Source: Thermoanaerobaculia bacterium (lineage in GTDB: Bacteria > Acidobacteriota > Thermoanaerobaculia > Multivoradales > JAIOJS01). Taken from it: a stretch of DNA of 64,000 nucleotides. Within the stretch, counting starts at the first letter, position 1. Each line of letters opens with the position of its first letter. Below the pieces are notes generated by a model. The model did not search any database, had not been told where the DNA came from, and saw nothing but the letters and a program-made list of their open reading frames with translations. The position numbers were made by a program, and so were the translations under genes. This document shows positions 1-64,000 of the stretch, in pieces. Where the stretch lies: positions 1-64,000 of the forward strand of contig JAUIDB010000004.1 of NCBI GenBank assembly GCA_030429235.1, read 5' to 3'.

Positions 1-461
1 AGCTCGCGGGCCACGGTCTCGGTGTCGGCGAGGATACGGTCGGCGTGGTGGACCGCGCGCTTGGCCAGCCAGCGCCGACGTAGTCGTTGCTTCCAGCCGA
101 GTTCCTCTCCTCGGTGGAGAAAGGACAGGTCGTGGATGGTGACCGCCGAGGGGAGGCTAGGTCGTCCCGGCAGGCTGTACGACGGTGAGAAGAGCACGTC
201 GAGCGGCTCCCGTCGAATCAGCTTCGGTAGCCTCAGCTGCTCCCAGACCACCACGTGTTGGTCGGCGCGACCATCGCAGCGGATTCGAATCGGTCCCCCC
301 GGATCCGCCCACAGGGGGTGATCGAAGGCGTCGCCCTGCAAGAACAGGACAAACTCGGCATCTTCCCGTAGCTCCAATGCACCTTGCAGTAGGGATTCGA
401 GGTAGCGGCCCACCCCAGTTCGCTCCCCCTCGAGTTCGTACCCGACGACTCCGACACGCAT
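1..461 (-). CDS. Glycosyltransferase family 4-like protein, N-terminal part (cut by window edge)
   Basis: The reading frame opens with ATG at 461 and runs off the left edge without a stop, so only about 153 N-terminal residues are visible. They start MRVGVVGYELEGERTGVGRY and later read LFSPSYSLPG and VTIHDLSFLHR, followed by ADRILADTETV. This is the layout of the GT4/GT1 Rossmann N-domain of mannosyltransferase-like enzymes: a GVGRY loop, an F.P.Y..P strand, TIHDLSF, then a helix before the inter-domain linker. The family transfers sugars from nucleotide-sugar donors in cell-surface glycan synthesis. The catalytic C-domain is outside the window. No ribosome binding site is seen, and a TACACT hexamer lies 6 bases before the ATG. 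Confidence 0.75.
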   Translation of the reverse strand, partial: MRVGVVGYELEGERTGVGRYLESLLQGALELREDAEFVLFLQGDAFDHPLWADPGGPIRIRCDGRADQHVVVWEQLRLPKLIRREPLDVLFSPSYSLPGRPSLPSAVTIHDLSFLHRGEELGWKQRLRRRWLAKRAVHHADRILADTETVARE

Positions 462-467
462 GGCCGA

Positions 468-473
468 AGTGTA
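468..473 (-). promoter_or_regulatory. Candidate leaderless -10 element of the glycosyltransferase
   Basis: On the minus strand TACACT is followed by six bases (TCGGCC) and then the ATG at 461. No purine-rich Shine-Dalgarno lies between. The spacing fits transcription starting at or beside the start codon, as in leaderless genes with a TANNNT box. Confidence 0.4.
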
Positions 474-609
474 GTGGACCGACCCCTGGTTCGATCCAGC
501 CGGCCGGAATCTCGGCGCGTGGGCCCGATGGGCTAGAATCGGGCTCTCGCTCGACACCGACACCCCCAAACGTGGCCTTCGTGCTGCCCCCCACCGACAA
601 GGAGAAAGC

Positions 610-2343
610 ATGCGAACCAAGCTCATCTGTGGATCTCTGGCCATCGTCCTGGGCGCCTTGCCCATGTACGCCAAGAAGTCTCCGGGGCCCACCCGGATCA
701 TGGGTCCTGACGAAAGTTTCCAGACCGCGAAGGTCGACAACCGAACCGTGCGACTCGACAACGGAATCACCGTGACGGCCCACGACACCGGGTTCGTCGC
801 CGATCCCGCCGCCCCAGAGCAGATGGCTCGGCAATACCTCGCCCGGCACTGGGAACAGTTGGGCCTGCTACGAGGCGACCTTGCGGACCTCGAACTGCAC
901 GCGGTTCGGACGGGGAAAGCGGCCACCGTGGTGCGTTTCCGACAGGTGGTAGCGGGGGTGCCGGTACTGGGGTCTCAGGTCGCCGTTTCGTTGGACGAGG
1001 ACGGTAGGGTCATCTACTACTCCAGTTCCTACCAACCCGCCGATCTCGTGGATGCTCGGCCCCGGGTGAGTATGGACACCGCTCGCGCCCTCGCCCGGGC
1101 GACCCTGGGATTGACCAGCGAGCCGACCTGGGAAGATTCACAACTGGTCGCCTACTACAGTCAAGGCGTCACTCGTTTGGCCTACCGCACGCGGCAGCTC
1201 GGCGCCGAGGGGTTGGTGGGAGAGTGGGAGGTCCTGACCGACGCCCAGACCGGCGAGGTACTGAGGATTCAGGACCAGGCCAACTACGGCGGCACTGCGG
1301 TGGGGGAGGGCGACCTCTTCTTGCCCGATCCCCTGTCGTCGTCGGGGGCCACCTACGGTGATCCTGGATACGTCGATGGTAGTGACGCCGACACCCCCGA
1401 GCTGGTGGCCGAGATCTTTCGTCGCACCTTCCCCGAGGTGAGCCACGACCCCTGCCTCCAGGGAACCTGCACCTACGAGCTGAAGAGCAGCTACGCTGAG
1501 ATCGTCGATACCGAGGGGCCGTTCAACGGGCTCTACGAGGCGACTCCCGACCCCCAGTGGTACGCCACTCGGGTAGATGATCTCTTCGAGGCTTCGAACA
1601 CCTTCTACCACATCGATCGATTCATGCGGTACATGAACGAGGACCTCGGCGTCACCGTACAGGCCTACCAGTATGGGGGAGGTGCCCGTTTCGACCCGCA
1701 CGGGCTCAACGGAGCCGACAACTCCCACTACACCTCGGGGAACGGCGTGGTGGCCTTCGGGGAGGGTGGAGTGGACGATGCCGAGGATGCCGACGTGGTG
1801 ATCCACGAACTGGGGCACGCCATCCACGACTGGGTGACGAGTGGTGGGTTGTCCCAGGTGAACGGCCTCAGCGAAGGAACGGGTGACTACTTCGCTCAGT
1901 CGTACAGCCGGTCCCTGCCCGAGACGGAGTGGACAACGGGGGATCCGGCCTACCACTACGTGTTCAGCTGGGACGGTCACAACCCGTTCTGGGGCGGGCG
2001 CACCACGAACTACGGCGCCGTGTATCCCGGCGGTCTGGTGGGTCAGATCCACACCGACGGCCAGATCTGGGCGACCTGCAACATGCGCGTCTGGGACGAG
2101 ATCGGTGCCGAAGCGATGGATACCGCCATGCTCGAGGGCCTGGCGATGACCGGCAGCTCCACCAATCAGGAGGACGCGGCGATCGCGATCATGGCGGCCG
2201 CCGAGGCGATGGGATACAGCTTCCAGACGCTCACCGACATGTACGACATCTACGTCACCTGCGTCTACAACGTGCCGCCGCCGATGCTCACCGACGAGAT
2301 CTTCGCCGACGGCTTCGAGTCGGGGGACACCACCGCCTGGTAG
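610..2343 (+). CDS. Secreted fungalysin/thermolysin-like zinc metalloprotease (M36-type) with DGFESGD tail
   Basis: The 577-residue protein begins with a signal peptide (about residues 1-21) and an FTP-like propeptide (about 40-220). The zinc site HELGH is at 399-403, and SEGTGDYFA at 421-429 supplies the likely third ligand E422. The HELGHAIHDW context resembles M36 fungalysins more than classic M4 enzymes. It is predicted to be exported and to digest extracellular protein. The start is fixed by AAGGAG at 599-604, five bases before ATG. The protein ends with IFADGFESGDTTAW. This short tail motif recurs at the ends of unrelated secreted proteins in some environmental bacteria and may be a sorting or cleavage signal (from memory, unverified). 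The gene diverges from the glycosyltransferase. Confidence 0.85.
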   Translation: MRTKLICGSLAIVLGALPMYAKKSPGPTRIMGPDESFQTAKVDNRTVRLDNGITVTAHDTGFVADPAAPEQMARQYLARHWEQLGLLRGDLADLELHAVRTGKAATVVRFRQVVAGVPVLGSQVAVSLDEDGRVIYYSSSYQPADLVDARPRVSMDTARALARATLGLTSEPTWEDSQLVAYYSQGVTRLAYRTRQLGAEGLVGEWEVLTDAQTGEVLRIQDQANYGGTAVGEGDLFLPDPLSSSGATYGDPGYVDGSDADTPELVAEIFRRTFPEVSHDPCLQGTCTYELKSSYAEIVDTEGPFNGLYEATPDPQWYATRVDDLFEASNTFYHIDRFMRYMNEDLGVTVQAYQYGGGARFDPHGLNGADNSHYTSGNGVVAFGEGGVDDAEDADVVIHELGHAIHDWVTSGGLSQVNGLSEGTGDYFAQSYSRSLPETEWTTGDPAYHYVFSWDGHNPFWGGRTTNYGAVYPGGLVGQIHTDGQIWATCNMRVWDEIGAEAMDTAMLEGLAMTGSSTNQEDAAIAIMAAAEAMGYSFQTLTDMYDIYVTCVYNVPPPMLTDEIFADGFESGDTTAW

Positions 2344-2503
2344 CCAGGAGGCGAGAAACAGGGAACCCCGGGGCCCGCGAGGCTCCGGGTCACTGCTTTC
2401 TACGGACTGGCTGGCGGTTGCCGCTCCCATCGGCTTGAGGTAGAGTTGCGCTCCTTCGGGCCGAGGAACTCTCGGCCGTCGAGGAAGACCAGAATCGAAG
2501 TGT

Positions 2504-2578
2504 GGCCCCATCGTCTAGGGGTCAGGACACCGCCCTTTCAAGGCGGCGACACGGGTTCGAATCCCGTTGGGGCTACCA
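2504..2578 (+). tRNA. tRNA-Glu (anticodon TTC)
   Basis: The cloverleaf reads: acceptor GGCCCCA (2504-2510) with TGGGGCT (2568-2574), anticodon stem CCGCC/GGCGG with loop CTTTCAA (2535-2541), anticodon TTC at 2537-2539, T-arm ACGGG-TTCGAAT-CCCGT, discriminator A and an encoded CCA at 2576-2578. The 1-72 pair is G-U, which is not rare for bacterial tRNA-Glu. A small perfect hairpin (GGCCGAG/CTCGGCC, 2459-2477) lies just upstream. Confidence 0.97.
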
Positions 2579-2646
2579 TTCTTCGATCTTCGTCTTGGGC
2601 GTGGCGGTTCGAACCTCCGCGACCCGGGGGCGTCTCGCTGGCGCCC

Positions 2647-5600
2647 CTATCCAGCCGCGTGACGTATGCAGTTGCGCCCCGCCGACTTGGCGGCGTACAG
2701 GGCCTCGTCGGCCTGGCCGAGCAGGTCGCCGGCCTGGGTGCCGGGTTCCGGTACGATGGCCACGGTACCGAGGCTGATCGTCAGGCTTCGTTCGTCGTTC
2801 CCCAGGGCCCTCGGGGGCAGCGAGGCGACGTGGGTCCGCATCCGCTCCGCCAGCATCGCGACCCGCTCGGGTTGGCCGTCGACGACGAGGCACGCGAACT
2901 CTTCGCCCCCGAAACGCGCCACCAGATCCTGCTCGCGGCAGCACCCAGCGAGCGCCTGGGCCACGGCCCGGAGCGCGACGTCGCCCACGAGGTGGCCGAA
3001 GCGGTCGTTGTACTCTTTGAAGTGGTCGACATCGACGACGAGAAGACCGATCGAGGTCTGCTTCCGGATGGCATCTTGGATCGCCAGCTCCATGGCCTCA
3101 AGCAGACGCCTGCGATTCGCCACGCCGGTCAGGGGATCGAGATAGGTGAGTTCGGTGAGCTGTTGGTTGAGTTCCCGCAACTCGGTGGTTCGAGCTTCGA
3201 CTTCCTGCTCGAGTTCCAACTGGCGTCGCCGCACCTGGCGTAGGTAGAGCAGGAAACTCGTGACCGTCAGGGCGACGAGAAGCAGGCCAGCGAAGAGCTG
3301 CAGACCTCGCTGCTCGTACCACTGAGGTCGGATACTGATCGTGAGCTGGATCGGTTGGCTGAGGTTGCCAGACCAGTCTCGGGCCTCGACCAGAAGGTCG
3401 TAGGTACCCGGGGGGAGAGCGCTGAAACTGCGGTAAGGGTCGGAGGTCCAGGGTCCGTACCCTTCTTCGAGACCGACCAGCTGCGTGCGGTAGGTGGATT
3501 CCCGCTCGCGCAGGCCCGAGAGCAGCGTGAACGAAAGCCGGACTTGTTGGACGGCCGCAGGGACATCGACGAACTCTCCGGTTCGCACCGGGTACTCCCG
3601 GTCGTCGAGTCGCACCGACGTGAAGTGCACCGGGCCCGGCGGGGTCGGTAAGGGCCGACGTTCCGCGGTGGGTTCGTAGACACTGAGTCCACCGAGTGTG
3701 CCCAGCCAGTACCGATCGTGCTGGTCGACGAGCTGTGCGTTGGTGTTGCACTCGTCGTGCACCAGGCCGTCAGGGCGGCGAAAGACCGTGGGCTCCCAAC
3801 CACCCGAGTCTCTGGGCACGAGCCGCTGCACTCCGTTGTTGGTACACACCCAGAGCCGATCCTGAGAGTCCGACAGGACGCTGTACACCGTTGGATCGGG
3901 CGGCTCAGGGGGTGGAGGTCCGGAGGCCTTCGCGGGCGCCAGGGGATCGGTCACATCGACACGCGCCACCCCCTGCACGTTGCTGCTGAGCCAGAGGGTC
4001 TGACGGGTACCCTCCTCTCGCAGGAGGATGTGACGAAGCCCGCCCTCGGGGAGCAACGCGGGGGCATCGACCACGGTCCAGTCCGTGCCGTCGAAACGCG
4101 CCAATCCCTCGCTGCCCGCCGCCCACAACCAGGATCGCCCACCGCTGTCGATCTGTTCGGCAAAGTGCAAGACCGCCCAGGGGCGGGTCGTTCCTCGAAT
4201 GGGAAACGAGGTCCAGGTTCCCTGGGAGAAGCGGTAGATCCCCTCGTGGTTGGTACCGAACCAGTACTCCCAGTCGTCGCCTACGGCCCGAGCTAGCGCG
4301 AAGTTGGCGGTCATCTGGTCGCCTTTCGACCAGGGGACGGGAATCTCGACGAACGACGAGTCGTCCCTGATCTCGTACAACCGGCCATCGAAGAGAGAGA
4401 GGACTTTCCAGGGGACGCCGGTGGAGCGGGGGAGGTGGAACAGACCTCGGACGCCGCGGGCCGGCAGAGTTCCCTCGGACTGTCGAAAGTACCGCCACTG
4501 GCCTTCCTCGAGGAGCGCGAGGCCGTCCATGGCGGATGCGACCCAGAGACGTTCGCTACCCGCGGCATGCTCCTCGAGGAGCAGACCGAAAATCCCGTTC
4601 TCCTGGGCCCCGAGGAGACTGACCGTCTGCCAGAGGCTCTCCTGCAGTGGTACCCGAGCCATCCCGTTCTCGGTCGCGAGCCAGAGAAGATCCATGCCGT
4701 CCCGTTGGCGCTGGACGCGGATCTTGCGTACCGCGTCCGACGGGAGACCGTGGCGACGATCGAAGACATCGATACGGTCTCCGCGCACCCGAATGAGGCC
4801 GGCCCGGCTCGCGATCCACACCGACGTCGTGCCCTGTTGGTTGGTGGTCGTGGCCGCGGCGTACATCGCCTCGGTCGGAAGGTCGCCGCTGGCCTCTCGC
4901 CAAACCCGCAATCCACTCGAGTCCAGCCGCATGAGGCCGGCACCGTAGGTCACGATCCAGAGCTGCTCCTGCCCCTGGTCCACGACTCGGAGGAGGTCGC
5001 TGAAGGAGGCCTCGTCGAAGTTGGGATGCTGGAACTGGTGCCACGGCCCCCAAGAGAATGGGTCCGAATCCGGCAATGCGGACCGCCACCACAACCCACC
5101 GTCGGCACTGCCCGCCCACTGCCGGGCCTCTCCGAATAGAGCGGTGGTCTGGGCGAAACCGAGGGCGCGGCCCAACCCTGGGGGCCACTCGGAGTCGTGC
5201 AGCCACTGGTCCTCCTCGAGCCTCCACAGGCCATGCTCTCCGAGGAGCCAGAGGCGCTGATCGGCCGTCTGCCAGATACCGTCGAACTTCCCCGTAGGGT
5301 GGTGGGTCAGCTCCCAATCGTGGCCACCGTAGCGTGCCAATCCCTCGCGGGCGAAGAGGGCCCAGAGCACACCGCGTTGGTCACGAACCAGATCCTTGAC
5401 CAGACTGCGAGCTGCGATCGGCCAGCGCAGCCAGCGGTAGCCGTCAAAGCGAGCGAGTTCCGAGGCGGAGCCCGCCCAGACGAACCCCTGTCGGTCGAAA
5501 CCCACGGTCGACCAGATCTCATCGGAGAGCCCATGCTCCACATCCCAGACGGTGAAGGTGGGGGCAGCTTGATCCTCGATGTCGAGTTTCTGCGCCCAGG

Positions 5601-5679
5601 CCCCGCTACCACTGGCGAAGAGGCCTAGAGGCAGGAGTAGGGAGCCGAGAATCCGCCAGGAGAACGAGGGGCAGTGCAC
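2647..5679 (-). CDS. Periplasmic beta-propeller sensor with Y_Y_Y domain and cytoplasmic GGDEF diguanylate cyclase
   Basis: The 1010-residue protein has a signal peptide (about 1-30), many WxAxxxGLARFDG-type repeats of the regulator-propeller family (about 35-680) and a Y_Y_Y immunoglobulin-like domain. One membrane helix (about 785-807) and a coiled coil follow. The C-terminal GGDEF domain has active site GGEEF at 924-928 and an inhibitory-site motif REQD at 915-918, five residues upstream. It should make cyclic-di-GMP in response to a periplasmic ligand and be feedback-inhibited. The layout is that of hybrid two-component propeller sensors, with the kinase replaced by a cyclase. The start is GTG at 5679; an in-frame TAG lies six codons upstream, and no Shine-Dalgarno is visible. 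The gene ends 69 bases after the tRNA. Confidence 0.9.
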   Translation of the reverse strand: MHCPSFSWRILGSLLLPLGLFASGSGAWAQKLDIEDQAAPTFTVWDVEHGLSDEIWSTVGFDRQGFVWAGSASELARFDGYRWLRWPIAARSLVKDLVRDQRGVLWALFAREGLARYGGHDWELTHHPTGKFDGIWQTADQRLWLLGEHGLWRLEEDQWLHDSEWPPGLGRALGFAQTTALFGEARQWAGSADGGLWWRSALPDSDPFSWGPWHQFQHPNFDEASFSDLLRVVDQGQEQLWIVTYGAGLMRLDSSGLRVWREASGDLPTEAMYAAATTTNQQGTTSVWIASRAGLIRVRGDRIDVFDRRHGLPSDAVRKIRVQRQRDGMDLLWLATENGMARVPLQESLWQTVSLLGAQENGIFGLLLEEHAAGSERLWVASAMDGLALLEEGQWRYFRQSEGTLPARGVRGLFHLPRSTGVPWKVLSLFDGRLYEIRDDSSFVEIPVPWSKGDQMTANFALARAVGDDWEYWFGTNHEGIYRFSQGTWTSFPIRGTTRPWAVLHFAEQIDSGGRSWLWAAGSEGLARFDGTDWTVVDAPALLPEGGLRHILLREEGTRQTLWLSSNVQGVARVDVTDPLAPAKASGPPPPEPPDPTVYSVLSDSQDRLWVCTNNGVQRLVPRDSGGWEPTVFRRPDGLVHDECNTNAQLVDQHDRYWLGTLGGLSVYEPTAERRPLPTPPGPVHFTSVRLDDREYPVRTGEFVDVPAAVQQVRLSFTLLSGLRERESTYRTQLVGLEEGYGPWTSDPYRSFSALPPGTYDLLVEARDWSGNLSQPIQLTISIRPQWYEQRGLQLFAGLLLVALTVTSFLLYLRQVRRRQLELEQEVEARTTELRELNQQLTELTYLDPLTGVANRRRLLEAMELAIQDAIRKQTSIGLLVVDVDHFKEYNDRFGHLVGDVALRAVAQALAGCCREQDLVARFGGEEFACLVVDGQPERVAMLAERMRTHVASLPPRALGNDERSLTISLGTVAIVPEPGTQAGDLLGQADEALYAAKSAGRNCIRHAAG

Positions 5680-5686
5680 GGATCCA

Positions 5687-5692
5687 AGCGTA
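5687..5692 (-). promoter_or_regulatory. Candidate leaderless -10 element of the propeller-GGDEF gene
   Basis: TACGCT on the minus strand is followed by seven bases (TGGATCC) and then GTG at 5679. No ribosome binding site lies between. It overlaps the first copy of the 21-bp-period direct repeat described separately. Confidence 0.35.
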
Positions 5693-5729
5693 GCCTAACT
5701 TCGACGCGGTGTAGCCCTACTTCGAGGCG
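5691..5729. repeat. Two 18-bp direct repeats, 21-bp period, in the propeller-GGDEF promoter
   Basis: TAGCCTAACTTCGACGCG at 5691-5708 and TAGCCCTACTTCGAGGCG at 5712-5729 match at 15 of 18 positions. The period of 21 bp is two helical turns, so a tandem-binding regulator would sit on one face of the DNA. The repeats start 12 bases upstream of the GTG start codon and overlap the candidate -10. No known operator is recognised. Confidence 0.5.
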
Positions 5730-5781
5730 ATGCTGCTAGCCTGGGATCGGACGGTCCGTGAATCCCGGCCGCAGACCTGGC

Positions 5782-8484
5782 TCAGCTGCAGCCCGAGGTC
5801 GAACCGCAGGTCAGGCATCGGTAGCAGGAACCGCTTCGCACCATGATCGAACCGCAGGAACCACAGGAGGGGGAGTCCTGCTGGTAGAGGAAGGTGCCGG
5901 TGCCGTCCAAGGTCGCGGGTGCCTCAGGTGAAGCGACCTCGGCCGGATCCGCGGGAGTGCGCGGGCTGACCACGCCCGCTGCACGTTGCGCGTCGGGATC
6001 CAGGAAACGCGCGGCCAGCCACCGAAAGACGTAGTCGGTCAGGGACTTGGCCAGTGGAATCTCCGGGTTGCGAGTGAAACCGCTCGGTTCGAATCGGGTG
6101 TGGGAGAACTTGTCGATCAGGGTCTGGAGCGGGACGCCATACTGCAGGGCGATCGACACGGCGGTGGAGAAGGCGTCGACCAGTCCGGAGATAGTCGAGC
6201 CCTCTTTGGCCATCACCAGGAAGATCTCGCCCGGCTGGCCGTTTTCGTAGAGTCCCACCGTGAGATAACCCTCGTGTCCGCCGACTGAGAACTTGTGGGT
6301 AATGGCCTGGCGTTCGTCCGGCAGGTGACGGCGTTCGGACCGGGTCGGAGCCAGCGTGTCCGGGGGGGCTTCTCCCGACAGTGGTTGGCTGGCCTTGCAG
6401 CCGTCGCGATAGACGGCGACCGCTTTGATGCCGAGCCGCCAGGCTTGGAGAAAGATCTCCTCGATCTCCTCCACCGTGGTCTCCCGGTCCACGTTGACGG
6501 TCTTGCTGATTCCGCCGGAGAGAAAGGGCTGCAGGGCCCCGAGCATCTTCAGGTGTCCGGACCAGCCGATCGATCGACTGCCGTTGACGGGCCGAAAGGC
6601 ACAGTCGAACACCGGTAGGTCGCGGTTTCGGAGCCCAGGGGCGCCCTCCACGGTTCCCTGTTGGTCGGCCCATTCGGTGATCTCGCCCACCTGGTCGGGA
6701 CCGTAGCCGAGTCGAGCGAGAGCCAGGGGGACGGTTCGGTTGACCAGGCGGAGCGTGCCCCCGCCGGCGAGCCTCTTGTGCCGCACCAGGGCGATCTCGG
6801 GCTCGACGCCGGTCGTATCGCAGTCCATCATGAAGGCGATGGTGCCGGTGGGGGCGAGGACCGTGACCTGGGCATTACGGACTCCGGTCTCTTCTGCCTC
6901 GCGCAAGGCCTCGTCCCAGAGCTCGCTCGCGGGGCGGCTGAGGTCCGTGGGAGCGGCCTCGAGTTGGTGCAGTGCCTCACGGTGTCGCCGGAGAACGCCG
7001 AGAAGGGAGTCTCGGTTCTCGCCGAAGGCATCGAACGGCCCCCGGACGCGAGCCAACCGGGCAGAGCACCGATAGGCCGCCCCGGTCAGGAGAGCCGTGA
7101 TGGCAGCGGCGTAGGTGCGCCCCTCTGCGGAGTCGTAGGGGAGACCGTTGGCCATCAGCAGGGCCCCGAGATTGGCGTAGCCAAGGCCGAGGGGGCGAAA
7201 TCGTTTCGAGTTGCGCTCGATGGCAGGGGTTGGGTAGCTCGCGCGGTCGACCAGGATCTCCTGAGCGGTCAGAAGGATCTCACAGGCGTGGACGAAACCG
7301 ACGCTGTCGAAACCCTGCTCGGGATCGTGGAACCGCAAGAGGTTGAGAGAGGCCAGGTTGCAGGCGGAGTCGTCGAGGAAGAGGTACTCGCTGCACGGAT
7401 TGGAGGCGCGGATCGGTCCGCTGGTGGCGCAGGTATGCCAGCCCTGGATCGTGTCTCGGTACTGGATCCCTGGATCACCACACGACCAGGCGGCCTGCGC
7501 GATACTGCGGAAGAGGCGACGGGCCGGCTGGCTCTCCAGGGCGGTCCCATCCCGCACGGAGCGGGTGGTCCAGCTCCGGTCCTCCTCTACCGCCTGCAGG
7601 AACTCGTCGCTGAGGCGAATCGAGTGGTTGGCATTCTGGAACGCCACCGTATCGTAGGCACCGCCCGCGACGTCGAAACCCGGATCGTAGCCCGCTGCGA
7701 CCAGAGCGCGAGCCTTCTCCTCTTCTCGCGCCTTGCACTGGGCAAAGGCCTCGATGTCCGGATGATCATCGTCGAGGATGACCATCTTGGCAGCCCGCCG
7801 CGTCTTGCCACCGCTCTTGATGGCGCCGGCAAAGGCATCGAAGCCTCGCATGAACGAGATCGGCCCCGAGGCGGTGCCACCGCTGGAGAGGGGTTCCTGC
7901 GATCCCCGGAGCGACGACAGATTGGTGCCGCTTCCCGATCCGTACTTGAAGAGAAGACCCTCGGTCTTGGCCAGGTCCAGGATCGAGGCCATCGAGTCCT
8001 CGACCGAGTTGATGAAGCAGGCGGAGCACTGCGGGCTGGCCTCGACTCCGACGTTGAACCAGACGGGAGAGTTGAAACTCGCCCTCTGGTGGAGCAGGAG
8101 GTAGGCCAGCTCGTCCCCAAAGGTGTCAGCGTCGGCCCGCGAGGCAAAGTAACCGTCGTCCCGGCCCCAGGCCACGATCGAGTCGGCGACGCGGGAGATC
8201 AGTTGCCGTACGCTACGTTCGCGGTCTGGAGATCCGAGGGCCCCCCGGAAGTACTTACTCGCCACCACGTTGGTCGCATCCTGGGACCAGGCGGCGGGCA
8301 CTTCGACCCCGCTCTGTTCGAAGACCGGTCCGGCTTCACCGCGAATCTGGGTTTCGCGAGTCGTCCACTCGATCTGCTCGAAGGGGGAGCGATCCGCCTC
8401 GGTCCAACGTCTCTGGAAGCGAAGCCGGACTGGTTCTTGAGCGGTTGGGGACTCCTCGGGTTGGATGGTGGCCTCGCTGGGCAT
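5782..8484 (-). CDS. nrdJ: Adenosylcobalamin-dependent (class II) ribonucleoside-diphosphate reductase
   Basis: The 900-residue protein matches NrdJ of the zinc-ribbon type. It has the substrate-site region RASFNSPVWFNVG, the FKYGSGSGTNLSSLRG loop, the thiyl-radical motif NPCSEY, PTGTIAFMMDCDTTG, and a cysteine-rich C-terminus (CGSCGS, CYRCLTCGSTSGCS) that re-reduces the active site. It makes deoxyribonucleotides using coenzyme B12 and needs no oxygen. The start is supported by GAGGAG nine bases before ATG on the minus strand. Two NrdR-like boxes lie 40-86 bases upstream. A second, class I reductase is encoded at 53626-57493, so the cell can make dNTPs with or without B12. Confidence 0.95.
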   Translation of the reverse strand: MPSEATIQPEESPTAQEPVRLRFQRRWTEADRSPFEQIEWTTRETQIRGEAGPVFEQSGVEVPAAWSQDATNVVASKYFRGALGSPDRERSVRQLISRVADSIVAWGRDDGYFASRADADTFGDELAYLLLHQRASFNSPVWFNVGVEASPQCSACFINSVEDSMASILDLAKTEGLLFKYGSGSGTNLSSLRGSQEPLSSGGTASGPISFMRGFDAFAGAIKSGGKTRRAAKMVILDDDHPDIEAFAQCKAREEEKARALVAAGYDPGFDVAGGAYDTVAFQNANHSIRLSDEFLQAVEEDRSWTTRSVRDGTALESQPARRLFRSIAQAAWSCGDPGIQYRDTIQGWHTCATSGPIRASNPCSEYLFLDDSACNLASLNLLRFHDPEQGFDSVGFVHACEILLTAQEILVDRASYPTPAIERNSKRFRPLGLGYANLGALLMANGLPYDSAEGRTYAAAITALLTGAAYRCSARLARVRGPFDAFGENRDSLLGVLRRHREALHQLEAAPTDLSRPASELWDEALREAEETGVRNAQVTVLAPTGTIAFMMDCDTTGVEPEIALVRHKRLAGGGTLRLVNRTVPLALARLGYGPDQVGEITEWADQQGTVEGAPGLRNRDLPVFDCAFRPVNGSRSIGWSGHLKMLGALQPFLSGGISKTVNVDRETTVEEIEEIFLQAWRLGIKAVAVYRDGCKASQPLSGEAPPDTLAPTRSERRHLPDERQAITHKFSVGGHEGYLTVGLYENGQPGEIFLVMAKEGSTISGLVDAFSTAVSIALQYGVPLQTLIDKFSHTRFEPSGFTRNPEIPLAKSLTDYVFRWLAARFLDPDAQRAAGVVSPRTPADPAEVASPEAPATLDGTGTFLYQQDSPSCGSCGSIMVRSGSCYRCLTCGSTSGCS

Positions 8485-8523
8485 GGCGTGCTCCTCTCGT
8501 GGTGAGGACCAAGCTTGCAGGCT

Positions 8524-8570
8524 CTACCAGATCTTGTGGTATGACGGAGGTCAGGCACTACAGAGAGTAG
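8524..8570 (-). promoter_or_regulatory. Pair of candidate NrdR boxes upstream of nrdJ
   Basis: CTACCAGATCTTGTGG (8524-8539) and GCACTACAGAGAGTAG (8555-8570) each match 10 of 16 positions of the NrdR box recalled as ACACWATATWTWGTGT. Their centres are 31 bp apart, the helical spacing known for tandem NrdR boxes. The second box lies in a perfect 10-bp inverted repeat, arms CAGGCACTAC (8552-8561) and GTAGTGCCTG (8567-8576). The better-matching pair upstream of nrdA strengthens the call. Confidence 0.55.
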
Positions 8571-8629
8571 TGCCTGGGCTCGCGAGCGCACGATCTGCGG
8601 ACGTCAGGTCCCGACGCGAGGGTCCTCCT

Positions 8630-9943
8630 TCAGTCGGTCGCCTGCAGGTACCTCGAGACTGCCTCGTGACCGATCTGCCAACCCAGGTGGTATCCCGCGA
8701 CCGAGTCATAGCGGAAGTGAATTCCCAGATAGACCCGAGAGAGTGCGCACTCCAGGGCGGCCGACGGAAAGTCCTCGAACGATCGAGTGGCCGGCTCCAT
8801 CGCCACCTTGCCCGAGAAGGGCCCGGCGCGATCCACTTCGGGGGTGACCATGGTGAAGTCCAAGTCTTCCCCGAACGTGGCGGCGAAGACTGCCATGGCG
8901 GCGGCGCATGCGGTGCCGTGCGCCGATGGGTAGGAGGGAAAGGCGTAGGTGTGGCCATGCATCGTGTCCCAGTCTTTGTCGGGGATGGTGCGCGGATTGC
9001 CGTCGTGGGCGGCCCAGCGGATGGCGGTGTAGGGACGCCAGTGGTTGTAGTGGAACTTGTTCTCGAACACGCTGACGTAGGCGTCGAACAGGCTCATCTC
9101 GAGCAGCGCGTAGAGGCGCGTCGCATCCCAGAGGTCGAGTTCCTGGTCGGCGACCAGCTGTCGGGCCAGGCGGTTGGTCGAGTTCTCGGCGAAGTCCTTC
9201 CACCACATCGCGAGGTGGCTCTGATCGGGCGTCCTGGTCTGGCTCCCGCGACGGCCGACCTCCTTGACCTCGCGGTAGGCCTCGACGTACTCGTCGCTCT
9301 CGATCGCGGGGGGTGGCGCCACGCGATACTGGTCGGGCCGTACCAGGAGAAAGGGACGTGCGGTGGCCCAGCCGGCGCCGAAGACGAAACCCTCCGGAGT
9401 CCCACTGTGTTCGGCGAACTCGGCGTAGACACCCGGCCCCATGGGGTGCCAGACGTAGGCCGCTTCACGGTTCCAGCCATCGCCCCGTCGCTTTGCGAGC
9501 ACCCGATCGGCCACTACCTGCCCGAAGGCGATCCCGCGCTCGCGCGCCACGGGATCCAGGACCGACTCCAACCCGAGAGAACGTTGCTCACTCCAGAGCG
9601 CCTCGCGATCCGGGTACTGATCCCGCGCGATCGAGTACGCCACCTGCGTGGCGGCGGCGGTGGGGTCTCCGGCGGCAACGATCTCGTCGTTCAGGTAGGT
9701 CGCGTAGCGTGGGTCGAGGCGGTTCAGGGCCTCGTGCATCCCCAGGTGGACCAGGGCGGCGGTTCGAAGTCCCTTCAGGGTGAGGAACCCGTCCTCGGCT
9801 TCGGCGGCGGTCAGGATCAGTTCGTTCCAGGCCGAGGCCAATCGACCCTCCGAGGACGGGATCTCGGCCCAGGTAGCCGAAGCCCAACCGATCGCTCCGA
9901 TCAGGAGGAGAGTGGTGAGGTGTCTCGAGCTTTCTCGTCGCAT
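8630..9943 (-). CDS. Vanadium-dependent haloperoxidase / PAP2-superfamily secreted enzyme
   Basis: The 437-residue protein has a signal peptide (cleavage near residue 26) and the three-part vanadate/phosphate site of the superfamily. K296-x6-RP is at 303-304, PSAH is at 339-342 where most relatives have PSGH, and SRVYLGIHFRYD follows near the C-terminus. Length and the HWRPYTAIR segment fit vanadium haloperoxidase-like proteins more than short acid phosphatases. Substrate (halide or phosphate ester) cannot be read from sequence. CCCAAGGGAG precedes the ATG. It is divergent from the HxlR regulator, with a 106-bp gap. Confidence 0.85.
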   Translation of the reverse strand: MRRESSRHLTTLLLIGAIGWASATWAEIPSSEGRLASAWNELILTAAEAEDGFLTLKGLRTAALVHLGMHEALNRLDPRYATYLNDEIVAAGDPTAAATQVAYSIARDQYPDREALWSEQRSLGLESVLDPVARERGIAFGQVVADRVLAKRRGDGWNREAAYVWHPMGPGVYAEFAEHSGTPEGFVFGAGWATARPFLLVRPDQYRVAPPPAIESDEYVEAYREVKEVGRRGSQTRTPDQSHLAMWWKDFAENSTNRLARQLVADQELDLWDATRLYALLEMSLFDAYVSVFENKFHYNHWRPYTAIRWAAHDGNPRTIPDKDWDTMHGHTYAFPSYPSAHGTACAAAMAVFAATFGEDLDFTMVTPEVDRAGPFSGKVAMEPATRSFEDFPSAALECALSRVYLGIHFRYDSVAGYHLGWQIGHEAVSRYLQATD

Positions 9944-10049
9944 CGCAGTGCTCCCTTGGGTTGAAACGACACGCTAGCACCGGGCGGCGGAGCACTCCTA
10001 GTACACAATCTGTAGTTGTGCGGCCGAGGCCAGGGAGGGAGAATGAGTC

Positions 10050-10793
10050 ATGAACAAAGGCTACGGTCAGTACTGCCCCCTCTCGTTGGCAGCGGAGGTT
10101 GTCTGCCAACGGTGGAGTCTCCTGGTGATCAGTCGATTGCTGGACGGTTGCACGCGGTTCAACCAGATCCACCGGGGGGTGCCACAGATGTCGCCGTCCC
10201 TCTTGTCCAAACGGTTGAAGGAACTCGAGGAAGTCGGGCTGGTCGTGAGTCTGCCGCGCGCGTCGGGACGGGGACGGGAGTACCGACTCACGACCGCCGG
10301 TGAGGAGCTGGAACCCTTCGTCGATGGACTGGCGATCTGGGGTCAGCGCTGGGCCAGGGACATGGTCGAGGCGGATCTGGATCCTGCGTTCCTGGTCTGG
10401 AGCATGCACCTCCGGATGAACACGGACCGCATGCCCCCGGGGCAGACGGTTCTCGAGTTCGACCTCCGCGGAGCGCCGCAGGGAGATCGGCGATTCTGGC
10501 TCGTGCACCGCGAGGGCGCGGTGGAGATGTGCCTCAAGGATCCAGAACTCGAGGTCGATCTCTACGTCCTGTCCGAGATCCGGCGATTTGTCGAGGCGTG
10601 GCGTGGTTTTCGCGATCTCCGGAGTGAGATTCAGAGGGGGACGATCCGGGTGCAGGGTCCAGATCATCTCTGTGAGCAGCTCCCCGATTGGCTGGCCCTC
10701 AGCGCGTTGGCCGTCTACCCGAGACTACGGGAGGGCACAGAGCGGCAACTTTTCCTGGCCCGCCCTGGGGCGCAAGGCAGCGGGGCTTCGTAG
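10050..10793 (+). CDS. HxlR-family transcriptional regulator with C-terminal SCP2-like domain
   Basis: The 247-residue protein has an N-terminal winged helix typical of HxlR (about 1-100), including CPLSLAAEVVCQRW, SLLSKRLKELEEVGLV and YRLTTAG. A C-terminal half (about 130-225) resembles the sterol-carrier/SCP2 fold fused to some HxlR regulators. HxlR proteins bind DNA as dimers and often respond to electrophiles or redox through an N-terminal cysteine; Cys9 is in the expected place. GGGAGGGAG precedes the ATG. It lies between the haloperoxidase-like gene and the cytochrome cluster, so it could regulate either; the divergent haloperoxidase promoter is the nearer target. Confidence 0.85.
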   Translation: MNKGYGQYCPLSLAAEVVCQRWSLLVISRLLDGCTRFNQIHRGVPQMSPSLLSKRLKELEEVGLVVSLPRASGRGREYRLTTAGEELEPFVDGLAIWGQRWARDMVEADLDPAFLVWSMHLRMNTDRMPPGQTVLEFDLRGAPQGDRRFWLVHREGAVEMCLKDPELEVDLYVLSEIRRFVEAWRGFRDLRSEIQRGTIRVQGPDHLCEQLPDWLALSALAVYPRLREGTERQLFLARPGAQGSGAS

Positions 10794-10849
10794 CCGACCG
10801 TCCCGGCCCGCGAAGCATCCCAGTTCCCAGGCCAGGGACGAAAGGCCTT

Positions 10850-11092
10850 CTAGTCGTGGGTTGAGGACGAGACGGCCGGTGCTTTCGGTTGGCGGACCAG
10901 CGAGAAGAGATAGAGCCCGATCCCGGCCACGACGAGGGAGCCACTGCCGAGGGCGAAGGCGAGGAACCCGGTAGGGCTCTGCAGGGCGCCGAACGACATC
11001 AGTTCGACCAGCAGTCCGACCACGATGAGCAGCGCCGACCATCGGAGGTAGGGACGGCTGCGGGTCGGGGCCGAGTTTTCGGAGCCGGTCAT
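10850..11092 (-). CDS. Small membrane protein at the end of the cytochrome operon
   Basis: The 80-residue protein has two predicted membrane helices (about 17-37 and 44-66) and no recognised domain. Its ATG at 11092 overlaps the stop of the tetrahaem cytochrome gene (ATGA), so the two are translationally coupled. The longer frame upstream is a shadow of the cytochrome gene. It may be an assembly or stabilising partner of the NapC-type protein, but nothing in the sequence shows this. It converges on the HxlR gene, and the 56-bp gap between them has no clear terminator. Confidence 0.7.
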   Translation of the reverse strand: MTGSENSAPTRSRPYLRWSALLIVVGLLVELMSFGALQSPTGFLAFALGSGSLVVAGIGLYLFSLVRQPKAPAVSSSTHD

Positions 11093-11721
11093 GGGCCTTC
11101 CGTCCTGGTCGGTTCGGCGGTGGGCCAGCGATCGTAGTCTGCCAACGAGGCGACCTCGTGGCTCATGTCGTGACACTCGAGGCAGGAGAGTTCGTTGGAC
11201 TCGATCTCGGCCCGGTCCTCGGCGTGCATCTCTTCGTAGAGCCGCGCCCCGGCGTGGCAGTGCAGACACTCTCGGTTGTGGTAGGGCTCGTACAGTTCGA
11301 TCGTCTCCGGAGTCGCACCACGGTAGTAGACGAGGAGATGGCGTACGCCGTTGATCTTCGCGGCGAGGTCGCCGTACATGGTGTACTGGGTATGGCAGGT
11401 GTAGCAGGCTCGGTCGCGGTCGATCCGTCGGTTCTGGAAGTGCGAAGCGGGCAGGGCAAACTCGTCATCGATCGCGAGACTCTCCCCGTAGGGCTCCATG
11501 ACATGGCAGGAGAGGCAGAACTCGGTGCTCTTCGAACTCTCGAGATGAGTCGAGACGCCGGCCCAGAGGCAAGTCACGGGAAGGACGAAAAGCGCCAGAA
11601 ACGCCATGGCCTGACCACCGGAGCGGGTGACCAGTCGTGGTTGTGCCACCACGAGCATGGCGAAGCCGATCCCCACTAGCACGAGCGTGACGAGCAGATA
11701 CCAACCGAGAGTCGCGTCCAT
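11089..11721 (-). CDS. NapC/NirT-type membrane-anchored tetrahaem cytochrome c
   Basis: The 210-residue protein has two hydrophobic stretches at the N-terminus (about 5-27 and 38-56) followed by a periplasmic domain with four CxxCH sites: CLSCH, CYTCH, CLHCH and CLECH. This matches the NapC/NirT/NrfH/CymA group, which takes electrons from menaquinol or ubiquinol and hands them to periplasmic cytochromes. The first membrane helix is extra compared with NapC, which normally has one anchor. It sits between a monohaem cytochrome gene (11 bp upstream) and a small membrane protein (ATGA overlap). The gene cluster diverges from the MtrA/MtrB/NirS arm, for which it is the obvious inner-membrane electron donor. 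Confidence 0.85.
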   Translation of the reverse strand: MDATLGWYLLVTLVLVGIGFAMLVVAQPRLVTRSGGQAMAFLALFVLPVTCLWAGVSTHLESSKSTEFCLSCHVMEPYGESLAIDDEFALPASHFQNRRIDRDRACYTCHTQYTMYGDLAAKINGVRHLLVYYRGATPETIELYEPYHNRECLHCHAGARLYEEMHAEDRAEIESNELSCLECHDMSHEVASLADYDRWPTAEPTRTEGP

Positions 11722-11732
11722 CGCGGGAGCCC

Positions 11733-12131
11733 CTAGAGGGTCGCGAGCCAGTCCAGAATCGCCTGGAGTTCCTCGTCCGTTCCCTTGAAGGGCTTCTTGT
11801 GTTTCTCACCCTCCAAAGACTCCTCCTGGCGCAGGTACTTCTCGACGCTCGTGCGATCGAAGTCCTCGCCCAGTCCCGCTAGATCACGCGCCTGCATCTT
11901 CTCGGACTTCGTGCGCCGCTCGATGCCGTGGTTGGACACTGCGTGACAGAGGTTGCACTTCTGGGCCTCGAACGCCATCTGTCCCGCCGGCACCTCGACC
12001 TGGGACGGCGCCGGCTGGCTCGTAGCCGGCGTGGCGGCAGCGGGAACGAAGGTGGACAGGACGAGCGGAGTAGCCAACAGCGCTAGCAGCCGCCGGCCGA
12101 AGAGTGGGGAGTTCGTCTCTACGTAGTTCAT
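11733..12131 (-). CDS. Periplasmic monohaem cytochrome c
   Basis: The 132-residue protein has a signal peptide (MNYVETNSP... to about residue 35) and one haem site, CNLCH, in the context AFEAQKCNLCHAVSNHGI, then a class I cytochrome-like C-terminus ending AILDWLATL. A methionine ligand is not obvious: the only Met after the haem site is in KSEKMQARDL. The ATG at 12131 is chosen over the upstream frame because GAGG lies eight bases before it. As first gene of the minus-strand arm it may shuttle electrons between the NapC-type protein and the decahaem or cd1 proteins encoded across the divergent promoter. Confidence 0.85.
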   Translation of the reverse strand: MNYVETNSPLFGRRLLALLATPLVLSTFVPAAATPATSQPAPSQVEVPAGQMAFEAQKCNLCHAVSNHGIERRTKSEKMQARDLAGLGEDFDRTSVEKYLRQEESLEGEKHKKPFKGTDEELQAILDWLATL

Positions 12132-12210
12132 TGCTGGGGACCTCCGTCGGAAGGGTGACACCGAGGGCTCGGCCGTGCACCACTAGATTGCGTGGTAGAG
12201 GGGCCGCCTT

Positions 12211-12275
12211 TTTGGGTAAGTCTTTACTGCCCAAATAGATGTGTCAATGCCCGGGGCTCTATCGATACTGTCAAT
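12211..12275. promoter_or_regulatory. Divergent control region of the cytochrome cluster
   Basis: The 168-bp gap between the two arms holds an inverted repeat TTTGGG (12211-12216) / CCCAAA (12230-12235) with an A+T-richer core, and a direct repeat TGTCAAT at 12242-12248 and 12269-12275 (27-bp period). No FNR/DNR box (TTGAT-N4-ATCAA) is present. The symmetry suggests a regulator shared by both arms, but no factor can be named. Confidence 0.35.
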
Positions 12276-12299
12276 CCAACTCAAAGCGGAGGGTCAGGT

Positions 12300-13265
12300 A
12301 TGACGAGAATCCATCGGTCCTATTGGGTGCTCCCGGTGGCCGCACTCTTTCTTCTGGGCTATGGGCCATCACCGGGACGCACGGGCGCTACGGTTCCGTC
12401 GCACGTTCCGGTGGGTTGGGCTGAAGAGCCAGCGAGCGAAGTGACGGGGTACGCCGGAAGCGAGGTCTGCTCGGCTTGCCATGACGACATGGAGGCGCAC
12501 TTCTACTCCGGTCCCCACGGGTCGGACGCCTTTTCGCAGCGCAGTGACCTCGGCTGCGAGTCGTGCCACGGTCCGGGCGAGGCGCACGCCGACGATCCCG
12601 AGGATCCCACGGCGCGAGTGAACCTGTCTCGCTGGACGCCCCAGCGGCAGAGCGAGGTTTGTCTCACCTGCCACCAGGATACCCAACCCAGCTATCACGC
12701 TGGGCCCCATGCGGCGGCCGATCTCAGCTGCTCGAGTTGCCACAGCATCCACAACGACAGTGGTTGGACGCTGGTCGAAGAGCAAGCCGAGCTCTTTCAG
12801 CTGGCTCGCGTGAGCGGATCGAGTGCGCAGTGCATCCAGTGTCACGCCGACGCCGGCGTCGACTTCGAGCGCAACGAGCGGCACCGTCTGCAGGAGGGGA
12901 CCATGGACTGCGCCAGCTGCCACGATCCGCACGCGCCGTCAGCCAGGCTCCAACTCGGTGGCTTCAAGCAGCAAGCGTGTATCGACTGCCATCAAGACAA
13001 AGGAGGACCCTTCGTCTTCGAGCATGGATCGGTCCGAGTCGAGGGCTGCACCGCCTGCCACGAGCCACACGGTGGCCCAAACCGGCACCAGCTCAAGTTC
13101 GAACGAGCCGCTGAGCTCTGCTACAGCTGCCACGTCGAGGTGCCGAGTTTCCACCTTGGTTTCGGGAGTTTTCCCCAGCCACCTCGTTTCGACCTCGACA
13201 CCAATTGCATGAACTGCCACAGCGCGATTCATGGATCCAACTTCGATCCCTACTTCTTGAAGTAG
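12300..13265 (+). CDS. Decahaem c-type cytochrome, DmsE/MtrA family
   Basis: The 321-residue protein has an N-terminal signal peptide and exactly ten CxxCH motifs: CSACH, CESCH, CLTCH, CSSCH, CIQCH, CASCH, CIDCH, CTACH, CYSCH and CMNCH. Length and haem count fit MtrA/DmsE/PioA, which sit inside an outer-membrane beta-barrel and carry electrons across the outer membrane. ATG at 12300 is preceded by GGAGG about 10 bases upstream; the longer frame from 12192 lacks a signal peptide at its start. The MtrB-type barrel follows after 10 bp. No outer-surface MtrC-like decahaem partner is encoded here, as in the PioAB and MtoAB systems. Confidence 0.92.
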   Translation: MTRIHRSYWVLPVAALFLLGYGPSPGRTGATVPSHVPVGWAEEPASEVTGYAGSEVCSACHDDMEAHFYSGPHGSDAFSQRSDLGCESCHGPGEAHADDPEDPTARVNLSRWTPQRQSEVCLTCHQDTQPSYHAGPHAAADLSCSSCHSIHNDSGWTLVEEQAELFQLARVSGSSAQCIQCHADAGVDFERNERHRLQEGTMDCASCHDPHAPSARLQLGGFKQQACIDCHQDKGGPFVFEHGSVRVEGCTACHEPHGGPNRHQLKFERAAELCYSCHVEVPSFHLGFGSFPQPPRFDLDTNCMNCHSAIHGSNFDPYFLK

Positions 13266-13275
13266 AGAGGGCATC

Positions 13276-15114
13276 ATGAAGCACACTCGCAATCCCTACC
13301 GTTCTCTGCTGGCTGGCCTGTCGTTGGTCGTCTGCGCGGCCACTCCCGCCCTGGCCCAGGAGGGGGAGGGAGTCATTCTTCTGGGGTACCGCAGCGTCGA
13401 CGTCGACGGTTCCCAGGCCGAGTTCGACGAGGACATCAATCAAGACGACGGTCCGGTGCTCTTCCGGTTGGACATTTCGGTCGATCCCGAGAGTGGTCTC
13501 GCCGACCACCTCGAACTCGACGCCACAGACCTGGGTGGTCAGAGTTTCGAGTCGCTCCACTTCGGGGCTCGGAGCTACGGAGTGTACGAATTCACCTTCG
13601 ACCGTCGCGAGTCCGACTACTCCTACCACGACACGCTGGGGGCGGCCGATGGGACGGCGCATCCGGACTACCACACCTTCGACTTCCGTCGGGTGCGGGA
13701 CGTGGCACGGCTCGAGCTGGACCTCGCTCCGACGGCGACGCTGACGTTCGGGTTCGACCGTTTCTCGAAGAGCGGAGAATCCACGACGACCCTCGACATT
13801 TCTCGCGACGAGTTCGAGTTCCACCGACCTGTCGACGAAGAGATGGAGTCCTTTGATGTTGGGTTCTCGTACGCCTGGGACAAAGTTACCCTGGTGCTCG
13901 AAGAGCGCATCAGTGACTACCAGAACATGGTGGAGGTGTTCCTGCCGGGGGCCTCCGAGGGCGAAGCCCCGGGCCCGGCGACCCTGGACTTCTTCTTTCT
14001 CGATCAGCCTTACGACTACTCGAGTCAGAGGCATACGGCGAGAGTGCTGGCCCGTCCCCACGAGAAGCTCGATCTACGGTTCTCGGCTTCTCTCGAGAGT
14101 CTCGACCTCGACCTCGAAGCCTCCGAGCATTCTCAGGGGACGACCTTCTCGGGCAGTCCCTTCACCACCGACCTCGGCGGCGAGGGGCAGATCGATCGCG
14201 ACATCGAACTCTACGACTTCGAGTTGACCTATCTCGTCAACGAGCGCCTGGGAGTCGTGGCCGGAGCGCGGCACAAGGCGCTGGACCAGCGCGGTGGTCT
14301 CGCCTTCGGCACCGACTTCAACGCCAGCAACTGGGAGCTCGAATCGACCGGCTACGAGGCCGGGGTCCGGTTTCGGCTGCCCAGGGACTTCAGCCTGGGA
14401 GGTGGTCTGGCGTTCGAGACGCGGGACATTGCCTTCCACTGGGAGCAGGGCAGCGAGGGACACGGGGAGGACGGCAGCACCGACAGCTCCGGCTACTGGT
14501 TGGACCTGGCCTGGCGACCCGACCGCTCGCTGGAACTGATCGCCAAGATCGATACGAACTCCTTCGACGATCCGTTCACCCTGACGAGTCCCACGGATCG
14601 GTCGCGCTATCGACTTCAGGGACGCTACCGCTGGGAGAACGGCCTGAGTTTGCAGGCTTCGGTACTGCGGAGCGACTTCGAGAACGATGATTCTGGCTGG
14701 ACGTCGGATACGCTGCGTTCGACGGTTCGGTTGGGATACACCCGACCGGATCTCGTGGCTTCGTTTGGCTACTCCAACGTCGAGATGGACCGCGAGATCG
14801 CTCACGTAGTCGCCGGGGGGGCTCTGCGTCCCTTCTTCGACATCGACTACGGATCCGACTCGGACTTCTTCGATGGTCGGGTGAGGTGGTCTCCCACGGA
14901 ACGGCTGGCGGTCGGGGGCAACGTCTATTTCTACGACAACGCCGGCAGTTTCGCACTGCAACGGGAGGACCTTCGGGCCTTCGTCGAGTGTGCCTTCACC
15001 GACCACTACGTCGGCGGCATCTCCTATCGCCGGGTGGACTACGACGAAGGGTTGTTCGACTTCGACGACTACTCGGCCGACATCGTCGAACTGACCGTCG
15101 GCTACCGTCACTGA
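13276..15114 (+). CDS. MtrB/PioB-family outer-membrane beta-barrel
   Basis: The 612-residue protein has a signal peptide (about 1-27, ending PALAQ). It is then almost entirely alternating amphipathic strands rich in Asp, Tyr, Ser and Arg, as in MtrB/PioB/DmsF porins of 26-28 strands. Typical stretches are GYRSVDVDG, VGGISYRRVDYDE and the closing VELTVGYRH. The CXXC pair near the N-terminus of Shewanella MtrB is absent. The family forms the sheath that holds the decahaem protein encoded immediately upstream. The start ATG has AGAGAGGG upstream. Identification rests on family features and its place beside the decahaem gene. Confidence 0.85.
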   Translation: MKHTRNPYRSLLAGLSLVVCAATPALAQEGEGVILLGYRSVDVDGSQAEFDEDINQDDGPVLFRLDISVDPESGLADHLELDATDLGGQSFESLHFGARSYGVYEFTFDRRESDYSYHDTLGAADGTAHPDYHTFDFRRVRDVARLELDLAPTATLTFGFDRFSKSGESTTTLDISRDEFEFHRPVDEEMESFDVGFSYAWDKVTLVLEERISDYQNMVEVFLPGASEGEAPGPATLDFFFLDQPYDYSSQRHTARVLARPHEKLDLRFSASLESLDLDLEASEHSQGTTFSGSPFTTDLGGEGQIDRDIELYDFELTYLVNERLGVVAGARHKALDQRGGLAFGTDFNASNWELESTGYEAGVRFRLPRDFSLGGGLAFETRDIAFHWEQGSEGHGEDGSTDSSGYWLDLAWRPDRSLELIAKIDTNSFDDPFTLTSPTDRSRYRLQGRYRWENGLSLQASVLRSDFENDDSGWTSDTLRSTVRLGYTRPDLVASFGYSNVEMDREIAHVVAGGALRPFFDIDYGSDSDFFDGRVRWSPTERLAVGGNVYFYDNAGSFALQREDLRAFVECAFTDHYVGGISYRRVDYDEGLFDFDDYSADIVELTVGYRH

Positions 15115-15458
15115 CGCCGGGGCCGGGAGACTTCGAGGCGCGGTCTCGCGGTCGATTCGGAGCCCCGAACTGATCGCCGTCATACGCCTCGGCCTGGAGT
15201 CGCGGTCATGCTATGCCTGTCGTGTGGACTCAGGCCCCAGGCGGTCCTTCTCGCCAACCAACTTCTCGCCCTGAGCGATCACGGTACCCCTTTCCCGAAG
15301 GGCTCTGCCCTCGGCCGTTGGGTGACCGGGTTCTCCGGTCCACGACCCCAGTTGGCAGCCGAGCTGAGCAGCTCGGAGATGACGTTCCCAGGACCGTAGC
15401 GCTGGCCCCTGTAACGGCACGAAGCCAGCGTTTCCTGAATCGCAACAAGGAGATCACG
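15115..15458 (+). other. 344-bp gap between the barrel and nitrite reductase genes, no gene seen
   Basis: No convincing reading frame, tRNA or riboswitch is seen. A short hairpin GACCGG-GTTCT-CCGGTC occurs around 15325-15345. The gap is long for an operon, so nirS may have its own promoter here, but no -10/-35 pair or FNR/DNR box is clear. Confidence 0.4.
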
Positions 15459-17378
15459 ATGACCCTGAATCCACCCCGATCGTTGGTCGGACTCGGACTT
15501 ATCCTATTGACCGCGCTCCTCACCGGCTGTTCCGGAGGAGAGAAGGGAATCGGCGATCCGGTCGCCGGTCAACAGGTCTTCGAGCGCAACTGCCTGACCT
15601 GTCACACCGTGGGCCAGGGGGATCGCATCGGCCCCGATCTGATCGATATTCACGAGCGACGCGATCGCGATTGGCTGGTGCGCTGGATCGACGACCCGAT
15701 CGGAATGTCCAAGACCGACCCGATCGGTCAGCAGATCCTGGCCGAGTGGAACAACGTTCCCATGGCCGATTCGAACCTGACCAAGGGCCAGATCGACGAC
15801 GTCCTGGCCTACCTGGAGAAGGCGAGTGGGGAAGGCGGTCTGGTGGTCGAAGAGAAGCCCTTCGAGCCACTGGAAGGAGAGCGCTTCGAGTTGGCCAAGG
15901 ACATCTACTTCAACCGCTGCGCGGGCTGTCACGGAACGTTACGGGCGGGAGCCACTGGTCCGAACATCCAGCCTACTCGGACCCAGGAGATCGGCACCTC
16001 GGGCCTGGAGCGGATCCTCAACGACGGTCTTCCGGGCGGCATGCCCCCCTGGGGCCGGATGGAGATCCTGACGGCGGACGAGATCAACATGATGGCCAAC
16101 TACGTACAGATGAATCCGCCCGAGCCACCACAGCTACCGCTGGAGGAGATCACCGAGACCTGGAACTTGATGGTGCCGGTGGCGGATCGGCCCTCCGAGC
16201 CGAAGACCGAGCGGGACTGGGAGAACTACTTCGGCATCATCCTGCGGGACGCCGGCAAGGTAGCGATCATCGACGGCGATACCAAAGAGAACGTCGCCAT
16301 CATCGACACCGGCTTTGCGGTCCACATCCTCCGCGCGTCGTCGACCGGGCGCTACTTCTACGCGGTCGGGCGCGATGGGCGGGTCTCGATGATCGATCTG
16401 TGGACCGAGACTCCGAGTCTGGTAGCCCAGGTACAGGGCTGCTTCGATGCTCGAAGCGTCGATGGCTCCAAGTTCGAGGGTTACGAGGACCAACTGGTCA
16501 TCGAGGGTTGCTACTGGCCCCCGCAGTACGTGATCTTCGACGGCCAGACGCTCGAGCCCAAGACGGTGCATTCGGTGTTGGGCCCGACCGTCGACACCCA
16601 GGAAGAACTGGACGAGGTCCGCGTGGCCGCCATCGTGGCGTCGCACTACGACCCGATCTGGGCGATCGGCCTGAAGGAGTCGGGCTACGTCGGATTGGTC
16701 GACTACTCGAAACCGGACTTCCCGATGACCCACAAGATCGCCGCCGAGCGGTTCCTTCACGACGGCGGATTCGACCACACCGGACGCTACTTCCTCACGG
16801 CCGCCAACATGCGGGATCAGATGGCGGTGATCGATCTCAAGGAACAGAAGATGGTCACCAAGTTCGAGACCGGAATCAAGCCGCATCCGGGGCGGGGAGC
16901 CAACTGGCAGGATCCGGAGTTCGGTTGGGTGAACGCCACCACCCACCTCGGTCAGGGCAAGCTTTCGGTGTACGGGGCAGATCCCGAGGGGTCTCCGGAG
17001 CATGCCTGGAAGCTCGTTCGAGAGGTCGAACTTTCGACCGCCGGCAGCCTGTTCTTGAAGACCCACCCCGAGTCGCAGTGGGTTTGGATGGACTTCCCGC
17101 TCTCGTCGGACGAAGAGCTGACCCGACAAATCTGCGTCTACTCGAAGGAGACGGCGGAGGTAGAGAAGTGCTGGCAGCCCACCGACCACGGTCGGACCGT
17201 GCACTTCGAGTACAACCGACAGGGCACCGAGGTCTGGGTGTCGGGCTGGGACAAGGCAGGGGAACTCGTGATCTACGACGACAAGACCCTGGAGGAGATC
17301 CACCGGATCGCCGAAGACTGGTTGGTGACGCCGACCGGCAAGTTCAACGTGTACAACACGTCGAACGATATCTACTGA
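15459..17378 (+). CDS. nirS: Cytochrome cd1 nitrite reductase with an additional N-terminal cytochrome c domain and lipobox
   Basis: The 639-residue protein starts with a lipoprotein signal (LTGC, Cys24). A first cytochrome c domain has CLTCH at 45-49 and a likely Met ligand in NVPMAD. A second has CAGCH at 154-158 in the NirS context RCAGCHGTLRAGATG and the segment GGMPPWG. The d1-haem propeller (about 235-639) follows. The propeller keeps proximal-ligand H289 (GFAVHI) and the catalytic pair H434 (FLHDGG) and H476 (PHPGRGAN), 42 residues apart as in Pseudomonas NirS (H327/H369), and ends TPTGKFNVYNTSNDIY. It should reduce nitrite to nitric oxide. Usual NirS has one c domain and is soluble. 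AAGGAG supports ATG at 15459. No d1-haem synthesis genes are in the window. Confidence 0.9.
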   Translation: MTLNPPRSLVGLGLILLTALLTGCSGGEKGIGDPVAGQQVFERNCLTCHTVGQGDRIGPDLIDIHERRDRDWLVRWIDDPIGMSKTDPIGQQILAEWNNVPMADSNLTKGQIDDVLAYLEKASGEGGLVVEEKPFEPLEGERFELAKDIYFNRCAGCHGTLRAGATGPNIQPTRTQEIGTSGLERILNDGLPGGMPPWGRMEILTADEINMMANYVQMNPPEPPQLPLEEITETWNLMVPVADRPSEPKTERDWENYFGIILRDAGKVAIIDGDTKENVAIIDTGFAVHILRASSTGRYFYAVGRDGRVSMIDLWTETPSLVAQVQGCFDARSVDGSKFEGYEDQLVIEGCYWPPQYVIFDGQTLEPKTVHSVLGPTVDTQEELDEVRVAAIVASHYDPIWAIGLKESGYVGLVDYSKPDFPMTHKIAAERFLHDGGFDHTGRYFLTAANMRDQMAVIDLKEQKMVTKFETGIKPHPGRGANWQDPEFGWVNATTHLGQGKLSVYGADPEGSPEHAWKLVREVELSTAGSLFLKTHPESQWVWMDFPLSSDEELTRQICVYSKETAEVEKCWQPTDHGRTVHFEYNRQGTEVWVSGWDKAGELVIYDDKTLEEIHRIAEDWLVTPTGKFNVYNTSNDIY

Positions 17379-17431
17379 TCGGCCGGTTTGGGCCCGAGGG
17401 CCTGATTGCGGCCTGAGGGTTCCGGTCCGAG

Positions 17432-17463
17432 AACCGCCGCGGTGTACGCCGCGGCGGTTTTTT
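17432..17463 (+). terminator. Rho-independent terminator after the nitrite reductase gene
   Basis: A perfect 11-bp stem (AACCGCCGCGG at 17432-17442 with CCGCGGCGGTT at 17449-17459) around a 6-base loop is followed by a T run to 17463. It lies 54 bases after the nirS stop and closes the plus-strand cytochrome arm. Confidence 0.93.
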
Positions 17464-17614
17464 GTCTACCTCCCCTTCGGGTTGCTGCCCGGAGGGCAGT
17501 GCGGAACGACTCCACCGTCGGGCCGGTGGCCCAGCGCGCTCGAGTTTCCACCAAGGCCTCAGGCTGCCGACTCTGCCGGCGCGCCGCGCCGTGGGCATGC
17601 CAGAAGCGGAGGTC

Positions 17615-18430
17615 CTAGGACTCCGTAATCATCCGCTCGGACTTGGAGAGCACCAGCATGCGCGACCACCGCTCGCGAGGCCAGCTCTTCTTGAACTCCA
17701 TAACCCGATGGGGAATGTCTCCGAGGAAGGAGAGGTCCCGGACCCGGTCGTGGATGGTGAAGGCCCCGACCGCGTCCTCGGTCATCAGCTCGAGCAGTTC
17801 CTCGAGGAAGTGCTCCAGGGACCAGTGCCACCCCACGGCGTAGAAGGAGTAGATGAATCCGTACGGTCCCGGCAGTCCGGCCAGGCTGGCGCCAAGTTCG
17901 CTGGCATCGAAGACGGTGGCCTGCTGGATCTGGTTGAACGCGAGCACCTGTTCGAGGACCGGAATGTTGCCGCAGAACGAGTCGTCGAAGCGCGGCCCCG
18001 CTTTGGTGTACTTGGTCGAAGTGCCGGAGCCCTCATAGAGATCGAAAGGTACTTCGGCCCAATCGCTGACCTTCTTGAAGAAGATCGTCGACCGTCCGAG
18101 ACCGGGCCCGATGTCGAGGGCTCGCGCCGGACGGCCGAGGCGATCGAGATACGGCTTCAGCGCATCATACTCTCCCCAGCAAGCACCGTTCTGATTCGCT
18201 TCCCAGAAGACCCGTGAGCGCTCGTTGGCCCGGAGATAGAACTGGGGGGAGATCAATTGGATCGTCGAAAGCAGCTCGTCCCGGAGGGGAGGAGCATGGA
18301 AGACGAGCGGGCGACTCGCCAAGTCGGGGTCCAGTTCCCGCAGCGTGTGACCGAGACGTAGCCGCTTGGACAGACGGGTTCTCAGATGAATGAGAAAGCG
18401 ACTAGGGGACGCGAGATTGGGTCGTTGCAT
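17615..18430 (-). CDS. Class I SAM-dependent methyltransferase-like protein, function unknown
   Basis: The 271-residue protein has a central glycine-rich motif ALDIGPGLGRSTIFF (about residue 104), the SAM-binding signature of Rossmann methyltransferases. A later hydrophobic strand reads YGFIYSFYAVGWHWS. There is no signal peptide. The rest resembles no substrate class I can name; it may belong to the group acting on sugars or small metabolites in surface-glycan loci. The start ATG at 18430 lacks a good Shine-Dalgarno. It is a single gene between two terminators and is not obviously linked to its neighbours. Confidence 0.65.
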   Translation of the reverse strand: MQRPNLASPSRFLIHLRTRLSKRLRLGHTLRELDPDLASRPLVFHAPPLRDELLSTIQLISPQFYLRANERSRVFWEANQNGACWGEYDALKPYLDRLGRPARALDIGPGLGRSTIFFKKVSDWAEVPFDLYEGSGTSTKYTKAGPRFDDSFCGNIPVLEQVLAFNQIQQATVFDASELGASLAGLPGPYGFIYSFYAVGWHWSLEHFLEELLELMTEDAVGAFTIHDRVRDLSFLGDIPHRVMEFKKSWPRERWSRMLVLSKSERMITES

Positions 18431-18531
18431 CGGGGACTCGGATGCTATCGCAGGACCAGCCGGACCACCACCGGTCCGCTCCGGGTTCGGCGCCGATGTG
18501 GGCCCGCTCCGCTCGCAAGCTGCATTCTAGG

Positions 18532-18577
18532 AAAAAAAAAGGCCCTCGAGACCGAATGAGACATTCAGCCCCGAGGG
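18532..18577 (-). terminator. Rho-independent terminator after the Calx-beta-like secreted protein gene
   Basis: Read on the minus strand, CCCTCG (18577-18572) pairs with CGAGGG (18548-18543) with an inner GAATG/CATTC helix, and is followed by a run of nine T (18540-18532). It lies about 30 bases past the stop at 18610. Confidence 0.85.
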
Positions 18578-18609
18578 AAACCCATAGAAGGGGGTTGTTG
18601 GGAAGCTCG

Positions 18610-20970
18610 TCAGTCCCGGCGCAGGGCGAGGAGACCGCTCGTGGCCAGCAGCAGCAGAAGGGCTAGCAGGCCGAGCTCGTCCACGGTCGGAACCTCCACC
18701 ACGCGCTCGTCGTCGCGGTTGATTCCGTCGATGTCCAAGACGTCCTGCGGCTCCAGGTTGGCGTAGGGCAGGTCGCCCCCTGTGACATCTCCGGTCTCGA
18801 TGAGGAAGGGCACGTCACCGTCGAGAAGAAGGTCGTCGACACCCCGTACGGTCAGGATCATGTCGTCTTGCCATTGGGATTGGGTCCACTGGATCTCCGA
18901 CGTGTCCGAGAATGGTTCACCGTTCCAGGAGATCTCGGCCTCAGTCGGGTCGGAGACCGTGAGCGGCAGTCGGACCGGCTCGAGGTCAAAGGTCGGCTCC
19001 GCCGTCAGGTGGATGGCGATCAGCGCCTCGACCCCGGTCTCGTCGACCTCGACGGCAAGCGGGGTGATGTCGAACCCTGCCGTGTCGTCGTCCAGGTTGA
19101 TGGCGGCGACGTCGTTCGGATCGAACAGGGCATAGTAGGGATCACCGATCCCCGGTGCCGGCAGAATGGAGATCGTGTAGTTGAGATCACCGTCGTCGAA
19201 GTCGTCGGGTTGGCCCGTGACCGTGGTGACCTGGTCGACGTTCCAGTTTCCGGCGTCGAAGACCAGCTGCGAGGTCGAGAGCGTACCCTCGGTGGCATCA
19301 CTGGTGGCGAGATCGAAGGTGACTGGGGCAAGTGGTTCCGAGGTCAGAACGACCGTGAACGTGCCGGTCGCGCCGGACTCGTCCGTGGTGAGCGGAGACC
19401 CACCGGCCACCGAGACGGTGGCACCCACGACATCGTTCTCGATGCGGAGACCGTCCGCATCGGGCACGTCGGTTGCGCCGAGAGCGTCGAAGATCGGATT
19501 GTTGCTCGTCGGGTCGCCGGTGACGACCGCAAATGGCGAGTTCTCGTCGAACACCAGGTCATCGATTGGAGTGACGACCACGCTTTGAGGGTTGGTGCCG
19601 TCAGCATCGGTGAAGACAACGCTGGCCGCGATCGTGGCCACTCCGGCGGGCGAGATGGAGAGCGGCAAGGTGAGGGACTCGCCGGGACCGAGGGGAGCGT
19701 CGAGCGCGATGTCGAGCGTATCGGTCGCTCCCGCTTCGGAGATCGTCAGACCGGCCAGCGGCGACAGGGTGAGTCCGGCCGAGTCGTCATCCAGGTTGGT
19801 GACCTGAATCGCAGCCACCGCGAGACCGTCGTAGCCGGGATCCCCACTCACCATCGGGCCGTTGCTGAGCATGTAGTTGACGTCGGCCTCCGGCACCGCG
19901 TCGTCCACGGGAGTGATGGTGACGGTCTGCGGCACGTTCCAGTTCCCAGCATCGAAGTTCAGGCTGGCGGGAGATACGACGCCTTCGCTGGCGGGAGCGA
20001 CACCCAGGGGAAGGGTGACCGCACCGTTGGGGGGAGCCGTCAACACCACTTCGAAGGTGGCGCCGACTCCCGCTTCCGAGGTCTGCAGGGTCGTTTCCGA
20101 GAGCTGACTCCCTGGGGTCAAGGCTTCGCCGAAGAACCGGAAGGCGGCATCCAACTCGAGCGGGCTCGGGTCCCCAGCACGAGTGATCAAGCAGTCGGTC
20201 ACGCGGCGACCCCACGATCCCTGGTCGCAGTGCGGCATCCCGTCGGTCCCGTTGACCAGAGCGAAGTCCTGCATCCAGACGCTCTCGGCGCCGATCGAGA
20301 CGCCGGTATCGGGCGCAGCGGAGCTCTCGGTCCAACCCCAGGTACCGTTGGAGAGCAGAGCCATTAGGGGCTGGACGGAAACCCAGTAGGTGCCGGGGGG
20401 CAGGATCACCGGATCCGGGTTTCCACCACCGTCGACCAGGACCATACGGAAGTCGCCGTCGTCGATTTCGGTGTAGGAGAGGGCGGGGTAAGCCTTGATC
20501 GCACCCCCCAGGACGTCGGTGGTGGCGGGGAACCCACCGCCACCGTCGGGGAGGAAGTAGACATTGACCGCCGCCGCGGGGCCACTGTTGCCCCCGAAGT
20601 TGATGTAGACGCCGCGAACCTCGACCTCGTCGATTCGCCAGCCGTGGCCATCGACGACGAAGTCGTCAGCCTCGAGCACCGAGACTTCGGCCCCCAGGAT
20701 GCCGGTGAGGTCGGTGGTCAGGAAGGTGTTCGTAGCGAAGGCGGGAGAGGGGGCGATGCCGGCGTAGGTGGAGTAGACCACTCCGCCGCGCGAGCTGACA
20801 CTGGATTCAACTTCGGTCGATCCGCTGTCTACGGCCAGTGGCCCCTGCGCTGCGAGCGGAGCACTGGGCGCAGCGAGGACCCAGGAGAGGCAGAGGCAAA
20901 GAGTACCGAGGACCAGCCACTTCGCTCGAGTGGTCTGGTTGGCGATCGAGGGTCGCGATGGAGTCGTCAT
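18610..20970 (-). CDS. Large secreted repeat protein (Calx-beta-like repeats) with IPTL-CTERM-like tail
   Basis: The 786-residue protein has a long signal peptide (helix about 16-37) and a unique N-terminal domain of about 230 residues. Four related segments of roughly 105-120 residues follow, each with a TSEAG/TTDESG start, an ASLNFDAGNWNVPQTVTITPVDD strand block (differently worded in each) and a closing NLDDD. Such repeats resemble Calx-beta adhesion/matrix domains. It ends VEVPTVDELG, a hydrophobic helix and LRRD, the layout of an IPTL-CTERM sorting signal. ATG at 20970 has GGAAGGAC before it; the longer frame adds charged residues before the signal peptide. Likely a surface or matrix protein. 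It lies downstream of the kinase operon on the same strand with a 252-bp gap. Confidence 0.8.
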   Translation of the reverse strand: MTTPSRPSIANQTTRAKWLVLGTLCLCLSWVLAAPSAPLAAQGPLAVDSGSTEVESSVSSRGGVVYSTYAGIAPSPAFATNTFLTTDLTGILGAEVSVLEADDFVVDGHGWRIDEVEVRGVYINFGGNSGPAAAVNVYFLPDGGGGFPATTDVLGGAIKAYPALSYTEIDDGDFRMVLVDGGGNPDPVILPPGTYWVSVQPLMALLSNGTWGWTESSAAPDTGVSIGAESVWMQDFALVNGTDGMPHCDQGSWGRRVTDCLITRAGDPSPLELDAAFRFFGEALTPGSQLSETTLQTSEAGVGATFEVVLTAPPNGAVTLPLGVAPASEGVVSPASLNFDAGNWNVPQTVTITPVDDAVPEADVNYMLSNGPMVSGDPGYDGLAVAAIQVTNLDDDSAGLTLSPLAGLTISEAGATDTLDIALDAPLGPGESLTLPLSISPAGVATIAASVVFTDADGTNPQSVVVTPIDDLVFDENSPFAVVTGDPTSNNPIFDALGATDVPDADGLRIENDVVGATVSVAGGSPLTTDESGATGTFTVVLTSEPLAPVTFDLATSDATEGTLSTSQLVFDAGNWNVDQVTTVTGQPDDFDDGDLNYTISILPAPGIGDPYYALFDPNDVAAINLDDDTAGFDITPLAVEVDETGVEALIAIHLTAEPTFDLEPVRLPLTVSDPTEAEISWNGEPFSDTSEIQWTQSQWQDDMILTVRGVDDLLLDGDVPFLIETGDVTGGDLPYANLEPQDVLDIDGINRDDERVVEVPTVDELGLLALLLLLATSGLLALRRD

Positions 20971-21222
20971 GTTCGTGTCCTTCCGGGAAGAGCCCAACCC
21001 GCGGCGGGCGATGTGAGAGGAACGTGACGACTGCGGAGCCCGCACCAGGTCGGCTCGTCACAGCGCGAACCCTAATTCCCCGAACCGTAGCGATCTTCGT
21101 TAACCCGCCGGGATGGACCTCGTCAGACGTCACACCAGAGAGACACGACGTTTTGTGACCGGTGTGCTCAAAGCAGGGGACGTGTCCGCTCGGCGAGCCT
21201 CCGAAGCGGGGTTGAGAGCCCG

Positions 21223-24126
21223 CTAGCCGGCGGGATGAGTGATGGCGGGGTCCACTGAGAGGGCGGTCACTCTCTGTGCCGCCTGCTGGGTCAACCAGGA
21301 GCGATCGCCTCGGAGTTGCTGCAGCTCTCGATGGGAGCGATCGAGAAGCCGATCGGCGCTCGTACTCGGCTCCAGCGAGTACCGCGTCGCCCCGAGGACG
21401 CTGGTGGCCACCGCCCGCATGAAGTGGCCCTCCGGAAGCAGAGTCGCGAGGCGGATTTCCGCGGGCTCGATCAAGGTCAGAGCCTCCGCCGCCCGCCCGC
21501 TCTCGGTCAACAGGCTTGCGTAGTGGACTCGTCCCCAAGCCGGATACCACTGGTACGGCTTCCAAACGTCGTCGGCCACAGCCAGGAACTCGCGGTAGGT
21601 CGCTTCGGCCTCACGGCTCTGTCCTCGGGCCTGCTGGATTCGGGCCAGAGTCAGCAGACCCTTGGCCACCGTCGACGTAGAGTCTTCCCACTGGCCACGA
21701 CGCAGTTCGAGATCCTCGGTGGCGAGCTGCTCGGCCTCTTCGAACAGGCCGAGGTCGAGGAGGATCCGAGCCCGCGTGTTCAGCGTCGACACGACGGTCC
21801 AGGCGTGGTCTCTCAGAGCTTCCCCTCGCACGAGGTTCAGGGCATGGCCCGCCACCTGATCGGCCTCGTCGAGACGCCCCATCATGTAGAGGGCTCGGGC
21901 GCGGTGGTTGAGATTGGCCACGACGTTGGGATGGTCCTCTGAATGGACCAATCGGTTGATCTCGTAGGCCCTGGTCACCAGACGCTCCGCTTCGAGTTCT
22001 CTGCCATCGTTCAGCAGCATCGAGGCGAGGTTGTTGAGCGTATTGGCGATGAGGGGATGGTCGTCGCCGTAGATCGATCGTCGCAGCTCGAGGTTCTCAC
22101 GGTGGAGGGCCTCGGCCTCGTCGTACTTGCCGCCGGCGGCGAGCACCGAGGCCAGGTTGCCGAGCAGATTCGAAAGGCTCGCCTCATCGGCGTTCGGCTG
22201 CTTGCGAAAGATCTCGTAGGACTGGCGCCCAGCCTCCTCGGCCCCTTCCAGATCGCCGGCACGATAGAGCACGGCCACCAACACATTCAGGTCGTAGGGG
22301 ACGTTCTCGCTGAGCGGTCCAGCATGTTCGGTATGGAGCTCGATCGCTTGGCGAGCGTAGGCGGCGGCCTCGTCGTGGCGGCCCTGGTAGGACCGTACTT
22401 CGGCCAGTAGCCGGTGGGTGTCTGCGATGAAGGAGCCGGCCGACGGCACTCCGAGGGGTTGTAGGAGGTCGAGGGCGGTCTCCAGGTCGCGTTCCGCAGC
22501 GTCCAGGTCTCCCTGTTCCAACCGGACCTCCGCCAGCTCCAGGGTCGCGCGGCCGCGATCGAGCGGATCGACGAGGCCCTGATCATCGGGGCGCAAGGCC
22601 AGTTCCAGGAACTCCTGGGCACGGTCGAACTCGCGCAGCCGCGAGTAGACGACCCCGATCACGCTCCGTAGTTCGGCTCGCAACTCCGGCTGGTCCGCCA
22701 TCTCCTCGCCGATCCGGGCGGCGCCGGTGTCCAGCACTTCGCGGGCGGTGAGGTCTACCGTGTTCCCTCGAAAGGGGTCGCTGGAGCCGAAAATCTCGAC
22801 CAGAAAGTCCTTCACCTCCTCGGCTCGGGCCTCGGAGAGGCTCGCCTGGTTTCGTTCCTCTTCGAGTCGGGAGGCTTGCCTCAGCGCCATGATGGTCGAG
22901 CCGGTCAACAGCAGGGCCAGAATCGTCCCGTGGGCCAGGAGGAGGGTGTGACGCCGGCAGAATTTGCGCAGACGGTAGAGAGGCGGGGGAGAGCCGGCGG
23001 TGACCGGGAGCCCGAGAAGATGGCGGCGCAGATCGCGGGCGAGGTCCGCCGGCGAGGGATACCGCAGGTCGGGGTCGACCTGAAGGGCCTTGTCGAGGAT
23101 CCGGTCGAGGTCGCCGCGCAGCTGCCGGGCGAGGGAGCGGGTCGAGGCGCCCCGCAGCCACGCCGCGTGCTCGCGATCGAAGTCGCCTTCGAGGACCCGA
23201 CGGCTCGGCGGTAGCGGATCGTGCTCCCGGAAGGCAGCCAGCATCTGGTAGACCGAGAATCCACTCCAGTCCCGTGGTTTCTCCGAGGTGAGGAGCTCGT
23301 GGAGCACCACTCCCAGCGAGTAGGTGTCGGAAGCCGTGGTGATCCTCTCGCCGGCCAGGTGCTCCGGACTGGCGTAGTTGGGGGTCAACATCCGCACCGC
23401 GGTCGTCGACGCGGTGCTCCCTACGGGTTCGAGCAGTTTGGCCAAACCGAAGTCGAGAAGTTTGGGCACGCCATCGGACTGGACCAGGAGGTTGCCCGGT
23501 TTGATGTCGCGATGAATGACCAGGTTCTGGTGGGCGTAGGTCACCGCTTCGCAGACCTTGATGAAGAGCTTGACGCGGTCTCGGATGGAGAGGCGCTGGG
23601 CATCGCAGTAGTCGTGGATCGGCTGGCCCTGCACGTATTCGGTGACCAGGTAGGCCCGGCCGTCGCTCGTGCGACTGGCATCGATCAGGGTGGCGATGTA
23701 GGGGTGGTTCAGCTGAGCCAGCACCCCGGCTTCTCGCATGATGCGGTTCGCCTGTTCGGAGTCGAGCAGGGAATCGCGAAGAACCTTGAGGGCCACCTTG
23801 CGGTCCCACGGTCGATCGGTGCGTCGACCCAGGTAGACGAAGCTGGTTCCTCCCTGTCCGATCTTGCCTAGCACGCTGTAGGGTCCGATCGGAGGCCGCG
23901 CCGGTTCGGCGATCTCGGGCAGGGGCCCGGCGGGCGTGAGGATCGGATGATCCAAGAAGTCTTCGGCCTCGAGATCAGCGGCGAGCAGGGATCGAACCGC
24001 GGAGAGGAGCTCCGGATCGTGGCCACACTGGGCTTGAAGCCAGTCCTCCCGTACCTGGGGATTCTCTTGGACCGCCTGGTCGAAGAGTTCTTGCGCCCGA
24101 CGCAACCGCCGGGGATCAAGCGCCAT
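21223..24126 (-). CDS. Membrane Ser/Thr protein kinase with C-terminal TPR sensor region
   Basis: The 967-residue protein carries a full Hanks-type kinase domain (about 83-350): glycine loop GKIGQGGTSFVY (88-99), Lys114 in VALKVLR, HRDIKPGN (205-212) and DFG (225-227). One membrane helix (about 390-410) is followed by some ten tetratricopeptide-like repeats (about 440-900) rich in A..LLxxG..DEA patterns. Its ATG overlaps the end of the ECF sigma gene by 11 bp, so the two are co-expressed. The pairing is frequent in Acidobacteriota and Planctomycetes. The kinase likely controls the sigma factor or its regulon by phosphorylation, and the TPRs would bind partner proteins. Confidence 0.92.
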   Translation of the reverse strand: MALDPRRLRRAQELFDQAVQENPQVREDWLQAQCGHDPELLSAVRSLLAADLEAEDFLDHPILTPAGPLPEIAEPARPPIGPYSVLGKIGQGGTSFVYLGRRTDRPWDRKVALKVLRDSLLDSEQANRIMREAGVLAQLNHPYIATLIDASRTSDGRAYLVTEYVQGQPIHDYCDAQRLSIRDRVKLFIKVCEAVTYAHQNLVIHRDIKPGNLLVQSDGVPKLLDFGLAKLLEPVGSTASTTAVRMLTPNYASPEHLAGERITTASDTYSLGVVLHELLTSEKPRDWSGFSVYQMLAAFREHDPLPPSRRVLEGDFDREHAAWLRGASTRSLARQLRGDLDRILDKALQVDPDLRYPSPADLARDLRRHLLGLPVTAGSPPPLYRLRKFCRRHTLLLAHGTILALLLTGSTIMALRQASRLEEERNQASLSEARAEEVKDFLVEIFGSSDPFRGNTVDLTAREVLDTGAARIGEEMADQPELRAELRSVIGVVYSRLREFDRAQEFLELALRPDDQGLVDPLDRGRATLELAEVRLEQGDLDAAERDLETALDLLQPLGVPSAGSFIADTHRLLAEVRSYQGRHDEAAAYARQAIELHTEHAGPLSENVPYDLNVLVAVLYRAGDLEGAEEAGRQSYEIFRKQPNADEASLSNLLGNLASVLAAGGKYDEAEALHRENLELRRSIYGDDHPLIANTLNNLASMLLNDGRELEAERLVTRAYEINRLVHSEDHPNVVANLNHRARALYMMGRLDEADQVAGHALNLVRGEALRDHAWTVVSTLNTRARILLDLGLFEEAEQLATEDLELRRGQWEDSTSTVAKGLLTLARIQQARGQSREAEATYREFLAVADDVWKPYQWYPAWGRVHYASLLTESGRAAEALTLIEPAEIRLATLLPEGHFMRAVATSVLGATRYSLEPSTSADRLLDRSHRELQQLRGDRSWLTQQAAQRVTALSVDPAITHPAG

Positions 24127-24703
24127 CTTCGCCTCGCAGCTCGAGGTAGAGCCAGGCCCGGGCGTAGCGCCAGCGGCGTACGGCGGTGGCGCGGCTGATC
24201 TCCAGCGCGGCGGCGGTCTCGTCGAAATTCAATCCTATGAAGTACCGAAGTTCAACCGTTCGTGCCGCGATCGGGTCGATCTCGGCGAGGCGGTCCAGGG
24301 CCTGGTCGAGGACGAGGTGATCGAGCGAGTCCTCGGGGACCGCGAGTTGCGTCTCTTCGAGCGTCGTTCGGATCCGAGATCCCCGTCGTTTCTGCCGGTG
24401 CCGGGACTTCACTCCGTCGGCCAGGACCCGCCGCATCGTCCTGGCGACGAGAGCGAAGAAGTGGGCCCGGTTCTGCCAGCGGTTGTCCTGTTGCACCACC
24501 AGGCGCAGACAGACCTCCTGGAGCAGGTCCGAAGCGCCCAGGGATAGATCGCTGCGGCGGATGTGCCCGCGCGCGACGTTGCGGAGGTTGGGGTAGAGGC
24601 GCTCGAGGACCAGTTCACCGGCCTGGGCGTCTCCCGAGCCCCAGCGGTCGAGGAGCTCGGTGGTGTCGGTCGAGGGGACGAACCCCTCCTTGGGTACGGT
24701 CAC
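24116..24703 (-). CDS. ECF RNA polymerase sigma factor paired with the Ser/Thr kinase
   Basis: The 195-residue protein has sigma-70 region 2 (LYPNLRNVARGHIRR, DLLQEVCLRLV, FFALVARTMRRVLADGVKSR) and region 4 with a helix-turn-helix (ELRYFIGLNFDETAAALEISRATAVRRWRYARAWL). It fits the Sig-70_X6-like ECF group encoded beside Ser/Thr kinases. No anti-sigma gene is present, so activity is probably set by phosphorylation. The start is GTG at 24703 with GGAGAG six bases upstream. The 391 bp before it hold several palindromes. Confidence 0.92.
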   Translation of the reverse strand: MTVPKEGFVPSTDTTELLDRWGSGDAQAGELVLERLYPNLRNVARGHIRRSDLSLGASDLLQEVCLRLVVQQDNRWQNRAHFFALVARTMRRVLADGVKSRHRQKRRGSRIRTTLEETQLAVPEDSLDHLVLDQALDRLAEIDPIAARTVELRYFIGLNFDETAAALEISRATAVRRWRYARAWLYLELRGEDGA

Positions 24704-24846
24704 TTAGGCTCTCCGTGGGATAGCTGATCACGAGATTGCGAGAACGTCGTGTCTATTCACCGAGAGCGGGATGGAGGCTGCGTGTCCTTGCCGAGGTGCC
24801 GCGGCCTTCATTCCAATCCAACACGACCAAGCCGACCTGCCGGTCG

Positions 24847-25077
24847 GTGCCTCCGGGGTCCTCAGGGGCTCCGGAGGCACTCTTGTGTTCGGCACCGTCG
24901 TCGTGGTCCGGACCACCCTACGCGTGGCCGAACCGAAACTGGGTACCCCAACGCAGGTTGGGTACAGCAATTCCGGTGCCACGAGAACGGGGCTTCTGAG
25001 TCGAAGGTGGCTGCCGGCGGCAGGCCCCTCGAGAGTTCGGCTGGGCCAGGCCGCTCCAGGCCCGCCGGGGCCTGGAG
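24847..25077. repeat. Cluster of four palindromes in the 391-bp gap upstream of the sigma/kinase operon
   Basis: No gene is seen in 24704-25094. It contains GTGCCTCCGG (24847-24856) pairing perfectly with CCGGAGGCAC (24871-24880); a loop-less palindrome GTGGTCCGGACCAC (24903-24916); GTACCCCAAC/GTTGGGTAC (24943-24965) with one bulged C; and CTCCAGGCCC (25054-25063) pairing perfectly with GGGCCTGGAG (25068-25077). The last lies 17 bases past the stop of the 25095 gene and may end its transcript, though no T run follows. The 14-bp palindrome looks like an operator. Confidence 0.6.
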
Positions 25078-25094
25078 GGGGGCCGTGCCGAGAG

Positions 25095-26009
25095 CTAGGA
25101 CGGAAGGGAGCCGCGCGCCTGGATTCGGCGGAAGGCAACCAGGCCCAAGAGGGCGCAGAGGACCAGCAGTCCCAGCGAGGAAGCCGTCGGAACCTCGATC
25201 ACCGGCGGGGCGCCCGCGGGCGCGAAGGTGATACCGCTGAGGCGCTGGAAGCCGGTCGGCCCAATGGGCGTGACCGAGGCGTCGGTGGTGTCGATCACGA
25301 CCAGTTGGCCGTCCACGGTGCCAGCGTAGAGCAGGCCATCGGGGCCGAAAGACATGCCTCCGATCTCGATGCCGAGGCTGCCGATCTCGGTCGGGTTCCC
25401 GGTCGCCAGGTCGATTGCCAACAGGCTATCGACGACCCCCAGGACGCCCGGTCCAGGCCCAGCGGGGAGACCGACACCGTAGAGGACCCCGTTCGACTCG
25501 TCGTAGGCCAGCCCTCGCACCGGTCCGAAGCCCGAGATGGGGCCGAGCGGGGTCAGGGAGGCATCGGTCTGATCGACGATCACCAGCGAGACGCCCGGCT
25601 GGGGGCCCTCGGCCGGGGCGCCGGCGGCGAAGTAGCTGCCGTAGAGGGTTCCGCCGACGAACTCGAGACCGTTGATGGCACCAAAGTCGTGAACGCCAAC
25701 CACCGAGGCGACGCCACTGATCGGGTCGATGGTGTAGAGCGTGCTGTCACCGCCGCCGGAGGTGGCGAAAAGCACCCCATCCTGACGGAAGCGGATCTCC
25801 GTCACCGGACCGCCGGTGGTCGGGGTGCTCAGCGGGGCGGCGACGCCCGTGGCCGGATCGATCTGGATCAGGTCACCGAGGATCGCGGTGGAGCCGATGA
25901 GGTCCCCGGGTTCCAACACGGGGTCGTCGCCTGCCGTGGCGGGCGACACCGCCAGGGTGACCAGAGCGAGAGTAGCGAGGGTGGTACGGAGAGAGTCGAG
26001 GATCCTCAC
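25095..26009 (-). CDS. Secreted beta-propeller-like protein with IPTL-CTERM-like tail
   Basis: The 304-residue protein has a signal peptide (about 1-24, ending SPATAG) and repeated blades such as LIQIDPATGVAAPL, LYTIDPISGVASVVG, LAIDLATGNPTEIG and LVVIDTTDASVTPIG. These are NHL/PQQ-like propeller repeats of about 45 residues with D-x-x-T/S-G turns. It ends IEVPTASSLG, a hydrophobic helix and FRRIQARG, an IPTL-CTERM-like sorting tail. The GTG start at 26009 is supported by AAAGGAGAT eight bases upstream; the longer frame has no signal. It resembles the protein at 31237-32133 in plan. Function beyond secretion is unknown. Confidence 0.75.
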   Translation of the reverse strand: MRILDSLRTTLATLALVTLAVSPATAGDDPVLEPGDLIGSTAILGDLIQIDPATGVAAPLSTPTTGGPVTEIRFRQDGVLFATSGGGDSTLYTIDPISGVASVVGVHDFGAINGLEFVGGTLYGSYFAAGAPAEGPQPGVSLVIVDQTDASLTPLGPISGFGPVRGLAYDESNGVLYGVGLPAGPGPGVLGVVDSLLAIDLATGNPTEIGSLGIEIGGMSFGPDGLLYAGTVDGQLVVIDTTDASVTPIGPTGFQRLSGITFAPAGAPPVIEVPTASSLGLLVLCALLGLVAFRRIQARGSLPS

Positions 26010-26256
26010 GGGAGATCTCCTTTGTAGGCATTCTTGGGGGCTAGGGTAGCCGCCAGGCGTCGTTCGGCGGCCATCGTTCCAGCCGCTAGCGTACCCCGTT
26101 CGCACTCCTCTGCAAAGTCCTCTCGGGAGGACTGGGTTGCACGGAAAGGAGGACGCTCCCGGCGCCGATCAGAGACTCTGGACGCCCCAGCTGCCGCGGG
26201 TCGGGCGCCCTGGACCCGACCATCCCTCTCGCATCCGCTTCGACTCCGGACCCCGC

Positions 26257-26262
26257 TAGAAT
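26257..26262 (+). promoter_or_regulatory. Candidate leaderless -10 element of the saccharopine dehydrogenase operon
   Basis: TAGAAT is followed by six bases (CGAGTC) and the GTG start codon at 26269. No Shine-Dalgarno is present. Confidence 0.5.
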
Positions 26263-26268
26263 CGAGTC

Positions 26269-27615
26269 GTGCGAAACATCCTCGTCCTCGGTGCCGGCCA
26301 GAGTGCCGGCTACCTCGTCCATCAGCTGCTCGATGACGCGACTCGGCACGACTGGTTCGTGACCGTCGGCGACCGGGATCTCGGGCTCGCCGAGGTTTTG
26401 GTCGGCGAGCACCCACGTGGGGCTGCGATCCGCTTCGATGTCAACGACGCCGAGATGACGTCGAGCCAGGTCGAACGCTCCGCGGTCGTCGTCAATCTCC
26501 TGCCGCAGCGCTACCAGCCCCCTCTCGCCTGGTGTTGCTTGCGCCAACAGCGACACATGATCTCGGTCTCCTACCGCGATCGCGAGATGGAGGAGATGGA
26601 GGAGGAGGCGCAGCGCAACGGAGTCCTCTTCCTGACCGAGGTGGGCCTGGATCCGGGAATCGACCTGATGTCGGCGGCGCAGACACTCCACGCGATCCAT
26701 GCGGAGGGGGGGAGCGTGCTGCGGTTCGAGTCCTACGGCAGCGGCGTGCCGTCGGAGGAGAGTGCCACGAACCCTCTGCGGTACGGCATCACCTGGAATC
26801 CGCGTAACGTGGCGATGGCCGGTGAGGCAGGGGCCCAGTATTTCGAGGACGGCAAGATCAAGATCATGCCCTGGCACAAGATCTTCCACCATCCGTGGCC
26901 CAAGAGAGTGCCGGGGATCGGAATGATGGAGGCCTATCCGAACCGCGACTCCCTGGCCTACCGAGACCTGCTCGGACTGTCGGAGGCTCAGACCATCATC
27001 CGAGGCACCCTCCGCTACCCGGGCTGGTGCGAGGTCTGGGCGCAGATCGTCGAACTGGGGTTGCCCAACGAGCGCATGGTCATACCCGACCTGCCGGAAC
27101 GCAGCTGGGCGGAGATCGTCGAGATGTTCCTGCCGCGAGGAGTCAGCGGGGGCGGAGTGGAGGAGCGGGTAGCCAACTACCTGCGGCTCTCCTCGACCGG
27201 CCGGGTGATGGACACGCTGCGGTGGCTCGGCCTCTTCGACACCAGCCCGATCGGGGTGGAAGGACGGACGGTAGCGGACGCCTTGATCCATCAACTGAAG
27301 GAACGTCTTCCGCTGCCGCCGGGTGGTCGCGACATGGTCATCCTGTTGCACGACTTCCTGGTGCGTCGCCAGGAGGGAGGCCAGCTCGAGCACCTCCAGT
27401 CGACCCTGATTGCTCGGGGCGAAAAGAACGGCTTCACCGCGATGTCCCGCACCGTGGGTCTGCCGGCGGCGATTGCCACCCGTCTGCTACTGACCGGCCG
27501 GTTGCCCCTCACGGGGTGCCACATCCCGATCCACCCGGCGATCTACGAGCCGGTACTCGAAGAGCTCGCCGCGGCGGGACTGGCTTTCGAAGAGACCGTG
27601 GAGACCGTCGGATGA
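26269..27615 (+). CDS. Saccharopine dehydrogenase (LYS9-type) family oxidoreductase
   Basis: The 448-residue protein has an N-terminal Rossmann motif NILVLGAGQSAGYL (3-16), EVGLDPGIDLMSA in the substrate domain and a C-terminal segment typical of glutamate-forming saccharopine dehydrogenases. The family splits saccharopine to 2-aminoadipate semialdehyde and glutamate, or the reverse, with NAD(P). It heads a two-gene operon: its stop overlaps the ATG of the next gene (ATGA at 27612-27615). The partner belongs to the alanine dehydrogenase/LYS1/carboxyethylornithine synthase family. Together they could form a split lysine-ketoglutarate reductase/saccharopine dehydrogenase pathway or make another opine-type amino acid. 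The start is GTG, probably leaderless. Confidence 0.85.
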   Translation: MRNILVLGAGQSAGYLVHQLLDDATRHDWFVTVGDRDLGLAEVLVGEHPRGAAIRFDVNDAEMTSSQVERSAVVVNLLPQRYQPPLAWCCLRQQRHMISVSYRDREMEEMEEEAQRNGVLFLTEVGLDPGIDLMSAAQTLHAIHAEGGSVLRFESYGSGVPSEESATNPLRYGITWNPRNVAMAGEAGAQYFEDGKIKIMPWHKIFHHPWPKRVPGIGMMEAYPNRDSLAYRDLLGLSEAQTIIRGTLRYPGWCEVWAQIVELGLPNERMVIPDLPERSWAEIVEMFLPRGVSGGGVEERVANYLRLSSTGRVMDTLRWLGLFDTSPIGVEGRTVADALIHQLKERLPLPPGGRDMVILLHDFLVRRQEGGQLEHLQSTLIARGEKNGFTAMSRTVGLPAAIATRLLLTGRLPLTGCHIPIHPAIYEPVLEELAAAGLAFEETVETVG

Positions 27616-28757
27616 GCGACACGACCAGGATGGTCGGGGTGGTCGGGACCTCACAGAAGGAGAACGAACGTCGGGTCCCGATCCATCCTCGCCACATCGC
27701 GGAGATCCCGGCCGCTCGGCGCTCCTGCCTACGTTTCGAACAGGGGTACGGCGTGCCCTTCGGGATCAGCGATGACGCACTCCGCGCACTGGGCGCCGGG
27801 GTGGTGAGCCGCGAGCAGCTGGTCCAGGAGAGCGCGGTCCTGATCCTGCCGAAACCGACGGTCGAGGACTTTCGCCAGATCCGCGAAGGTACGGTGATCT
27901 GGGGTTGGCCGCACTGCGTCCAGCAGCGAGAACTGACCCAGTGGGCGATCGATCGCCGGTTCACCCTGATCGCCTGGGAAGCGATGTTCCAGTGGTCGCG
28001 GAACGGAACCCGGGGACCGCACGTCTTCGCCCGCAACAACGAACTGGCTGGCTACTGCGGGGTGCTGCATGCACTCGCGTTGCAGGGGATCGACGGCGCC
28101 TACGGCCCGGCCAAGTCGGTGGCGATCCTCGGTTTCGGTTCCGTGAGTCGTGGCGCAGCCTTCGCTCTCCGCGGTCGCGGGTTCGAAAACTTGACCTTCT
28201 ACACTCAGCGTCCGCCGCACCTGGTGCGCGACCGTCAGTTCGGGGCGCGCCACCGCCAGATGCGGCGCGGATCCGAGTCGGAGGGACTCCAGGTCCGCGA
28301 CCCAGACGGTGGCCACCGGCCGTTGATCGAGGCACTGGTCGAGGCCGACCTGATCGTCAACGGGACGTTGCAGGATACCGATGCCCCGTTGATGTTCTGT
28401 CGCCAGGGCGAGGAGGGACGGCTCGGCGCCGGCACCCTGATCATCGACGTCAGCTGCGACCGCGGGATGGGCTTTCCCTTTGCCCGTCCCACCTCGTTCG
28501 AGGATCCCACCTTCGAGATCGAGGGAGTGACCTACTACGCGGTCGACCACACCCCGACCTACCTTTGGAACGCAGCCTCCTGGGAGATCTCCCGGGCGCT
28601 GTTGCCGTACCTGGCCTCGGTGATGGATGGACCCGAGGGCTGGGCGGCCAACGAGACCGTACAGCGTGCCATCGAGATCCGTGACGGGCACATCCTCAAC
28701 CCGAAGATCCTCAGTTTCCAGCACCGGGCTCCCGAGTACCCTCACGTCGTGACCTAG
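27612..28757 (+). CDS. N5-(carboxyethyl)ornithine synthase / LYS1-like NAD(P)-binding oxidoreductase
   Basis: The 381-residue protein follows the plan of N5-(carboxyethyl)ornithine synthase and related LYS1/alanine dehydrogenase enzymes. It has KENERRVPIHPRHI near the start, VIWGWPHCVQQRELT, FARNNELAGYCGVLHAL, a nucleotide-binding loop AILGFGSVSRGAA, LIIDVSCDRG and YAVDHTPTYLW. The family reductively joins the side-chain amine of ornithine or lysine to a 2-oxo acid. Beside a saccharopine dehydrogenase the simplest reading is lysine:2-oxoglutarate reductase. The motifs resemble carboxyethylornithine synthase more than fungal LYS1, so pyruvate or another 2-oxo acid may be the partner. Translation is coupled to the gene before it by a 4-bp overlap. 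Confidence 0.8.
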   Translation: MSDTTRMVGVVGTSQKENERRVPIHPRHIAEIPAARRSCLRFEQGYGVPFGISDDALRALGAGVVSREQLVQESAVLILPKPTVEDFRQIREGTVIWGWPHCVQQRELTQWAIDRRFTLIAWEAMFQWSRNGTRGPHVFARNNELAGYCGVLHALALQGIDGAYGPAKSVAILGFGSVSRGAAFALRGRGFENLTFYTQRPPHLVRDRQFGARHRQMRRGSESEGLQVRDPDGGHRPLIEALVEADLIVNGTLQDTDAPLMFCRQGEEGRLGAGTLIIDVSCDRGMGFPFARPTSFEDPTFEIEGVTYYAVDHTPTYLWNAASWEISRALLPYLASVMDGPEGWAANETVQRAIEIRDGHILNPKILSFQHRAPEYPHVVT

Positions 28758-28779
28758 GGGCTCGGTCCGCGACCGTCGT

Positions 28780-29229
28780 TCAGGCGGTGGGTTCGATCTC
28801 TACGTCGGTGCGCACGGAGTTGGCGATGAAGCAGTTGCGGTGCGCCGAATCGTGCAGGGCGGTCAACTGTTCGGGTGAGGGTGCGTCGGTCGCGAACTCG
28901 ATCTGCGGGCGCAGCAGAACGCGCGTGATGGCCAGTTTGCCGTCGGCATTCTTCTCCAAGACTCCCACCGCGGAGTCGCGGTAGGAGATCACCTTCAGAC
29001 GCTTCTTGGAGCAGATCGCGAGGAAGGTGAGCATGTGGCAGGACGAGAGGGAGGCCACGAACGCTTCTTCCGGGTCGACGCAGTCCTCGGAGCCCAGAAA
29101 CTCCGGGGCGGACGAGGCTTCGATCGACCGGCCCGACGGGAACTCCCAGGTGTGTTCGCGGTTGTACTCGGCGTAGTCGAAGGTCTCGGTCGTCAGGTTC
29201 CAGGACACCGTGGCTCTGTGTTCGGACAT
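28780..29229 (-). CDS. OsmC/Ohr-family peroxide-detoxifying protein
   Basis: The 149-residue protein has the OsmC fold signature: DPEEAFVASLSSCHMLTFL with the first catalytic cysteine and HRNCFIANSV with the second, plus the expected N-terminal beta region. OsmC/Ohr proteins reduce organic hydroperoxides in the cytoplasm using a reactive cysteine pair. GGAGAAAG precedes the ATG at 29229; the ten extra residues of the longer frame are not needed. It converges on the saccharopine operon with a 22-bp gap and is probably monocistronic. Confidence 0.88.
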   Translation of the reverse strand: MSEHRATVSWNLTTETFDYAEYNREHTWEFPSGRSIEASSAPEFLGSEDCVDPEEAFVASLSSCHMLTFLAICSKKRLKVISYRDSAVGVLEKNADGKLAITRVLLRPQIEFATDAPSPEQLTALHDSAHRNCFIANSVRTDVEIEPTA

Positions 29230-29331
29230 GGTCTTTCTCCTCCGAGGGCCTCGGACCATTCCTGCCCTCCGTGTCGGTACATTCTCTTCGGCGGAAGGTT
29301 CCGGCGAACCACCCTGGGGGGTGGCCCGATC

Positions 29332-30258
29332 CTAGCGCCTGGTCTCGGGGCTCGCCCTGCCGGGACGACGCAGCGAGAGCGCGATCCCCCCGAGGATCAC
29401 CATCGTGGACAGCACCAGCCGGAGCGTGATCGCTTCCGACAGCAGCAGCACCCCACCGATCGCAGCCAGGACCGGGACCGACAGCTGAACCGCGGCCGCG
29501 GTGGTCGTGGCCAGCCGGCGCAGGGCGCTATACCAGATTGCGTAGCCCACTCCCGAGGTGAGGGTCCCCGAGAGGAGTGCCAGCGCGATCCCCGTCGGCG
29601 AGGTTGTGACCGAACTTCTGGCCACGAGACCGGCCACGAGCCAGGCCACGAGCCAGGCCGCGAGGCCGACGGGGAAGGCGCGGGCGAAGTTCCCCGCCGT
29701 ATCCGCGAGGGGATCCTGCGAACCTCGGCCGAGAACCGAATAGAAGCCCCAACCCACACCGGCTCCGAACATCAGGAGCAGGCCGAGCGGCTCCGGAGCC
29801 GCCGGTCCTGCCGGCCAACTCAGGTAGACCAGCCCACCGCTCGCGACCACGAATCCGGCCCACTGCACGGCGCGCAGTCGTTCGCCGGCTCTGAGGGCGA
29901 GCACGAGCATCGAGATCTGCACCGCAGCGAAGAGAACCAGGGCACCGATACCGGTGGGGAGGGTCACGTAAGCCAGCGAGAACGGGATCGCGTAGGCCGC
30001 GAGCGCGGTGGCCGAGCTCCAGTTCCCGCACCGCCAGGTCGACAGCCCGAACCGGCGGGCCACCAGCAGCGCGAGGACGAGGTACCCACCTCCGAGGCGT
30101 ATCGCCGAGAAGCTGATCGGATCGATCAGCTCGCGTCCCAACGCCAGGCGGCAGAGGACCGAGTTGGCGGCGAAGGCGATCAGGGCGAGCAGGGTCAGTC
30201 CCACGGTGACCGAGCCGGTGCGCCAGGCATCGGTGTCTGGAGGGTTGGGTCGTGGCAT
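29332..30258 (-). CDS. EamA/DMT-superfamily membrane transporter
   Basis: The 308-residue protein has about ten membrane helices in two EamA repeats, with SAIRLGGGYLVLALLVARR in the first and LSGTLTSGVGYAIWYSALRR plus LSVPVLAAIGGVLLLSE in the second. These are typical of drug/metabolite exporters. Substrate is unknown. A short in-frame tandem repeat gives WLVAWLVAGLVA near the middle (CCACGAGCCAGG copies near 29634-29655). The start ATG at 30258 gives a protein beginning close to the first helix; no Shine-Dalgarno is clear. Confidence 0.88.
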   Translation of the reverse strand: MPRPNPPDTDAWRTGSVTVGLTLLALIAFAANSVLCRLALGRELIDPISFSAIRLGGGYLVLALLVARRFGLSTWRCGNWSSATALAAYAIPFSLAYVTLPTGIGALVLFAAVQISMLVLALRAGERLRAVQWAGFVVASGGLVYLSWPAGPAAPEPLGLLLMFGAGVGWGFYSVLGRGSQDPLADTAGNFARAFPVGLAAWLVAWLVAGLVARSSVTTSPTGIALALLSGTLTSGVGYAIWYSALRRLATTTAAAVQLSVPVLAAIGGVLLLSEAITLRLVLSTMVILGGIALSLRRPGRASPETRR

Positions 30259-30395
30259 GAGAAAATCCGGGTGGGAAACCAGTGGCTCGCAGTTCGGAAG
30301 CGAATCGCGATGCCGTGGAGAGTGTAGGGCATCTCCGCGGGTTGTCTTCGGTGAACGGTGGCGGCGCCGGCCTTCCACCGGGGCGGTGGTCTGGC

Positions 30396-30401
30396 TATAC
30401 T
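30396..30401 (+). promoter_or_regulatory. -10 element of the tRNA-Lys promoter
   Basis: TATACT lies ten bases before the mature 5' end of the tRNA at 30412, giving a very short leader. No good -35 is recognised 17 bp upstream. Confidence 0.55.
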
Positions 30402-30411
30402 GCGCGCGGTT

Positions 30412-30487
30412 GGGCCGTTAGCTCAGTTGGTAGAGCAGCGGACTTTTAATCCGCGGGTCGTAGGTTCGAGACCTACACGGCCTACCA
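30412..30487 (+). tRNA. tRNA-Lys (anticodon TTT)
   Basis: The acceptor GGGCCGT (30412-30418) pairs with ACGGCCT (30477-30483), with a D-arm GCTC..GAGC, anticodon stem GCGGA/TCCGC around loop CTTTTAA (anticodon TTT), T-arm GTAGG-TTCGAGA-CCTAC, discriminator A and an encoded CCA at 30485-30487. The 1-72 pair is G-U. The 3' end forms half of a 14-bp inverted repeat with downstream DNA. Confidence 0.97.
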
Positions 30488-30558
30488 ATCGCTCGCTTTG
30501 CTCACGCTCGGTAGGCCGTGTAGCTCTCGGTGCAAGTCACGGCCGAGGGCCGTGACTT
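30473..30558. repeat. Two strong inverted repeats at the 3' side of tRNA-Lys
   Basis: CTACACGGCCTACC (30473-30486), which is the 3' end of the tRNA, recurs inverted as GGTAGGCCGTGTAG (30510-30523). A second hairpin has arms of CAAGTCACGGCC (30533-30544) and GGCCGTGACTTG (30548-30559) around GAG. No T run follows either. The first could compete with folding of the tRNA 3' half or be a relic of recombination at the tRNA end; the second may stop transcription. The remaining 173 bp to the next gene hold nothing recognised. Confidence 0.65.
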
Positions 30559-30731
30559 GGAGCGAGACGGGGGGCGTGGACGCTTCGCTGCACGTCTTGC
30601 GTGGTGCGTGGTCGCTACGATGGGGCTGATTGGAGTCCTCAACAGGGTCGATTGCAGACCTGAGTGATGGGGAAACTGCGCGGAGCGGGCCGACGGGAGC
30701 GTCGGCCGGATCCTGAAAGGAGCGAAGTGAA

Positions 30732-31193
30732 GTGGCCAGGAACGCTCATGTGGCTTTGGCTATGGTCTGGTTCCTGACTGCATGCGGAAGTGACGAACCG
30801 CCGCGTTTGGTCGAAGGGCCCGAGCATTCCACGGGAGCATCAGGAGTCGAGACCGAGGTCAGGAGGAGCGACCCCTGTAGGGACGAGCACCTCGGATGGA
30901 TTCGTGATCCGATTTCGGGTCGAGCGTCGATCGGGGCCGAAGAGTCCTGGATCACGATCGAGTGGGAACTGGAACTGGGGATCTGCCGAACAGATCTAGA
31001 GAGGATGACCAGGGCGGATGTCCGGGCCCTTCGCGAGTCGTTGCGAACTCAGATCTCGGCCTTCGCGTGGAACCTGGTGGCGCTGAGGTCTGACGAGGGA
31101 ACCCGGACCATGTTCTTGAAGGAACTGAATGAAAGGCTGGACTGGCTCCGGGTACGCGACCTGCGGGTTCACCACATCAGAGTCCTGGAGTAG
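30732..31193 (+). CDS. Small lipoprotein of unknown function
   Basis: The 153-residue protein starts with a lipoprotein signal: hydrophobic VALAMVWFLTAC with Cys18 in the lipobox LTAC, then GSDEPP. The mature part is charged, has a C-x-n-C pair (CRDEH and LGICRTD) and no recognised domain. GTG at 30732 is preceded by AAAGGAG with eight bases between. It is the first of a run of small secreted or membrane genes of lower G+C next to tRNA-Lys. Its role is unknown. Confidence 0.7.
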   Translation: MARNAHVALAMVWFLTACGSDEPPRLVEGPEHSTGASGVETEVRRSDPCRDEHLGWIRDPISGRASIGAEESWITIEWELELGICRTDLERMTRADVRALRESLRTQISAFAWNLVALRSDEGTRTMFLKELNERLDWLRVRDLRVHHIRVLE

Positions 31194-31236
31194 AGGTTGG
31201 TTCCGATGGTGTCGTGCGTAGGGCAATGAGAGATCC

Positions 31237-32133
31237 GTGTCAGTGACCGAACTGCCAAGACAGAATCGAGTCTTCCATGGGTCTTTTCGACCCATCTGGT
31301 TGGCGACCGCGCTGGCGCTTCTGGCGATCGGTGTCGCAGACCAAGCGAACGCCCAGGCTTCTGCCTTCATGATCTCGTCCGAGGAACTCGTCGTCTGGGA
31401 CCTGGAGACGCTGGATCATGCACCGATCGGAGCCACTGGAATCCTCGGCGTCTCTGGCCTGGCCGCCAGCCCGAGCGGCGACCTGTACGCCCTCAGCTAC
31501 TTCACTGACGACCTCTGGAGAGTGGACCCCGCGAACGGTGCCGCAACGTTGGTCGGCCCGCTGGGTATGAACGTCGATGTTGCGTCGGGGCTCGCCTTCG
31601 ACGCCTGCGGCGGGCTCTGGATGGTCTCGGGTTCGTCACTCTTCGGGGTAGACCCGGCTTCCGGAACGACGAGTCTCGTCGCCGTCTTGACTTCACCTGA
31701 TGAAGAGATCGTCGCCCTGACCGCCAGGGGCGACAGGCTTCTAGCCCTCGTTGCCGCTGGACCTTCTCGGCAACTCGCCTGGATCGATCCTATCGATGGG
31801 TCCGTCGAGCGGTTTGGGAGCCTCGTTTCCCTTCCGACGTTTCAGGTAGGCCTCGACTTCGACCAGTCTGGGAGACTGTGGGCGTTCTTCTGGATGGATG
31901 GGCCGATTCCTGGTCCGTGGTCGAGCAGTGTCGTGGAGTACGACCCCGATACGGGCGATGCGGTGAACGTCGTAGGAATGGTTCTTCCGCCCTACGGAGG
32001 CAACCTGGCCATCACGCCGCCTGGGGGTGCTTGCCCTACCGTTCTGGAGGTTCCAACTCTGAGTCCCCTCGGCCTCGTGCTGCTTTCGCTGTTCATAGGA
32101 TTGGCCGGCGCTCTGCGTACTACGTGGCGATAG
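31237..32133 (+). CDS. Secreted propeller-like protein with IPTL-CTERM-like tail
   Basis: The 298-residue protein has a signal peptide (helix about 21-38, cleavage near ANAQA). Blade-like repeats such as LYALSYFTDDLWRVDPANGAA and LFGVDPASGTTSLV follow. The C-terminus reads VLEVPTLSPLG, then a hydrophobic helix and LRTTWR. The plan and tail match the protein at 25095-26009. The final Arg-rich end is short. The GTG start at 31237 lacks a strong Shine-Dalgarno. Export and cell-surface processing are likely; any binding partner is unknown. Confidence 0.75.
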   Translation: MSVTELPRQNRVFHGSFRPIWLATALALLAIGVADQANAQASAFMISSEELVVWDLETLDHAPIGATGILGVSGLAASPSGDLYALSYFTDDLWRVDPANGAATLVGPLGMNVDVASGLAFDACGGLWMVSGSSLFGVDPASGTTSLVAVLTSPDEEIVALTARGDRLLALVAAGPSRQLAWIDPIDGSVERFGSLVSLPTFQVGLDFDQSGRLWAFFWMDGPIPGPWSSSVVEYDPDTGDAVNVVGMVLPPYGGNLAITPPGGACPTVLEVPTLSPLGLVLLSLFIGLAGALRTTWR

Positions 32134-32254
32134 GCTGAAGCGCTCGCGATAGGAGAGCTGGGAGGAAGGTAGGGATAGGCTCCTTAGGCCTGCCACTGTG
32201 CAGCCACAAATACATCTAATGGAGTCCACAGTTGGGCGAGAAATTCGTGGGCGG

Positions 32255-32500
32255 ATGAAAAGGTCGCTATCGCCCCGACTTATCGCCACTGGAATCGTGG
32301 TTCTCTACATCGTGAGCTATGCCTGGTTCCGCAGCGGACATCAAGAACCTCAAACCGGAACCGATACGGTCTACGTGGTCTTTCCCGAGCGCTCGCTATG
32401 GGTGTACTACCTCTATCGCCCCCTGAGCTACATCGACGGTGCAGTGACGGGAATGCGATTCCACATTGGGCCTCACCGGGAACCGGGAGGGGCCCATTGA
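32255..32500 (+). CDS. Small single-helix membrane protein
   Basis: The 81-residue protein (MKRSLSPRLIATG...) has one membrane helix (about 8-24) and a C-terminal part reading YVVFPERSLWVYYLYRPLSYIDGAVTGMRFHIG. It resembles no family I can name. Upstream in-frame starts at 32219 (ATG) and 32198 (GTG) are possible, and none has a good ribosome binding site, so the start is uncertain. Its stop overlaps the TTG start of the next small gene. Local G+C is about 57% in 32221-32340, lower than in neighbouring core genes. Confidence 0.55.
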   Translation: MKRSLSPRLIATGIVVLYIVSYAWFRSGHQEPQTGTDTVYVVFPERSLWVYYLYRPLSYIDGAVTGMRFHIGPHREPGGAH

Positions 32501-32670
32501 CAGAGCCCAGCGGGAGGTTTCGACCATCGAATCGGAGCGCGGTGATCTCGTTGACCGTGGTTCTTGTGGTCCTCGTTCTCCTTTTGACGGTTCGGTGGAT
32601 TCGGATCGATCGATGCCTGGATCTAGGGGGGCGCTGGGACTACGAAACCAACTCCTGTGAGCGCGGGTGA
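32497..32670 (+). CDS. Very small membrane protein with TTG start, coupled to the preceding gene
   Basis: The 57-residue frame opens with TTG at 32497, which overlaps the previous stop (TTGA) and is preceded by GGGAGGGG at 32484-32491. It encodes a polar N-terminus, one helix (ISLTVVLVVLVLLLTV, about 18-33) and the tail RCLDLGGRWDYETNSCERG with two cysteines. The C-L-D-x-G-G-R-W-x-Y-E ending is seen in small uncharacterised membrane proteins, so I judge it real. Function unknown. Confidence 0.6.
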   Translation: MTEPSGRFRPSNRSAVISLTVVLVVLVLLLTVRWIRIDRCLDLGGRWDYETNSCERG

Positions 32671-32752
32671 GGAGAGTACTTGGGGTGCAGTGCCAAGACC
32701 CTTTTGAGGCTGTCCCGAGTCCGGGACCCATGGACCAAGAGCCCTGTAGCTC

Positions 32753-33469
32753 TCAGTGGCGCCGAGATCGGTTCGCCTCGTCGGATGCAGCCTCGAACTC
32801 TGTCCCAAGCGCCGAGGCTTCGGAGAAACGCCCCTCAGCCTCGAGTAGCTCGATCAGTTGCACCTGAATTCTCCGTCCGATGCCCTCGGGATCCTCGCCG
32901 TCGACGGGGCAGAGGACGAGGGCCTCGCGGAATCGTTGTTCGGCGGCTTGGAGTTTCTCCTCCCGGCGGTCGAGCATCCCGAGGAGCATCATGGCGTAGG
33001 CGACCTTCGGATGGTCCTCGCCGAGGGAGGTACGGTAGGCCGAAAGCGCCCGCTCGAATACCGACCGTGAGTCGGCCCAGCGGCTGGTTTTGCCCTCGAG
33101 CCGGATGAGCAGGTCCGCGACTTCGGGAGCGTTCTGGCCCAGTTGGCGGATTCGGATCTCGAGTGCCCCTTCCAGGAAGGCCACTTCGTCGGCGCCGCCG
33201 TGGCACCACGCCGCGCAGTGGACCAGGCTGTCCGCTAGGAGCAGCTCTGGGAAACCCGGTTCTCGGGCGAGCTCGAGGGCGAGTTCGAACCCCTCGGCGG
33301 CTTGAGTCATGGCGGCTGGGTCTCCCGCGTCGACTCGCGTGATCGCCGCGTCGAGGGTCTGCTGCCAGAGGTCGATCGGTGCCTGGGACAGGGAGGGCGC
33401 GGGCACCAGCAGGCCTTGGAGTAGAGCGAGGGCGGCGATCCGGCTGGGCAGTTCGGCGGCCAGGGTCAT
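32753..33469 (-). CDS. Secreted tetratricopeptide-repeat protein
   Basis: The 238-residue protein has a signal peptide (about 1-27, ending PSLSQA) and several TPR-like helices, for example VFERALSAYRTSLGEDHPKVAYAMMLLGML and AEQRFREALVL. The GEDHPKVA phrase is typical of kinesin-light-chain-type TPRs. It probably acts as a periplasmic protein-binding scaffold; partners are unknown. ATG at 33469 has GGGAGTG upstream and starts just before the signal helix. The 284 bp between it and apaG hold no recognised gene. Confidence 0.7.
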   Translation of the reverse strand: MTLAAELPSRIAALALLQGLLVPAPSLSQAPIDLWQQTLDAAITRVDAGDPAAMTQAAEGFELALELAREPGFPELLLADSLVHCAAWCHGGADEVAFLEGALEIRIRQLGQNAPEVADLLIRLEGKTSRWADSRSVFERALSAYRTSLGEDHPKVAYAMMLLGMLDRREEKLQAAEQRFREALVLCPVDGEDPEGIGRRIQVQLIELLEAEGRFSEASALGTEFEAASDEANRSRRH

Positions 33470-33741
33470 GGTAAGCACTCCCGAAGGTGTTGGTTTGAAT
33501 GGTCTGGTCGAACTCTTCATCGCGACCCAAGGGGTGAGGAGTCCCCTCTGGCGGGCGCTCCGGGTGGAACTTCAGCTTACTCGGGATCTGGCGGCGGTAG
33601 GAGTCAACGGTTTCGATCTTGAGACTCAACCGGTGCTGGCGGAATCACGGGGGAGATCGCGGTTGCGGGGAGCGCCGGACGGGCTCGGTCCCAAGCGTGG
33701 CGGCGATCGAATTGGCGCTCCGGGGTTGGCAGTCGTCGCGC

Positions 33742-33747
33742 TAGACT
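33742..33747 (+). promoter_or_regulatory. Candidate leaderless -10 element of apaG
   Basis: TAGACT is followed by six bases (CGGCCT) and then the ATG at 33754. No Shine-Dalgarno is present. Confidence 0.5.
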
Positions 33748-33753
33748 CGGCCT

Positions 33754-34155
33754 ATGGAGAGCAGCATTGGAGGATCGGAAGCCACGACGCATGGGATTCA
33801 GGTGGTGGTGCGGAGTCGCTACTCTCCGGAACGTTCCGCGCCGGAGCGTGGGTTGTGGTTGTTCCTCTACACCATCACGATCACCAACGTGGGGGAGTCG
33901 GTGGCGCAGTTGATCGACCGGCATTGGATCATCACCAACGCGGCAGGATCGGTCGAGGAGGTGCGGGGGCCGGGAGTGGTGGGGCACCAGCCCTCGCTGG
34001 AGCCGGGGCAGGGGTTCGAGTACACCTCGGCGTGTCCCCTCGATACTCCGAGCGGTTCGATGGAGGGTTCGTACCGCTTCGTCGACGCGGAGGGCGCGTC
34101 GCGGCAGGTGCAGGTGGCTCGGTTCGACCTGGAAGCGCCGTACGCCGTCAACTGA
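33754..34155 (+). CDS. apaG: ApaG domain protein
   Basis: The 133-residue protein matches ApaG over its full length: a fibronectin-like beta fold with LYTITITNVGE, VAQLIDRHWIITNA, VRGPGVVGHQPSLEPGQGFEYTSACPL, then GSMEGSYRF. ApaG proteins were linked to Co2+/Mg2+ tolerance and nucleotide polyphosphate binding, and their exact role is unsettled. The gene stands alone and converges on the LysM gene with a strong hairpin between. Confidence 0.95.
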   Translation: MESSIGGSEATTHGIQVVVRSRYSPERSAPERGLWLFLYTITITNVGESVAQLIDRHWIITNAAGSVEEVRGPGVVGHQPSLEPGQGFEYTSACPLDTPSGSMEGSYRFVDAEGASRQVQVARFDLEAPYAVN

Positions 34156-34174
34156 AGGGCGGCCAGGGAACCGA

Positions 34175-34206
34175 GCGCCCGCCCGGAACGGGGTCGGGGC
34201 GGGCGC
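34175..34206. terminator. Bidirectional hairpin between convergent apaG and LysM genes
   Basis: GCGCCCGCCC (34175-34184) and GGGCGGGCGC (34197-34206) form a perfect 10-bp G+C stem around a 12-base loop. It fills the 60-bp gap between two convergent genes, so it probably ends both transcripts although no T run follows. Confidence 0.6.
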
Positions 34207-34215
34207 CGGGGTGGA

Positions 34216-34713
34216 CTACTCGGTGGCTTCGGGGAGGGCCGGGATCCGTAGGACCTGACCGGGGTAGATCTTGTCGGGGTGCTCGAGCATCGGCTTGTTC
34301 GCCTCGAAGATCAGGTTGTACTTCATCGGGTCGCCGTAGTGCTCCTTGGAGATCTTCGACAGACTCTCTCCGCTCTGCACGGTGTGGAAGACGGAGGCCG
34401 GCTCCTTGACGGTCATCTGGTCGTCGACCTGGGAGATTCCGGCCACGTTGCCGACGGCCAGGACGACCTTCTCGCGATCACCCTGGGTTTCGGCGACGCC
34501 GCTCACCGTCGCGGTTTCACCGTCGACCCGGATCGAGAGACCTTCGATCGGAAGACCGAGGTCACGGACTCGGCTGGCGAGTTGTTTGGCCCGCAGGGTG
34601 TCCATCTGTTGGCTGGCGTTCGAGTCGGCGGCGGTGATCATCTCCGGCTCGGGGGCATCGTCGCCTCCGAAGAGCTTGGCGCCTGCATCCTTGACGAAAT
34701 CGAAGAGTCCCAT
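34216..34713 (-). CDS. BON-LysM domain protein (YgaU/Kbp-like)
   Basis: The 165-residue protein begins MGLFDFVKDAGAKLFG. A BON domain (about 42-105, with LSIRVDGETATVSGVAE) and a C-terminal LysM domain (about 110-160, with HTVQSGESLSKISKEHYGD and IYPGQVLRIP) follow. The layout and length match the Escherichia coli potassium-binding protein Kbp (YgaU), a soluble cytoplasmic protein. AAGGAG precedes the ATG. It lies downstream of a DUF937 gene on the same strand (70-bp gap). Confidence 0.92.
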   Translation of the reverse strand: MGLFDFVKDAGAKLFGGDDAPEPEMITAADSNASQQMDTLRAKQLASRVRDLGLPIEGLSIRVDGETATVSGVAETQGDREKVVLAVGNVAGISQVDDQMTVKEPASVFHTVQSGESLSKISKEHYGDPMKYNLIFEANKPMLEHPDKIYPGQVLRIPALPEATE

Positions 34714-34783
34714 AGTTGTTGCTCCTTGTTGGGATTGGGTTGGTCGAAGGTGAAACGAGGATCAGGATCGGTCGGCGAACGGC

Positions 34784-35404
34784 CTAGGACTTGAAGAGGG
34801 ATCCGAGCAGTCCGGCGCCGAGGCCGGTCAGATCATCGGTGACGTCACCATCGCCGTCGCGGTCCAGGATCTGGGTCAGCATGCCGGATTGCGGAGCGCG
34901 CCGTTCGGCCTCCTTGCGTCCGCCTGCGAGAGCCGCAGCCAAGCCCCCGAGGTCGAAGCCGGTACCCCCCGTGGCCGGGGGCGTGGTCGGACGTTGCGAA
35001 CGACCGAGGGCTCCGAGGACGAGGGGAGCGAGCAGGGCGAGAATGCGGGTCACGGAATCTCCATCGAGTCCGCTCATCTTGCCGAGGGCGGCTGTGGTCT
35101 GGTCCTGGCGCGATCCAAAGATGTGGCCCAGAGCCCCGGCTCCGGACCGCTGTACGGCCGACCGGCCCAGGGCCGAGACGACGTCGTCCAGGATCGAGCC
35201 GTCGTGGTCCCGATTCAGGGCGGAAGCCAGTGCCTCGGCTCCCGAGGTCTGGGCACTGTTGCGAGCCAGGGCGCCCATCATCATGGGCACGGCCCCGCCG
35301 ACGACGGACGCGACCTTCTCCTTGTCGATGCCGGTTTCACGGCTGATCTGGTCGATGCCTCCCTGCTGCTGCAGAGCGTTGCCGAGTAGGTCCATCAAGT
35401 CCAT
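34784..35404 (-). CDS. DUF937 domain protein
   Basis: The 206-residue protein matches DUF937: LGNALQQQGGIDQISRETGID, VASVVGGAVPMMMGALARN and ALNRDHDGSILDDV. It has a second glycine-rich copy and a DRDGDGDVTDDL calcium-loop-like stretch near the C-terminus. It is predicted to be cytoplasmic and helical, with function unknown. GGGAGAACAG precedes the ATG. It probably shares a transcript with the LysM gene downstream. Confidence 0.9.
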   Translation of the reverse strand: MDLMDLLGNALQQQGGIDQISRETGIDKEKVASVVGGAVPMMMGALARNSAQTSGAEALASALNRDHDGSILDDVVSALGRSAVQRSGAGALGHIFGSRQDQTTAALGKMSGLDGDSVTRILALLAPLVLGALGRSQRPTTPPATGGTGFDLGGLAAALAGGRKEAERRAPQSGMLTQILDRDGDGDVTDDLTGLGAGLLGSLFKS

Positions 35405-35490
35405 CTGTTCTCCCTGATTGATGAGGTAGCCGTCGATTCTTGGTGAGTTCTTTGTATCACGTTCTCAACTCGAGAAGAGTGACGGAAACG

Positions 35491-36153
35491 CTACGGCTGA
35501 CAGCAGGTGCCGTAGGCCTTGGCCAGGCAAGCGATGAGGACACGGCCGGCGTCCTCGGGACTCCGGCCGAAGGCGACGATGCCATCCTCGTGCCCGCCCA
35601 TGGCGAAGAGTCCGATCTCGGCCAGGGCCGTGGTCTCGAACAGGCGACGGACCTCGCGCGCCATCTCGGGGGTGCCGTACTCGACCTGTGCGCTGGTCCG
35701 GGGCAACCGCAGCGCTTCGGCCGCTCGCCAGACTACGGGCGAGTGAGCGTGCAGGACGCAGCGGATGTGGACGCCAAGGTCGTAGACGGCAGCGTGGGTG
35801 AGGGATTCCGAAGAAGGCAAGGCGGAGCCGAAACTCTCGACCCGGTTCTGGCCGATGTCGTACCGATCGACGACGCAGAAGTTGTCGAGGGTGGGTTTGT
35901 GGACGCCGGAGGTCTGGGTGCCAGTGATCAGGAAGGAGCGCTGGCCGCGCGGTCGGGAAGGGGGCCCGACGCGCAGACTCACGTTGCCGAAACCGTAGCC
36001 GCCGTAGCGACTCGGTTCCTGACCGACCAGACCGGTCAAGGCGAGAATCTCGCGCCAGGCCGTCAGGGCGCAGAAGGCCTCGCCGTAGCGCCGCGGTTCG
36101 AGGCGCGAGCGCCGGTGCTCGGCGCGGAACTTGATGACGCCTTCGCGGCTCAA
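35491..36153 (-). CDS. Class II aldolase/adducin-family protein
   Basis: The 220-residue protein has the family zinc-site pattern: GYGFGNVSLR near residue 55, ITGTQTSGV, VLHAHSPVVW with the two metal histidines, and GGHEDGIVAFG near the end. Members act on short sugar phosphates or hydroxy acids, and the substrate cannot be assigned. The only possible start is TTG at 36153, ten bases after the stop of the lipoprotein gene and without a Shine-Dalgarno, so translation is probably coupled to that gene. Confidence 0.82.
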   Translation of the reverse strand: MSREGVIKFRAEHRRSRLEPRRYGEAFCALTAWREILALTGLVGQEPSRYGGYGFGNVSLRVGPPSRPRGQRSFLITGTQTSGVHKPTLDNFCVVDRYDIGQNRVESFGSALPSSESLTHAAVYDLGVHIRCVLHAHSPVVWRAAEALRLPRTSAQVEYGTPEMAREVRRLFETTALAEIGLFAMGGHEDGIVAFGRSPEDAGRVLIACLAKAYGTCCQP

Positions 36154-36163
36154 GGGGGTGCGG

Positions 36164-36445
36164 CTACCCGTCGTGGTCCGCCGACTCTGGCTCCGTGGTC
36201 TGCTCTTCGCTCGTGGCTTCTTCCGCCGATGTGTCCATCGACTCGTCGGTCGAGGACTCGGGCACGGTACCGTCTTCGAAGTTCTGGGTCGAGATCACCG
36301 AGCCACTGTCCTCGGCGGTGGGGGCGGACTCGGCCGCCGGGGCCTCGGTGGCGGCCGGAGCCGTTTCCTTGGCGCACCCGAGGACCAGGATCAGGCCGCC
36401 GGCGGCTGCGAGAAGGAGGAGTCGAGGCAGGAGGGACGAGCGCAT
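36164..36445 (-). CDS. Small acidic lipoprotein
   Basis: The 93-residue protein has a lipoprotein signal ending LVLGC (Cys24), then a low-complexity tail rich in Glu, Ala, Ser and Thr (TEAPAAESAPTAED). No domain is recognised. It probably tethers to the outer membrane as a disordered acidic tail. It precedes the class II aldolase gene and follows the saccharopine dehydrogenase-like gene by 40 bp, all on the minus strand. Confidence 0.72.
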   Translation of the reverse strand: MRSSLLPRLLLLAAAGGLILVLGCAKETAPAATEAPAAESAPTAEDSGSVISTQNFEDGTVPESSTDESMDTSAEEATSEEQTTEPESADHDG

Positions 36446-36485
36446 AGAGAGTCTCCGGTTCTGGGTGGGGAAGGAAGCCTCGATC

Positions 36486-37652
36486 TTAGCCGATCGCGGG
36501 ACGCTCGATGGCCTCGTTCAGTTCGATCCCACGAGCCGCCAGATCCCCGAACACGGCGTCGTAGGTGGCCCGGTCGCGCCCAACCTGCTCGGGGGCGAAC
36601 AGACCGCTCTGGCGGAAGGTCCCAGAGGCGACGGCTCGGGCCATGGCAGCGCAAGTGAATCCGGTGGTGCGGGCCATGGAGGAGAACCCGGTGTCCGGAT
36701 CGCGGAAGTCCAGCAGGTCGAACGTACGCCGCTCGGTCTGGCCCTGGTGGGTGCCCTCTACCACCACGCGGAGGGCGGTGAACTCGGGTTCGTCCGGACG
36801 AAGCTCCCACTTCGGTAGGAGCCTCTGGGAAGTGACCTCCAGGGGAGAGACCTCCACCTCGCCCACCCGGATGGGATCGGCGGAGAGCAGTCCGCTCTCC
36901 TTGAGGAGGAGGACCTTGGCGGCATGGCCGGGGTAGCGCAGGGTCTTCTCCTGCATGTCCGGCACGTCGACGGTGGTCAGCAGCGATCGGAGTCCGTCGG
37001 TGAGGAACGCTTCGAGGGTCCCGATCCCGGGAATCTCGACCGGTTCGACCTCGGTCAGGGGCTCACTGACCACGGTCTTGCCTTGGCGCCTCCAACGGGC
37101 TGGCCGGAGGTACTCGTTGAGCACGTCGTTGGGCGCGAAGGGAGCCTTGTACTCCCAAGGCAGGGCACGCTCGAGCGGGAGTCCTCCGACGTAGCACACG
37201 AAGTGGTCGACACGGTCCATGGTCTCCAGCATCCGCCCGAGGATCAGGTTGTCACAGCCCGGGGCGACACCGCAGTCGACCACCGCCGTGCAGTCGTGCT
37301 CGATCGCGAGCGACTGCAGGACCAGGGGGTCCTCCTCGAAGAAAGAGATGTCGACGAAGTCGCGGCCGCTCTCGAGCACCGCCTGGAGGGTCTGGAAGCC
37401 GAGGTAGCTGGGCATGGCGCCCACCACGATGTCGACCTCCCGCGCCAGTTCCTTGACGGTGTCCGGCTGCGCGAGATCGGCCTGGACGGTGTCGATGTCT
37501 GGGAATCCCTGCAGGCGTTCGAGGTTGGAAGAGGAGACGTCGGAGCTGGTGACCGCCCAGCCCGGGGTGGCGGCGAGGTCCCGGGCGATGGCATGACCCA
37601 CTCGTCCAGCGCCGAGAACGAGGGCCCGAGTCGTGGTAGAGGTTGCAGACAT
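36486..37652 (-). CDS. Saccharopine dehydrogenase / L-lysine dehydrogenase-like enzyme
   Basis: The 388-residue protein has an N-terminal Rossmann motif ALVLGAGRVGHAIARDL (10-26). The phrases IVVGAMPSYLGFQTLQAVLESG, VDCGVAPGCDNL and CYVGGLPLERALPWEYKAPF are typical of the saccharopine dehydrogenase C-domain and of bacterial lysine 6-dehydrogenase. It differs from the 26269 paralogue and could oxidise lysine directly. AGGAGC lies before the ATG at 37652; the longer frame overlaps the divergent DUF4126 gene. Confidence 0.85.
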   Translation of the reverse strand: MSATSTTTRALVLGAGRVGHAIARDLAATPGWAVTSSDVSSSNLERLQGFPDIDTVQADLAQPDTVKELAREVDIVVGAMPSYLGFQTLQAVLESGRDFVDISFFEEDPLVLQSLAIEHDCTAVVDCGVAPGCDNLILGRMLETMDRVDHFVCYVGGLPLERALPWEYKAPFAPNDVLNEYLRPARWRRQGKTVVSEPLTEVEPVEIPGIGTLEAFLTDGLRSLLTTVDVPDMQEKTLRYPGHAAKVLLLKESGLLSADPIRVGEVEVSPLEVTSQRLLPKWELRPDEPEFTALRVVVEGTHQGQTERRTFDLLDFRDPDTGFSSMARTTGFTCAAMARAVASGTFRQSGLFAPEQVGRDRATYDAVFGDLAARGIELNEAIERPAIG

Positions 37653-37790
37653 GAGTGCTCCTGGTGGTCTCAGGGTGTAGAGTGGTGGAAGAAAAGGCTC
37701 GGTTGGAACGTAGTCGTTGGTGTAGCACCCCGTGCCGACCGTTGTCGTCTCGATCGAACGGCCTGGCACACGAACGACGGAGTATCGCAT

Positions 37791-38369
37791 ATGGAAACAG
37801 TACTGAGTCTGGCCCTGGGAGTCGGGTTGGCGGCGGCCTGCGGTTTCAGGATCTTCGTACCCCTTACGGTCATGTCGCTGGCCATTCGAGCCGGGCACAT
37901 GGAGGTGGCCGAGAACTTCGCGTGGTTGGGCAGTCGTTCGGCGCTCCTGGTGCTCGGCTGCGCGACGCTGCTCGAGGTCGCGGCCTACTACGTTCCCTGG
38001 GTGGACAACCTGCTCGACCTGGTGGCGAGCCCGGCCGCCGTCGTGGCGGGCATCCTGGTGACCGGCAGTGTGATCACCGACGTGAGCCCGATGTTGCAGT
38101 GGTCGTTGGCGGCGATTGCGGGGGGTGGTGCAGCCGGTCTCGTGCAGGCCGCGACCACCGTCGCGCGTCAGGTCTCAGCCGCGACGACGCTCGGTGTCGG
38201 GAATCCGTTCATCTCGACCCTGGAAGCAGGGGGAGCGGTGGTGATGTCGGCGCTGGCGGTGTTCGTGCCCCTGCTGGCGCTCGGTGCCGTGCTGGTCCTG
38301 GCGGTGGTCGCGGTGCGCATGGTTCTGCGCTGGCGAGAGGGGCGCAGCGCCCCGGCGGTGCCCGCCTGA
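37791..38369 (+). CDS. DUF4126 membrane protein
   Basis: The 192-residue protein has several membrane helices and the DUF4126 pattern: GLAAACGFRIFVPLTVMSLA near the start, YYVPWVDNLLDLVASPAAV in the middle and GNPFISTLEAGGAV near the end. Function is unknown. ATG at 37791 has GGAG upstream and removes a long antisense extension. It converges on pilB with a 23-bp gap. Confidence 0.9.
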   Translation: METVLSLALGVGLAAACGFRIFVPLTVMSLAIRAGHMEVAENFAWLGSRSALLVLGCATLLEVAAYYVPWVDNLLDLVASPAAVVAGILVTGSVITDVSPMLQWSLAAIAGGGAAGLVQAATTVARQVSAATTLGVGNPFISTLEAGGAVVMSALAVFVPLLALGAVLVLAVVAVRMVLRWREGRSAPAVPA

Positions 38370-38392
38370 CGATTCCTTCTGCCTGATGTGGC

Positions 38393-40159
38393 TCAGTTGA
38401 GGCCGGTGACGCGGAGGACCTCTTCGACCGTGGTCACGCCCTCGGCGAGCTTGCGCAGCGCCGACTGACGGAGGGTCTTCATGCCGAGCCGTACCGCCTC
38501 GCGCTTGAGCACCGGCGCCTCGACGCCCTTGGCGATCAGCTCTTTGATCGGATCGGACATGGCCAGGATCTCGAAGATGCCGGCGCGGCCGATGTAGCCG
38601 GTGCTCCGACACTCGTGGCAGCCCTTTCCCTCGTGGACCTTGACTCGCTTGCCGGCGGGTACCGTGAGACGCAGGAGGTTGGCTTCGTCCGCTTCGAGGT
38701 ACCGCTCCATCACGCAGTGGGGGCAGATCTTCCGCACCAGGCGCTGGGCCATCACACCGAGCAGGGTGGAGTTGATGAGGAAGTTCTCCACGCCGAGGTC
38801 GGTCAATCGAGAGATCGAGGTCGGAGCGTCGTTGGTGTGGAGCGTACTGAAGACCAGGTGTCCGGTGAGCGCAGCCTGGATCGCGTAGTCGGCGGTCTCG
38901 CCGTCGCGGATCTCTCCCACCATGATGATGTCCGGGTCCTGCCGCAGGATGTGCCGCAGGGCGCTGGCGAAGGTGATCCCGATCCGTTCGTGGATCGCGG
39001 TCTGGTTCAGCTCGTCGTGCACCATCTCGATCGGATCCTCGATCGTGGTGATGTTGACCTCGTTGTCCGACAGGTGCTTGAGCGCCGAGTAGAGGGTGGT
39101 GGTCTTACCGGAACCGGTGGGTCCGGTGACGAGGACGATCCCGTGCGGTCGACTGATGAAGTCGTTGAACAGTTCCAGTTCCTCGGCGTAGAAGCCCAGG
39201 CTCGAGAGATCCTGGCGCAGGACGTCGGGATCGAAGATCCTCAGGACCACCTTCTCTCCGAAGGCCACGGGTAGCGTCGAGATCCGCAGTTCGACCTCCC
39301 GGTCGCCCCGGGCCGTCTTGATCCGCCCGTCCTGGGGCCGCCGTTTCTCGGCGATATCGAGCCGAGCCATCGCCTTGATCCGACTGGTCACGGCCGCGTG
39401 CACGACCTTCGGCATCTCCTGGATGTCGTGGAGCACACCATCGATGCGGAAGCGGATCACGCTGCGCTTCCGTTTCGGCTCGATGTGGATATCGCTGGCG
39501 CGGGAATCGTAGGCATGCTGCAGCATGAATTCGACCGCGTTGACGATGTGCTGATCGCTCGACTCGATCTCCGCCTCGCTCTTCATGTTGACGAGCTGCT
39601 CGAGGTTGCCGAGATCGATACCGGCCGAAAGGTCCCGTTCGGCCCGTTTGACCGAGTGGCGCAGGCCGTAGAACTCGGTCAAGGCCTTGAGGATTTCCGG
39701 TTCGGAGGCGACCACCAGGTCGATCTCTCGTCCCGCGATCCGCCGGTAGGAGTCGAGGGCTTCGATGTCGAACGGATCGGCCACCGCGACCTTCAGTCGA
39801 CCGCTGTCGACCGAGAGCGGGATCATCCGGTGCCGCCGAGCGAACGGTCGAGAGATCTGGGACTCGATGAGATCGGCATCGAGGGCCAGCGGTTCGACTC
39901 GCACGAAGTCGAGGTTCGCCTCGCGGGCGAGCGCCTGGGCGATGTCGAATTCGTTGATGGCTCGGCCGTTCTCGGCGGGGGCCGGGAAGTTCAGCTTCAG
40001 GATGACCTCGTAGCCGAGGGCGCGCTGCTCGAAGGCACGGGTGCTGCGGACCCGCCGAGGCACCTGGCGCGCCTCCCGCAGTACGGCATCGTTTTGTTCC
40101 GGGGTCAAGAGCTCCTGGCGGAGCAAGACCTCGGCGACACGTTCAGGACTGATAGCCAC
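38393..40159 (-). CDS. pilB: Type IV pilus/type II secretion assembly ATPase PilB/GspE
   Basis: The 588-residue protein has the N-terminal MshEN-like domain, Walker A GPTGSGKT (346-353), the Asp box ITTIEDPIE, Walker B DPDIIMVGEIRD, the His box LVFSTLHTND, and a four-cysteine zinc element (CPHC and CHEC). It powers pilin or pseudopilin polymerisation at the inner membrane. No other pilus genes are in the window. It lies next to the chemosensory cluster, 115 bp downstream of the MCP gene on the same strand. That may link the cluster to pilus-based movement, but is only positional. The start is GTG with a candidate leaderless -10. Confidence 0.93.
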   Translation of the reverse strand: MAISPERVAEVLLRQELLTPEQNDAVLREARQVPRRVRSTRAFEQRALGYEVILKLNFPAPAENGRAINEFDIAQALAREANLDFVRVEPLALDADLIESQISRPFARRHRMIPLSVDSGRLKVAVADPFDIEALDSYRRIAGREIDLVVASEPEILKALTEFYGLRHSVKRAERDLSAGIDLGNLEQLVNMKSEAEIESSDQHIVNAVEFMLQHAYDSRASDIHIEPKRKRSVIRFRIDGVLHDIQEMPKVVHAAVTSRIKAMARLDIAEKRRPQDGRIKTARGDREVELRISTLPVAFGEKVVLRIFDPDVLRQDLSSLGFYAEELELFNDFISRPHGIVLVTGPTGSGKTTTLYSALKHLSDNEVNITTIEDPIEMVHDELNQTAIHERIGITFASALRHILRQDPDIIMVGEIRDGETADYAIQAALTGHLVFSTLHTNDAPTSISRLTDLGVENFLINSTLLGVMAQRLVRKICPHCVMERYLEADEANLLRLTVPAGKRVKVHEGKGCHECRSTGYIGRAGIFEILAMSDPIKELIAKGVEAPVLKREAVRLGMKTLRQSALRKLAEGVTTVEEVLRVTGLN

Positions 40160-40165
40160 CTGCGG

Positions 40166-40171
40166 ATCTTA
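40166..40171 (-). promoter_or_regulatory. Candidate leaderless -10 element of pilB
   Basis: On the minus strand TAAGAT is followed by six bases (CCGCAG) and the GTG start at 40159. No Shine-Dalgarno is visible. Confidence 0.5.
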
Positions 40172-40274
40172 CCCGGCCCGAGGCCACGGTTGGGAGACGG
40201 CGTGCGGTGGTTCACGGCTAGGCGGCGAAGAACTGGCGCACCGCGGCCCGGGCGTGGGGCCGATCGTACCTCGT

Positions 40275-42068
40275 CTACAGGCGGAAGGTTTCCACTTCCC
40301 GTTTGAGGGCCTCGGCCTCGGAGGCCAGGCTCTTCGCGGCACTCGAGGTCTCTTCGACCGCCGAGAGGTGTTGGCGAGCCACGAGGGCGATCGAATCGAC
40401 GGCTTTGACCACGAGGTCGCCGCCCTGCTTCTGTTCGACCGTCGCCTCGAGCATCTGCTTGGTGAGTTCGTTCATCTTCTCGGCGGCACGGGTGATCTCG
40501 CCGGCGCCGAGGGCGTTCTCCTTGGCGGCGTTGCCGATCTCCTTGGCGAGGTCGGACATCCGCCCCGAGGTCGTCAGCAGGCGGTCGGCGTAGGCAGCCT
40601 GCGCCTCGGTCGCTCCGGAAGCCTCGCCGGCCAGGCGAGCGGTTTCCTCGATCGAGTGCACGATGCCGGAGACCACTTGATCGGTGAGCCCGACCACGGT
40701 TCGCGTGTCGGTTTGTACCGTCTGGATGAGTTCGGTGATCTCCTTGGTGGAGGTCGCCGAGCGCTCGGCCAGTCGTTTGACCTCTTCCGCCACCACCGCA
40801 AAGCCCTTGCCCGCCTCGCCGGCACGCGCTGCCTCGATCGCGGCGTTGAGGGAGAGCAGGTTGGTCTGGTCGGCGATCCCCTCGATCACCTTGACGATAG
40901 CTCCGATCTCCTCCGAGTGGGTTTCGATGGCGTTGATCGAGGAGCGGAGTTGGTCGCTCGAGGTGCGCACTTCTTCCACCGAACGCTTCGAAACCTGGTC
41001 CACCGCTTGCACCGTGGCCGAAACCTTGCCGATCGAGGTGACCATGTCCTGGAGGGTACTGGTGGTGTCGTCGACCGAGCGGATCAAGTGGTCTCCGTTG
41101 TTGGCCGTGAGTTCGAGGGAAGCGTTCATCTCCTCGATCGACGCTGCGGTCTCGTTGACACTGGTGGCGAGAATGCCGGCATTGCGGGCCAGGTTGGAGA
41201 TCTGCGCCGCCATCTCGACCATGGTCGAGGAGGTCTGTTCGGTGGCAGTGGACTGACTGACCGCACCCTGCGCCATGTGTTGGGCCGAGGCCGAGATTTC
41301 GTCGGCGGTGCTGGCAACACTCTGGGTCGTCTCCAGGATCTTCGACAGAATGCGGCGGAGGCTGAGGACCATCGTCTGCATCGCTTCGAGCAGCTGCCCA
41401 GCCTCGTCCCGGCCCCCCGTTTCGATGTTCTGGGTCAGGTCGCCGTCGGCCAACTGGTGCGCCGTGTCCACGGCGCGACGTAGGGTGCCGGCGATTCGAC
41501 CGGCCAACAGATAAAAGAGCGCCGCTCCCGCCAGGGCCACCAGCAGGCCGACCGACAGGCCGGTGATCAGGTTGCGCCGCGAGGCCGCCTCGACCTCCGC
41601 CAGGCTCATGCCCAGGAAGAGGGTGCCCAGGCGGGGAGAGTCCTCTTGCACGATCGGCGCGAAGGCGAGCAGCATGCTGCCCTCGGTAAGCATCTCGATC
41701 TCCGGCTTGTCGAGGCTGCTCCGCGAGAGCTCTAGGTAGGCCTCCGCCTTTTCGGGCTGGAAGCCAGCGAATTGCTGCCGAGTGCGATCGAAGACCACCG
41801 CGAACTGGACGTCCGGCGAGGCGGCGACCATGGTCAGCTCCTGCTCGACCGACTCGACGTCGTCGAAGACCAGTCCGACCCCCGCGCTTTGGGCGGTGAT
41901 ACCGGCGATCACGCGAGCCTTCTCGGCCATGTTCTGCCGCAACATCCGGTCCTGCTGTGAGGCGGTAAACCAGAGAATCGCGATGCTGACGGCGAGCAGC
42001 ACGACGAGAGCCGCGAGCCCGAACCGTTGTTTCATGCCGAGAGTGGTTGTACCTGGTGTGGTCGCCAT
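40275..42068 (-). CDS. Methyl-accepting chemotaxis protein
   Basis: The 597-residue protein has two membrane helices (about 16-36 and 167-190) around a periplasmic sensor of about 130 residues, then a HAMP region and a long helical signalling hairpin. The hairpin tip reads [27 protein letters not shown], followed by [16 protein letters not shown]. No CheR/CheB-docking pentapeptide is present at the C-terminus (REVETFRL). GAGGAGAGG precedes the ATG. It diverges from cheA (194-bp gap) and is the likely receptor of that cluster. Confidence 0.95.
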
Positions 42069-42262
42069 CGTGGGTTCGCCTCTCCTCTAGCGGGTCCCGC
42101 CTTGTCGGTGGTTCTTTATAGGCTGTTTACCATATGAAACGACCAGATTCCAGTGTCGTGAGGTAGGAGCTCGGCCGCCATCTCGAGGGTCCGACCGCTC
42201 GCGCACCCGGGCCGGGTACAATCTGAGCGCGATCAGATGCCACAGGAGGCTGGTTAGAGGCG

Positions 42263-43807
42263 ATGGACGAACAGATTTTCGAGGCGCTCGTCGAGGAGTT
42301 CTATCTCGAATCTCAGGAGCGGATCCAGAGAATCGCCGATACCCTGATGGCCTGGGGAGAGGCCGAGGAGTCGGAACGGAAGGAGCTGCTGGTCCTGCTG
42401 CGGCGCGAGTTGCATACCGTCAAGGGCAACGCCGGCATGATGGGCCTCAAGGAACTGCAGGACCTCTCTCACCATCTGGAGGACCGGGTCGCCGACCTGG
42501 CGACGAGCGATTCGGTCCGCGACCTCCTCGGTGACCTCGACCGGGTCCAGCAGGAGCTGAACGTAGCCTGTGGACGAGTCTCTGCCCTGGAGGACGCGGC
42601 CGAGACCGAGGTGGCGACCGCGACCAGCGCTCCGGGAGGAGTGCGGGTCGGTTTCGGGACTCTCGACGGACTGGTGGACCTGCTGTCCGAGATGGTGATC
42701 TTCCGCAATCGACTGGGAGATTCTCTCGGACGTGCGATGGCGACGCTACCGCGCGGCGCCCGCAGCGGTTCGTCCTGGCTGGCGGTCGAGGAGGCTCACG
42801 AGGTCTTGGAGAAGACCCTCGATCGAGTCCAGTACTCGGTGATGCAATTGCGCATGGTCCCCTTGGAGAACCTCTTTCTCCAACTCAAGCGCCTGGTGTT
42901 CGACGAGGCACAACGGTTGGAGCGGAAGGTCGAGTTTCGGGCCCATGGGGGCGAGACGCCCCTCGACAAGGGGCTTCTCGAGCTGGCCTCGGAGGCCCTC
43001 GGGCACCTGGTCCGCAACGCCGTGGTCCACGGTCTGGAGGGTCGTGACGAGCGGGTGGCGGCGGGCAAACCCGAGGCGGGAAAGCTGATCGTCACCGCGC
43101 ACACCACCTCGGAAGAGGTGTGGATCGACGTCGAAGACGACGGCCGGGGTATCGATTCCGAGGCTCTGCGCGAGCGGGCCGCCAAACTGGGGCTCGACAG
43201 CCCCGCGGGAGCCGATCTGCCAACGCTGTTGGCGCTGCCCGGTCTCTCGACCCGAGACGAGGCGGATGCTTCGGCCGGCCGCGGCATGGGGATGGCGGCG
43301 GTCGGAGAGTCGATTCGACGGGGTGGCGGCCAGCTAGAGGTGGTTTCGACCGTCGGGGAGGGCACCCGATTCCGGCTGCGGTTGCCACTGTCGGCGGCGA
43401 TCATCCGCGCGCTGCTACTCCGCGTCGAGGACGATCTGTTCGTCCTGCCGGCGGCAGCCGTGCGGGAAGCCGTGGCGCTGAACGTAGGAGACAGGACCCT
43501 GCTCCAGGGAGCGGCCGTGGTCCGGTGGCGGCAGGAGTTGATTCCGTTGGTCGATCTCGGGGTCCAGTTCGGGGCGACCCCCGAGCGCCGCGACCAGGGG
43601 CAGATCCTGTTCATCGAGAGCGAGGGGCGCTACCGGGGGCTGGTGGTGGACGCGATCGTCGGGATTCGGGACATCGTGGTGAAGCCGCTGGACCGCATGA
43701 TGGGCGCCCCTCTGGGAATCAGTGGCTGTACCATTCTGGGGGACGGACGAGTCGTGCTGATTCTGGACGCTGCGGCCCTGAGCCGGATCGTGCAGCGCGG
43801 GAAGTAG
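42263..43807 (+). CDS. cheA: Chemotaxis histidine kinase CheA, short form without P2
   Basis: The 514-residue protein has an HPt domain with His51 in RRELHTVKGNAGMMG, then passes directly to the dimerisation region (about 128-190). Histidine-kinase ATPase boxes follow (NAVVHGLE, VEDDGRGID, GRGMGM) with a CheW-like P5 domain (about 375-510). The P2 response-regulator-docking domain of classic CheA is missing and no receiver is fused. TACAAT at 42217-42222 may be its -10. It leads the cheA-cheW-HEAT-cheR-cheB operon. No CheY is encoded in the cluster. Confidence 0.93.
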   Translation: MDEQIFEALVEEFYLESQERIQRIADTLMAWGEAEESERKELLVLLRRELHTVKGNAGMMGLKELQDLSHHLEDRVADLATSDSVRDLLGDLDRVQQELNVACGRVSALEDAAETEVATATSAPGGVRVGFGTLDGLVDLLSEMVIFRNRLGDSLGRAMATLPRGARSGSSWLAVEEAHEVLEKTLDRVQYSVMQLRMVPLENLFLQLKRLVFDEAQRLERKVEFRAHGGETPLDKGLLELASEALGHLVRNAVVHGLEGRDERVAAGKPEAGKLIVTAHTTSEEVWIDVEDDGRGIDSEALRERAAKLGLDSPAGADLPTLLALPGLSTRDEADASAGRGMGMAAVGESIRRGGGQLEVVSTVGEGTRFRLRLPLSAAIIRALLLRVEDDLFVLPAAAVREAVALNVGDRTLLQGAAVVRWRQELIPLVDLGVQFGATPERRDQGQILFIESEGRYRGLVVDAIVGIRDIVVKPLDRMMGAPLGISGCTILGDGRVVLILDAAALSRIVQRGK

Positions 43808-43837
43808 GGCCGGCAGGTTCGGCAGGAGGAAGCAGTG

Positions 43838-44422
43838 ATGGTGGATAGTGACAAGAGACTCTCGGTGCTGGACTTCGCTGATGGCCTCGGTCCGCGCGAG
43901 GAGGTGGAGGAGGAACTCCACGAATGGGAGACCTGGGTCACCTGCCGGATCGGGGGCACCCTCTTCGGCGTGCCGGTACGAAGGGCTCAGGAGGTGCTGC
44001 GGGTCAGCGAGCTGACGCGGGTGCCGCACGCGCCGTTTGCCGTACGCGGCGTGACCAATCTGCGGGGCCAGGTGTTGCCGGTTCTCGATCTGAGGCTGCG
44101 GTTGGGGCTGGACTCAGTACCCCTCGACGACGACCACCGGATCATCGTCGTCGGGCTGGAGGGACGGTTGATCGGCCTGCTCGTCGATTCGGTCGAGCAG
44201 GTCGAGCAGATCGACCGGCTGCGCATCGAAGACCCTCCCGAAGAGGTCGTGACCACCGACTCCTACTACATCAGCGGCGTGTACCAGCTCCGAGAGCACC
44301 TACTGGTACTCCTCGACACCCGCCGCGTGCTCGATCTCCAAAGTGAACCTGGGGACGCGGCGAGTGACTCCGAAATCCCCGATGGAGACTCGGCGTCGGC
44401 CGAGAGCGAGGAGGCGGAATGA
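43838..44422 (+). CDS. cheW: CheW-type coupling protein
   Basis: The 194-residue protein has a CheW beta-barrel (about 32-165): WETWVTCRIGGTLFGVPV, VLRVSELTRVPHAPFAVRGVTNLRG and IGLLVDSVEQV. It has an acidic 30-residue N-terminal and a Ser/Glu-rich C-terminal extension. AGGAGG lies eight bases before ATG at 43838; a GTG one codon earlier is also possible. It links receptor to CheA. Its stop overlaps the ATG of the HEAT-repeat gene (ATGA). Confidence 0.92.
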   Translation: MVDSDKRLSVLDFADGLGPREEVEEELHEWETWVTCRIGGTLFGVPVRRAQEVLRVSELTRVPHAPFAVRGVTNLRGQVLPVLDLRLRLGLDSVPLDDDHRIIVVGLEGRLIGLLVDSVEQVEQIDRLRIEDPPEEVVTTDSYYISGVYQLREHLLVLLDTRRVLDLQSEPGDAASDSEIPDGDSASAESEEAE

Positions 44423-46395
44423 CGCAGGCTACCTGGGAGGAGTGCCTCGAGCTTCTGCAACACCTTCCTGCTCTGTCGGCCGAGGCGCGGGCCGAGGCGA
44501 TCGAGACCCTGATCAGGAATCCCGAGCCCGCTTTGCGCGAAACGGCCCTGCGCACCGGGGCAGCCGTGATCTCGGACGAACGACTGGAAGCGATGCTGCG
44601 CGAGGACGCCGACGACGTGCTGCGCAACGCCGGGCTGGAGATGCTCAAGCTGCGCGGAGTCCGCAGTGTCGGCTTGGCTACTCGTCTGTTGCAGGATGAC
44701 GACCCCGACGTCGTCCTGCAGGCGGTGCTGGTGCTGGGACACGTGCGGGATCTCCGCGCACTCGAACCGCTGCGTGGCGCGCTCTACCACGAAGACGTCA
44801 ATGTGGTGCAGGCCGCGATCGAGGCCGTGGGGCGGCTGGGCGACCATCGGTCGCTGCCCGATCTCTTGCCCTTCCTCGAGGGAGACCCCTGGTTGCAGAT
44901 GGCGACGATCGAAGCGCTGGGAGAACTGCGCAGTCCGGCCGCCATCGGCGCCCTGCAGAAGCACCTCGGCGATCTCATGTGCGGCGAGCTGGCCGCCGAC
45001 TCGATCGCCCGTACGGGGGGTGCCGAGGCGTTCGAGGTGCTGGCTCGGCACTGGTTGCAATTCCGGCAGGAGCTCGAGACCGAGCGAGCCGTGGGTTGGA
45101 TCGCCCACGTTCTCGAGGGCCGGGCCCCGGGGATCGAAGACGCCGACGGTGCCCTGCGGGAGCGCGTGCGAGAGGCCCTGGTCGACACCCTGGAGGGGAG
45201 TGACGACGAGACCACCCGAAGGGTCGTAGCGCGGGCCCTCCTGGCTCTGGGGCCGGGACGAGGCGATCGCGAAGCGCTGGAGCAGCTCCTGGAATCCGAT
45301 TCGGAGGCCCTGGTCTTGCCCGCCTGCCTGGCGAGCCGTTTCGATCTCCTGGGCACGCTGCTCACACGCGGTCCCGTCGGCCTGGCCTGGGCACTGCGAT
45401 TGGCGGCGCGGGATCCTTCCTCCGTCCCGATCGAGGCGTTGGCCCGGGCTTTCGAGACGACGGAGTGGAGCGAAGAGCTGGCGCGGATCGCCGAACCCGC
45501 GCTCGAACTGGTCCGACATCCGGATCTCTTCTCGGCCCTCGCCATCAGCTACCGGCGGGCCGGGGAGGATCGTCGACACTTCCTGGCGGGTTTGCTGCGA
45601 TCCCAGATGGCGGCGGGCGCCGACGGAGCGAGCGAAGCCGAAGGGCTGTCGGTGGAGGAGAACTGGGTTCTCCGGGCTCGACTCCGCGCTTCGGCCGAGA
45701 CCCTCTACGAACAGCTGCTTCAGGTCGAGGACGAAACAGCGAGGGCCGCTCTCGTGGAGCAGGTGCTCGACTACGAAGAGCTGATGCGCCGAATTCCGTG
45801 GCTGGAGTGGGTGGAGCAGAACTCCGAGGCCTACCTGATGCCAGCGGCGCGTGTGGCGGCGCTCTATGGCCTCCGAGAGCTCCTGCCTCACCTCCGGAGT
45901 TCGTTGTCCCAAGAGCCGACCGCGCCGGTGGTCCGAGTGGTCGGCGAACTTCGCGATCCGGAGAGCCTTCCCGCCCTGGTGGAACTGCTCGAGGCGGGAG
46001 AACCCGGTTTCGCGCCCCTGGTTCTGGAAGCGCTCGGCCAGATCGGGGGACCGGAGGCCCGGCTGGTCCTGCGACGCTGGCTCACCAACCAGCGGGCCGA
46101 ACCTCGCATCGCCTACCGGGCGCTGTCGCTGTGCGCAGTCGAGGAAGACGATGCGATCTTCCGGTCGGCCGTCGGTCATGCCGATTGGTACGTTCGCCTC
46201 GCCTGTGTCGAGGTGCTCGGACGTTTCGGACGTCCGGAGAATCTCGCCGCCCTCTCTCAGTTGGCCGCCGACGCGGTGGGGGTGGTCTCGCAGCGCGCCA
46301 TCTCCTGCCTGGCTGCCCTCGATCCTTCGGCGGGGCGGTCGCACCGCTCCTCTCGACGGGTCAGCCCCGATGGGGCAGGATCGAATGGGGACTAG
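44419..46395 (+). CDS. HEAT-repeat protein inside the chemosensory operon
   Basis: The 658-residue protein is nearly all alpha-helical HEAT/PBS-lyase-like repeats of about 31 residues, for example VLRNAGLEMLKLRGVRSVG, VLQAVLVLGHVRDLRALEPL and VVQAAIEAVGRLGDHRSLPDL, with a second block near the C-terminus. There is no enzymatic domain or signal peptide. It is translationally coupled to cheW and followed by cheR after a few bases, so it is an integral part of the pathway. It is a likely scaffold for the array or output protein in place of CheY. Confidence 0.85.
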   Translation: MTQATWEECLELLQHLPALSAEARAEAIETLIRNPEPALRETALRTGAAVISDERLEAMLREDADDVLRNAGLEMLKLRGVRSVGLATRLLQDDDPDVVLQAVLVLGHVRDLRALEPLRGALYHEDVNVVQAAIEAVGRLGDHRSLPDLLPFLEGDPWLQMATIEALGELRSPAAIGALQKHLGDLMCGELAADSIARTGGAEAFEVLARHWLQFRQELETERAVGWIAHVLEGRAPGIEDADGALRERVREALVDTLEGSDDETTRRVVARALLALGPGRGDREALEQLLESDSEALVLPACLASRFDLLGTLLTRGPVGLAWALRLAARDPSSVPIEALARAFETTEWSEELARIAEPALELVRHPDLFSALAISYRRAGEDRRHFLAGLLRSQMAAGADGASEAEGLSVEENWVLRARLRASAETLYEQLLQVEDETARAALVEQVLDYEELMRRIPWLEWVEQNSEAYLMPAARVAALYGLRELLPHLRSSLSQEPTAPVVRVVGELRDPESLPALVELLEAGEPGFAPLVLEALGQIGGPEARLVLRRWLTNQRAEPRIAYRALSLCAVEEDDAIFRSAVGHADWYVRLACVEVLGRFGRPENLAALSQLAADAVGVVSQRAISCLAALDPSAGRSHRSSRRVSPDGAGSNGD

Positions 46396-46404
46396 GTCTC
46401 CGTG

Positions 46405-47247
46405 ATGCTCGATCCCGAACCGATGAGCGTGGAAGAACACCTGCTGCTCCAGGAGGTGATCGAGGATCGGTTCGGACTCAGCTACGCCGCTCGCGAGCGC
46501 ACCCGCCTCGAGTCCCATCTCCGCTCTCGTCTGCGAGAGCTGCATCTCCGTCGGTACTTCGACTACTACCTCCATCTCAAGGCAGACGAGGTCGCCGAGC
46601 TACCTCAGCTCGCAGCCCTCATCACCAACAACGAGACCTACTTCTTCCGCGAGATCTACCAGTTCGAAGGGCTGTTCCAGGAGGGGATCGACCTGCTACA
46701 GGAGGATGCGGTGGCCGGCGTCTCGTTGCGATTGCTCAGCGCAGGATGCTCGTCGGGAGAGGAACCGTACAGCCTGGGGCTCTACGCCCGGGAATCTGGA
46801 CGGCCGCTGCGCTTCGAAATCGAGGGATTCGACCTGGACCCAAAGCGGATCGAACAGGCCCGCCGCGCCCACTACGCCGACAGTGCCCTGCGTTGCACCG
46901 ACGACGACCAGAAGCGACGCTACTTTCGGCACCTCGACGACGAGGTCGAGCGGCCCTGGGAGTTGCGTGCGGAGTATCGCTCTGGAGTGCGCTTTCGGGT
47001 GGGGAATCTCCTGGAGGAGGCTTCGTACGGGGCGGCGGGCAGTTGGGACGTCATCCTCTGCCGCAACGTGCTGATCTACTTCTCGGACACCGCCTTCCGG
47101 AGAGCGGTGGAGCTCTTCGCACAGGCTCTGCGACCGGGAGGACTGCTCTTCCTCGGTCACTCTGAATCCCTGATCGGTCGTTCGACCGACTTCGAGACCG
47201 TGCGGCTCGACCGCTGCATCGCCTACCGTCGCCGAGGAGCGGGATGA
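46405..47247 (+). CDS. cheR: Chemotaxis methyltransferase CheR
   Basis: The 280-residue protein has the CheR N-domain (LSYAARERTRLESHLRSRL and ITNNETYFFRE). The SAM-binding domain carries LRLLSAGCSSGEEPYSLG, DVILCRNVLIYF and LFLGHSESL. It methylates receptor glutamates. The start is either GTG at 46402, ATG at 46405 or ATG at 46423; none has a strong Shine-Dalgarno. Its stop overlaps the cheB start (ATGA). Confidence 0.94.
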   Translation: MLDPEPMSVEEHLLLQEVIEDRFGLSYAARERTRLESHLRSRLRELHLRRYFDYYLHLKADEVAELPQLAALITNNETYFFREIYQFEGLFQEGIDLLQEDAVAGVSLRLLSAGCSSGEEPYSLGLYARESGRPLRFEIEGFDLDPKRIEQARRAHYADSALRCTDDDQKRRYFRHLDDEVERPWELRAEYRSGVRFRVGNLLEEASYGAAGSWDVILCRNVLIYFSDTAFRRAVELFAQALRPGGLLFLGHSESLIGRSTDFETVRLDRCIAYRRRGAG

Positions 47248-48296
47248 CCATCGACCCAGCGCGGCCGGTTCGCCTGGCGGTCGTCGACGACTCGTCGTTT
47301 CTGCGGCAGGCGATCGTCAAGATGATGCTCGACGAGCCGCGCATCGAAGTGGTGGGGACGGCGGGATCGGGCGAGGAGTTCCTGGCCCGCTGGGAGGAGA
47401 TCCAACCGGACGTCGTGACCTTGGACCTGGCGATGCCCGGGATCGGTGGCCTGGCGACGCTCGATCAGATCGTCGCCCGCAGCGCGACTCCGGTCATCAT
47501 CCTGTCGACGCACTCGGGGCAAGGGGCTCCCCACACCCTGGAGGCTCTGCGCCACGGGGCGGTGGACTTCATCGACAAGCAGGCCTATTCGCTACTGGAT
47601 TTCGCGTCGTTGCGGAGTGTGCTGGTCGAGCGCGTGGTGGCGGTGGTCGATCAGGCCGAGGGAACGGAGGTGCCGGCGGTCGACCGGCCGGCGCGTGGAC
47701 CCCAGGCGTTTGACCTGCTGTTGATCGGTGCCTCGACGGGGGGACCACCCGCCATCGAACAGCTGCTCTCCGATCTTCAGGGTGTCTGCCCGGTACCCTG
47801 TCTGGTGGTCCAACACATGCCGGAAGGGTTCGTCAACGCGTTCGCGCAACGCCTGAACTCGCTGCTGCCGTTCGGAGTGGTGACGGCGCGGGAGGGCGGC
47901 GGGTTGGCCCCGAGGACCGTGCACATCGGTCCGAGTGGGCAGCATCTGACGGTGGTCTGGCGGAAGGAGCGTTGGCTGCTCCGCCTGGTGGAAGAACCCG
48001 CCAACCACCTGCACCGACCATCGGTCGATGCCCTGTTCGAGTCGGCGGCTCGCGGACCGGCCGAGCGGGTGCTGGCGGTCCTGCTCACGGGGATGGGGCG
48101 CGATGGAGCACGGGGCCTGGCCCAGTTGCGGTCGGAGGGCGCGCACACCTTGGTCCAGGACGAGAAGAGTAGCGTGGTGTTCGGTATGCCGCGGGCGGCG
48201 ATCCAGTTGGGCGCCGCGATGGAGGTGCTGCCGCTGCGTGAACTCGGGCCGAGGCTGCGCGAACTGCTCGGCGGCGAGGTTCGAGCAGAGGCGTAG
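47244..48296 (+). CDS. cheB: Chemotaxis methylesterase/deamidase CheB
   Basis: The 350-residue protein has an N-terminal receiver with acidic D15/D16 and phospho-acceptor D61 (TLDLAMPG). A C-terminal esterase follows with the catalytic triad contexts GASTGGP (Ser), QHMPEGF (His) and GMGRDGA (Asp). It removes methyl groups from receptors after CheA phosphorylation, so it is the only obvious phosphotransfer target encoded in this cluster. It ends 24 bp from the convergent imuB gene. Confidence 0.94.
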   Translation: MTIDPARPVRLAVVDDSSFLRQAIVKMMLDEPRIEVVGTAGSGEEFLARWEEIQPDVVTLDLAMPGIGGLATLDQIVARSATPVIILSTHSGQGAPHTLEALRHGAVDFIDKQAYSLLDFASLRSVLVERVVAVVDQAEGTEVPAVDRPARGPQAFDLLLIGASTGGPPAIEQLLSDLQGVCPVPCLVVQHMPEGFVNAFAQRLNSLLPFGVVTAREGGGLAPRTVHIGPSGQHLTVVWRKERWLLRLVEEPANHLHRPSVDALFESAARGPAERVLAVLLTGMGRDGARGLAQLRSEGAHTLVQDEKSSVVFGMPRAAIQLGAAMEVLPLRELGPRLRELLGGEVRAEA

Positions 48297-48320
48297 CCGC
48301 GCGGGACGAACGGTTCGAGA

Positions 48321-49865
48321 TCAATCGTAGATCCCATCGGCGCGCCACTCCCCGCTCTCGACTTCCCGGTAGATTCGATAGATCCCACCGCGATCGAGTT
48401 CGACGTCCCAGTATTCGCGCTGGACCGACTCCTCGTGCCACCAGCCTTCCTCGAGCTCCCAGGGACCCGAGGCGACTCGCACGTGCCCCTGAATGTCGGG
48501 TACCCCCTTCTGGTCCCCGACGATCGGGGCGATCTCGACCGGGCGATCCGTAGGGTTGCGCTCCGCAGAGGGTTGTGCCGAGGCAGTGAAGACCTCGATC
48601 GGAACGGGGGGGCGGAGTACCCGTACCCCGAGGAGGGAGCGGCCCGTAGCGGGTTCGGGTCGAACCCGGGGAGGAGGTGGGGGGGTGTACGGCGTGAGAA
48701 GAAAGGGCTCGGGGCGATGGCAGTTGGCCGGCCGTGGTGACCCCACCCGATCCTCTCCCAGCAAAGCGAACAATCGGGCCAGGGTCGTGGCGAGTTGATC
48801 GGGGGGAATCTCGGTCGGACCGAACAGAGTGAGCTGCGCCGCGCGTGGGCGGTCGGGATGGGCCGAGATCTCGAATCCGGCTACCGGAGCTCCAGGTGGG
48901 GTCTTCTCGAGTTCGAGCCGAATGAGGGTCAAGAGCGTCTTGACCTCGCGCGTGGGAGCGGGGAGCGCGAGCGATCGTTCGTGGTGTCCATCGGGCTCGA
49001 GCTGGAGGGAGATTCCGAGCCGCGAGCAGGCCAGCCCCTGGCGAGCCAGGCGGCGGCTCAAGCGTTCGAGGGCATTGCGAGCGATAAAGAGGAACGGCTC
49101 GAGGGCGACGAGGGGCCACTCCAGAGCCATGCCTTCCCGAAACTCTGGAGGAGGAGTGCGGGCCACGAGGGGACGTGGATCGAAACCACGCGCCCTCGCG
49201 TGGAGTGCTTCGCCTCCGAGGCCGAGCCGACCGACGACCTCGGCGGCGGGGAGACGAGCCAGACCACCGATCGAAGTGATCCCCCAACGCTGCAGGGTCT
49301 CGAGGAGACGGTAGTCGGGCCGAAGACGAGCGAGGGGAAGGGGAGCGAGGAACTCGGCTTCGGCGGCCGCGGAGACGATCCGGGGAGTGGGAGGAGTCCC
49401 CGCTGCGATCCGAGCCGCGAGTTTGCTGGTGGCGATCCCGACGCGGGCGGGCAGGCCGGCCCGCGCGGCGGCCCGCTCGAGGTGGCGCCCGAGGTCCTCT
49501 TCTGGGCGTTGGGGGTCGAAATGGTGCTGACAACCGATGATGTCGAGATAGAGAATGCCGGGCTCCTCCTCTTCGACCCGGGGCGAGAAGGACTCGGCCA
49601 CCTCGAAGAGGGCCTCCCGGGCTGCGCGTTCCGAGGTCTCGTCGCGGGGCCGAATGGTGAGCCCCGGCAGCAGGGCCCGAGCCTGGTTGAGCGTGGCTCC
49701 GGCCCGGATTCCGGCGCGGCGGGCACGACGGCTCGCGGCGACGACCCGGGCAGCATGGGCCTTCCCCTGCAGAATGATGACCGGATCCTCTCGTAGGTCG
49801 GGCTCGCTTCGGAGTCGGGCGGCCAGAGGGAAGAGGGGAACCTCGAGGCAGGCGAGTCGGGTCAT
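48321..49865 (-). CDS. imuB: ImuB, inactive Y-family polymerase homologue of the mutasome
   Basis: The 514-residue protein follows the Y-family polymerase fold. The N-terminal acidic metal motif is replaced (CLEVPLFPLAARL) and the usual SxDE is absent (GILYLDIIGC), as in ImuB. A beta-clamp-binding motif AQLTLFGP lies at about 356-363. The long C-terminus ends with the ImuB tail (REYWDVELDRGGIYRIYRE). It bridges ImuA and DnaE2 on the clamp during error-prone repair synthesis. The start overlaps the imuA stop by four bases. Confidence 0.93.
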   Translation of the reverse strand: MTRLACLEVPLFPLAARLRSEPDLREDPVIILQGKAHAARVVAASRRARRAGIRAGATLNQARALLPGLTIRPRDETSERAAREALFEVAESFSPRVEEEEPGILYLDIIGCQHHFDPQRPEEDLGRHLERAAARAGLPARVGIATSKLAARIAAGTPPTPRIVSAAAEAEFLAPLPLARLRPDYRLLETLQRWGITSIGGLARLPAAEVVGRLGLGGEALHARARGFDPRPLVARTPPPEFREGMALEWPLVALEPFLFIARNALERLSRRLARQGLACSRLGISLQLEPDGHHERSLALPAPTREVKTLLTLIRLELEKTPPGAPVAGFEISAHPDRPRAAQLTLFGPTEIPPDQLATTLARLFALLGEDRVGSPRPANCHRPEPFLLTPYTPPPPPRVRPEPATGRSLLGVRVLRPPVPIEVFTASAQPSAERNPTDRPVEIAPIVGDQKGVPDIQGHVRVASGPWELEEGWWHEESVQREYWDVELDRGGIYRIYREVESGEWRADGIYD

Positions 49866-50833
49866 CGCCGAGGTCCGTTGCGGGCCAGAGCGCGATCAGC
49901 GACCTCGGGAGGGATGGCTGGCCGCCGGTATCCCCAATGGGGGTGTGAACCAACCCGAGGTCGAGGACGGGACGGAGTGGTACGAGGGGCGTCACCAGCG
50001 GGCAGGAACTCTCGGCCGCTTTCGAGCCTGAGAGCCCGTTCTTCGGCGGGGCGTAGGCTGGGGGCCGGGGATAGCGCGGGTGTCGTGGCGTACAGCTGCC
50101 ACTCGGGGACGGTTCTGAATGCCAAGCGGGTCGAGGCTGGGGTCGCTTCGAGATGACTCTTGCTGCGATCGAGACGGAGCTCGAACCCGCTGAGGAGATG
50201 AGGGGAAGAGCGATCGCCTCGCCATCGTGCGCGCTGGGGGTGGATCTCGAGTCGTACGGAGGCGGTACCAGGGTTGACCGGGTAGGGAGCAGAAACGAGA
50301 AGAGCGCTACGGTGTCGGCGTACGGCCCGCGCCAACCGTACCCACCACACCTGCCGTCCACGCCCTCCGGGAAGTGGCGGAATGCCGAGGTCGAGCACGA
50401 TGGCGGGGAAGGAACCGGCGAGCAGGATCTCGGCGGCGGAGAGGGCTTCCTCGATACGGCGCGGACGCGTCCACAACAGGCGATCGAGATCCACACCACA
50501 GTCGGTCGCCAGCCGGGGATCGAGCTGATCCCCCAGATCGACGAGAGCGATCGATTCTCCCTGTTGCGTCGTTGCGGCCAGCAGGGAGAGTACGCAGGAG
50601 AAACGTCCACTGCTTCCTCGCCCTGTCAGCTCGACGACATGCCCGCGCGGGAGCCCCCCGCAGAGCAGGTGGTCGAGATCTGGGAGGCCGGTCGAGAAGA
50701 CCTCGTCGAGGGTGAGCCGTCGTGTCTCGGTCCGCTCGCGGACCATCTCCCGGGCACTGCGGAGGCCGGTGAGCTGTTCGATCTCGGGCAGGCGTCGAGC
50801 GGGCTGGTTGGTTGCAGTCGAAGGAACCGTCAT
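49862..50833 (-). CDS. imuA: ImuA, RecA-like mutasome component
   Basis: The 323-residue protein has a RecA-like core: GLPDLDHLLCGGLPRGHVVELTG, where the loop GRGSSGRFSC stands in for a Walker A and lacks the usual lysine, then VLDLGIPPLP. This fits ImuA/SulA-like proteins of imuA-imuB-dnaE2 cassettes. ATG at 50833 is chosen because the upstream in-frame ATG would place the shared promoter repeats inside the coding region. A TATACT hexamer lies ten bases before the ATG, so the mRNA leader is very short. Confidence 0.85.
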   Translation of the reverse strand: MTVPSTATNQPARRLPEIEQLTGLRSAREMVRERTETRRLTLDEVFSTGLPDLDHLLCGGLPRGHVVELTGRGSSGRFSCVLSLLAATTQQGESIALVDLGDQLDPRLATDCGVDLDRLLWTRPRRIEEALSAAEILLAGSFPAIVLDLGIPPLPGGRGRQVWWVRLARAVRRHRSALLVSAPYPVNPGTASVRLEIHPQRARWRGDRSSPHLLSGFELRLDRSKSHLEATPASTRLAFRTVPEWQLYATTPALSPAPSLRPAEERALRLESGREFLPAGDAPRTTPSRPRPRVGSHPHWGYRRPAIPPEVADRALARNGPRR

Positions 50834-50843
50834 GGGACTTCTT

Positions 50844-50882
50844 AGTATATGGCGAAAACAAGGCGTAAAAAAGAGGCGTAAC
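50844..50882 (-). promoter_or_regulatory. Repeat-containing promoter of imuAB shared with dnaE2
   Basis: Written on the plus strand: AGTATA (50844-50849; TATACT -10 on the minus strand), then GCGAAAACA (from 50852), GCGTAA (from 50863) and a further GCGTAA (from 50876). The first two units have an 11-bp period, identical in spacing and near-identical in sequence to the repeats beside dnaE2 at 61080-61096. Confidence 0.6.
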
Positions 50883-50915
50883 GAACGGTCCTTCGCCAAT
50901 CCCGGGTCGCCTAGC

Positions 50916-51467
50916 TCACGGCCAGAGCCAGCCGAAGGTGCCGCCCGTGAGCAGGGCGTACACGAGTCCGTCGACCGTATGCCGGAAGGTCGTGCTCCAC
51001 TTCTTCTTCATCCAGATCGACTGCGCCGCCTGACCTCCCGCATAGCCCAGGAAGGCTGCGGTGCCGGCGATCCGGAAGACCGCAAGGTAGTCGGCCCCTG
51101 CATTCAGCGTGTGCCCCGTGAGATAGGCCACGAACACTCCGATGACCAGACAGTAGACGAACCACTGCATCAGACTCGCGCCCATCGAGATCTCCGTGAT
51201 CACGGTCATGTTGACCATTGGGCCCTGCTGGATCTTGGCTTGCATCGCCTCGGACTTTCGGTCCTCCGGGGTCACGCAGTGCGGCAGCAGGTAGTCCCCG
51301 GGGCCGGTCTTGCGCTCTCGAAGCAGCTCGAGCAGCGTGTCTTCGTCCTCGAACTTGTCGTAGTCGGCGCGATGAAACGGTAACACCATGTGCAGCAGGG
51401 AACTCGCGAAGAAGACGAATACCGCTGACAGCAGGATGGGCATCCACAGAGCAGTGAGCTCGACCAT
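50916..51467 (-). CDS. Uncharacterised membrane protein
   Basis: The 183-residue protein starts MVELTALWMPILLSAVFVFF. It has an N-terminal helix, a soluble stretch with LHMVLPFHRADYDKFEDED and PGDYLLPHCVTPEDRKS, then three further helices including WFVYCLVIGVFVAYLTGHTL. I recall related proteins in diverse environmental bacteria but know no function. GAGGAG precedes ATG at 51467; the longer frame is an upstream shadow. It is placed beside imuA on the same strand, yet the promoter repeats separate them. Confidence 0.75.
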   Translation of the reverse strand: MVELTALWMPILLSAVFVFFASSLLHMVLPFHRADYDKFEDEDTLLELLRERKTGPGDYLLPHCVTPEDRKSEAMQAKIQQGPMVNMTVITEISMGASLMQWFVYCLVIGVFVAYLTGHTLNAGADYLAVFRIAGTAAFLGYAGGQAAQSIWMKKKWSTTFRHTVDGLVYALLTGGTFGWLWP

Positions 51468-51615
51468 GGAACGACTCCTCGGGAAGGGGCACCCGGGCCG
51501 CCGAGTCCGGCGGACTGGCACCGACGGATGCGATGAATGATTGGTGGAACGCAACAAGCCTAGCAGAGTTCTCCCCACAGGCCTTGCCGTCACCATAGTC
51601 AGTCCCCGACTCGGC

Positions 51616-51621
51616 TAAGAT
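51616..51621 (+). promoter_or_regulatory. Candidate leaderless -10 element of the exporter operon
   Basis: TAAGAT is followed by seven bases (CCGGCCG) and the ATG at 51629. No Shine-Dalgarno is present. Confidence 0.45.
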
Positions 51622-51628
51622 CCGGCCG

Positions 51629-52888
51629 ATGGGTCGACTGTCGCCCCCCGGAGCACCGGGGACGAGCCTCGCGCTGCTTCGCTACCACTGGTCCTCTTCG
51701 GTACGGCTCAGCTGGCGCCTCCTGACGCCCATCCTCGTACTCGTGAGTTGCCTGCTGCTGGTGCAGGCGGACCAACTGCCGTCGTATGGAGATCGGCTCG
51801 TCGAACGCAGCTGGAGCGTCCGGATTCTCCTGGTCCTGGTCCTCGCGGCGGCGGTTCCCGTGGTCACGCCGCGATTGCGTCGGGGGTACGGGGGGTGGAT
51901 GAACCAACTCCCGGTGCGACAAGTGGTTCAGCGTCGCCTTCAGACCCTGGCCGGTGCTCTGGCTCTACTCCCCATCGCCGCCTTGATCCTCTTCCTGTTT
52001 GCTGCGGGTCAACCGACCCTCGGTGAGTTCGGCGTGTTCATCGTCGGCCTTCTCCTGGCCCTCGTCGGGGTGGGCCAGCGCATTCCTCCGCTGGCTCCGG
52101 GCCGAGAGCTCGTCACGACCCTCGTCGGTTGGGGGAGCGCCGTAGTGGCCCTCACTCCCGACGGGACGGCACTCGCGGTGGCAGCGCTCCTGCTACTGAT
52201 CGCGGACCGGAGCGCCGGAGTCCCGATCACGATGCGCTCGCGGGCCCCGCGCTGGAGCCTTCCTCGTCTCTCCGACTGGGCCCGGACCACGCGGGCCGCG
52301 GCTCCATCCTTGAGTGGAGCCCTGGCGGTCGGTGGTTTTCCCCTGCTGGCGGGCTTCGCCTTCCTGACCAACAACGACCTCGAAATCACGGGAAGGCAAC
52401 TGGGGTCGGTGTTGGCGGGAGGCTTCTCGGTCGCGGTCGTGGTCGCCACCCTGGCCGAGGCGTTGCGGCGCTACCGCCCCCCCTGGCCCTGGCTCCGCAG
52501 CCTTCCGGTCTCGAGCTACCGTCGGGTGGCGGTGGACGCCGCCTGGCTGCTGCTCTGGTGTCTACCCACTCTGGTGGTGAGCTACCGACTCGAACGCGTG
52601 GCGGTGGTGCCGGTGGCGGCGCTGGCACTGGCCGCTTCCGCCTTCGGAGCGATGGCGGTGCGCTGCCGTCCCGGGCAGTTCTTTGGCTCGAGTGGAGAAG
52701 TCTTGCTCTGGAACGGACTCCTCACGGCCTTCAGTGCGCTCCTGCCCGGCCCGGGGACCCTCTTTGCCCTCCTTCTGACCCCGTTGTTCCTCGCCGCTGG
52801 GGCAGCGAGAGAGCGCCGGTTTGCCGTGGGGATCTGGCGTCCCTCGCAACACCATTCCGTGGGAGACTCCCTCGATGTCGTCAGCTGA
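51629..52888 (+). CDS. Multi-pass membrane protein, probable ABC exporter permease
   Basis: The 419-residue protein has about ten to twelve hydrophobic helices and no recognised sequence signature. Its stop overlaps the start of an ABC ATPase gene by 14 bp, and the ATPase has no other partner here, so it is most likely the permease of a two-component ABC-2-type exporter. The alternating Leu/Ala-rich helices with short Arg-rich loops fit this. Substrate unknown. Confidence 0.65.
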   Translation: MGRLSPPGAPGTSLALLRYHWSSSVRLSWRLLTPILVLVSCLLLVQADQLPSYGDRLVERSWSVRILLVLVLAAAVPVVTPRLRRGYGGWMNQLPVRQVVQRRLQTLAGALALLPIAALILFLFAAGQPTLGEFGVFIVGLLLALVGVGQRIPPLAPGRELVTTLVGWGSAVVALTPDGTALAVAALLLLIADRSAGVPITMRSRAPRWSLPRLSDWARTTRAAAPSLSGALAVGGFPLLAGFAFLTNNDLEITGRQLGSVLAGGFSVAVVVATLAEALRRYRPPWPWLRSLPVSSYRRVAVDAAWLLLWCLPTLVVSYRLERVAVVPVAALALAASAFGAMAVRCRPGQFFGSSGEVLLWNGLLTAFSALLPGPGTLFALLLTPLFLAAGAARERRFAVGIWRPSQHHSVGDSLDVVS

Positions 52889-53666
52889 CCCGCCCCGAGC
52901 CTTGGTGCAGCTGCGCGGGGTGTCGTATCGCTACGGCAGTGGCCCCCCGGTACTCGACGGAGTCGACGCGGACTTTGCGGCGGGCCTGACCCTGGTGGTG
53001 GGTCCGAACGGGGCCGGCAAGTCGACCCTGCTGCGCCTGGTGGCCGGAGTGGAGCGTCCCTCGAAAGGAACGATCCGACTCGCGGGCCACGACCTCTGGC
53101 GGGCCGAGGTAGCGGCTCGTCGGGGGCTGGTGTATCTCCCCGAACAGCCCGACCTCTCACCCTACGCGAGTTTGGAAGAGACGTTGGCCATGGTCTGTCG
53201 GGTGCGTGGCATCGCCCTTTCGCGGGTCGACGAGGTGCTGGCCGCGACCCAGTTGGCGGCCCACCGCCACCGCAGCGTACGACAGCTGTCGATGGGACAG
53301 CGCCGGCGGGGCCTCCTGGCCGCCGCCTGGATTGGCTGGCCGGAGATTGCGGTCCTCGACGAGCCGCTCGAAGCCATGGACCGAGAGGGTCGACAGCAGA
53401 TCGTGCGTTGGGTGACCGAACTGCGGCAGGACCGCGTCGCCGTTCTGCTCGCGACCCACGACTTCGAGCCGTTCGTCGCGGTGGCCGACGAGGTCGTCGC
53501 CGTCGGACGGAACGGTCTACTGCGACACCGCCTCGACGGTCTCGACGAGGACCAGCGGATGGTCCGCGTCGAGCAACTCGCGGGCCGGCCGCGGCAGGCC
53601 GCGGAAGGCGCCTCCGCGTCGGCGGCTAGTCCCAGTCCAGGCTGGCGCCCGTCTGGTACTCGGTGA
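52875..53666 (+). CDS. ABC transporter ATP-binding protein
   Basis: The 263-residue protein has Walker A GPNGAGKST, a Q-loop region YLPEQPDLSPYASLEE, signature LSMGQRRRG, Walker B IAVLDEPLEAMD and H-loop LLATHDFEPF, as in CcmA/NatA-type exporters. The start ATG at 52875 has GGGAG nine bases upstream and overlaps the permease gene; the longer frame lies within it. The C-terminal 41 bp overlap the 3' end of the convergent nrdB gene. Confidence 0.88.
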   Translation: MSSADPPRALVQLRGVSYRYGSGPPVLDGVDADFAAGLTLVVGPNGAGKSTLLRLVAGVERPSKGTIRLAGHDLWRAEVAARRGLVYLPEQPDLSPYASLEETLAMVCRVRGIALSRVDEVLAATQLAAHRHRSVRQLSMGQRRRGLLAAAWIGWPEIAVLDEPLEAMDREGRQQIVRWVTELRQDRVAVLLATHDFEPFVAVADEVVAVGRNGLLRHRLDGLDEDQRMVRVEQLAGRPRQAAEGASASAASPSPGWRPSGTR

Positions 53667-54621
53667 CCCGGGTTTCGAAGAAGTTCTTCTCCTTCGACAG
53701 ATCGGTCGCCTGCGACATCCAGGGGAAGGGGTTCTCGCGCTGGTAGACCTTGGGCAGATTCAATCGTTCGAGTCGCCGGTCGGCCACGTACTCGACGTAC
53801 TGTGAGAACTTGTCGGCGTTGATTCCGAGCAGACCCTGGGGGCAGGCATCGTGCGCATACCGCTGCTCCAGCACCACCGCCTGTTTGATCAAGTCGACGA
53901 TCTCGTCCTTGAAGTCGCGGGTCCAGATCTCGGGATTCTCCGCCAGGATGGTGTTGATGAGATCACAGCCGAAGGCCAGGTGCAGGCTCTCGTCCCGCAT
54001 GATGTACTCGAACTGCTCACCGATTCCGACCATCTTGTTCTGCCGACGCAGGGCCAACATCATCGCGAAACCCGCGTAGAAGAAGATCCCCTCCATGATG
54101 ACGTAGAAGCCGACCAGGTCGCGCACGAAACGTCGAATGTTCTCGGGCCCGTCCGTGGTGAAGGTCGGATCGAACACGCTCTTGGTCAACTCGACGACGT
54201 AGTTGTCCTTGTCCTCGATCGACGGGATCGTCTTGTACATGTTGTAGATCTCCTCGGGATCGAGCCCGAGAGAGTCACAGCAGTAGATGAAGGTATCGGT
54301 GTGGATCGCCTCCTCGAACGCCTGGCGGAGGAGGTACTGGCGCGACTCGGGATTGGTCACGTGGTTGTACACCGCCAGCACGATGTTGTTGGCGGTCAGG
54401 GACTCGGCGGTGGAGAAGAAGCCGAGGTTCCACAGGATCAGGCGTCGCTCGGTCTCGCTGAGCGCCGTCTGCGACTTCCACTGCTCGACGTCCTTCTGCA
54501 TCGAGACCTCTTCGGGGGTCCAGTTGTTGGCCACGCCGCTCTTGTAGTACTCCCGAGCCCAGGGGTAGGTGAAGGGAAGGATCTTGTTGGGGTCGGTCTT
54601 CGAGTTGTTGATGATGGTCAT
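53626..54621 (-). CDS. nrdB: Class I ribonucleotide reductase small subunit, class Ic (Mn/Fe-type) signature
   Basis: The 331-residue R2 protein has the six metal ligands at E73, E104, H107, E177, E211 and H214. Their spacings (31, 3 and 34 residues for 73-104, 104-107 and 177-211) equal those of E. coli D84/E115/H118/E204/E238/H241. The first ligand is Glu instead of Asp. The radical-tyrosine site (seven residues after E104) is Phe111 in EAIHTDTF. Both changes define class Ic R2, known from Chlamydia trachomatis, which uses a Mn/Fe centre in place of a tyrosyl radical. Y322 near the C-terminus fits the radical-transfer Tyr. The gene follows nrdA by 79 bp. Confidence 0.92.
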   Translation of the reverse strand: MTIINNSKTDPNKILPFTYPWAREYYKSGVANNWTPEEVSMQKDVEQWKSQTALSETERRLILWNLGFFSTAESLTANNIVLAVYNHVTNPESRQYLLRQAFEEAIHTDTFIYCCDSLGLDPEEIYNMYKTIPSIEDKDNYVVELTKSVFDPTFTTDGPENIRRFVRDLVGFYVIMEGIFFYAGFAMMLALRRQNKMVGIGEQFEYIMRDESLHLAFGCDLINTILAENPEIWTRDFKDEIVDLIKQAVVLEQRYAHDACPQGLLGINADKFSQYVEYVADRRLERLNLPKVYQRENPFPWMSQATDLSKEKNFFETRVTEYQTGASLDWD

Positions 54622-54665
54622 GTTGGGCGCGCGGCTCCTGAACTGAACTGAACGTGGGAAGGCCC

Positions 54666-54682
54666 GGACTCAAACCGAGTCC
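54666..54682 (-). repeat. Hairpin between nrdA and nrdB
   Basis: GGACTC (54666-54671) and GAGTCC (54677-54682) form a perfect 6-bp stem around AAACC in the 79-bp nrdA-nrdB gap. No T run follows. It could act in mRNA processing or set subunit ratio. Three tandem TGAAC units (about 54638-54652) lie between it and nrdB. Confidence 0.4.
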
Positions 54683-54700
54683 AGGCGTTCTACTAGAGGA

Positions 54701-57493
54701 CTATTGGCAGGCTTCGCAGTCGGGATCATCGATCCGACAGAGCTTGGCTTCGGGCTGCCGGGCCGACGGTTGGCGCTCGGTCGTGGCCACGGCGGCGGCC
54801 GCCGGGGTCTCGTACTCCCGCTTCTGGGTGTACCCGAACTTCTTGGCGTCGAGGGTGGACTTCTCGACCTGAGTCGCGGCCAGGGAACGCAGATAGTAGG
54901 TCGTCTTCAGTCCCATCTTCCACGCCGCCGTATAGATCTCTGAAAGCAGCTTCCCCGAAACGCCCTTCATGAAGACGTTGTGGGACTGGCTCTGGTCGAT
55001 CCACTTGGCGCGAGCGGCGGTCAGGCGCAGGGCCCACATCGGAGAGATCTCGAACGCTTCCTTGTACTTGGCCCGAAGCTCTTCCGGTATGCCGGCGATC
55101 TGCTGGACGCTTCCGTCGTAGTACTTGAGCTGGTCCAGCATCTCGTCGTTCCACAGGCCGAGCGCTTCGAGGTCTTCGATCAGGTAGCGGTTCACGATGG
55201 TGAACTCTCCACTGATGTTGGCCTTGACGTAGATGTTCTTGTAGATCGGCTCGATACAGGGGAAACAGCCTGAGATGTTGCTGATGGTGGCGGTGGGCGC
55301 GATCGCCATGGTGTTGGAGTTCCGCATACCGTGCTCGGCGACATGACGCTTCACCGGACCCCAGTCCAGCCGCTGCGTACGGTTCACTTCGACCGCAACG
55401 CCCCGCTCCTGCTCCAGCAGCTCCAAGGTGTCGAAGGGGAAGATCCCGCGGTCCCACTTGGACCCGGCGAAGGAGGGGTACGCACCGCGATCCGCCGCCA
55501 GCTGCGAAGACGACAGGATGGCGTGGTACGACACGACCTCCTGGATCCGATCGGCCAGGTCGAGGGCGTCCTGGCTCTCGAAGGGGATCTCGAGCTGGTA
55601 GAGGGCGTCCTGGAATCCCATGATGCCGAGACCGACCGGGCGGTGCTGGAGGTTCGAGTTGCGGGCCTCGTCGGTGGGGTAGAAGTTGATGTCGATGACG
55701 TTGTCCAGCATGCGCATCGCGGTGGTGGCGGTGCGAGCGAGACGTTCCGCGTCGATATCCCCGTCGGTGACGTGGCGCGAGAGGTTGATCGACCCCAGGT
55801 TGCAGACGGCAGTTTCGGTCGCGGAGGTGTTCAGCGTGATCTCGGTGCAGAGATTCGAGCTGTGGATGACGCCGACATGATCCTGCGGCGAACGGATGTT
55901 GCAGGGGTCCTTGAAGGTCATCCAGGGGTGGCCGGTCTCGAACAGCATGGTCAGCATCTTGCGCCAGAGGTCCTTGGCTCGGACCTGCTTGGCCAGCCGC
56001 ATCTCACCCGCCTTGGCCTGCTGCTCGTAGCCGATGTAGGCCTGCTCGAAGGCGCGACCGTACAGCTCGTGCAGATCCGGAGTCTCGTCCGGTGAGAAGA
56101 GGGTCCATTCGCCATCCTCGATGACCCGCTTCATGAACAGGTCGGGGATCCAGTTGGCCGTGTTCATGTCGTGGGTGCGGCGTCGCTCGTCGCCGGTGTT
56201 CTTCCGAAGATCGAGGAAGTCTTCGATGTCGTAGTGCCATGTTTCCATGTAGGCACAGGTCGCACCGCGGCGCTTGCCGCTGCGGTTGATCGCCATCGTG
56301 ACGTCGTTGGCGATTTTGAGGAAGGGCACGACCCCCTGGCTCTCGACGTTGGTGCTGTGGATCTGCGAGCCGGTCGCTCGGATGTTCGACCAGTCGTTGC
56401 CGATGCCGCCGGACCACTTGGAGAGCTGGGCGTTGTCGGCCAGACACTTGAAGATGTGCTTGAGGTCGTCGTCGACGGTGGTCAGATAGCAGGAGGAGAG
56501 CTGGGGATGGGCCGTGCCCGAGTGGAAGAGGGTCGGGGTCGAAGGCACGTAGTAGAGCTGCGACATCAGGTCGTAGAACTCGAGGGCGCGCTCGTTCGGG
56601 TTGTCCTCCTCGACGGCGAGTCCCATGGCGACCCGCATCCAGAATCCCTGCGGCAGCTCGAGTGGTTTGCCGTCGGCTCGCAGGAAGTAGCGGTCGTAGA
56701 GGGTCTGGATGCCGAGGTACTGGAACTCCAGGTCGCGATCGAGCTTGAGGCTCGCGGCCATCAGGTCGAGGTCGAAGTCCAGCAGTCGGCGATCGAAACG
56801 GCCCTCGTCGACGCCGTGGCGAATCCCATCCTGGAAGGTGGTGCGGTAGGCCCGATCGAGGTCGTCGCCTTCGGTCGAGCGGCCGATGACCTCCTTGTAG
56901 AGCTTCTGAAGCAGCAGGCGAGCGGCGACGAACCCGTAGGACGGGTGGCGCTCGATGAAGGCGGCCGAGGCGAGAACCAGGGCCCGTTCGATGTGGTCGG
57001 CGGGGATCTCGTCGTAGACGTTGTTGATCACCTCGCGGGTGACCAGGTCGACATCGACGTCTTCACCCAGCTCGTCGGCGGCGCGGAGCAGATTCTGCTC
57101 CAGCTTCTTGACGCTGAAGAGTGCCGTCTGGCCACTGCGCTTGACCACCGTGAGTTTGCCGAGGCGAGCGTCCTTCATGGCGCGTTGCTGCGCCTGCTGC
57201 CGCATCTTCTGGCGTTCGGCGCGGTAGAGGATGTACGCCTTGGCGGTGGCGTAGAGGCCGTCGAGGACCAGGTGCTTCTCGACGATGTCCTGAATGTTCT
57301 CGACGTTGGGGTAGAAGTCGATGAAGCGCCGGTCGATCTCTTCCACGATCGTATCGGTCAGAGAGCGGATGCGCGATTCCTCGATCGGCGTCGTCTCGGC
57401 GGCCTGCACGGCTTTGGTGATGGCGTTGTAGATCCTCTCCTGGTCGAAGTCCACGACATCGCCGGTCCGCTTGACGACTTTGATCCCTGGCAT
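54701..57493 (-). CDS. nrdA: Class I ribonucleotide reductase large subunit with two ATP-cones
   Basis: The 930-residue protein starts with an ATP-cone (about 5-92, KVVKRTGDVVDFDQERIYNA). A second, diverged cone follows (about 114-200, LTVVKRSGQTALFSVKKLEQ). The catalytic barrel then has redox Cys335 and Cys564, and the N547/C549/E551 radical motif in SSNLCTE; C335 to C549 is 214 residues, exactly as C225-C439 in E. coli. The C-terminal redox pair is C926/C929 (CEAC). The cones sense ATP/dATP for overall control. GGAGAGGG precedes the ATG, and a pair of NrdR-like boxes lies 120-167 bases upstream. It probably starts a nrdA-nrdB transcript. Confidence 0.95.
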   Translation of the reverse strand: MPGIKVVKRTGDVVDFDQERIYNAITKAVQAAETTPIEESRIRSLTDTIVEEIDRRFIDFYPNVENIQDIVEKHLVLDGLYATAKAYILYRAERQKMRQQAQQRAMKDARLGKLTVVKRSGQTALFSVKKLEQNLLRAADELGEDVDVDLVTREVINNVYDEIPADHIERALVLASAAFIERHPSYGFVAARLLLQKLYKEVIGRSTEGDDLDRAYRTTFQDGIRHGVDEGRFDRRLLDFDLDLMAASLKLDRDLEFQYLGIQTLYDRYFLRADGKPLELPQGFWMRVAMGLAVEEDNPNERALEFYDLMSQLYYVPSTPTLFHSGTAHPQLSSCYLTTVDDDLKHIFKCLADNAQLSKWSGGIGNDWSNIRATGSQIHSTNVESQGVVPFLKIANDVTMAINRSGKRRGATCAYMETWHYDIEDFLDLRKNTGDERRRTHDMNTANWIPDLFMKRVIEDGEWTLFSPDETPDLHELYGRAFEQAYIGYEQQAKAGEMRLAKQVRAKDLWRKMLTMLFETGHPWMTFKDPCNIRSPQDHVGVIHSSNLCTEITLNTSATETAVCNLGSINLSRHVTDGDIDAERLARTATTAMRMLDNVIDINFYPTDEARNSNLQHRPVGLGIMGFQDALYQLEIPFESQDALDLADRIQEVVSYHAILSSSQLAADRGAYPSFAGSKWDRGIFPFDTLELLEQERGVAVEVNRTQRLDWGPVKRHVAEHGMRNSNTMAIAPTATISNISGCFPCIEPIYKNIYVKANISGEFTIVNRYLIEDLEALGLWNDEMLDQLKYYDGSVQQIAGIPEELRAKYKEAFEISPMWALRLTAARAKWIDQSQSHNVFMKGVSGKLLSEIYTAAWKMGLKTTYYLRSLAATQVEKSTLDAKKFGYTQKREYETPAAAAVATTERQPSARQPEAKLCRIDDPDCEACQ

Positions 57494-57612
57494 CGAATTC
57501 CCTCTCCGTAAGTTGCTTCAAGCTCTGTCGTTAGTGCGAGATCGACCACCACACCAGCCAGGGAAAGTGGCGCTTTCCGGGGCTTCAGGGTTGTAATGGC
57601 TCGAAGGCGAAA

Positions 57613-57660
57613 CTACTAGATGTAGTTGTGGGCTGTCAAGGTCACCACAACATAATGTGG
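57613..57660 (-). promoter_or_regulatory. Pair of candidate NrdR boxes upstream of nrdA
   Basis: Box 1 (57613-57628) reads CAACTACATCTAGTAG on the minus strand, 10 of 16 to the consensus recalled as ACACWATATWTWGTGT, with the core ACTANATNTAGT intact. Box 2 (57645-57660) is CCACAACATAATGTGG, 12 of 16. Their centres are 32 bp apart, three helical turns. NrdR represses reductase genes through such tandem boxes. nrdR itself is not in the window. Confidence 0.7.
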
Positions 57661-57755
57661 CCAAGCCGAGGACCGCCAGACGGCTCTGAAACCACTGACA
57701 AAGCAGGATTTGCGGTGGTCCAGGCGGGTTCGGAGCAATCCGATCCCGAGTTCGT

Positions 57756-60700
57756 TCAATGGAAGTCATGGCTCGGTACCCGAGTGAGGGAGAGGGGCCA
57801 GAGTTTCTCGGCCTTCACCGAGAGCGACCCGTCTCGTTTCTGGAGGCGGCCTTCGATCACCAGGCCGGGAGAACGGACGATCAAGTTGCGGTGTTCGGCC
57901 AGGAGGTCTGGCATGACCGCGGCCTGGATCGTGCCGGTCTCGTCCTCGAGGGTGACGAAGAGCAGACCCCGGGCGGTACCGGGCCGCTGTCGCGTAATGA
58001 CCGAACCGCCGATTCGGATCACGCTGCCGTCCGCGAGATGCTGCAAGCCGTCGGCTGGTCGTACCTGCCAGCGTTCGAGCTGAGGTCTGAGGTAGCTCAC
58101 CGGATGCGGTCCGGTCGTCATCCCGCTGCCCGAGAAATCGGCCAGCGTCTCCTCGAACGAGGTCATCTCGTCCAGAGGCGAGTCGGTGCGTCTGGATCCA
58201 GACGCTTCCTCACCTTCGAAGAGGGGGCCCGAACCGTGTTGGATGGCGGCGACCTGCCAGAGAGCCTGGCGTCGGGTCAACCCGAGATCCGAGAGGGCAC
58301 CGAGGTGGGCGAGTTGGGTGAGTTCTTCGTCGCGCAGCCGAGCCCGGCGGGCGAGGTCGGTCGCCGACCGGAAGGGGCGGTTCGCCTGCGCGGTTTCGAT
58401 CGCTTCACCCGCCTCGCGTCGGAGCCCATGGACGAACCGAAGGCCCAGCCGGCAGGCTCCCGACTCCCAGCGACACTTCCAGCCGGAAGCGTTGACATCG
58501 ACCGGAAGCACCTCGACTCCGTGCAACTGGGCGTCCTTGACCAGGGAGGCCGGATGGTAGAAGCCCATCGGCCAGGCGTTGAGGAGACAGATCAGGAAGA
58601 CCGCCGGGTGGTGGGCCTTGAGGTAGGCACTGGCGTAGGCGATCAGGGCAAAGCTGGCGGCGTGGGATTCGGGGAAGCCGTAGAGGGCGAAGGAGGTGAT
58701 CGATTCGACGACCTGATCTTGCATGCTCCCGGTGATCCCGCGCTCGCTCATGCCCCGGCGCAGACGCTCTTCGATCTGGGTCATGCGCTCGACCGATCGT
58801 TTGAATCCCATGGCCCGTCGGAGTTCCTCGGCCTCGCCCCCCGAGAACCCCGCCGTGACCATGGCCATGCGGAGAATCTGCTCCTGGAAGAGGGGAATTC
58901 CCAGAGTTCGCTTCAGCACTGGTTCCAGGCTCGGGTGCAGGTAGGTCACCGCCTGCCGTCCCTGGCGGCGTTCGAAGTAGGGGTGGACCATGCCGCCGAC
59001 GATCGGACCCGGTCGGATGATCGCGACCTGTACGACGAGATCGTAGAAGCGAGTGGGCTGGTTGCGGGGAAGGGAAGCCATCTGGGCCCGACTCTCGACC
59101 TGAAACACCCCGATGGTGTCGGCGCGTTGCAGCATGCGGTAGACGGTGGGATCGTCGGGCGGCAGATGCGCCAGATCGAGATCGACCGATTCGTGCGTAC
59201 GGATCATCGGCACCGCTTCGGCCAGCGCGTTGAGCATGCCGAGTCCCAGTAGGTCGACCTTGATGATGCCCAGGTCGGCGCAGTCGTCTTTGTCCCACTG
59301 CACGACGACGCGCCCCTCCATCGCCGCCGGCTCGAGGGGCACGATCTCGTCGAGCCGGCCGGCTGCCATCACCATGCCACCGGAGTGCTGGCCCAGATGC
59401 CTCGGTTGGTTCTGGATCTGCCGCCAGTAGTCGACGAACAGGCCGAGCCGCGGGTCCGCCGGATCGAAACCGGCGCTGGCGAGGTGTTCCGTCATCGACA
59501 GTCGATCGCCGCGGCTCTCGTCGTAGTGCCAGCGACCCAGCGACTTGGCGAGGCTGTCGACCTGACGTGGGGAGTACCCCAGCGCCTTGGCGACCTCCCG
59601 GGCCGCAGAGCGGTCGCGGTAGGTGATGACGTTGGCCGTCATGGCGGCTCCGTGAGGTCCGTAGCGCCGATAGACGTACTGGATCACCTCTTCCCGTGGG
59701 TCCCCCGAGGGGAGATCGAGATCGATGTCGGGCCATTCGCCCCGCTCTTCGGAGAGAAACCGTTCGAACAGGAGTTCCATCTTGACCGGATCGACCGCGG
59801 TGATCGACAGCGCGTAGCAGACGGCACTGTTGGCCGCTGAACCCCGGCCCTGGACCAGGATTCCACGCCGCTTGCAGAACTGGATGATGTCCCAGACGAT
59901 GAGGAAGTACCCCGCCAGATCGAGTTTGTCGATCAGGGCGAGCTCCCGCTCGATCTGGCTCTGAGCCCGGGCGGTCAACGGCCGAAAGCGAGCTGCCGCC
60001 GCATTCCAGGTGATGTGGCGCAGGTACGAAGCCGGGGTCTCTCCCGCCGGCAGTGGGTACTCTGGGAAGCGGTAGCCCAGATCGGCGAGCGTGAAGTCCA
60101 GCTGTTGTGAGAGATCGACCGAGTGGGCCAGGGCCGCGGGGAGGTCCCGAAAGAGCGTCGCCATCTCGTCCGGAGATCGCAGGTGGCGCTGTCTCTGCGC
60201 CGCCAGGAGACGTCCCGCGGCATCGAGCGTCGTGTGCTCCCGAATGCAGGTCATGATGTCGTGCAGGGGCCGGTCGCCGCCGGTCGCATACCGCACCCCG
60301 TTGGTGGCCACGAGGGGAAGCCGCAGTCGCGACGCGAGTTCCACCAGGGCCTGGTTGCGGTGCTCCTCTTCGGGATTGCCGTGGCGCTGGAGTTCGACGT
60401 GCAGGCGAGGACCGAAGAGGGACTGCAGGCGCTCCAGCTGTCGGCGACCGCGCTCGATCCCCCCTTGGGCCAGGGCCCAGGCCACCGGCCCCTCATCGCT
60501 CCCCGTGAGGCAGTGGAGACCTTCGGCGTGGGCGGCCACCATCTCCCAGGTCGCTCGGGGGTCACCCTTCGGGCGCCCTCGAGCCGCCGCCGTGAGCAGA
60601 CGGCAGAGGTTCTTGTACCCACGGCGACTCTCGACCAGGAGGGAGAGTCGGGGCAGAGGAGGGGGAGGTCGACGGGAGCGGGTTCCGCTGGGCTCGGGTC

Positions 60701-61067
60701 TCGGATCCCGCGGACCGACGGTGAGTTCGGCTCCAACCCGGGCTCGAATCCCCGCCTGCCGAGCCGCCTTGTAGAAGCGGGGAGCCCCGTAGACGCCGTT
60801 GCGGTCGATCAGAGCGACGGCCGGGAGGTCGAGGTCGGCTGCCCGTGCGATCAGGTCCTCCGGTTGGGAGGAGCCGTCGAGGAAGGAGAAGGAAGAAGCG
60901 GTGCGCAGTTCGGCGTACCGGGGGCGCGCAGTGTTGGCGGACGACCGAAAGCGGCGCTGCCGCAAGCGTTCTTTGCGTGCTCCCGGCGAGACGTAGCGAG
61001 GGTTGGGTTTCCCATCGGGAGTGAGGAGGTCATGCCCCGAGCGGGAGGGTCCATCAGAATCCGTCAC
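57756..61067 (-). CDS. dnaE2: Error-prone DNA polymerase DnaE2
   Basis: The 1103-residue C-family polymerase has an N-terminal PHP domain (YAELRTASSFSFLDGSSQPEDL), catalytic aspartates in WPDIDLDLPSGD and IIKVDLLGLGML, and a helix-hairpin-helix/OB-fold C-terminus (IRIGGSVITRQRPGTARGLLF). It fits DnaE2 and not replicative DnaE1: it is shorter, opens YAEL.T.S.FSFL, and belongs with imuA-imuB. It performs translesion synthesis after DNA damage. GTG at 61067 is chosen, six bases after a TATACT box. The longer frame to 61181 would overrun the divergent gene and the promoter repeats. nrdA follows on the same strand after 262 bp. Confidence 0.94.
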   Translation of the reverse strand: MTDSDGPSRSGHDLLTPDGKPNPRYVSPGARKERLRQRRFRSSANTARPRYAELRTASSFSFLDGSSQPEDLIARAADLDLPAVALIDRNGVYGAPRFYKAARQAGIRARVGAELTVGPRDPRPEPSGTRSRRPPPPLPRLSLLVESRRGYKNLCRLLTAAARGRPKGDPRATWEMVAAHAEGLHCLTGSDEGPVAWALAQGGIERGRRQLERLQSLFGPRLHVELQRHGNPEEEHRNQALVELASRLRLPLVATNGVRYATGGDRPLHDIMTCIREHTTLDAAGRLLAAQRQRHLRSPDEMATLFRDLPAALAHSVDLSQQLDFTLADLGYRFPEYPLPAGETPASYLRHITWNAAAARFRPLTARAQSQIERELALIDKLDLAGYFLIVWDIIQFCKRRGILVQGRGSAANSAVCYALSITAVDPVKMELLFERFLSEERGEWPDIDLDLPSGDPREEVIQYVYRRYGPHGAAMTANVITYRDRSAAREVAKALGYSPRQVDSLAKSLGRWHYDESRGDRLSMTEHLASAGFDPADPRLGLFVDYWRQIQNQPRHLGQHSGGMVMAAGRLDEIVPLEPAAMEGRVVVQWDKDDCADLGIIKVDLLGLGMLNALAEAVPMIRTHESVDLDLAHLPPDDPTVYRMLQRADTIGVFQVESRAQMASLPRNQPTRFYDLVVQVAIIRPGPIVGGMVHPYFERRQGRQAVTYLHPSLEPVLKRTLGIPLFQEQILRMAMVTAGFSGGEAEELRRAMGFKRSVERMTQIEERLRRGMSERGITGSMQDQVVESITSFALYGFPESHAASFALIAYASAYLKAHHPAVFLICLLNAWPMGFYHPASLVKDAQLHGVEVLPVDVNASGWKCRWESGACRLGLRFVHGLRREAGEAIETAQANRPFRSATDLARRARLRDEELTQLAHLGALSDLGLTRRQALWQVAAIQHGSGPLFEGEEASGSRRTDSPLDEMTSFEETLADFSGSGMTTGPHPVSYLRPQLERWQVRPADGLQHLADGSVIRIGGSVITRQRPGTARGLLFVTLEDETGTIQAAVMPDLLAEHRNLIVRSPGLVIEGRLQKRDGSLSVKAEKLWPLSLTRVPSHDFH

Positions 61068-61073
61068 AGCCTC

Positions 61074-61097
61074 AGTATAGCGTAAACAGAGCGTAAT
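61074..61097 (-). promoter_or_regulatory. Repeat-containing promoter of dnaE2 (leaderless), shared motif with imuAB
   Basis: Plus-strand reading: AGTATA (61074-61079), then GCGTAAACA (from 61080) and GCGTAA (from 61091), an 11-bp period. On the minus strand TATACT is followed by GAGGCT and the GTG start. The same arrangement occurs at 50844-50882 before imuA, so this is a candidate damage-response operator that overlaps the spacer between -35 and -10. Confidence 0.6.
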
Positions 61098-61144
61098 TTC
61101 CTGTCTCCAAGAAGCCCCCGCGATCCGGTACCATTCCGCAGTCC

Positions 61145-62671
61145 ATGCACGCCCCGCCACCATCGGCCGCCTCTCCGACACGCCGTATCCTCTGGGCGCT
61201 GGCTCTGGTTGCGATCGGTGTGCTCCTTCCCGGGCTCGACAACACCCTGGTCTCCGACGATTGGGTCTTCGTCTATCGGGGCGTCGTCGCCGAGGGGCCG
61301 GGGCAGCTGCTGGCGGTCGGCGAGAGCGGCTGGTTCTCGCGTCCCACCCTCTGGCTCCTCGCCTACGTCATCGGCCATCTCCCGGGCGTCGCGGCCTTGC
61401 CCGAGATCGCCTCCTGGCCGTACCACCTGGTGAGTGCGACCGTGCATCTCGCAAACACTCTGTTGCTCGGCCTCCTCGGCTGGTACCTCGGCGCTCGGCT
61501 CGGATTCGAGACGGCCTCGCGGGGATGGAACCGGCGGGCGCTGCTCGCGTTCGGTTCGGCTGGTCTCTTCCTCACCTATTCCCAGCACCACGAGGTCCTC
61601 TACTGGTTCTCGGCCATCCCCGAGGCCCTGGCCCTGGGGGCGCGGCTGACCGCACTCGTACTCCTGGTCCAACCTCGCGGCCGCACCCTCACGGCGGTAG
61701 GAGCCACCGCTCTCCTGACGGTCTTCGGTCTCGCCAGCAAGGAGTCCGCCATCGTGCTACCGGCGGAACTCGCCCTTTTGGCTGGGCTTCTGCACTGGTC
61801 CGGTCCGCAGGCGGACGAACTCGCCTGGCGCCGCCGCGCCGTCGGTCAGGTCCTGGCCTCCGCTCTGGTCGCGGTGCCCTGGCTCCTCTGGTACCTGGCC
61901 GGCGGAACGTCGCGGACCGAACTGACCCTCCTGGAACTCGGGCCGCTCGCCTGGCTGCTCCGTCTGGGCCAGGCGGGGTGGCGGGCGCTCGCCTTCGGGA
62001 AGGCCCCCGACACGGTGCTCGGGGTCGGTGCCCTGCTGCTGGGTTGGGCCCTGCTCCTCGGCCTGGCTTGGCGCCGCCGCTGGTTCGGAGTGCTCTTCGC
62101 CGGAATCTGGCTCGCACTCTGCCTGCTGCCCTACGTCGCCATCACCTGGATCGGCGACCAGGAGATGGCGGTGCCGGTGCTGCTGCGCTACGTCGGGATC
62201 GCCGAGCCGCGGTACTTCTATGGCGCGGGGGCAGCTCTGTCGCTCGGCATCGTCGCCACCACCCTGAGACTCGAGTCAATCCTCGCGGCGCGACGACCCG
62301 ACGCCGGGAACCGGCGCCGATTGCGAGCCGCCCTGCTCGGGGCGTGGGTGCTGTTGGCGAGCCTCCACGCCGCTCGGCTCCTCTTCCTGGAGCGAGACTG
62401 GGATCGAGCCGGAGAGGTCGTGGAAGCCGTTCGCGCCGAGCTCGACACCCAGATGCAGCCTCCCGTGGCCCCGGGAGAGTTGATCTGCGTCTTCCAGCGA
62501 CCCGACAGCTACCGCGGCCGCTTCGTGTTGCGGAGTGGCATCAGCGAGTTGGTCTGGCTGGAAGCGGAGACCGACGAGGTGCAGGTGTTGGCGCCGCCCT
62601 GGACCGAGGGAGCACCGTGCACTCGAAGCGTACGGTTTCCTCGGTACCCGGGAGTCGTACCGACCGACTGA
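61145..62671 (+). CDS. GT-C-type polytopic membrane glycosyltransferase-like protein
   Basis: The 508-residue protein has about 11 membrane helices. An early loop [16 protein letters not shown] contains the DDW acidic motif, followed by [16 protein letters not shown] and the phrase [18 protein letters not shown]. These are features of the GT-C fold of O-mannosyl/arabinosyl transferases that use lipid-linked sugars, but no closer family is clear. It is divergent from dnaE2 with a 77-bp gap. Start ATG at 61145. Confidence 0.65.
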
Positions 62672-62724
62672 AGCGGAGCGCCGTGGCCCAGCGGGTCGCG
62701 GGACCGGGCAGGAGCCAGAGCCGA

Positions 62725-64000
62725 TCAGTCGAGCAGCCAGAGAAGATCCTCGGCTCCCATCTGCTGGACCAGCGTACCGTCCGCCTCCAGGATCGCTTCG
62801 GCGAGGTCCCGCTTGGTGTCCTGCAGCATGAGGATCTTCTCTTCCACCGTTTCTTCCGCGATCAGCCGATACGCGAACACTGGCTGGTCCTGACCGATGC
62901 GGTGGGCGCGATCGATCGCCTGCGCTTCGACCGCGGGGTTCCACCAGGGATCGAGCAGGTAGACGTAGCTCGCGGCGGTCAGGTTCAAACCGACCCCACC
63001 CGCCTTCAGACTGATGAGGAAGACGGGGCAGTCGGGATCGGTCTGGAAACGCTCGACCCGAGCTCCGCGGTCGCGGGTCTTGCCGTCGAGGTACTCGTAG
63101 ACGATCCCGGCTTCGCGCAGGCGGTCCTGCACGATGGCGAGAAGCGAGGTGAACTGGGAGAACACCAGGGCCTTGTGACCACTCTGCAGCACCTCTTCGA
63201 GTTGGCTTTGCAGCAGATCGACCTTGGTGCTCGGTTCCCCTCGTTTCGAGTCGTCGAGCAGGCCGGGGTGGCACGATGCCTGCCGAAGCCGCAGCAGCGC
63301 CTCGAGGACCTCGATCTTGGAGCGTTTCAGCCCGACCTCGTCGAACCTCTGCACGAGGCTCGAACGGTAGTGGGTCTTGAGCTCGTCGTAGACCGTGCGC
63401 TCGGCCTTCGACAGCTGACAGCGCAGGACCTGTTCGGTCTTGGCGGGAAGCTCCGACAGCACCTGCTCCTTGGTCCGACGAAGGATGAAGGGAGCGAGGG
63501 CTCGACGCAGTTCCGGTTTGCCGCCATCCCCTTCCTCGGCCGGGTCCACCAGCCCTTCGAGCCGCGGTACGCGCCCCAACATGCCGGGGTTGAGGAACTC
63601 GAAGATCGACCAGAGCTCTCCCAGGTGGTTCTCGATGGGGGTGCCGGTGAGGGCCAGGCGGTGGTCGGCCCGCAGCAGCCGGGTGGCGCGGGCGGTCTGG
63701 GAGCCGGCATTCTTGATCGCCTGGGCCTCGTCGAGGATCACGAAGCGGAAGCGGTGCTTGCGCAAGGTCGTGATGTCCCGGCGCAGAGTCCCGTAGGTAG
63801 TGATCAACAGGTCCGCATCCTCGAGTTCGGCCAGCTGCTTCTTGCGCTGGGCTCCGAGGTAGGTCCGCACCTCCAAGTCGGGCGCGAACCGAGCGGTTTC
63901 GTCGACCCAGTTGTAGATCAGACTGCGGGGGGCCACCACCAGGGCGAGGGGTCGGTCGCTCGCGGTCTGCGATTCCCCCTGGAGCAGGGCCAGCACCTGC
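62725..64000 (-). CDS. SNF2-family DEAD/DEAH-box helicase, C-terminal part (cut by window edge)
   Basis: The frame continues past the right edge, so the Walker A motif lies outside and about 425 C-terminal residues are visible. Motif Ia is [11 protein letters not shown], motif [10 protein letters not shown], motif [11 protein letters not shown], motif V GLNLTAA, and motif [14 protein letters not shown]. This order defines SNF2/RapA-like ATPases that translocate on duplex DNA. The protein ends EDLLWLLD. Bacterial members act in transcription recycling or genome maintenance; the exact group cannot be set without the N-terminus. Confidence 0.92.

Follow-up and report, generated by a model that had tools for sequence, protein, structure and literature searches.

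Do positions 10850 to 17464 of the 64-kb window (the whole stretch of DNA that was analyzed) encode a single respiratory module, in which an outer-membrane electron conduit is joined to a cd1 nitrite reductase (NirS)? The original prediction had read the locus in this way. The five genes that it named (encoding NapC-type, monohaem, decahaem, MtrB/PioB, and NirS-type proteins) are all present where it placed them, and the features of the locus are as follows.

10850..11092, minus strand: small predicted membrane protein of 80 aa, called from the sequence, with a homologue adjoining NapC in 8 of 12 other MtrAB loci
11089..11721, minus strand: NapC/NrfH-family tetrahaem cytochrome, membrane-anchored, putative quinol/quinone interface
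11733..12131, minus strand: monohaem class-I-like cytochrome c (class I c fold), putative shuttle
12132..12299, no strand: divergent intergenic region of 168 bp, between the monohaem cytochrome gene and mtrA
12300..13265, plus strand: decahaem DmsE/MtrA-family cytochrome (10 CxxCH; TIGR03508)
13276..15114, plus strand: MtrB/PioB-family outer-membrane barrel (PF11854, 1.2e-8, over the cut-off; predicted model)
15115..15458, plus strand: mtrB-nirS gap of 344 bp
15459..17378, plus strand: C1-C2-NirS, a lipoprotein combining two c-type haem domains with a cd1 d1 propeller (PF02239, 5.8e-108)
17432..17464, plus strand: intrinsic terminator (14-bp inverted repeat at 17432-17459, then a T run)

Organization of the locus

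The locus had been described as one divergent cluster. The divergence is as described, and because of it the NapC/monohaem gene pair cannot share an operon with mtrAB-nirS. A search for a sigma-70 consensus in the 168-bp divergent region found none, and neither terminator-like nor sigma-70-like sites were found in the 344-bp gap between mtrB and nirS. nirS is encoded on the mtrAB strand, no terminator was detected in between, and read-through is possible. The predicted strong terminator at the end of the cluster was borne out by its inverted repeat and T run and by the stability of its 51-nt fold (-29.2 kcal/mol, z -4.8), which no shuffle equalled. It was found by repeat search and folding; a terminator scan missed it, probably through its loop/tail rules. 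The absence of an MtrC-like surface cytochrome was likewise upheld for the 64-kb window, where CxxCH motifs occurred, among ORFs of more than 140 aa, only in the four cytochromes/NirS.

The conduit is Mto-like in composition

The decahaem protein scored 204.8 bits against the TIGR03508 DmsE family (cut-off, 192.2) and matched chain A of the Mtr complex 6r2q (4.7e-34). For MtrB, which passed the PF11854 cut-off, a fold search was needed to obtain a structural match: a PDB profile search with its alignment returned a chance-looking match only, and its score against TIGR03509 was 14.9 bits, not reaching the cut-off of 240, but its AlphaFold model (pLDDT 75.7) had as its top match the MtrB chain of the solved structure (6r2q chain B; E 2.5e-15, TM 0.64). 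The NapC-like protein has four CxxCH motifs and matched Pfam NNT (PF03264, 3.4e-8) and NrfH (5e-13). A PDB search with its single sequence gave no match, and one with its profile gave only a weak match to NrfH. The start of the small membrane protein gene overlaps the NapC stop codon by 4 bp (ATGA), and the small protein is conserved with NapC. In the monohaem cytochrome, C59, C62, H63, and H111 were invariant (11 of 11 homologues); since the second His (H111) is invariant, this protein is likely bis-His ligated.

The Sideroxydans mto cluster encodes an MtrAB-type conduit without MtrC, plus a NapC-family tetrahaem and a monohaem cytochrome (PMC4412085). This is also the composition found here, in keeping with the likeness to MtoAB that had been suggested, and judged by its gene content the conduit is a known iron-oxidation-type set. 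As in Sideroxydans lithotrophicus ES-1 (MtoA, MtoB, CymA/ImoA, and MtoD), decahaem, barrel, tetrahaem, and monohaem genes are clustered and MtrC is missing; unlike in ES-1, the gene order is divergent, there is an extra small membrane protein, and MtrB is only distantly related. MtoD is bis-His ligated, which is matched by the invariant second His of the monohaem protein, but sequence matches between the two were weak (phmmer E 0.23; profile 0.0052), and the fold match to MtoD (VIA Z 6.5) ranked 24 amid many class I cytochromes. MtrCAB and PioAB conduits share the MtrA and MtrB components and the MtrB fold with this set, and differ from it in that the window has no MtrC. Twelve further genomes of the same order carry the mtrA-mtrB set, accompanied by the monohaem gene at 11 of the 12 loci and by NapC and the small membrane protein at eight, where the NapC-like homologues are 46-56% identical.

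In unit 1 (10850-15114), an Mto-like conduit, electrons would cross the outer membrane through the decahaem MtrA held inside the MtrB barrel, travel through the periplasm on the monohaem cytochrome, and be exchanged with the quinone pool by the NapC-like tetrahaem protein. Because MtrC is absent, inward flow of electrons (for example, from Fe(II)) appears the likelier direction.

Adjacency of the conduit and nirS

A full NirS was absent from all 12 other genomes of the order that carry the MtrAB set, and neither mtrA nor mtrB was near nirS at any of the 19 other nirS loci, the neighborhoods being partly limited by contig breaks (G046, G777, and L034). Across 99 relatives, mtrAB and nirS co-occurred no more than expected by chance (Fisher p 0.51), and the sole other available genome of the same genus has neither. 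Synteny of the DmsE/MtrA, MtrB, and NirS genes was thus found in no relative, leaving the proposed joined module unsupported: among the genomes compared, the conduit and nitrite reductase are adjacent in this one only. We consider it probable that they are two separate respiratory units lying side by side; independent acquisition or rearrangement accounts for their adjacency more simply than selection for a joint function does.

The alternative, one respiratory module in which electrons from outside the cell or from quinol reach this NirS by way of MtrAB, the monohaem cytochrome, and NapC, seems unlikely to us. The shared place and strand of mtrAB and nirS and the failure to find a terminator between them would suit it, as would an extra c domain and lipid anchor on NirS that could favor docking to a shuttle. 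Against this, the arrangement is conserved in no relative, nirS follows a 344-bp gap with its own ribosome-binding site, and the NirS of relatives without mtrAB shares both the extra c domain and the lipid anchor. A joint unit confined to this lineage is conceivable; the lipid-anchored periplasmic NirS could lie near MtrA, and electron flow from the conduit or from quinol to this NirS is biochemically possible.

Architecture of the nitrite reductase

NirS probably begins at the ATG at 15459, which has its own AAGGAG. The protein has an LTGC lipoprotein signal and two c-type haem domains, whereas standard cd1 enzymes have one c domain. Homology to Paracoccus pantotrophus NirS covers the full c-d1 length (E 2e-154), with a c-type domain fused to the d1 propeller, proximal His200, and distal His345/His388. 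All of the haem-c, d1-ligand, and distal residues that were checked are intact, including R174, H200, R203, R216, R243, Y263, H345, H388, and R391 (P. pantotrophus numbering). The protein is distinct from NirN and NirF, since it keeps H345 and the H388/R391 pair, not all of which are kept in NirN and NirF homologues. In a tree it grouped with NirS, and NirN formed a long branch of low-support placement. Full-length c-d1 homology and all checked ligands are thus shared with the Paracoccus and Pseudomonas cd1 enzymes; unlike them, the protein has an extra c domain and a lipoprotein signal, and its genome has neither a nir operon nor known genes for d1 biosynthesis.

Fusion of two c domains to d1 (C1-C2-NirS) has been reported as unique to Chloroflexi (PMC8756737, Schwartz et al. 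2022). The protein studied here resembles the Chloroflexi form in its two N-terminal c domains plus d1, its catalytic residues, the lack of adjoining denitrification genes, and the presence of an eNOR in the same genome. In contrast to the reported restriction, we found C1-C2-NirS, matched by domain layout, in Gemmatimonadota, in Acidimicrobiia, and in this genome, which is not assigned to Chloroflexi. The main text of that paper mentions nirF just three times, and we found no survey of d1 genes in it. The same paper identifies eNOR by an active-site Gln replacing the oxidase Tyr and a cupredoxin subunit II beside subunit I. Contig C88 of this genome carries eNOR subunits I and II and a cytochrome b gene; in the alignment, subunit I has Gln at the active-site column in place of the oxidase Tyr, and the cupredoxin subunit II is adjacent.

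In unit 2 (15459-17464), the extra c domain of the lipid-anchored cd1 nitrite reductase would relay electrons to its own cd1 core, which is predicted to reduce nitrite to NO; the eNOR-type enzyme of contig C88 could then convert NO to N2O.

Known haem d1 genes were not found

More surprising than the adjacency of conduit and NirS is that this NirS has an intact d1 site but no known genes for making that haem in its own genome. We looked elsewhere in the genome, which is 100% complete, for nirF, nirJ, and nirDLGH, as the original prediction had suggested, and did not find them. There was no match to PF17805 (NirDLGH), no NirF-scale match to PF02239, and no full-scoring NirJ, the best match scoring far lower than NirJ-like proteins from relatives that are d1-competent. 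Several candidates were rejected. A PF02239 match on contig C37 belongs to a 349-aa YVTN-like propeller and scored 24 bits per piece (44 together), compared with 110-390 bits for proteins in the NirF position of d1-competent genomes. Two radical SAM loci (C13 and C86) had nothing nir-like adjoining, and the presence of a third radical SAM protein (C58) does not track nirS.

In 14 other genomes with such a NirS there was likewise neither NirDLGH nor NirF and no full-scoring NirJ; the genes are present in five others. The d1-contact and distal catalytic residues that were checked are kept in all orphan NirS (those of genomes without d1 genes), which did not form one clade in the tree and were intermixed with d1-competent NirS. 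eNOR subunit pairs of the kind described above adjoin orphan nirS in three genomes (G072, G647, and G777). By these comparisons, the protein has an intact d1-haem site and its genome no known d1 genes, and the same is true of close relatives in other phyla. Of the three outcomes that the original prediction had named as speaking against it, two were thus observed, namely no synteny in relatives and no known d1-haem genes in this genome. Because many relatives share the absence while the active site is intact, the missing genes do not prove NirS dead. With the known pathway absent from the genome, haem d1 would have to come from an external source or an undescribed route, or another haem would be used.

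Possible sources of the cofactor

An external source is suggested by gene neighborhoods. A TonB-dependent haem-type receptor lies within 2 kb of nirS at 9 of 13 orphan loci in Gram-negative-type genomes and at none of five loci in d1-competent genomes (Fisher p 0.03), and 9 of the 10 receptors in these loci lie within the 21% of sequence nearest nirS. We therefore tentatively raise the possibility that cd1 NirS in at least three phyla work without self-made d1, with haem d1 released by true denitrifiers being imported via such receptors and loaded in the periplasm into the lipid-anchored NirS. The nirS of this window is among the four orphan loci without a nearby receptor, so for this genome the proposal rests on its relatives. 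The literature that was searched contained no work on the uptake of haem d1.

Another reading is that the d1-type domain binds ordinary haem or none and serves not in nitrite reduction but as a sensor, a scaffold, or an NO-binding protein. It would account for the roughly 15 genomes that have such a NirS and no known d1-haem genes, and a d1-free NirS structure is known (PMC7278500). We nevertheless think it quite improbable: loss of d1 use should relax the d1-contact and distal catalytic residues, all of which are kept in orphans where checked, eNOR-type genes adjoin three of the nirS genes, and the orphans are mixed with d1-competent NirS. Synthesis by an undescribed route, with the NirJ2/AhbD-like radical SAM protein of contig C58 as one enzyme, we hold to be very unlikely. 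That protein scored 345 bits against TIGR04055 (NirJ2) and 217 against NirJ, both below the cut-offs, but a sister genome without nirS has an 86% identical counterpart, no close homologue was found in G046, G072, G024, G442, or most Gemmatimonadota orphans, and the gene sits among oxidase genes, which fits general haem supply.

Significance

As the conserved unit 1 shows, many members of a single order possess a conduit of this Mto-like kind. The nirS gene commonly serves as a denitrification marker. If the genes for the essential cofactor are missing for a whole set of NirS enzymes, then either denitrification does not take place in those organisms and surveys count them wrongly, or haem d1 is a shared good of communities or the product of a route yet to be described; in each case the reading of nirS in environmental data would change. 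Were import of haem d1 to prove true, denitrification in these organisms would depend on a shared cofactor.

Gene content and layout of the cluster

The original prediction joined an MtrA/MtrB-type conduit and a NirS-type nitrite reductase in a single respiratory module, and the five genes that it named were all found where it placed them, together with a gene for a small membrane protein.

10850-11092, minus strand: small predicted membrane protein, 4-bp overlap with the next stop
11089-11721, minus strand: NapC/NrfH-like tetrahaem cytochrome
11733-12131, minus strand: monohaem cytochrome, start taken as the ATG at 12131
12300-13265, plus strand: decahaem DmsE/MtrA, divergent from the minus-strand genes across 168 bp
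13276-15114, plus strand: MtrB/PioB
15459 (likely ATG start), plus strand: NirS, with AAGGAG just upstream and a lipoprotein signal ending LTGC
17432-17464: strong terminator closing the cluster, as predicted (51-nt stretch, -29.2 kcal/mol, z -4.8)

The first ATG in the NirS frame, at 15213, is an unlikely start given the ribosome-binding-like motif and lipoprotein signal at 15459, and the latter start leaves a gap of 344 bp after mtrB. Because family scores for MtrB were modest, its structure was modeled from nine homologues (pLDDT 75.7); the closest PDB structure was MtrB itself, from the Mtr complex (6r2q chain B; E 2.5e-15, TM 0.64). Elsewhere, the window appears to encode two ribonucleotide reductase systems within 64 kb, as judged by inspection of the sequence (5782-8484, 53626-54621, and 54701-57493), and a PAP2/vanadium chloroperoxidase-like protein (8630-9943; PF01569, 1.9e-11).

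The conduit belongs to a conserved, Mto-like gene set

An MtrB protein search of 99 related genomes returned strong matches in 12, all from the taxonomic order of the window's genome (genomes are given G numbers here, and loci L numbers). MtrA adjoins MtrB at all 12 loci (partial in L090), the monohaem cytochrome gene is present at 11, NapC and the small membrane protein are present at 8, and most keep the divergent layout. These genes form a conserved, Mto-like set, equal in composition to the Sideroxydans mto cluster (MtoA, MtoB, CymA, and MtoD). A second histidine of the monohaem protein, H111, is invariant (11/11), which suggests that its haem is bis-His ligated, as in MtoD (PMC4412085); sequence and fold comparisons with MtoD were too weak for an orthologue call. 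In Sideroxydans, a second monohaem protein, PmcA, and not MtoD, is the partner of ImoA and MtoA (PMC13390432), so electron routes in such sets should not be read from gene order alone.

MtrAB loci without a NapC gene have very large multihaem cytochromes near mtrAB instead (L083 15432-18550, 9-11 haem motifs; L087 11357-17816, 18-21; L088 12838-17395, 5). At L090 (G007:C6, 7798-9837), mtrB and the partial mtrA are interrupted, and the in-frame TGA in mtrB reflects either a broken gene or recoding.

The conduit and nirS are adjacent in this genome only

Full NirS was found in none of the 12 MtrAB genomes, where matches to the NirS query were a short cytochrome c domain or none, and mtrA and mtrB were absent from the sequence examined at all 19 other nirS loci (own phylum, Gemmatimonadota, Acidimicrobiia, and Gammaproteobacteria). 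The window's genome alone among the 99 relatives has both (Fisher p 0.51), and neither occurs in the one other available member of its genus. The synteny expected of a single conduit-NirS module is absent from these genomes. The best reading is two neighboring respiratory units, one Mto-like and one comprising an orphan C1-C2-NirS, that is, a NirS with two c-type haem domains in a genome without known haem d1 biosynthesis genes.

An intact NirS without known haem d1 biosynthesis genes

NirS has the domain order C1-C2-d1, and its c-d1 part aligns with P. pantotrophus cd1 (E 2e-154). All residues checked are kept (P. pantotrophus numbering): the C2 haem motif and M106, d1 ligand H200, distal H345 and H388, and R174, R203, R216, R243, Y263, and R391. 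A 2022 study described a NirS with two c domains as exclusive to Chloroflexi; its gene had no denitrification genes for neighbors, and one genome also carried eNOR (PMC8756737). Gemmatimonadota and Acidimicrobiia encode proteins 64-66% identical to the window NirS, so the architecture would be wider than stated there if the C1 domains are homologous.

Haem d1 genes, which the original prediction proposed to seek elsewhere in this genome (4.85 Mb, listed as 100% complete), were searched for, and neither NirDLGH nor NirF was found: PF17805 (NirDLGH/AhbAB) had no match, and PF02239 matched NirS, one weak propeller, and nothing else. The top NirJ-like protein, on contig C58, scored 217 bits for NirJ and 345 bits for NirJ2, under both cut-offs; it has an 86% identical copy in the sister genome, which is without nirS, and no close homologue in most other orphans. 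This radical SAM/SPASM protein (L122 9167-10411) scores between NirJ2 and AhbD, lies beside oxidase genes, is uncorrelated with nirS, and perhaps serves general haem synthesis.

Known d1 genes are likewise absent, as far as tested, from G046, G072, G024, G286, G442, G099-G103, G106, G561, G647, and G777; PF17805 and PF02239 were run on all of these orphan genomes (PF02239 partly under stricter E-value limits), and the NirJ search covered the first set only. Five genomes (G023, G104, G105, G134, and G189) carry NirS with NirF and NirDLGH matches and NirJ-like proteins, indicating that the searches detect the pathway where present. NirS of G189 is 67% identical to that of the window. On the NirS tree, orphan and d1-competent proteins are intermixed and well-supported branches force at least three state changes, which implies repeated origin or transfer of orphan status.

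TonB-dependent receptors near orphan nirS

Haem/haemoglobin-type TonB-dependent receptors lie near orphan nirS at the following positions.

L035: 13440-16079
L036: 11972-14596, 15964-18243
L041: 12725-15868
L045: 1426-3816
L048: 6425-9064
L115: 5790-8309
L133: 5508-7673
L134: 5006-7159
L136: 2692-5769

Receptors in G046, G100, G101, G442, G561, and G647 had TIGR01785/TIGR01786 (haem/haemoglobin) as best NCBIfam models, with scores over cut-off in G046 and under it in the others tested. With a profile built from these six, additional receptors were located near nirS in G106 and G777, and a weaker match in G024. A receptor is within 2 kb of nirS at 9 of 13 orphan loci from genomes presumed outer-membraned versus none of the five d1-competent ones (Fisher p 0.03), the six used for the profile being counted by their independent NCBIfam matches. 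Nine of 10 receptors fall within the 21% of locus sequence closest to nirS (binomial p 7e-6, or 9e-5 when most of the window is excluded). These values treat loci as independent, and some loci are related; several relatives are draft genomes, with nirS split across contig ends in G046 and G777. Two Acidimicrobiia nirS loci have no such receptor, as expected if the outer membrane is absent. Acidimicrobiia are not known to have an outer membrane.

The identity of the genes, the state of the NirS residues, the synteny pattern, and the missing genes are direct results; we infer the cofactor source, as we do enzymatic activity and the direction of electron flow. Supply of orphan NirS by imported haem d1 is possible, and on balance doubtful; the idea was not found in the literature searched, which leaves out most subscription papers. 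Import would account for intact d1 sites without d1 genes, for a periplasmic, lipid-anchored enzyme, and for the haem-type receptors. However, none of these receptors lies in the 64 kb that hold the window's own nirS, and those near other orphan nirS genes could instead serve ordinary haem or iron uptake.

Other neighbors of orphan nirS

Alginate_exp-type barrels lie 3' of nirS at L034 and in G647, and a similar-looking 398-aa protein does so at L035. Rrf2-family regulators are next to orphan nirS or its eNOR-type genes (L037 11846-12295 and L135 1939-2355); the NO sensor NsrR belongs to this family. Two nirS loci of the same phylum as the window (L114 and L115) have two-component regulators and apparent alternative complex III genes alongside.

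Subunits of eNOR type adjoin nirS in G072, where the diagnostic Gln is present, and in G647 and G777, where the assignment relies on the size of the subunits, the CPxTGL motif, and a neighboring subunit II. On contig C88 (L130 75-5317), the window's own genome encodes eNOR subunits I and II, a pair that has the active-site Gln, together with a cytochrome b. The eNOR genes beside orphan nirS and on C88 favor a role for NirS in the conversion of nitrite to N2O.

Follow-up and report, generated by a model that had tools for sequence, protein, structure and literature searches.

The nirS gene on a 64,000-nucleotide stretch of a Thermoanaerobaculia bacterium genome (contig JAUIDB010000004.1; hereafter the window) encoded a cytochrome cd1 nitrite reductase that looks functional and would be lipidated at Cys24 and held at a membrane, with a fused cytochrome c domain as its putative tethered electron donor and with a haem d1 that is probably either imported or made by an unknown route. 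We put the probability of this explanation at about 75%, a joint estimate that also covers the reading of the extra domain and the anchor as traits of this NirS lineage, not as an adaptation to the neighbouring MtrAB.

The translated NirS had 639 amino acids and ended in a stop codon (Table 1). Pfam detected Cytochrom_C at residues 36–121 (1e-16), Cytochrome_CBB3 at residues 146–216, and Cytochrom_D1 at residues 253–634 (E 4e-108). In a sequence search, the top PDB match was P. pantotrophus NirS (window residues 139–639, E 2e-154), and this region aligned with solved NirS structures without serious gaps, a c-type domain and a d1 propeller both being present across the full NirS length. The catalytic and d1-binding residues of P. 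aeruginosa NirS are R156, H182, R198, H327, H369, and R372 (PMC7278500). In the alignment, H289, H434, and H476 of the window NirS corresponded to H182, H327, and H369, and R263, R305, and R479 to R156, R198, and R372; the histidine ligand of d1, the two catalytic histidines, and the three d1-binding arginines were all present. The AlphaFold model (mean pLDDT 87) showed a helical extra domain, and its best PDB fold matches were all cd1 nitrite reductases. Among 28 aligned homologues, C45, C48, and H49 of the extra domain were kept in all 28, M102 in 24, and the lipobox Cys in 20; the conserved features of the N-terminus are not due to chance, and M102 is likely the second haem ligand of the extra domain. 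The preliminary description, which placed a lipobox (LTGC, Cys24) and a second CxxCH domain (45–49) before a complete NirS, agreed with the Pfam, PDB, and residue-alignment results. The canonical NirS proteins of P. aeruginosa and P. pantotrophus share the c and d1 domains and the catalytic and d1-binding residues with the window NirS, but they are soluble and bind a single haem c, and the P. aeruginosa gene lies beside d1 biosynthesis genes, unlike that of the window.

Table 1. Positions of the features in the window and of TonB-dependent receptors at other NirS loci
Feature	Position	Strand	Remarks
NapC/NirT-like tetrahaem cytochrome	11089..11721	-	part of conserved mtr module
Monohaem cytochrome c	11733..12161	-	part of conserved mtr module
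MtrA-like decahaem cytochrome, 10 CxxCH	12300..13265	+	neighbour; adjacency to nirS looks incidental
MtrB/PioB-like outer-membrane barrel	13276..15114	+	neighbour, 344 bp before nirS
Shine-Dalgarno AAGGAG	15447..15452	+	precedes ATG, read directly
nirS	15459..17378	+	lipoprotein signal, extra cytochrome c domain, canonical NirS
Type II signal peptide, lipobox LTGC, Cys24	15459..15530	+	conserved in relatives
Extra cytochrome c domain, about residues 33–123	15555..15827	+	CLTCH 45–49, likely ligands H49 and M102
Canonical NirS cytochrome c domain, about residues 139–217	15873..16109	+	CAGCH 154–158, M195
d1 haem eight-bladed propeller	16215..17360	+	H289, H434, H476, R263, R305, R479
Haemin-type TonB-dependent receptors directly beside nirS	L019:1426-3816, L202:6941-9040, L203:4808-6814, L023:13186-15639, L025:13440-16079, L026:11972-14596, L027:13203-15356, L030:11906-14071, L069:13325-15868		genomes without recognisable d1 genes

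The annotated start codon of nirS was well supported, because a Shine-Dalgarno sequence lies upstream and because in G420, the closest relative (71%), NirS begins at the equivalent position and carries a lipobox of different sequence, LVTAC. These observations ruled out a true start after the lipobox. Lipoboxes were called by motif and hydrophobicity, and on this motif basis the window NirS had a hydrophobic signal with a lipobox Cys at its end, as bacterial lipoproteins do. The earlier proposal that a lipid would hold the enzyme at a membrane is well supported, and the motif is kept in relatives. Under the rule for E. coli, the Ser at +2 of the window NirS would mean the outer membrane. The combination of lipobox and extra c domain was also found in Acidimicrobiia, which are monoderm; therefore, the anchor there must be on the cytoplasmic membrane. 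AniA, a copper nitrite reductase of Neisseria, has a lipid anchor, as the window NirS does, and the haem-c-tethered, three-domain NirK has a fused cytochrome c as electron donor, as the window NirS does, but both are unrelated copper enzymes.

In the proposed working of the enzyme, lipidation at Cys24 would anchor it on a membrane surface, where the extra haem c (H49 and probably M102) would receive electrons from a soluble c-type cytochrome or a quinol oxidase complex. Electrons would then pass to the canonical haem c (H158/M195) and through haem d1 to nitrite, with NO as the predicted product. That the extra domain transfers electrons, as was first suggested from the window alone, is well supported; its haem-binding residues were invariant (28/28), and it was present in 59 of 84 NirS sequences. 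Cytochromes fused to redox enzymes are established as electron donors, and this was argued for the C1-C2-NirS of Chloroflexi (PMC8756737).

A scan of GTDB genomes yielded 80 NirS loci, and overall 84 NirS sequences were scored for the extra c domain and 83 for the lipobox, which was present in 47. The extra domain occurred in 59 of the 84 sequences and together with the lipobox in 34; these sequences spanned at least seven phyla and were found in Myxococcota, Gemmatimonadota, Chloroflexota, Actinomycetota, Acidobacteriota, Pseudomonadota, Campylobacterota, and Thermodesulfobacteriota. The two features were separable: G376 had the lipobox alone, and G028 and its kin had the extra domain with no lipobox. 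NirS was rare around the source organism, being present in 6 of 396 genomes of the phylum and 5 of 148 of the class. In the phylogeny built from the NirS core, the window sequence paired with G420 (SH-aLRT support 91) inside a clade of 52 sequences, most of which had the extra domain. This tree needed 9 changes for the extra domain and 15 for the lipobox, indicating that both were gained and lost repeatedly. Related but distinct subtypes of the extra domain were seen: that of the window; one from Chloroflexi and Thermoanaerobaculia, which carries an insertion; and another shared by G198, G414, and G452. Separately, a Myxococcales genome with further NirS copies encoded a protein that resembles NirS and has two c domains (L062:9872-11800) but neither the d1 ligand nor either catalytic histidine. 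Rrf2-family regulators, plausibly NO-sensing and NsrR-like, were located near nirS in Actinomycetota and Gemmatimonadota (L029:11846-12295, L032:11916-12359, L033:11388-11747, L037:10819-11103, L027:18962-19465, L026:9390-9803, and L046:1939-2355).

The architecture of the window NirS is essentially that of C1-C2-NirS, which is known but under-reported. Schwartz et al. (2022, PMC8756737) described C1-C2-NirS in Chloroflexi, considered it unique to that phylum, and stated that environmental databases did not contain it. The distribution above contradicts this uniqueness, the extra-domain NirS being much broader than Chloroflexi. In the Chloroflexi proteins as in the window NirS, one more cytochrome c domain stands N-terminal to a complete NirS, and no other nir genes lie next door. 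The window NirS differs in belonging to another phylum, and its additional c domain is not of the Chloroflexi C1 subtype, since it is without the insertion and has its likely Met ligand in a different column. It also has a lipoprotein signal, which is unmentioned for C1-C2-NirS in PMC8756737. In a phylogeny of 540 NirS sequences, clades differed in part by whether nirBEFJNT were present (PMC10999283), and some of the breadth of the extra-domain architecture may already be recorded in the figures or supplements of that study.

Haem d1 biosynthesis genes, which would lend support to a NirS assignment, were not found in the source genome, which is 4.85 Mb and rated 100% complete. Neither NirF, which acts with NirC to install the keto groups of haem d1 according to the account in PMC13168839, nor NirN was found there: the Cytochrom_D1 matches were NirS and one protein on contig C37, and the latter, considered as a NirF candidate, proved to be a YVTN-type propeller. 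In the same genome, no protein matched the NirDLGH model or reached the NirJ cut-off, and there was no match to nosZ. The best NirJ candidate, on contig C58, was a NirJ2/AhbD-like radical SAM protein with 345 bits to NirJ2 (cut-off 500); it was rejected as NirJ because its scores reached none of the cut-offs and paralogues like it were also found alongside a true NirJ. A partial alternative d1 route via this protein is possible. We searched 30 NirS genomes for d1 genes, counting NirJ as strong above 330 bits, that is, also below the strict cut-off. Strong NirJ, NirF, and usually NirDLGH occurred together in nine of them (G028, G088, G452, G497, G500, G504, G509, G511, and G515), in most of which the d1 genes lay beside nirS. 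NirJ and NirF were absent in the rest of the 30, including all Gemmatimonadota, Actinomycetota, and Chloroflexota tested, and most genomes with a NirS of this architecture had no NirF, NirDLGH, or over-threshold NirJ. With the greater part of the known haem d1 pathway missing from the source genome, the cofactor of its NirS is probably either imported or made by an unknown route.

One tentative form of this explanation is that the NirS lineage depends on its neighbours, having kept an anchored NirS while d1 synthesis was lost or never present, and importing the haem d1 of other denitrifiers via a haemin-type TonB receptor, the gene for which adjoins nirS in several genomes. The top haemin-type (TIGR01785) receptor of the genome lay directly beside nirS, at a distance of about 20 to 1,600 bp, in G420, G414, G376, G506, G501, G502, and G503, all seven of which had no strong NirJ and NirF matches. 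The G420 receptor exceeded the TIGR01785 cut-off (372 vs 316.85 bits), and receptors of this family were also beside nirS in L023 and L069. None of 13 tested loci with d1 genes had such a receptor beside nirS. The chance of the best receptor lying this close to a random position was about 1e-3 per genome, the Gemmatimonadota not being mutually independent. The three Acidobacteriota cases differed in gene order, with receptors 28–38% alike. By a locus-level Fisher test, TonB receptors and d1 genes were not significantly associated (p 0.18–0.34), because d1 genes missing from the vicinity of a locus may lie in another part of the genome; many diderm loci with no nearby d1 genes also had no receptor. 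In the window, no TonB receptor was beside nirS; the two haemin-type receptors of the source genome were on other contigs, and one preceded an iron-type ABC transporter. The receptors beside nirS could serve the uptake of haem or iron, not haem d1. No proposal of haem d1 import was found in a literature search that missed most subscription journals. As a separate observation, the receptors of L023, L025, L026, and L069 had an additional N-terminal stretch of approximately 130–190 amino acids before the plug, which had no Pfam match and by eye resembled a CbiX-like chelatase fold.

The missing NirF, NirDLGH, and true NirJ in a genome rated complete would also fit a NirS that survives as a relic or serves some other role, either as an apo-protein without haem d1 or with another tetrapyrrole bound. 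We consider this unlikely. In the alignment, the d1 pocket, with all d1-contacting and catalytic residues, was conserved in the NirS of genomes without d1 genes, the window included, and the window reading frame was intact; these two observations indicated that selection still acts on NirS.

In the remaining alternative, NirS would act as terminal reductase for an Mtr-type conduit, in which MtrAB would deliver electrons to a lipid-anchored NirS on the surface, or electrons from outside would reach a periplasmic NirS. The mtrA and mtrB genes lie directly upstream of nirS on the same strand, no MtrC-like gene was beside them in the window, and a lipobox with an additional haem would be apt for a reductase at the cell surface; in Shewanella, DmsAB is the terminal reductase for the DmsEF conduit. 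The window resembles the MtrCAB and DmsEFAB systems in its adjacent MtrA- and MtrB-like genes, but these had no conserved association with NirS. The module of NapC-like protein, cytochrome c, MtrA, and MtrB (window 11089–15114) was conserved in genomes of the same order, and NirS was found in none of 14 such genomes with close relatives of the window mtrB. In 12 mtr loci inspected in this order, the module was complete and kept without NirS: mtrA preceded mtrB, genes for a cytochrome c and a NapC-like protein were usually close by, and the gene 3′ of mtrB varied. Conversely, no match to the window MtrB was found at other NirS loci, some of which were on short contigs with neighbourhoods partly seen, and matches to MtrA there were weak and multihaem only, at L042 (>4 kb away) and L047. 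Across 44 NirS-bearing genomes, PF11854 detected MtrB/PioB in 10, mostly Acidobacteriota, a model that may miss divergent barrels, as it scored the window's own MtrB weakly (27 bits). In G420, the NirS with the same anchor and extra domain adjoined a TonB receptor and not mtrAB. The preliminary description had supposed that the extra domain could accept electrons from the decahaem conduit, and asked whether the domain always accompanies MtrA/MtrB; the domain was common in NirS without Mtr neighbours, which that description had itself named as a refuting outcome, and none of the 84 NirS except that of the window adjoined mtrAB, so this idea was not supported. NirS loci without mtrAB and mtr modules without NirS ruled out Mtr coupling as a general design, and together with the 344-bp gap between mtrB and nirS they make the conduit improbable, although a coupling peculiar to the species of the window is possible. 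The simplest reading is that mtr and nirS are two independent modules side by side, because mtr is conserved without NirS, NirS occurs without mtrAB elsewhere, and the gap separates them; their adjacency looks incidental. Near a divergent NirS in a Myxococcales genome, we also noted three large frames of multihaem cytochromes (12, 12, and 27 CxxCH; L047:8770-13658), approximately 5 kb away.

The window case warns against inferring electron-conduit biology from one chance neighbour, and the distribution corrects the published claim that a NirS with a fused cytochrome is unique to Chloroflexi. It also exposes the question of how NirS obtains haem d1 in the many genomes without the known pathway. 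If d1 were shared between species, counts of nirS in genomes and metagenomes would not mean autonomous nitrite reduction.
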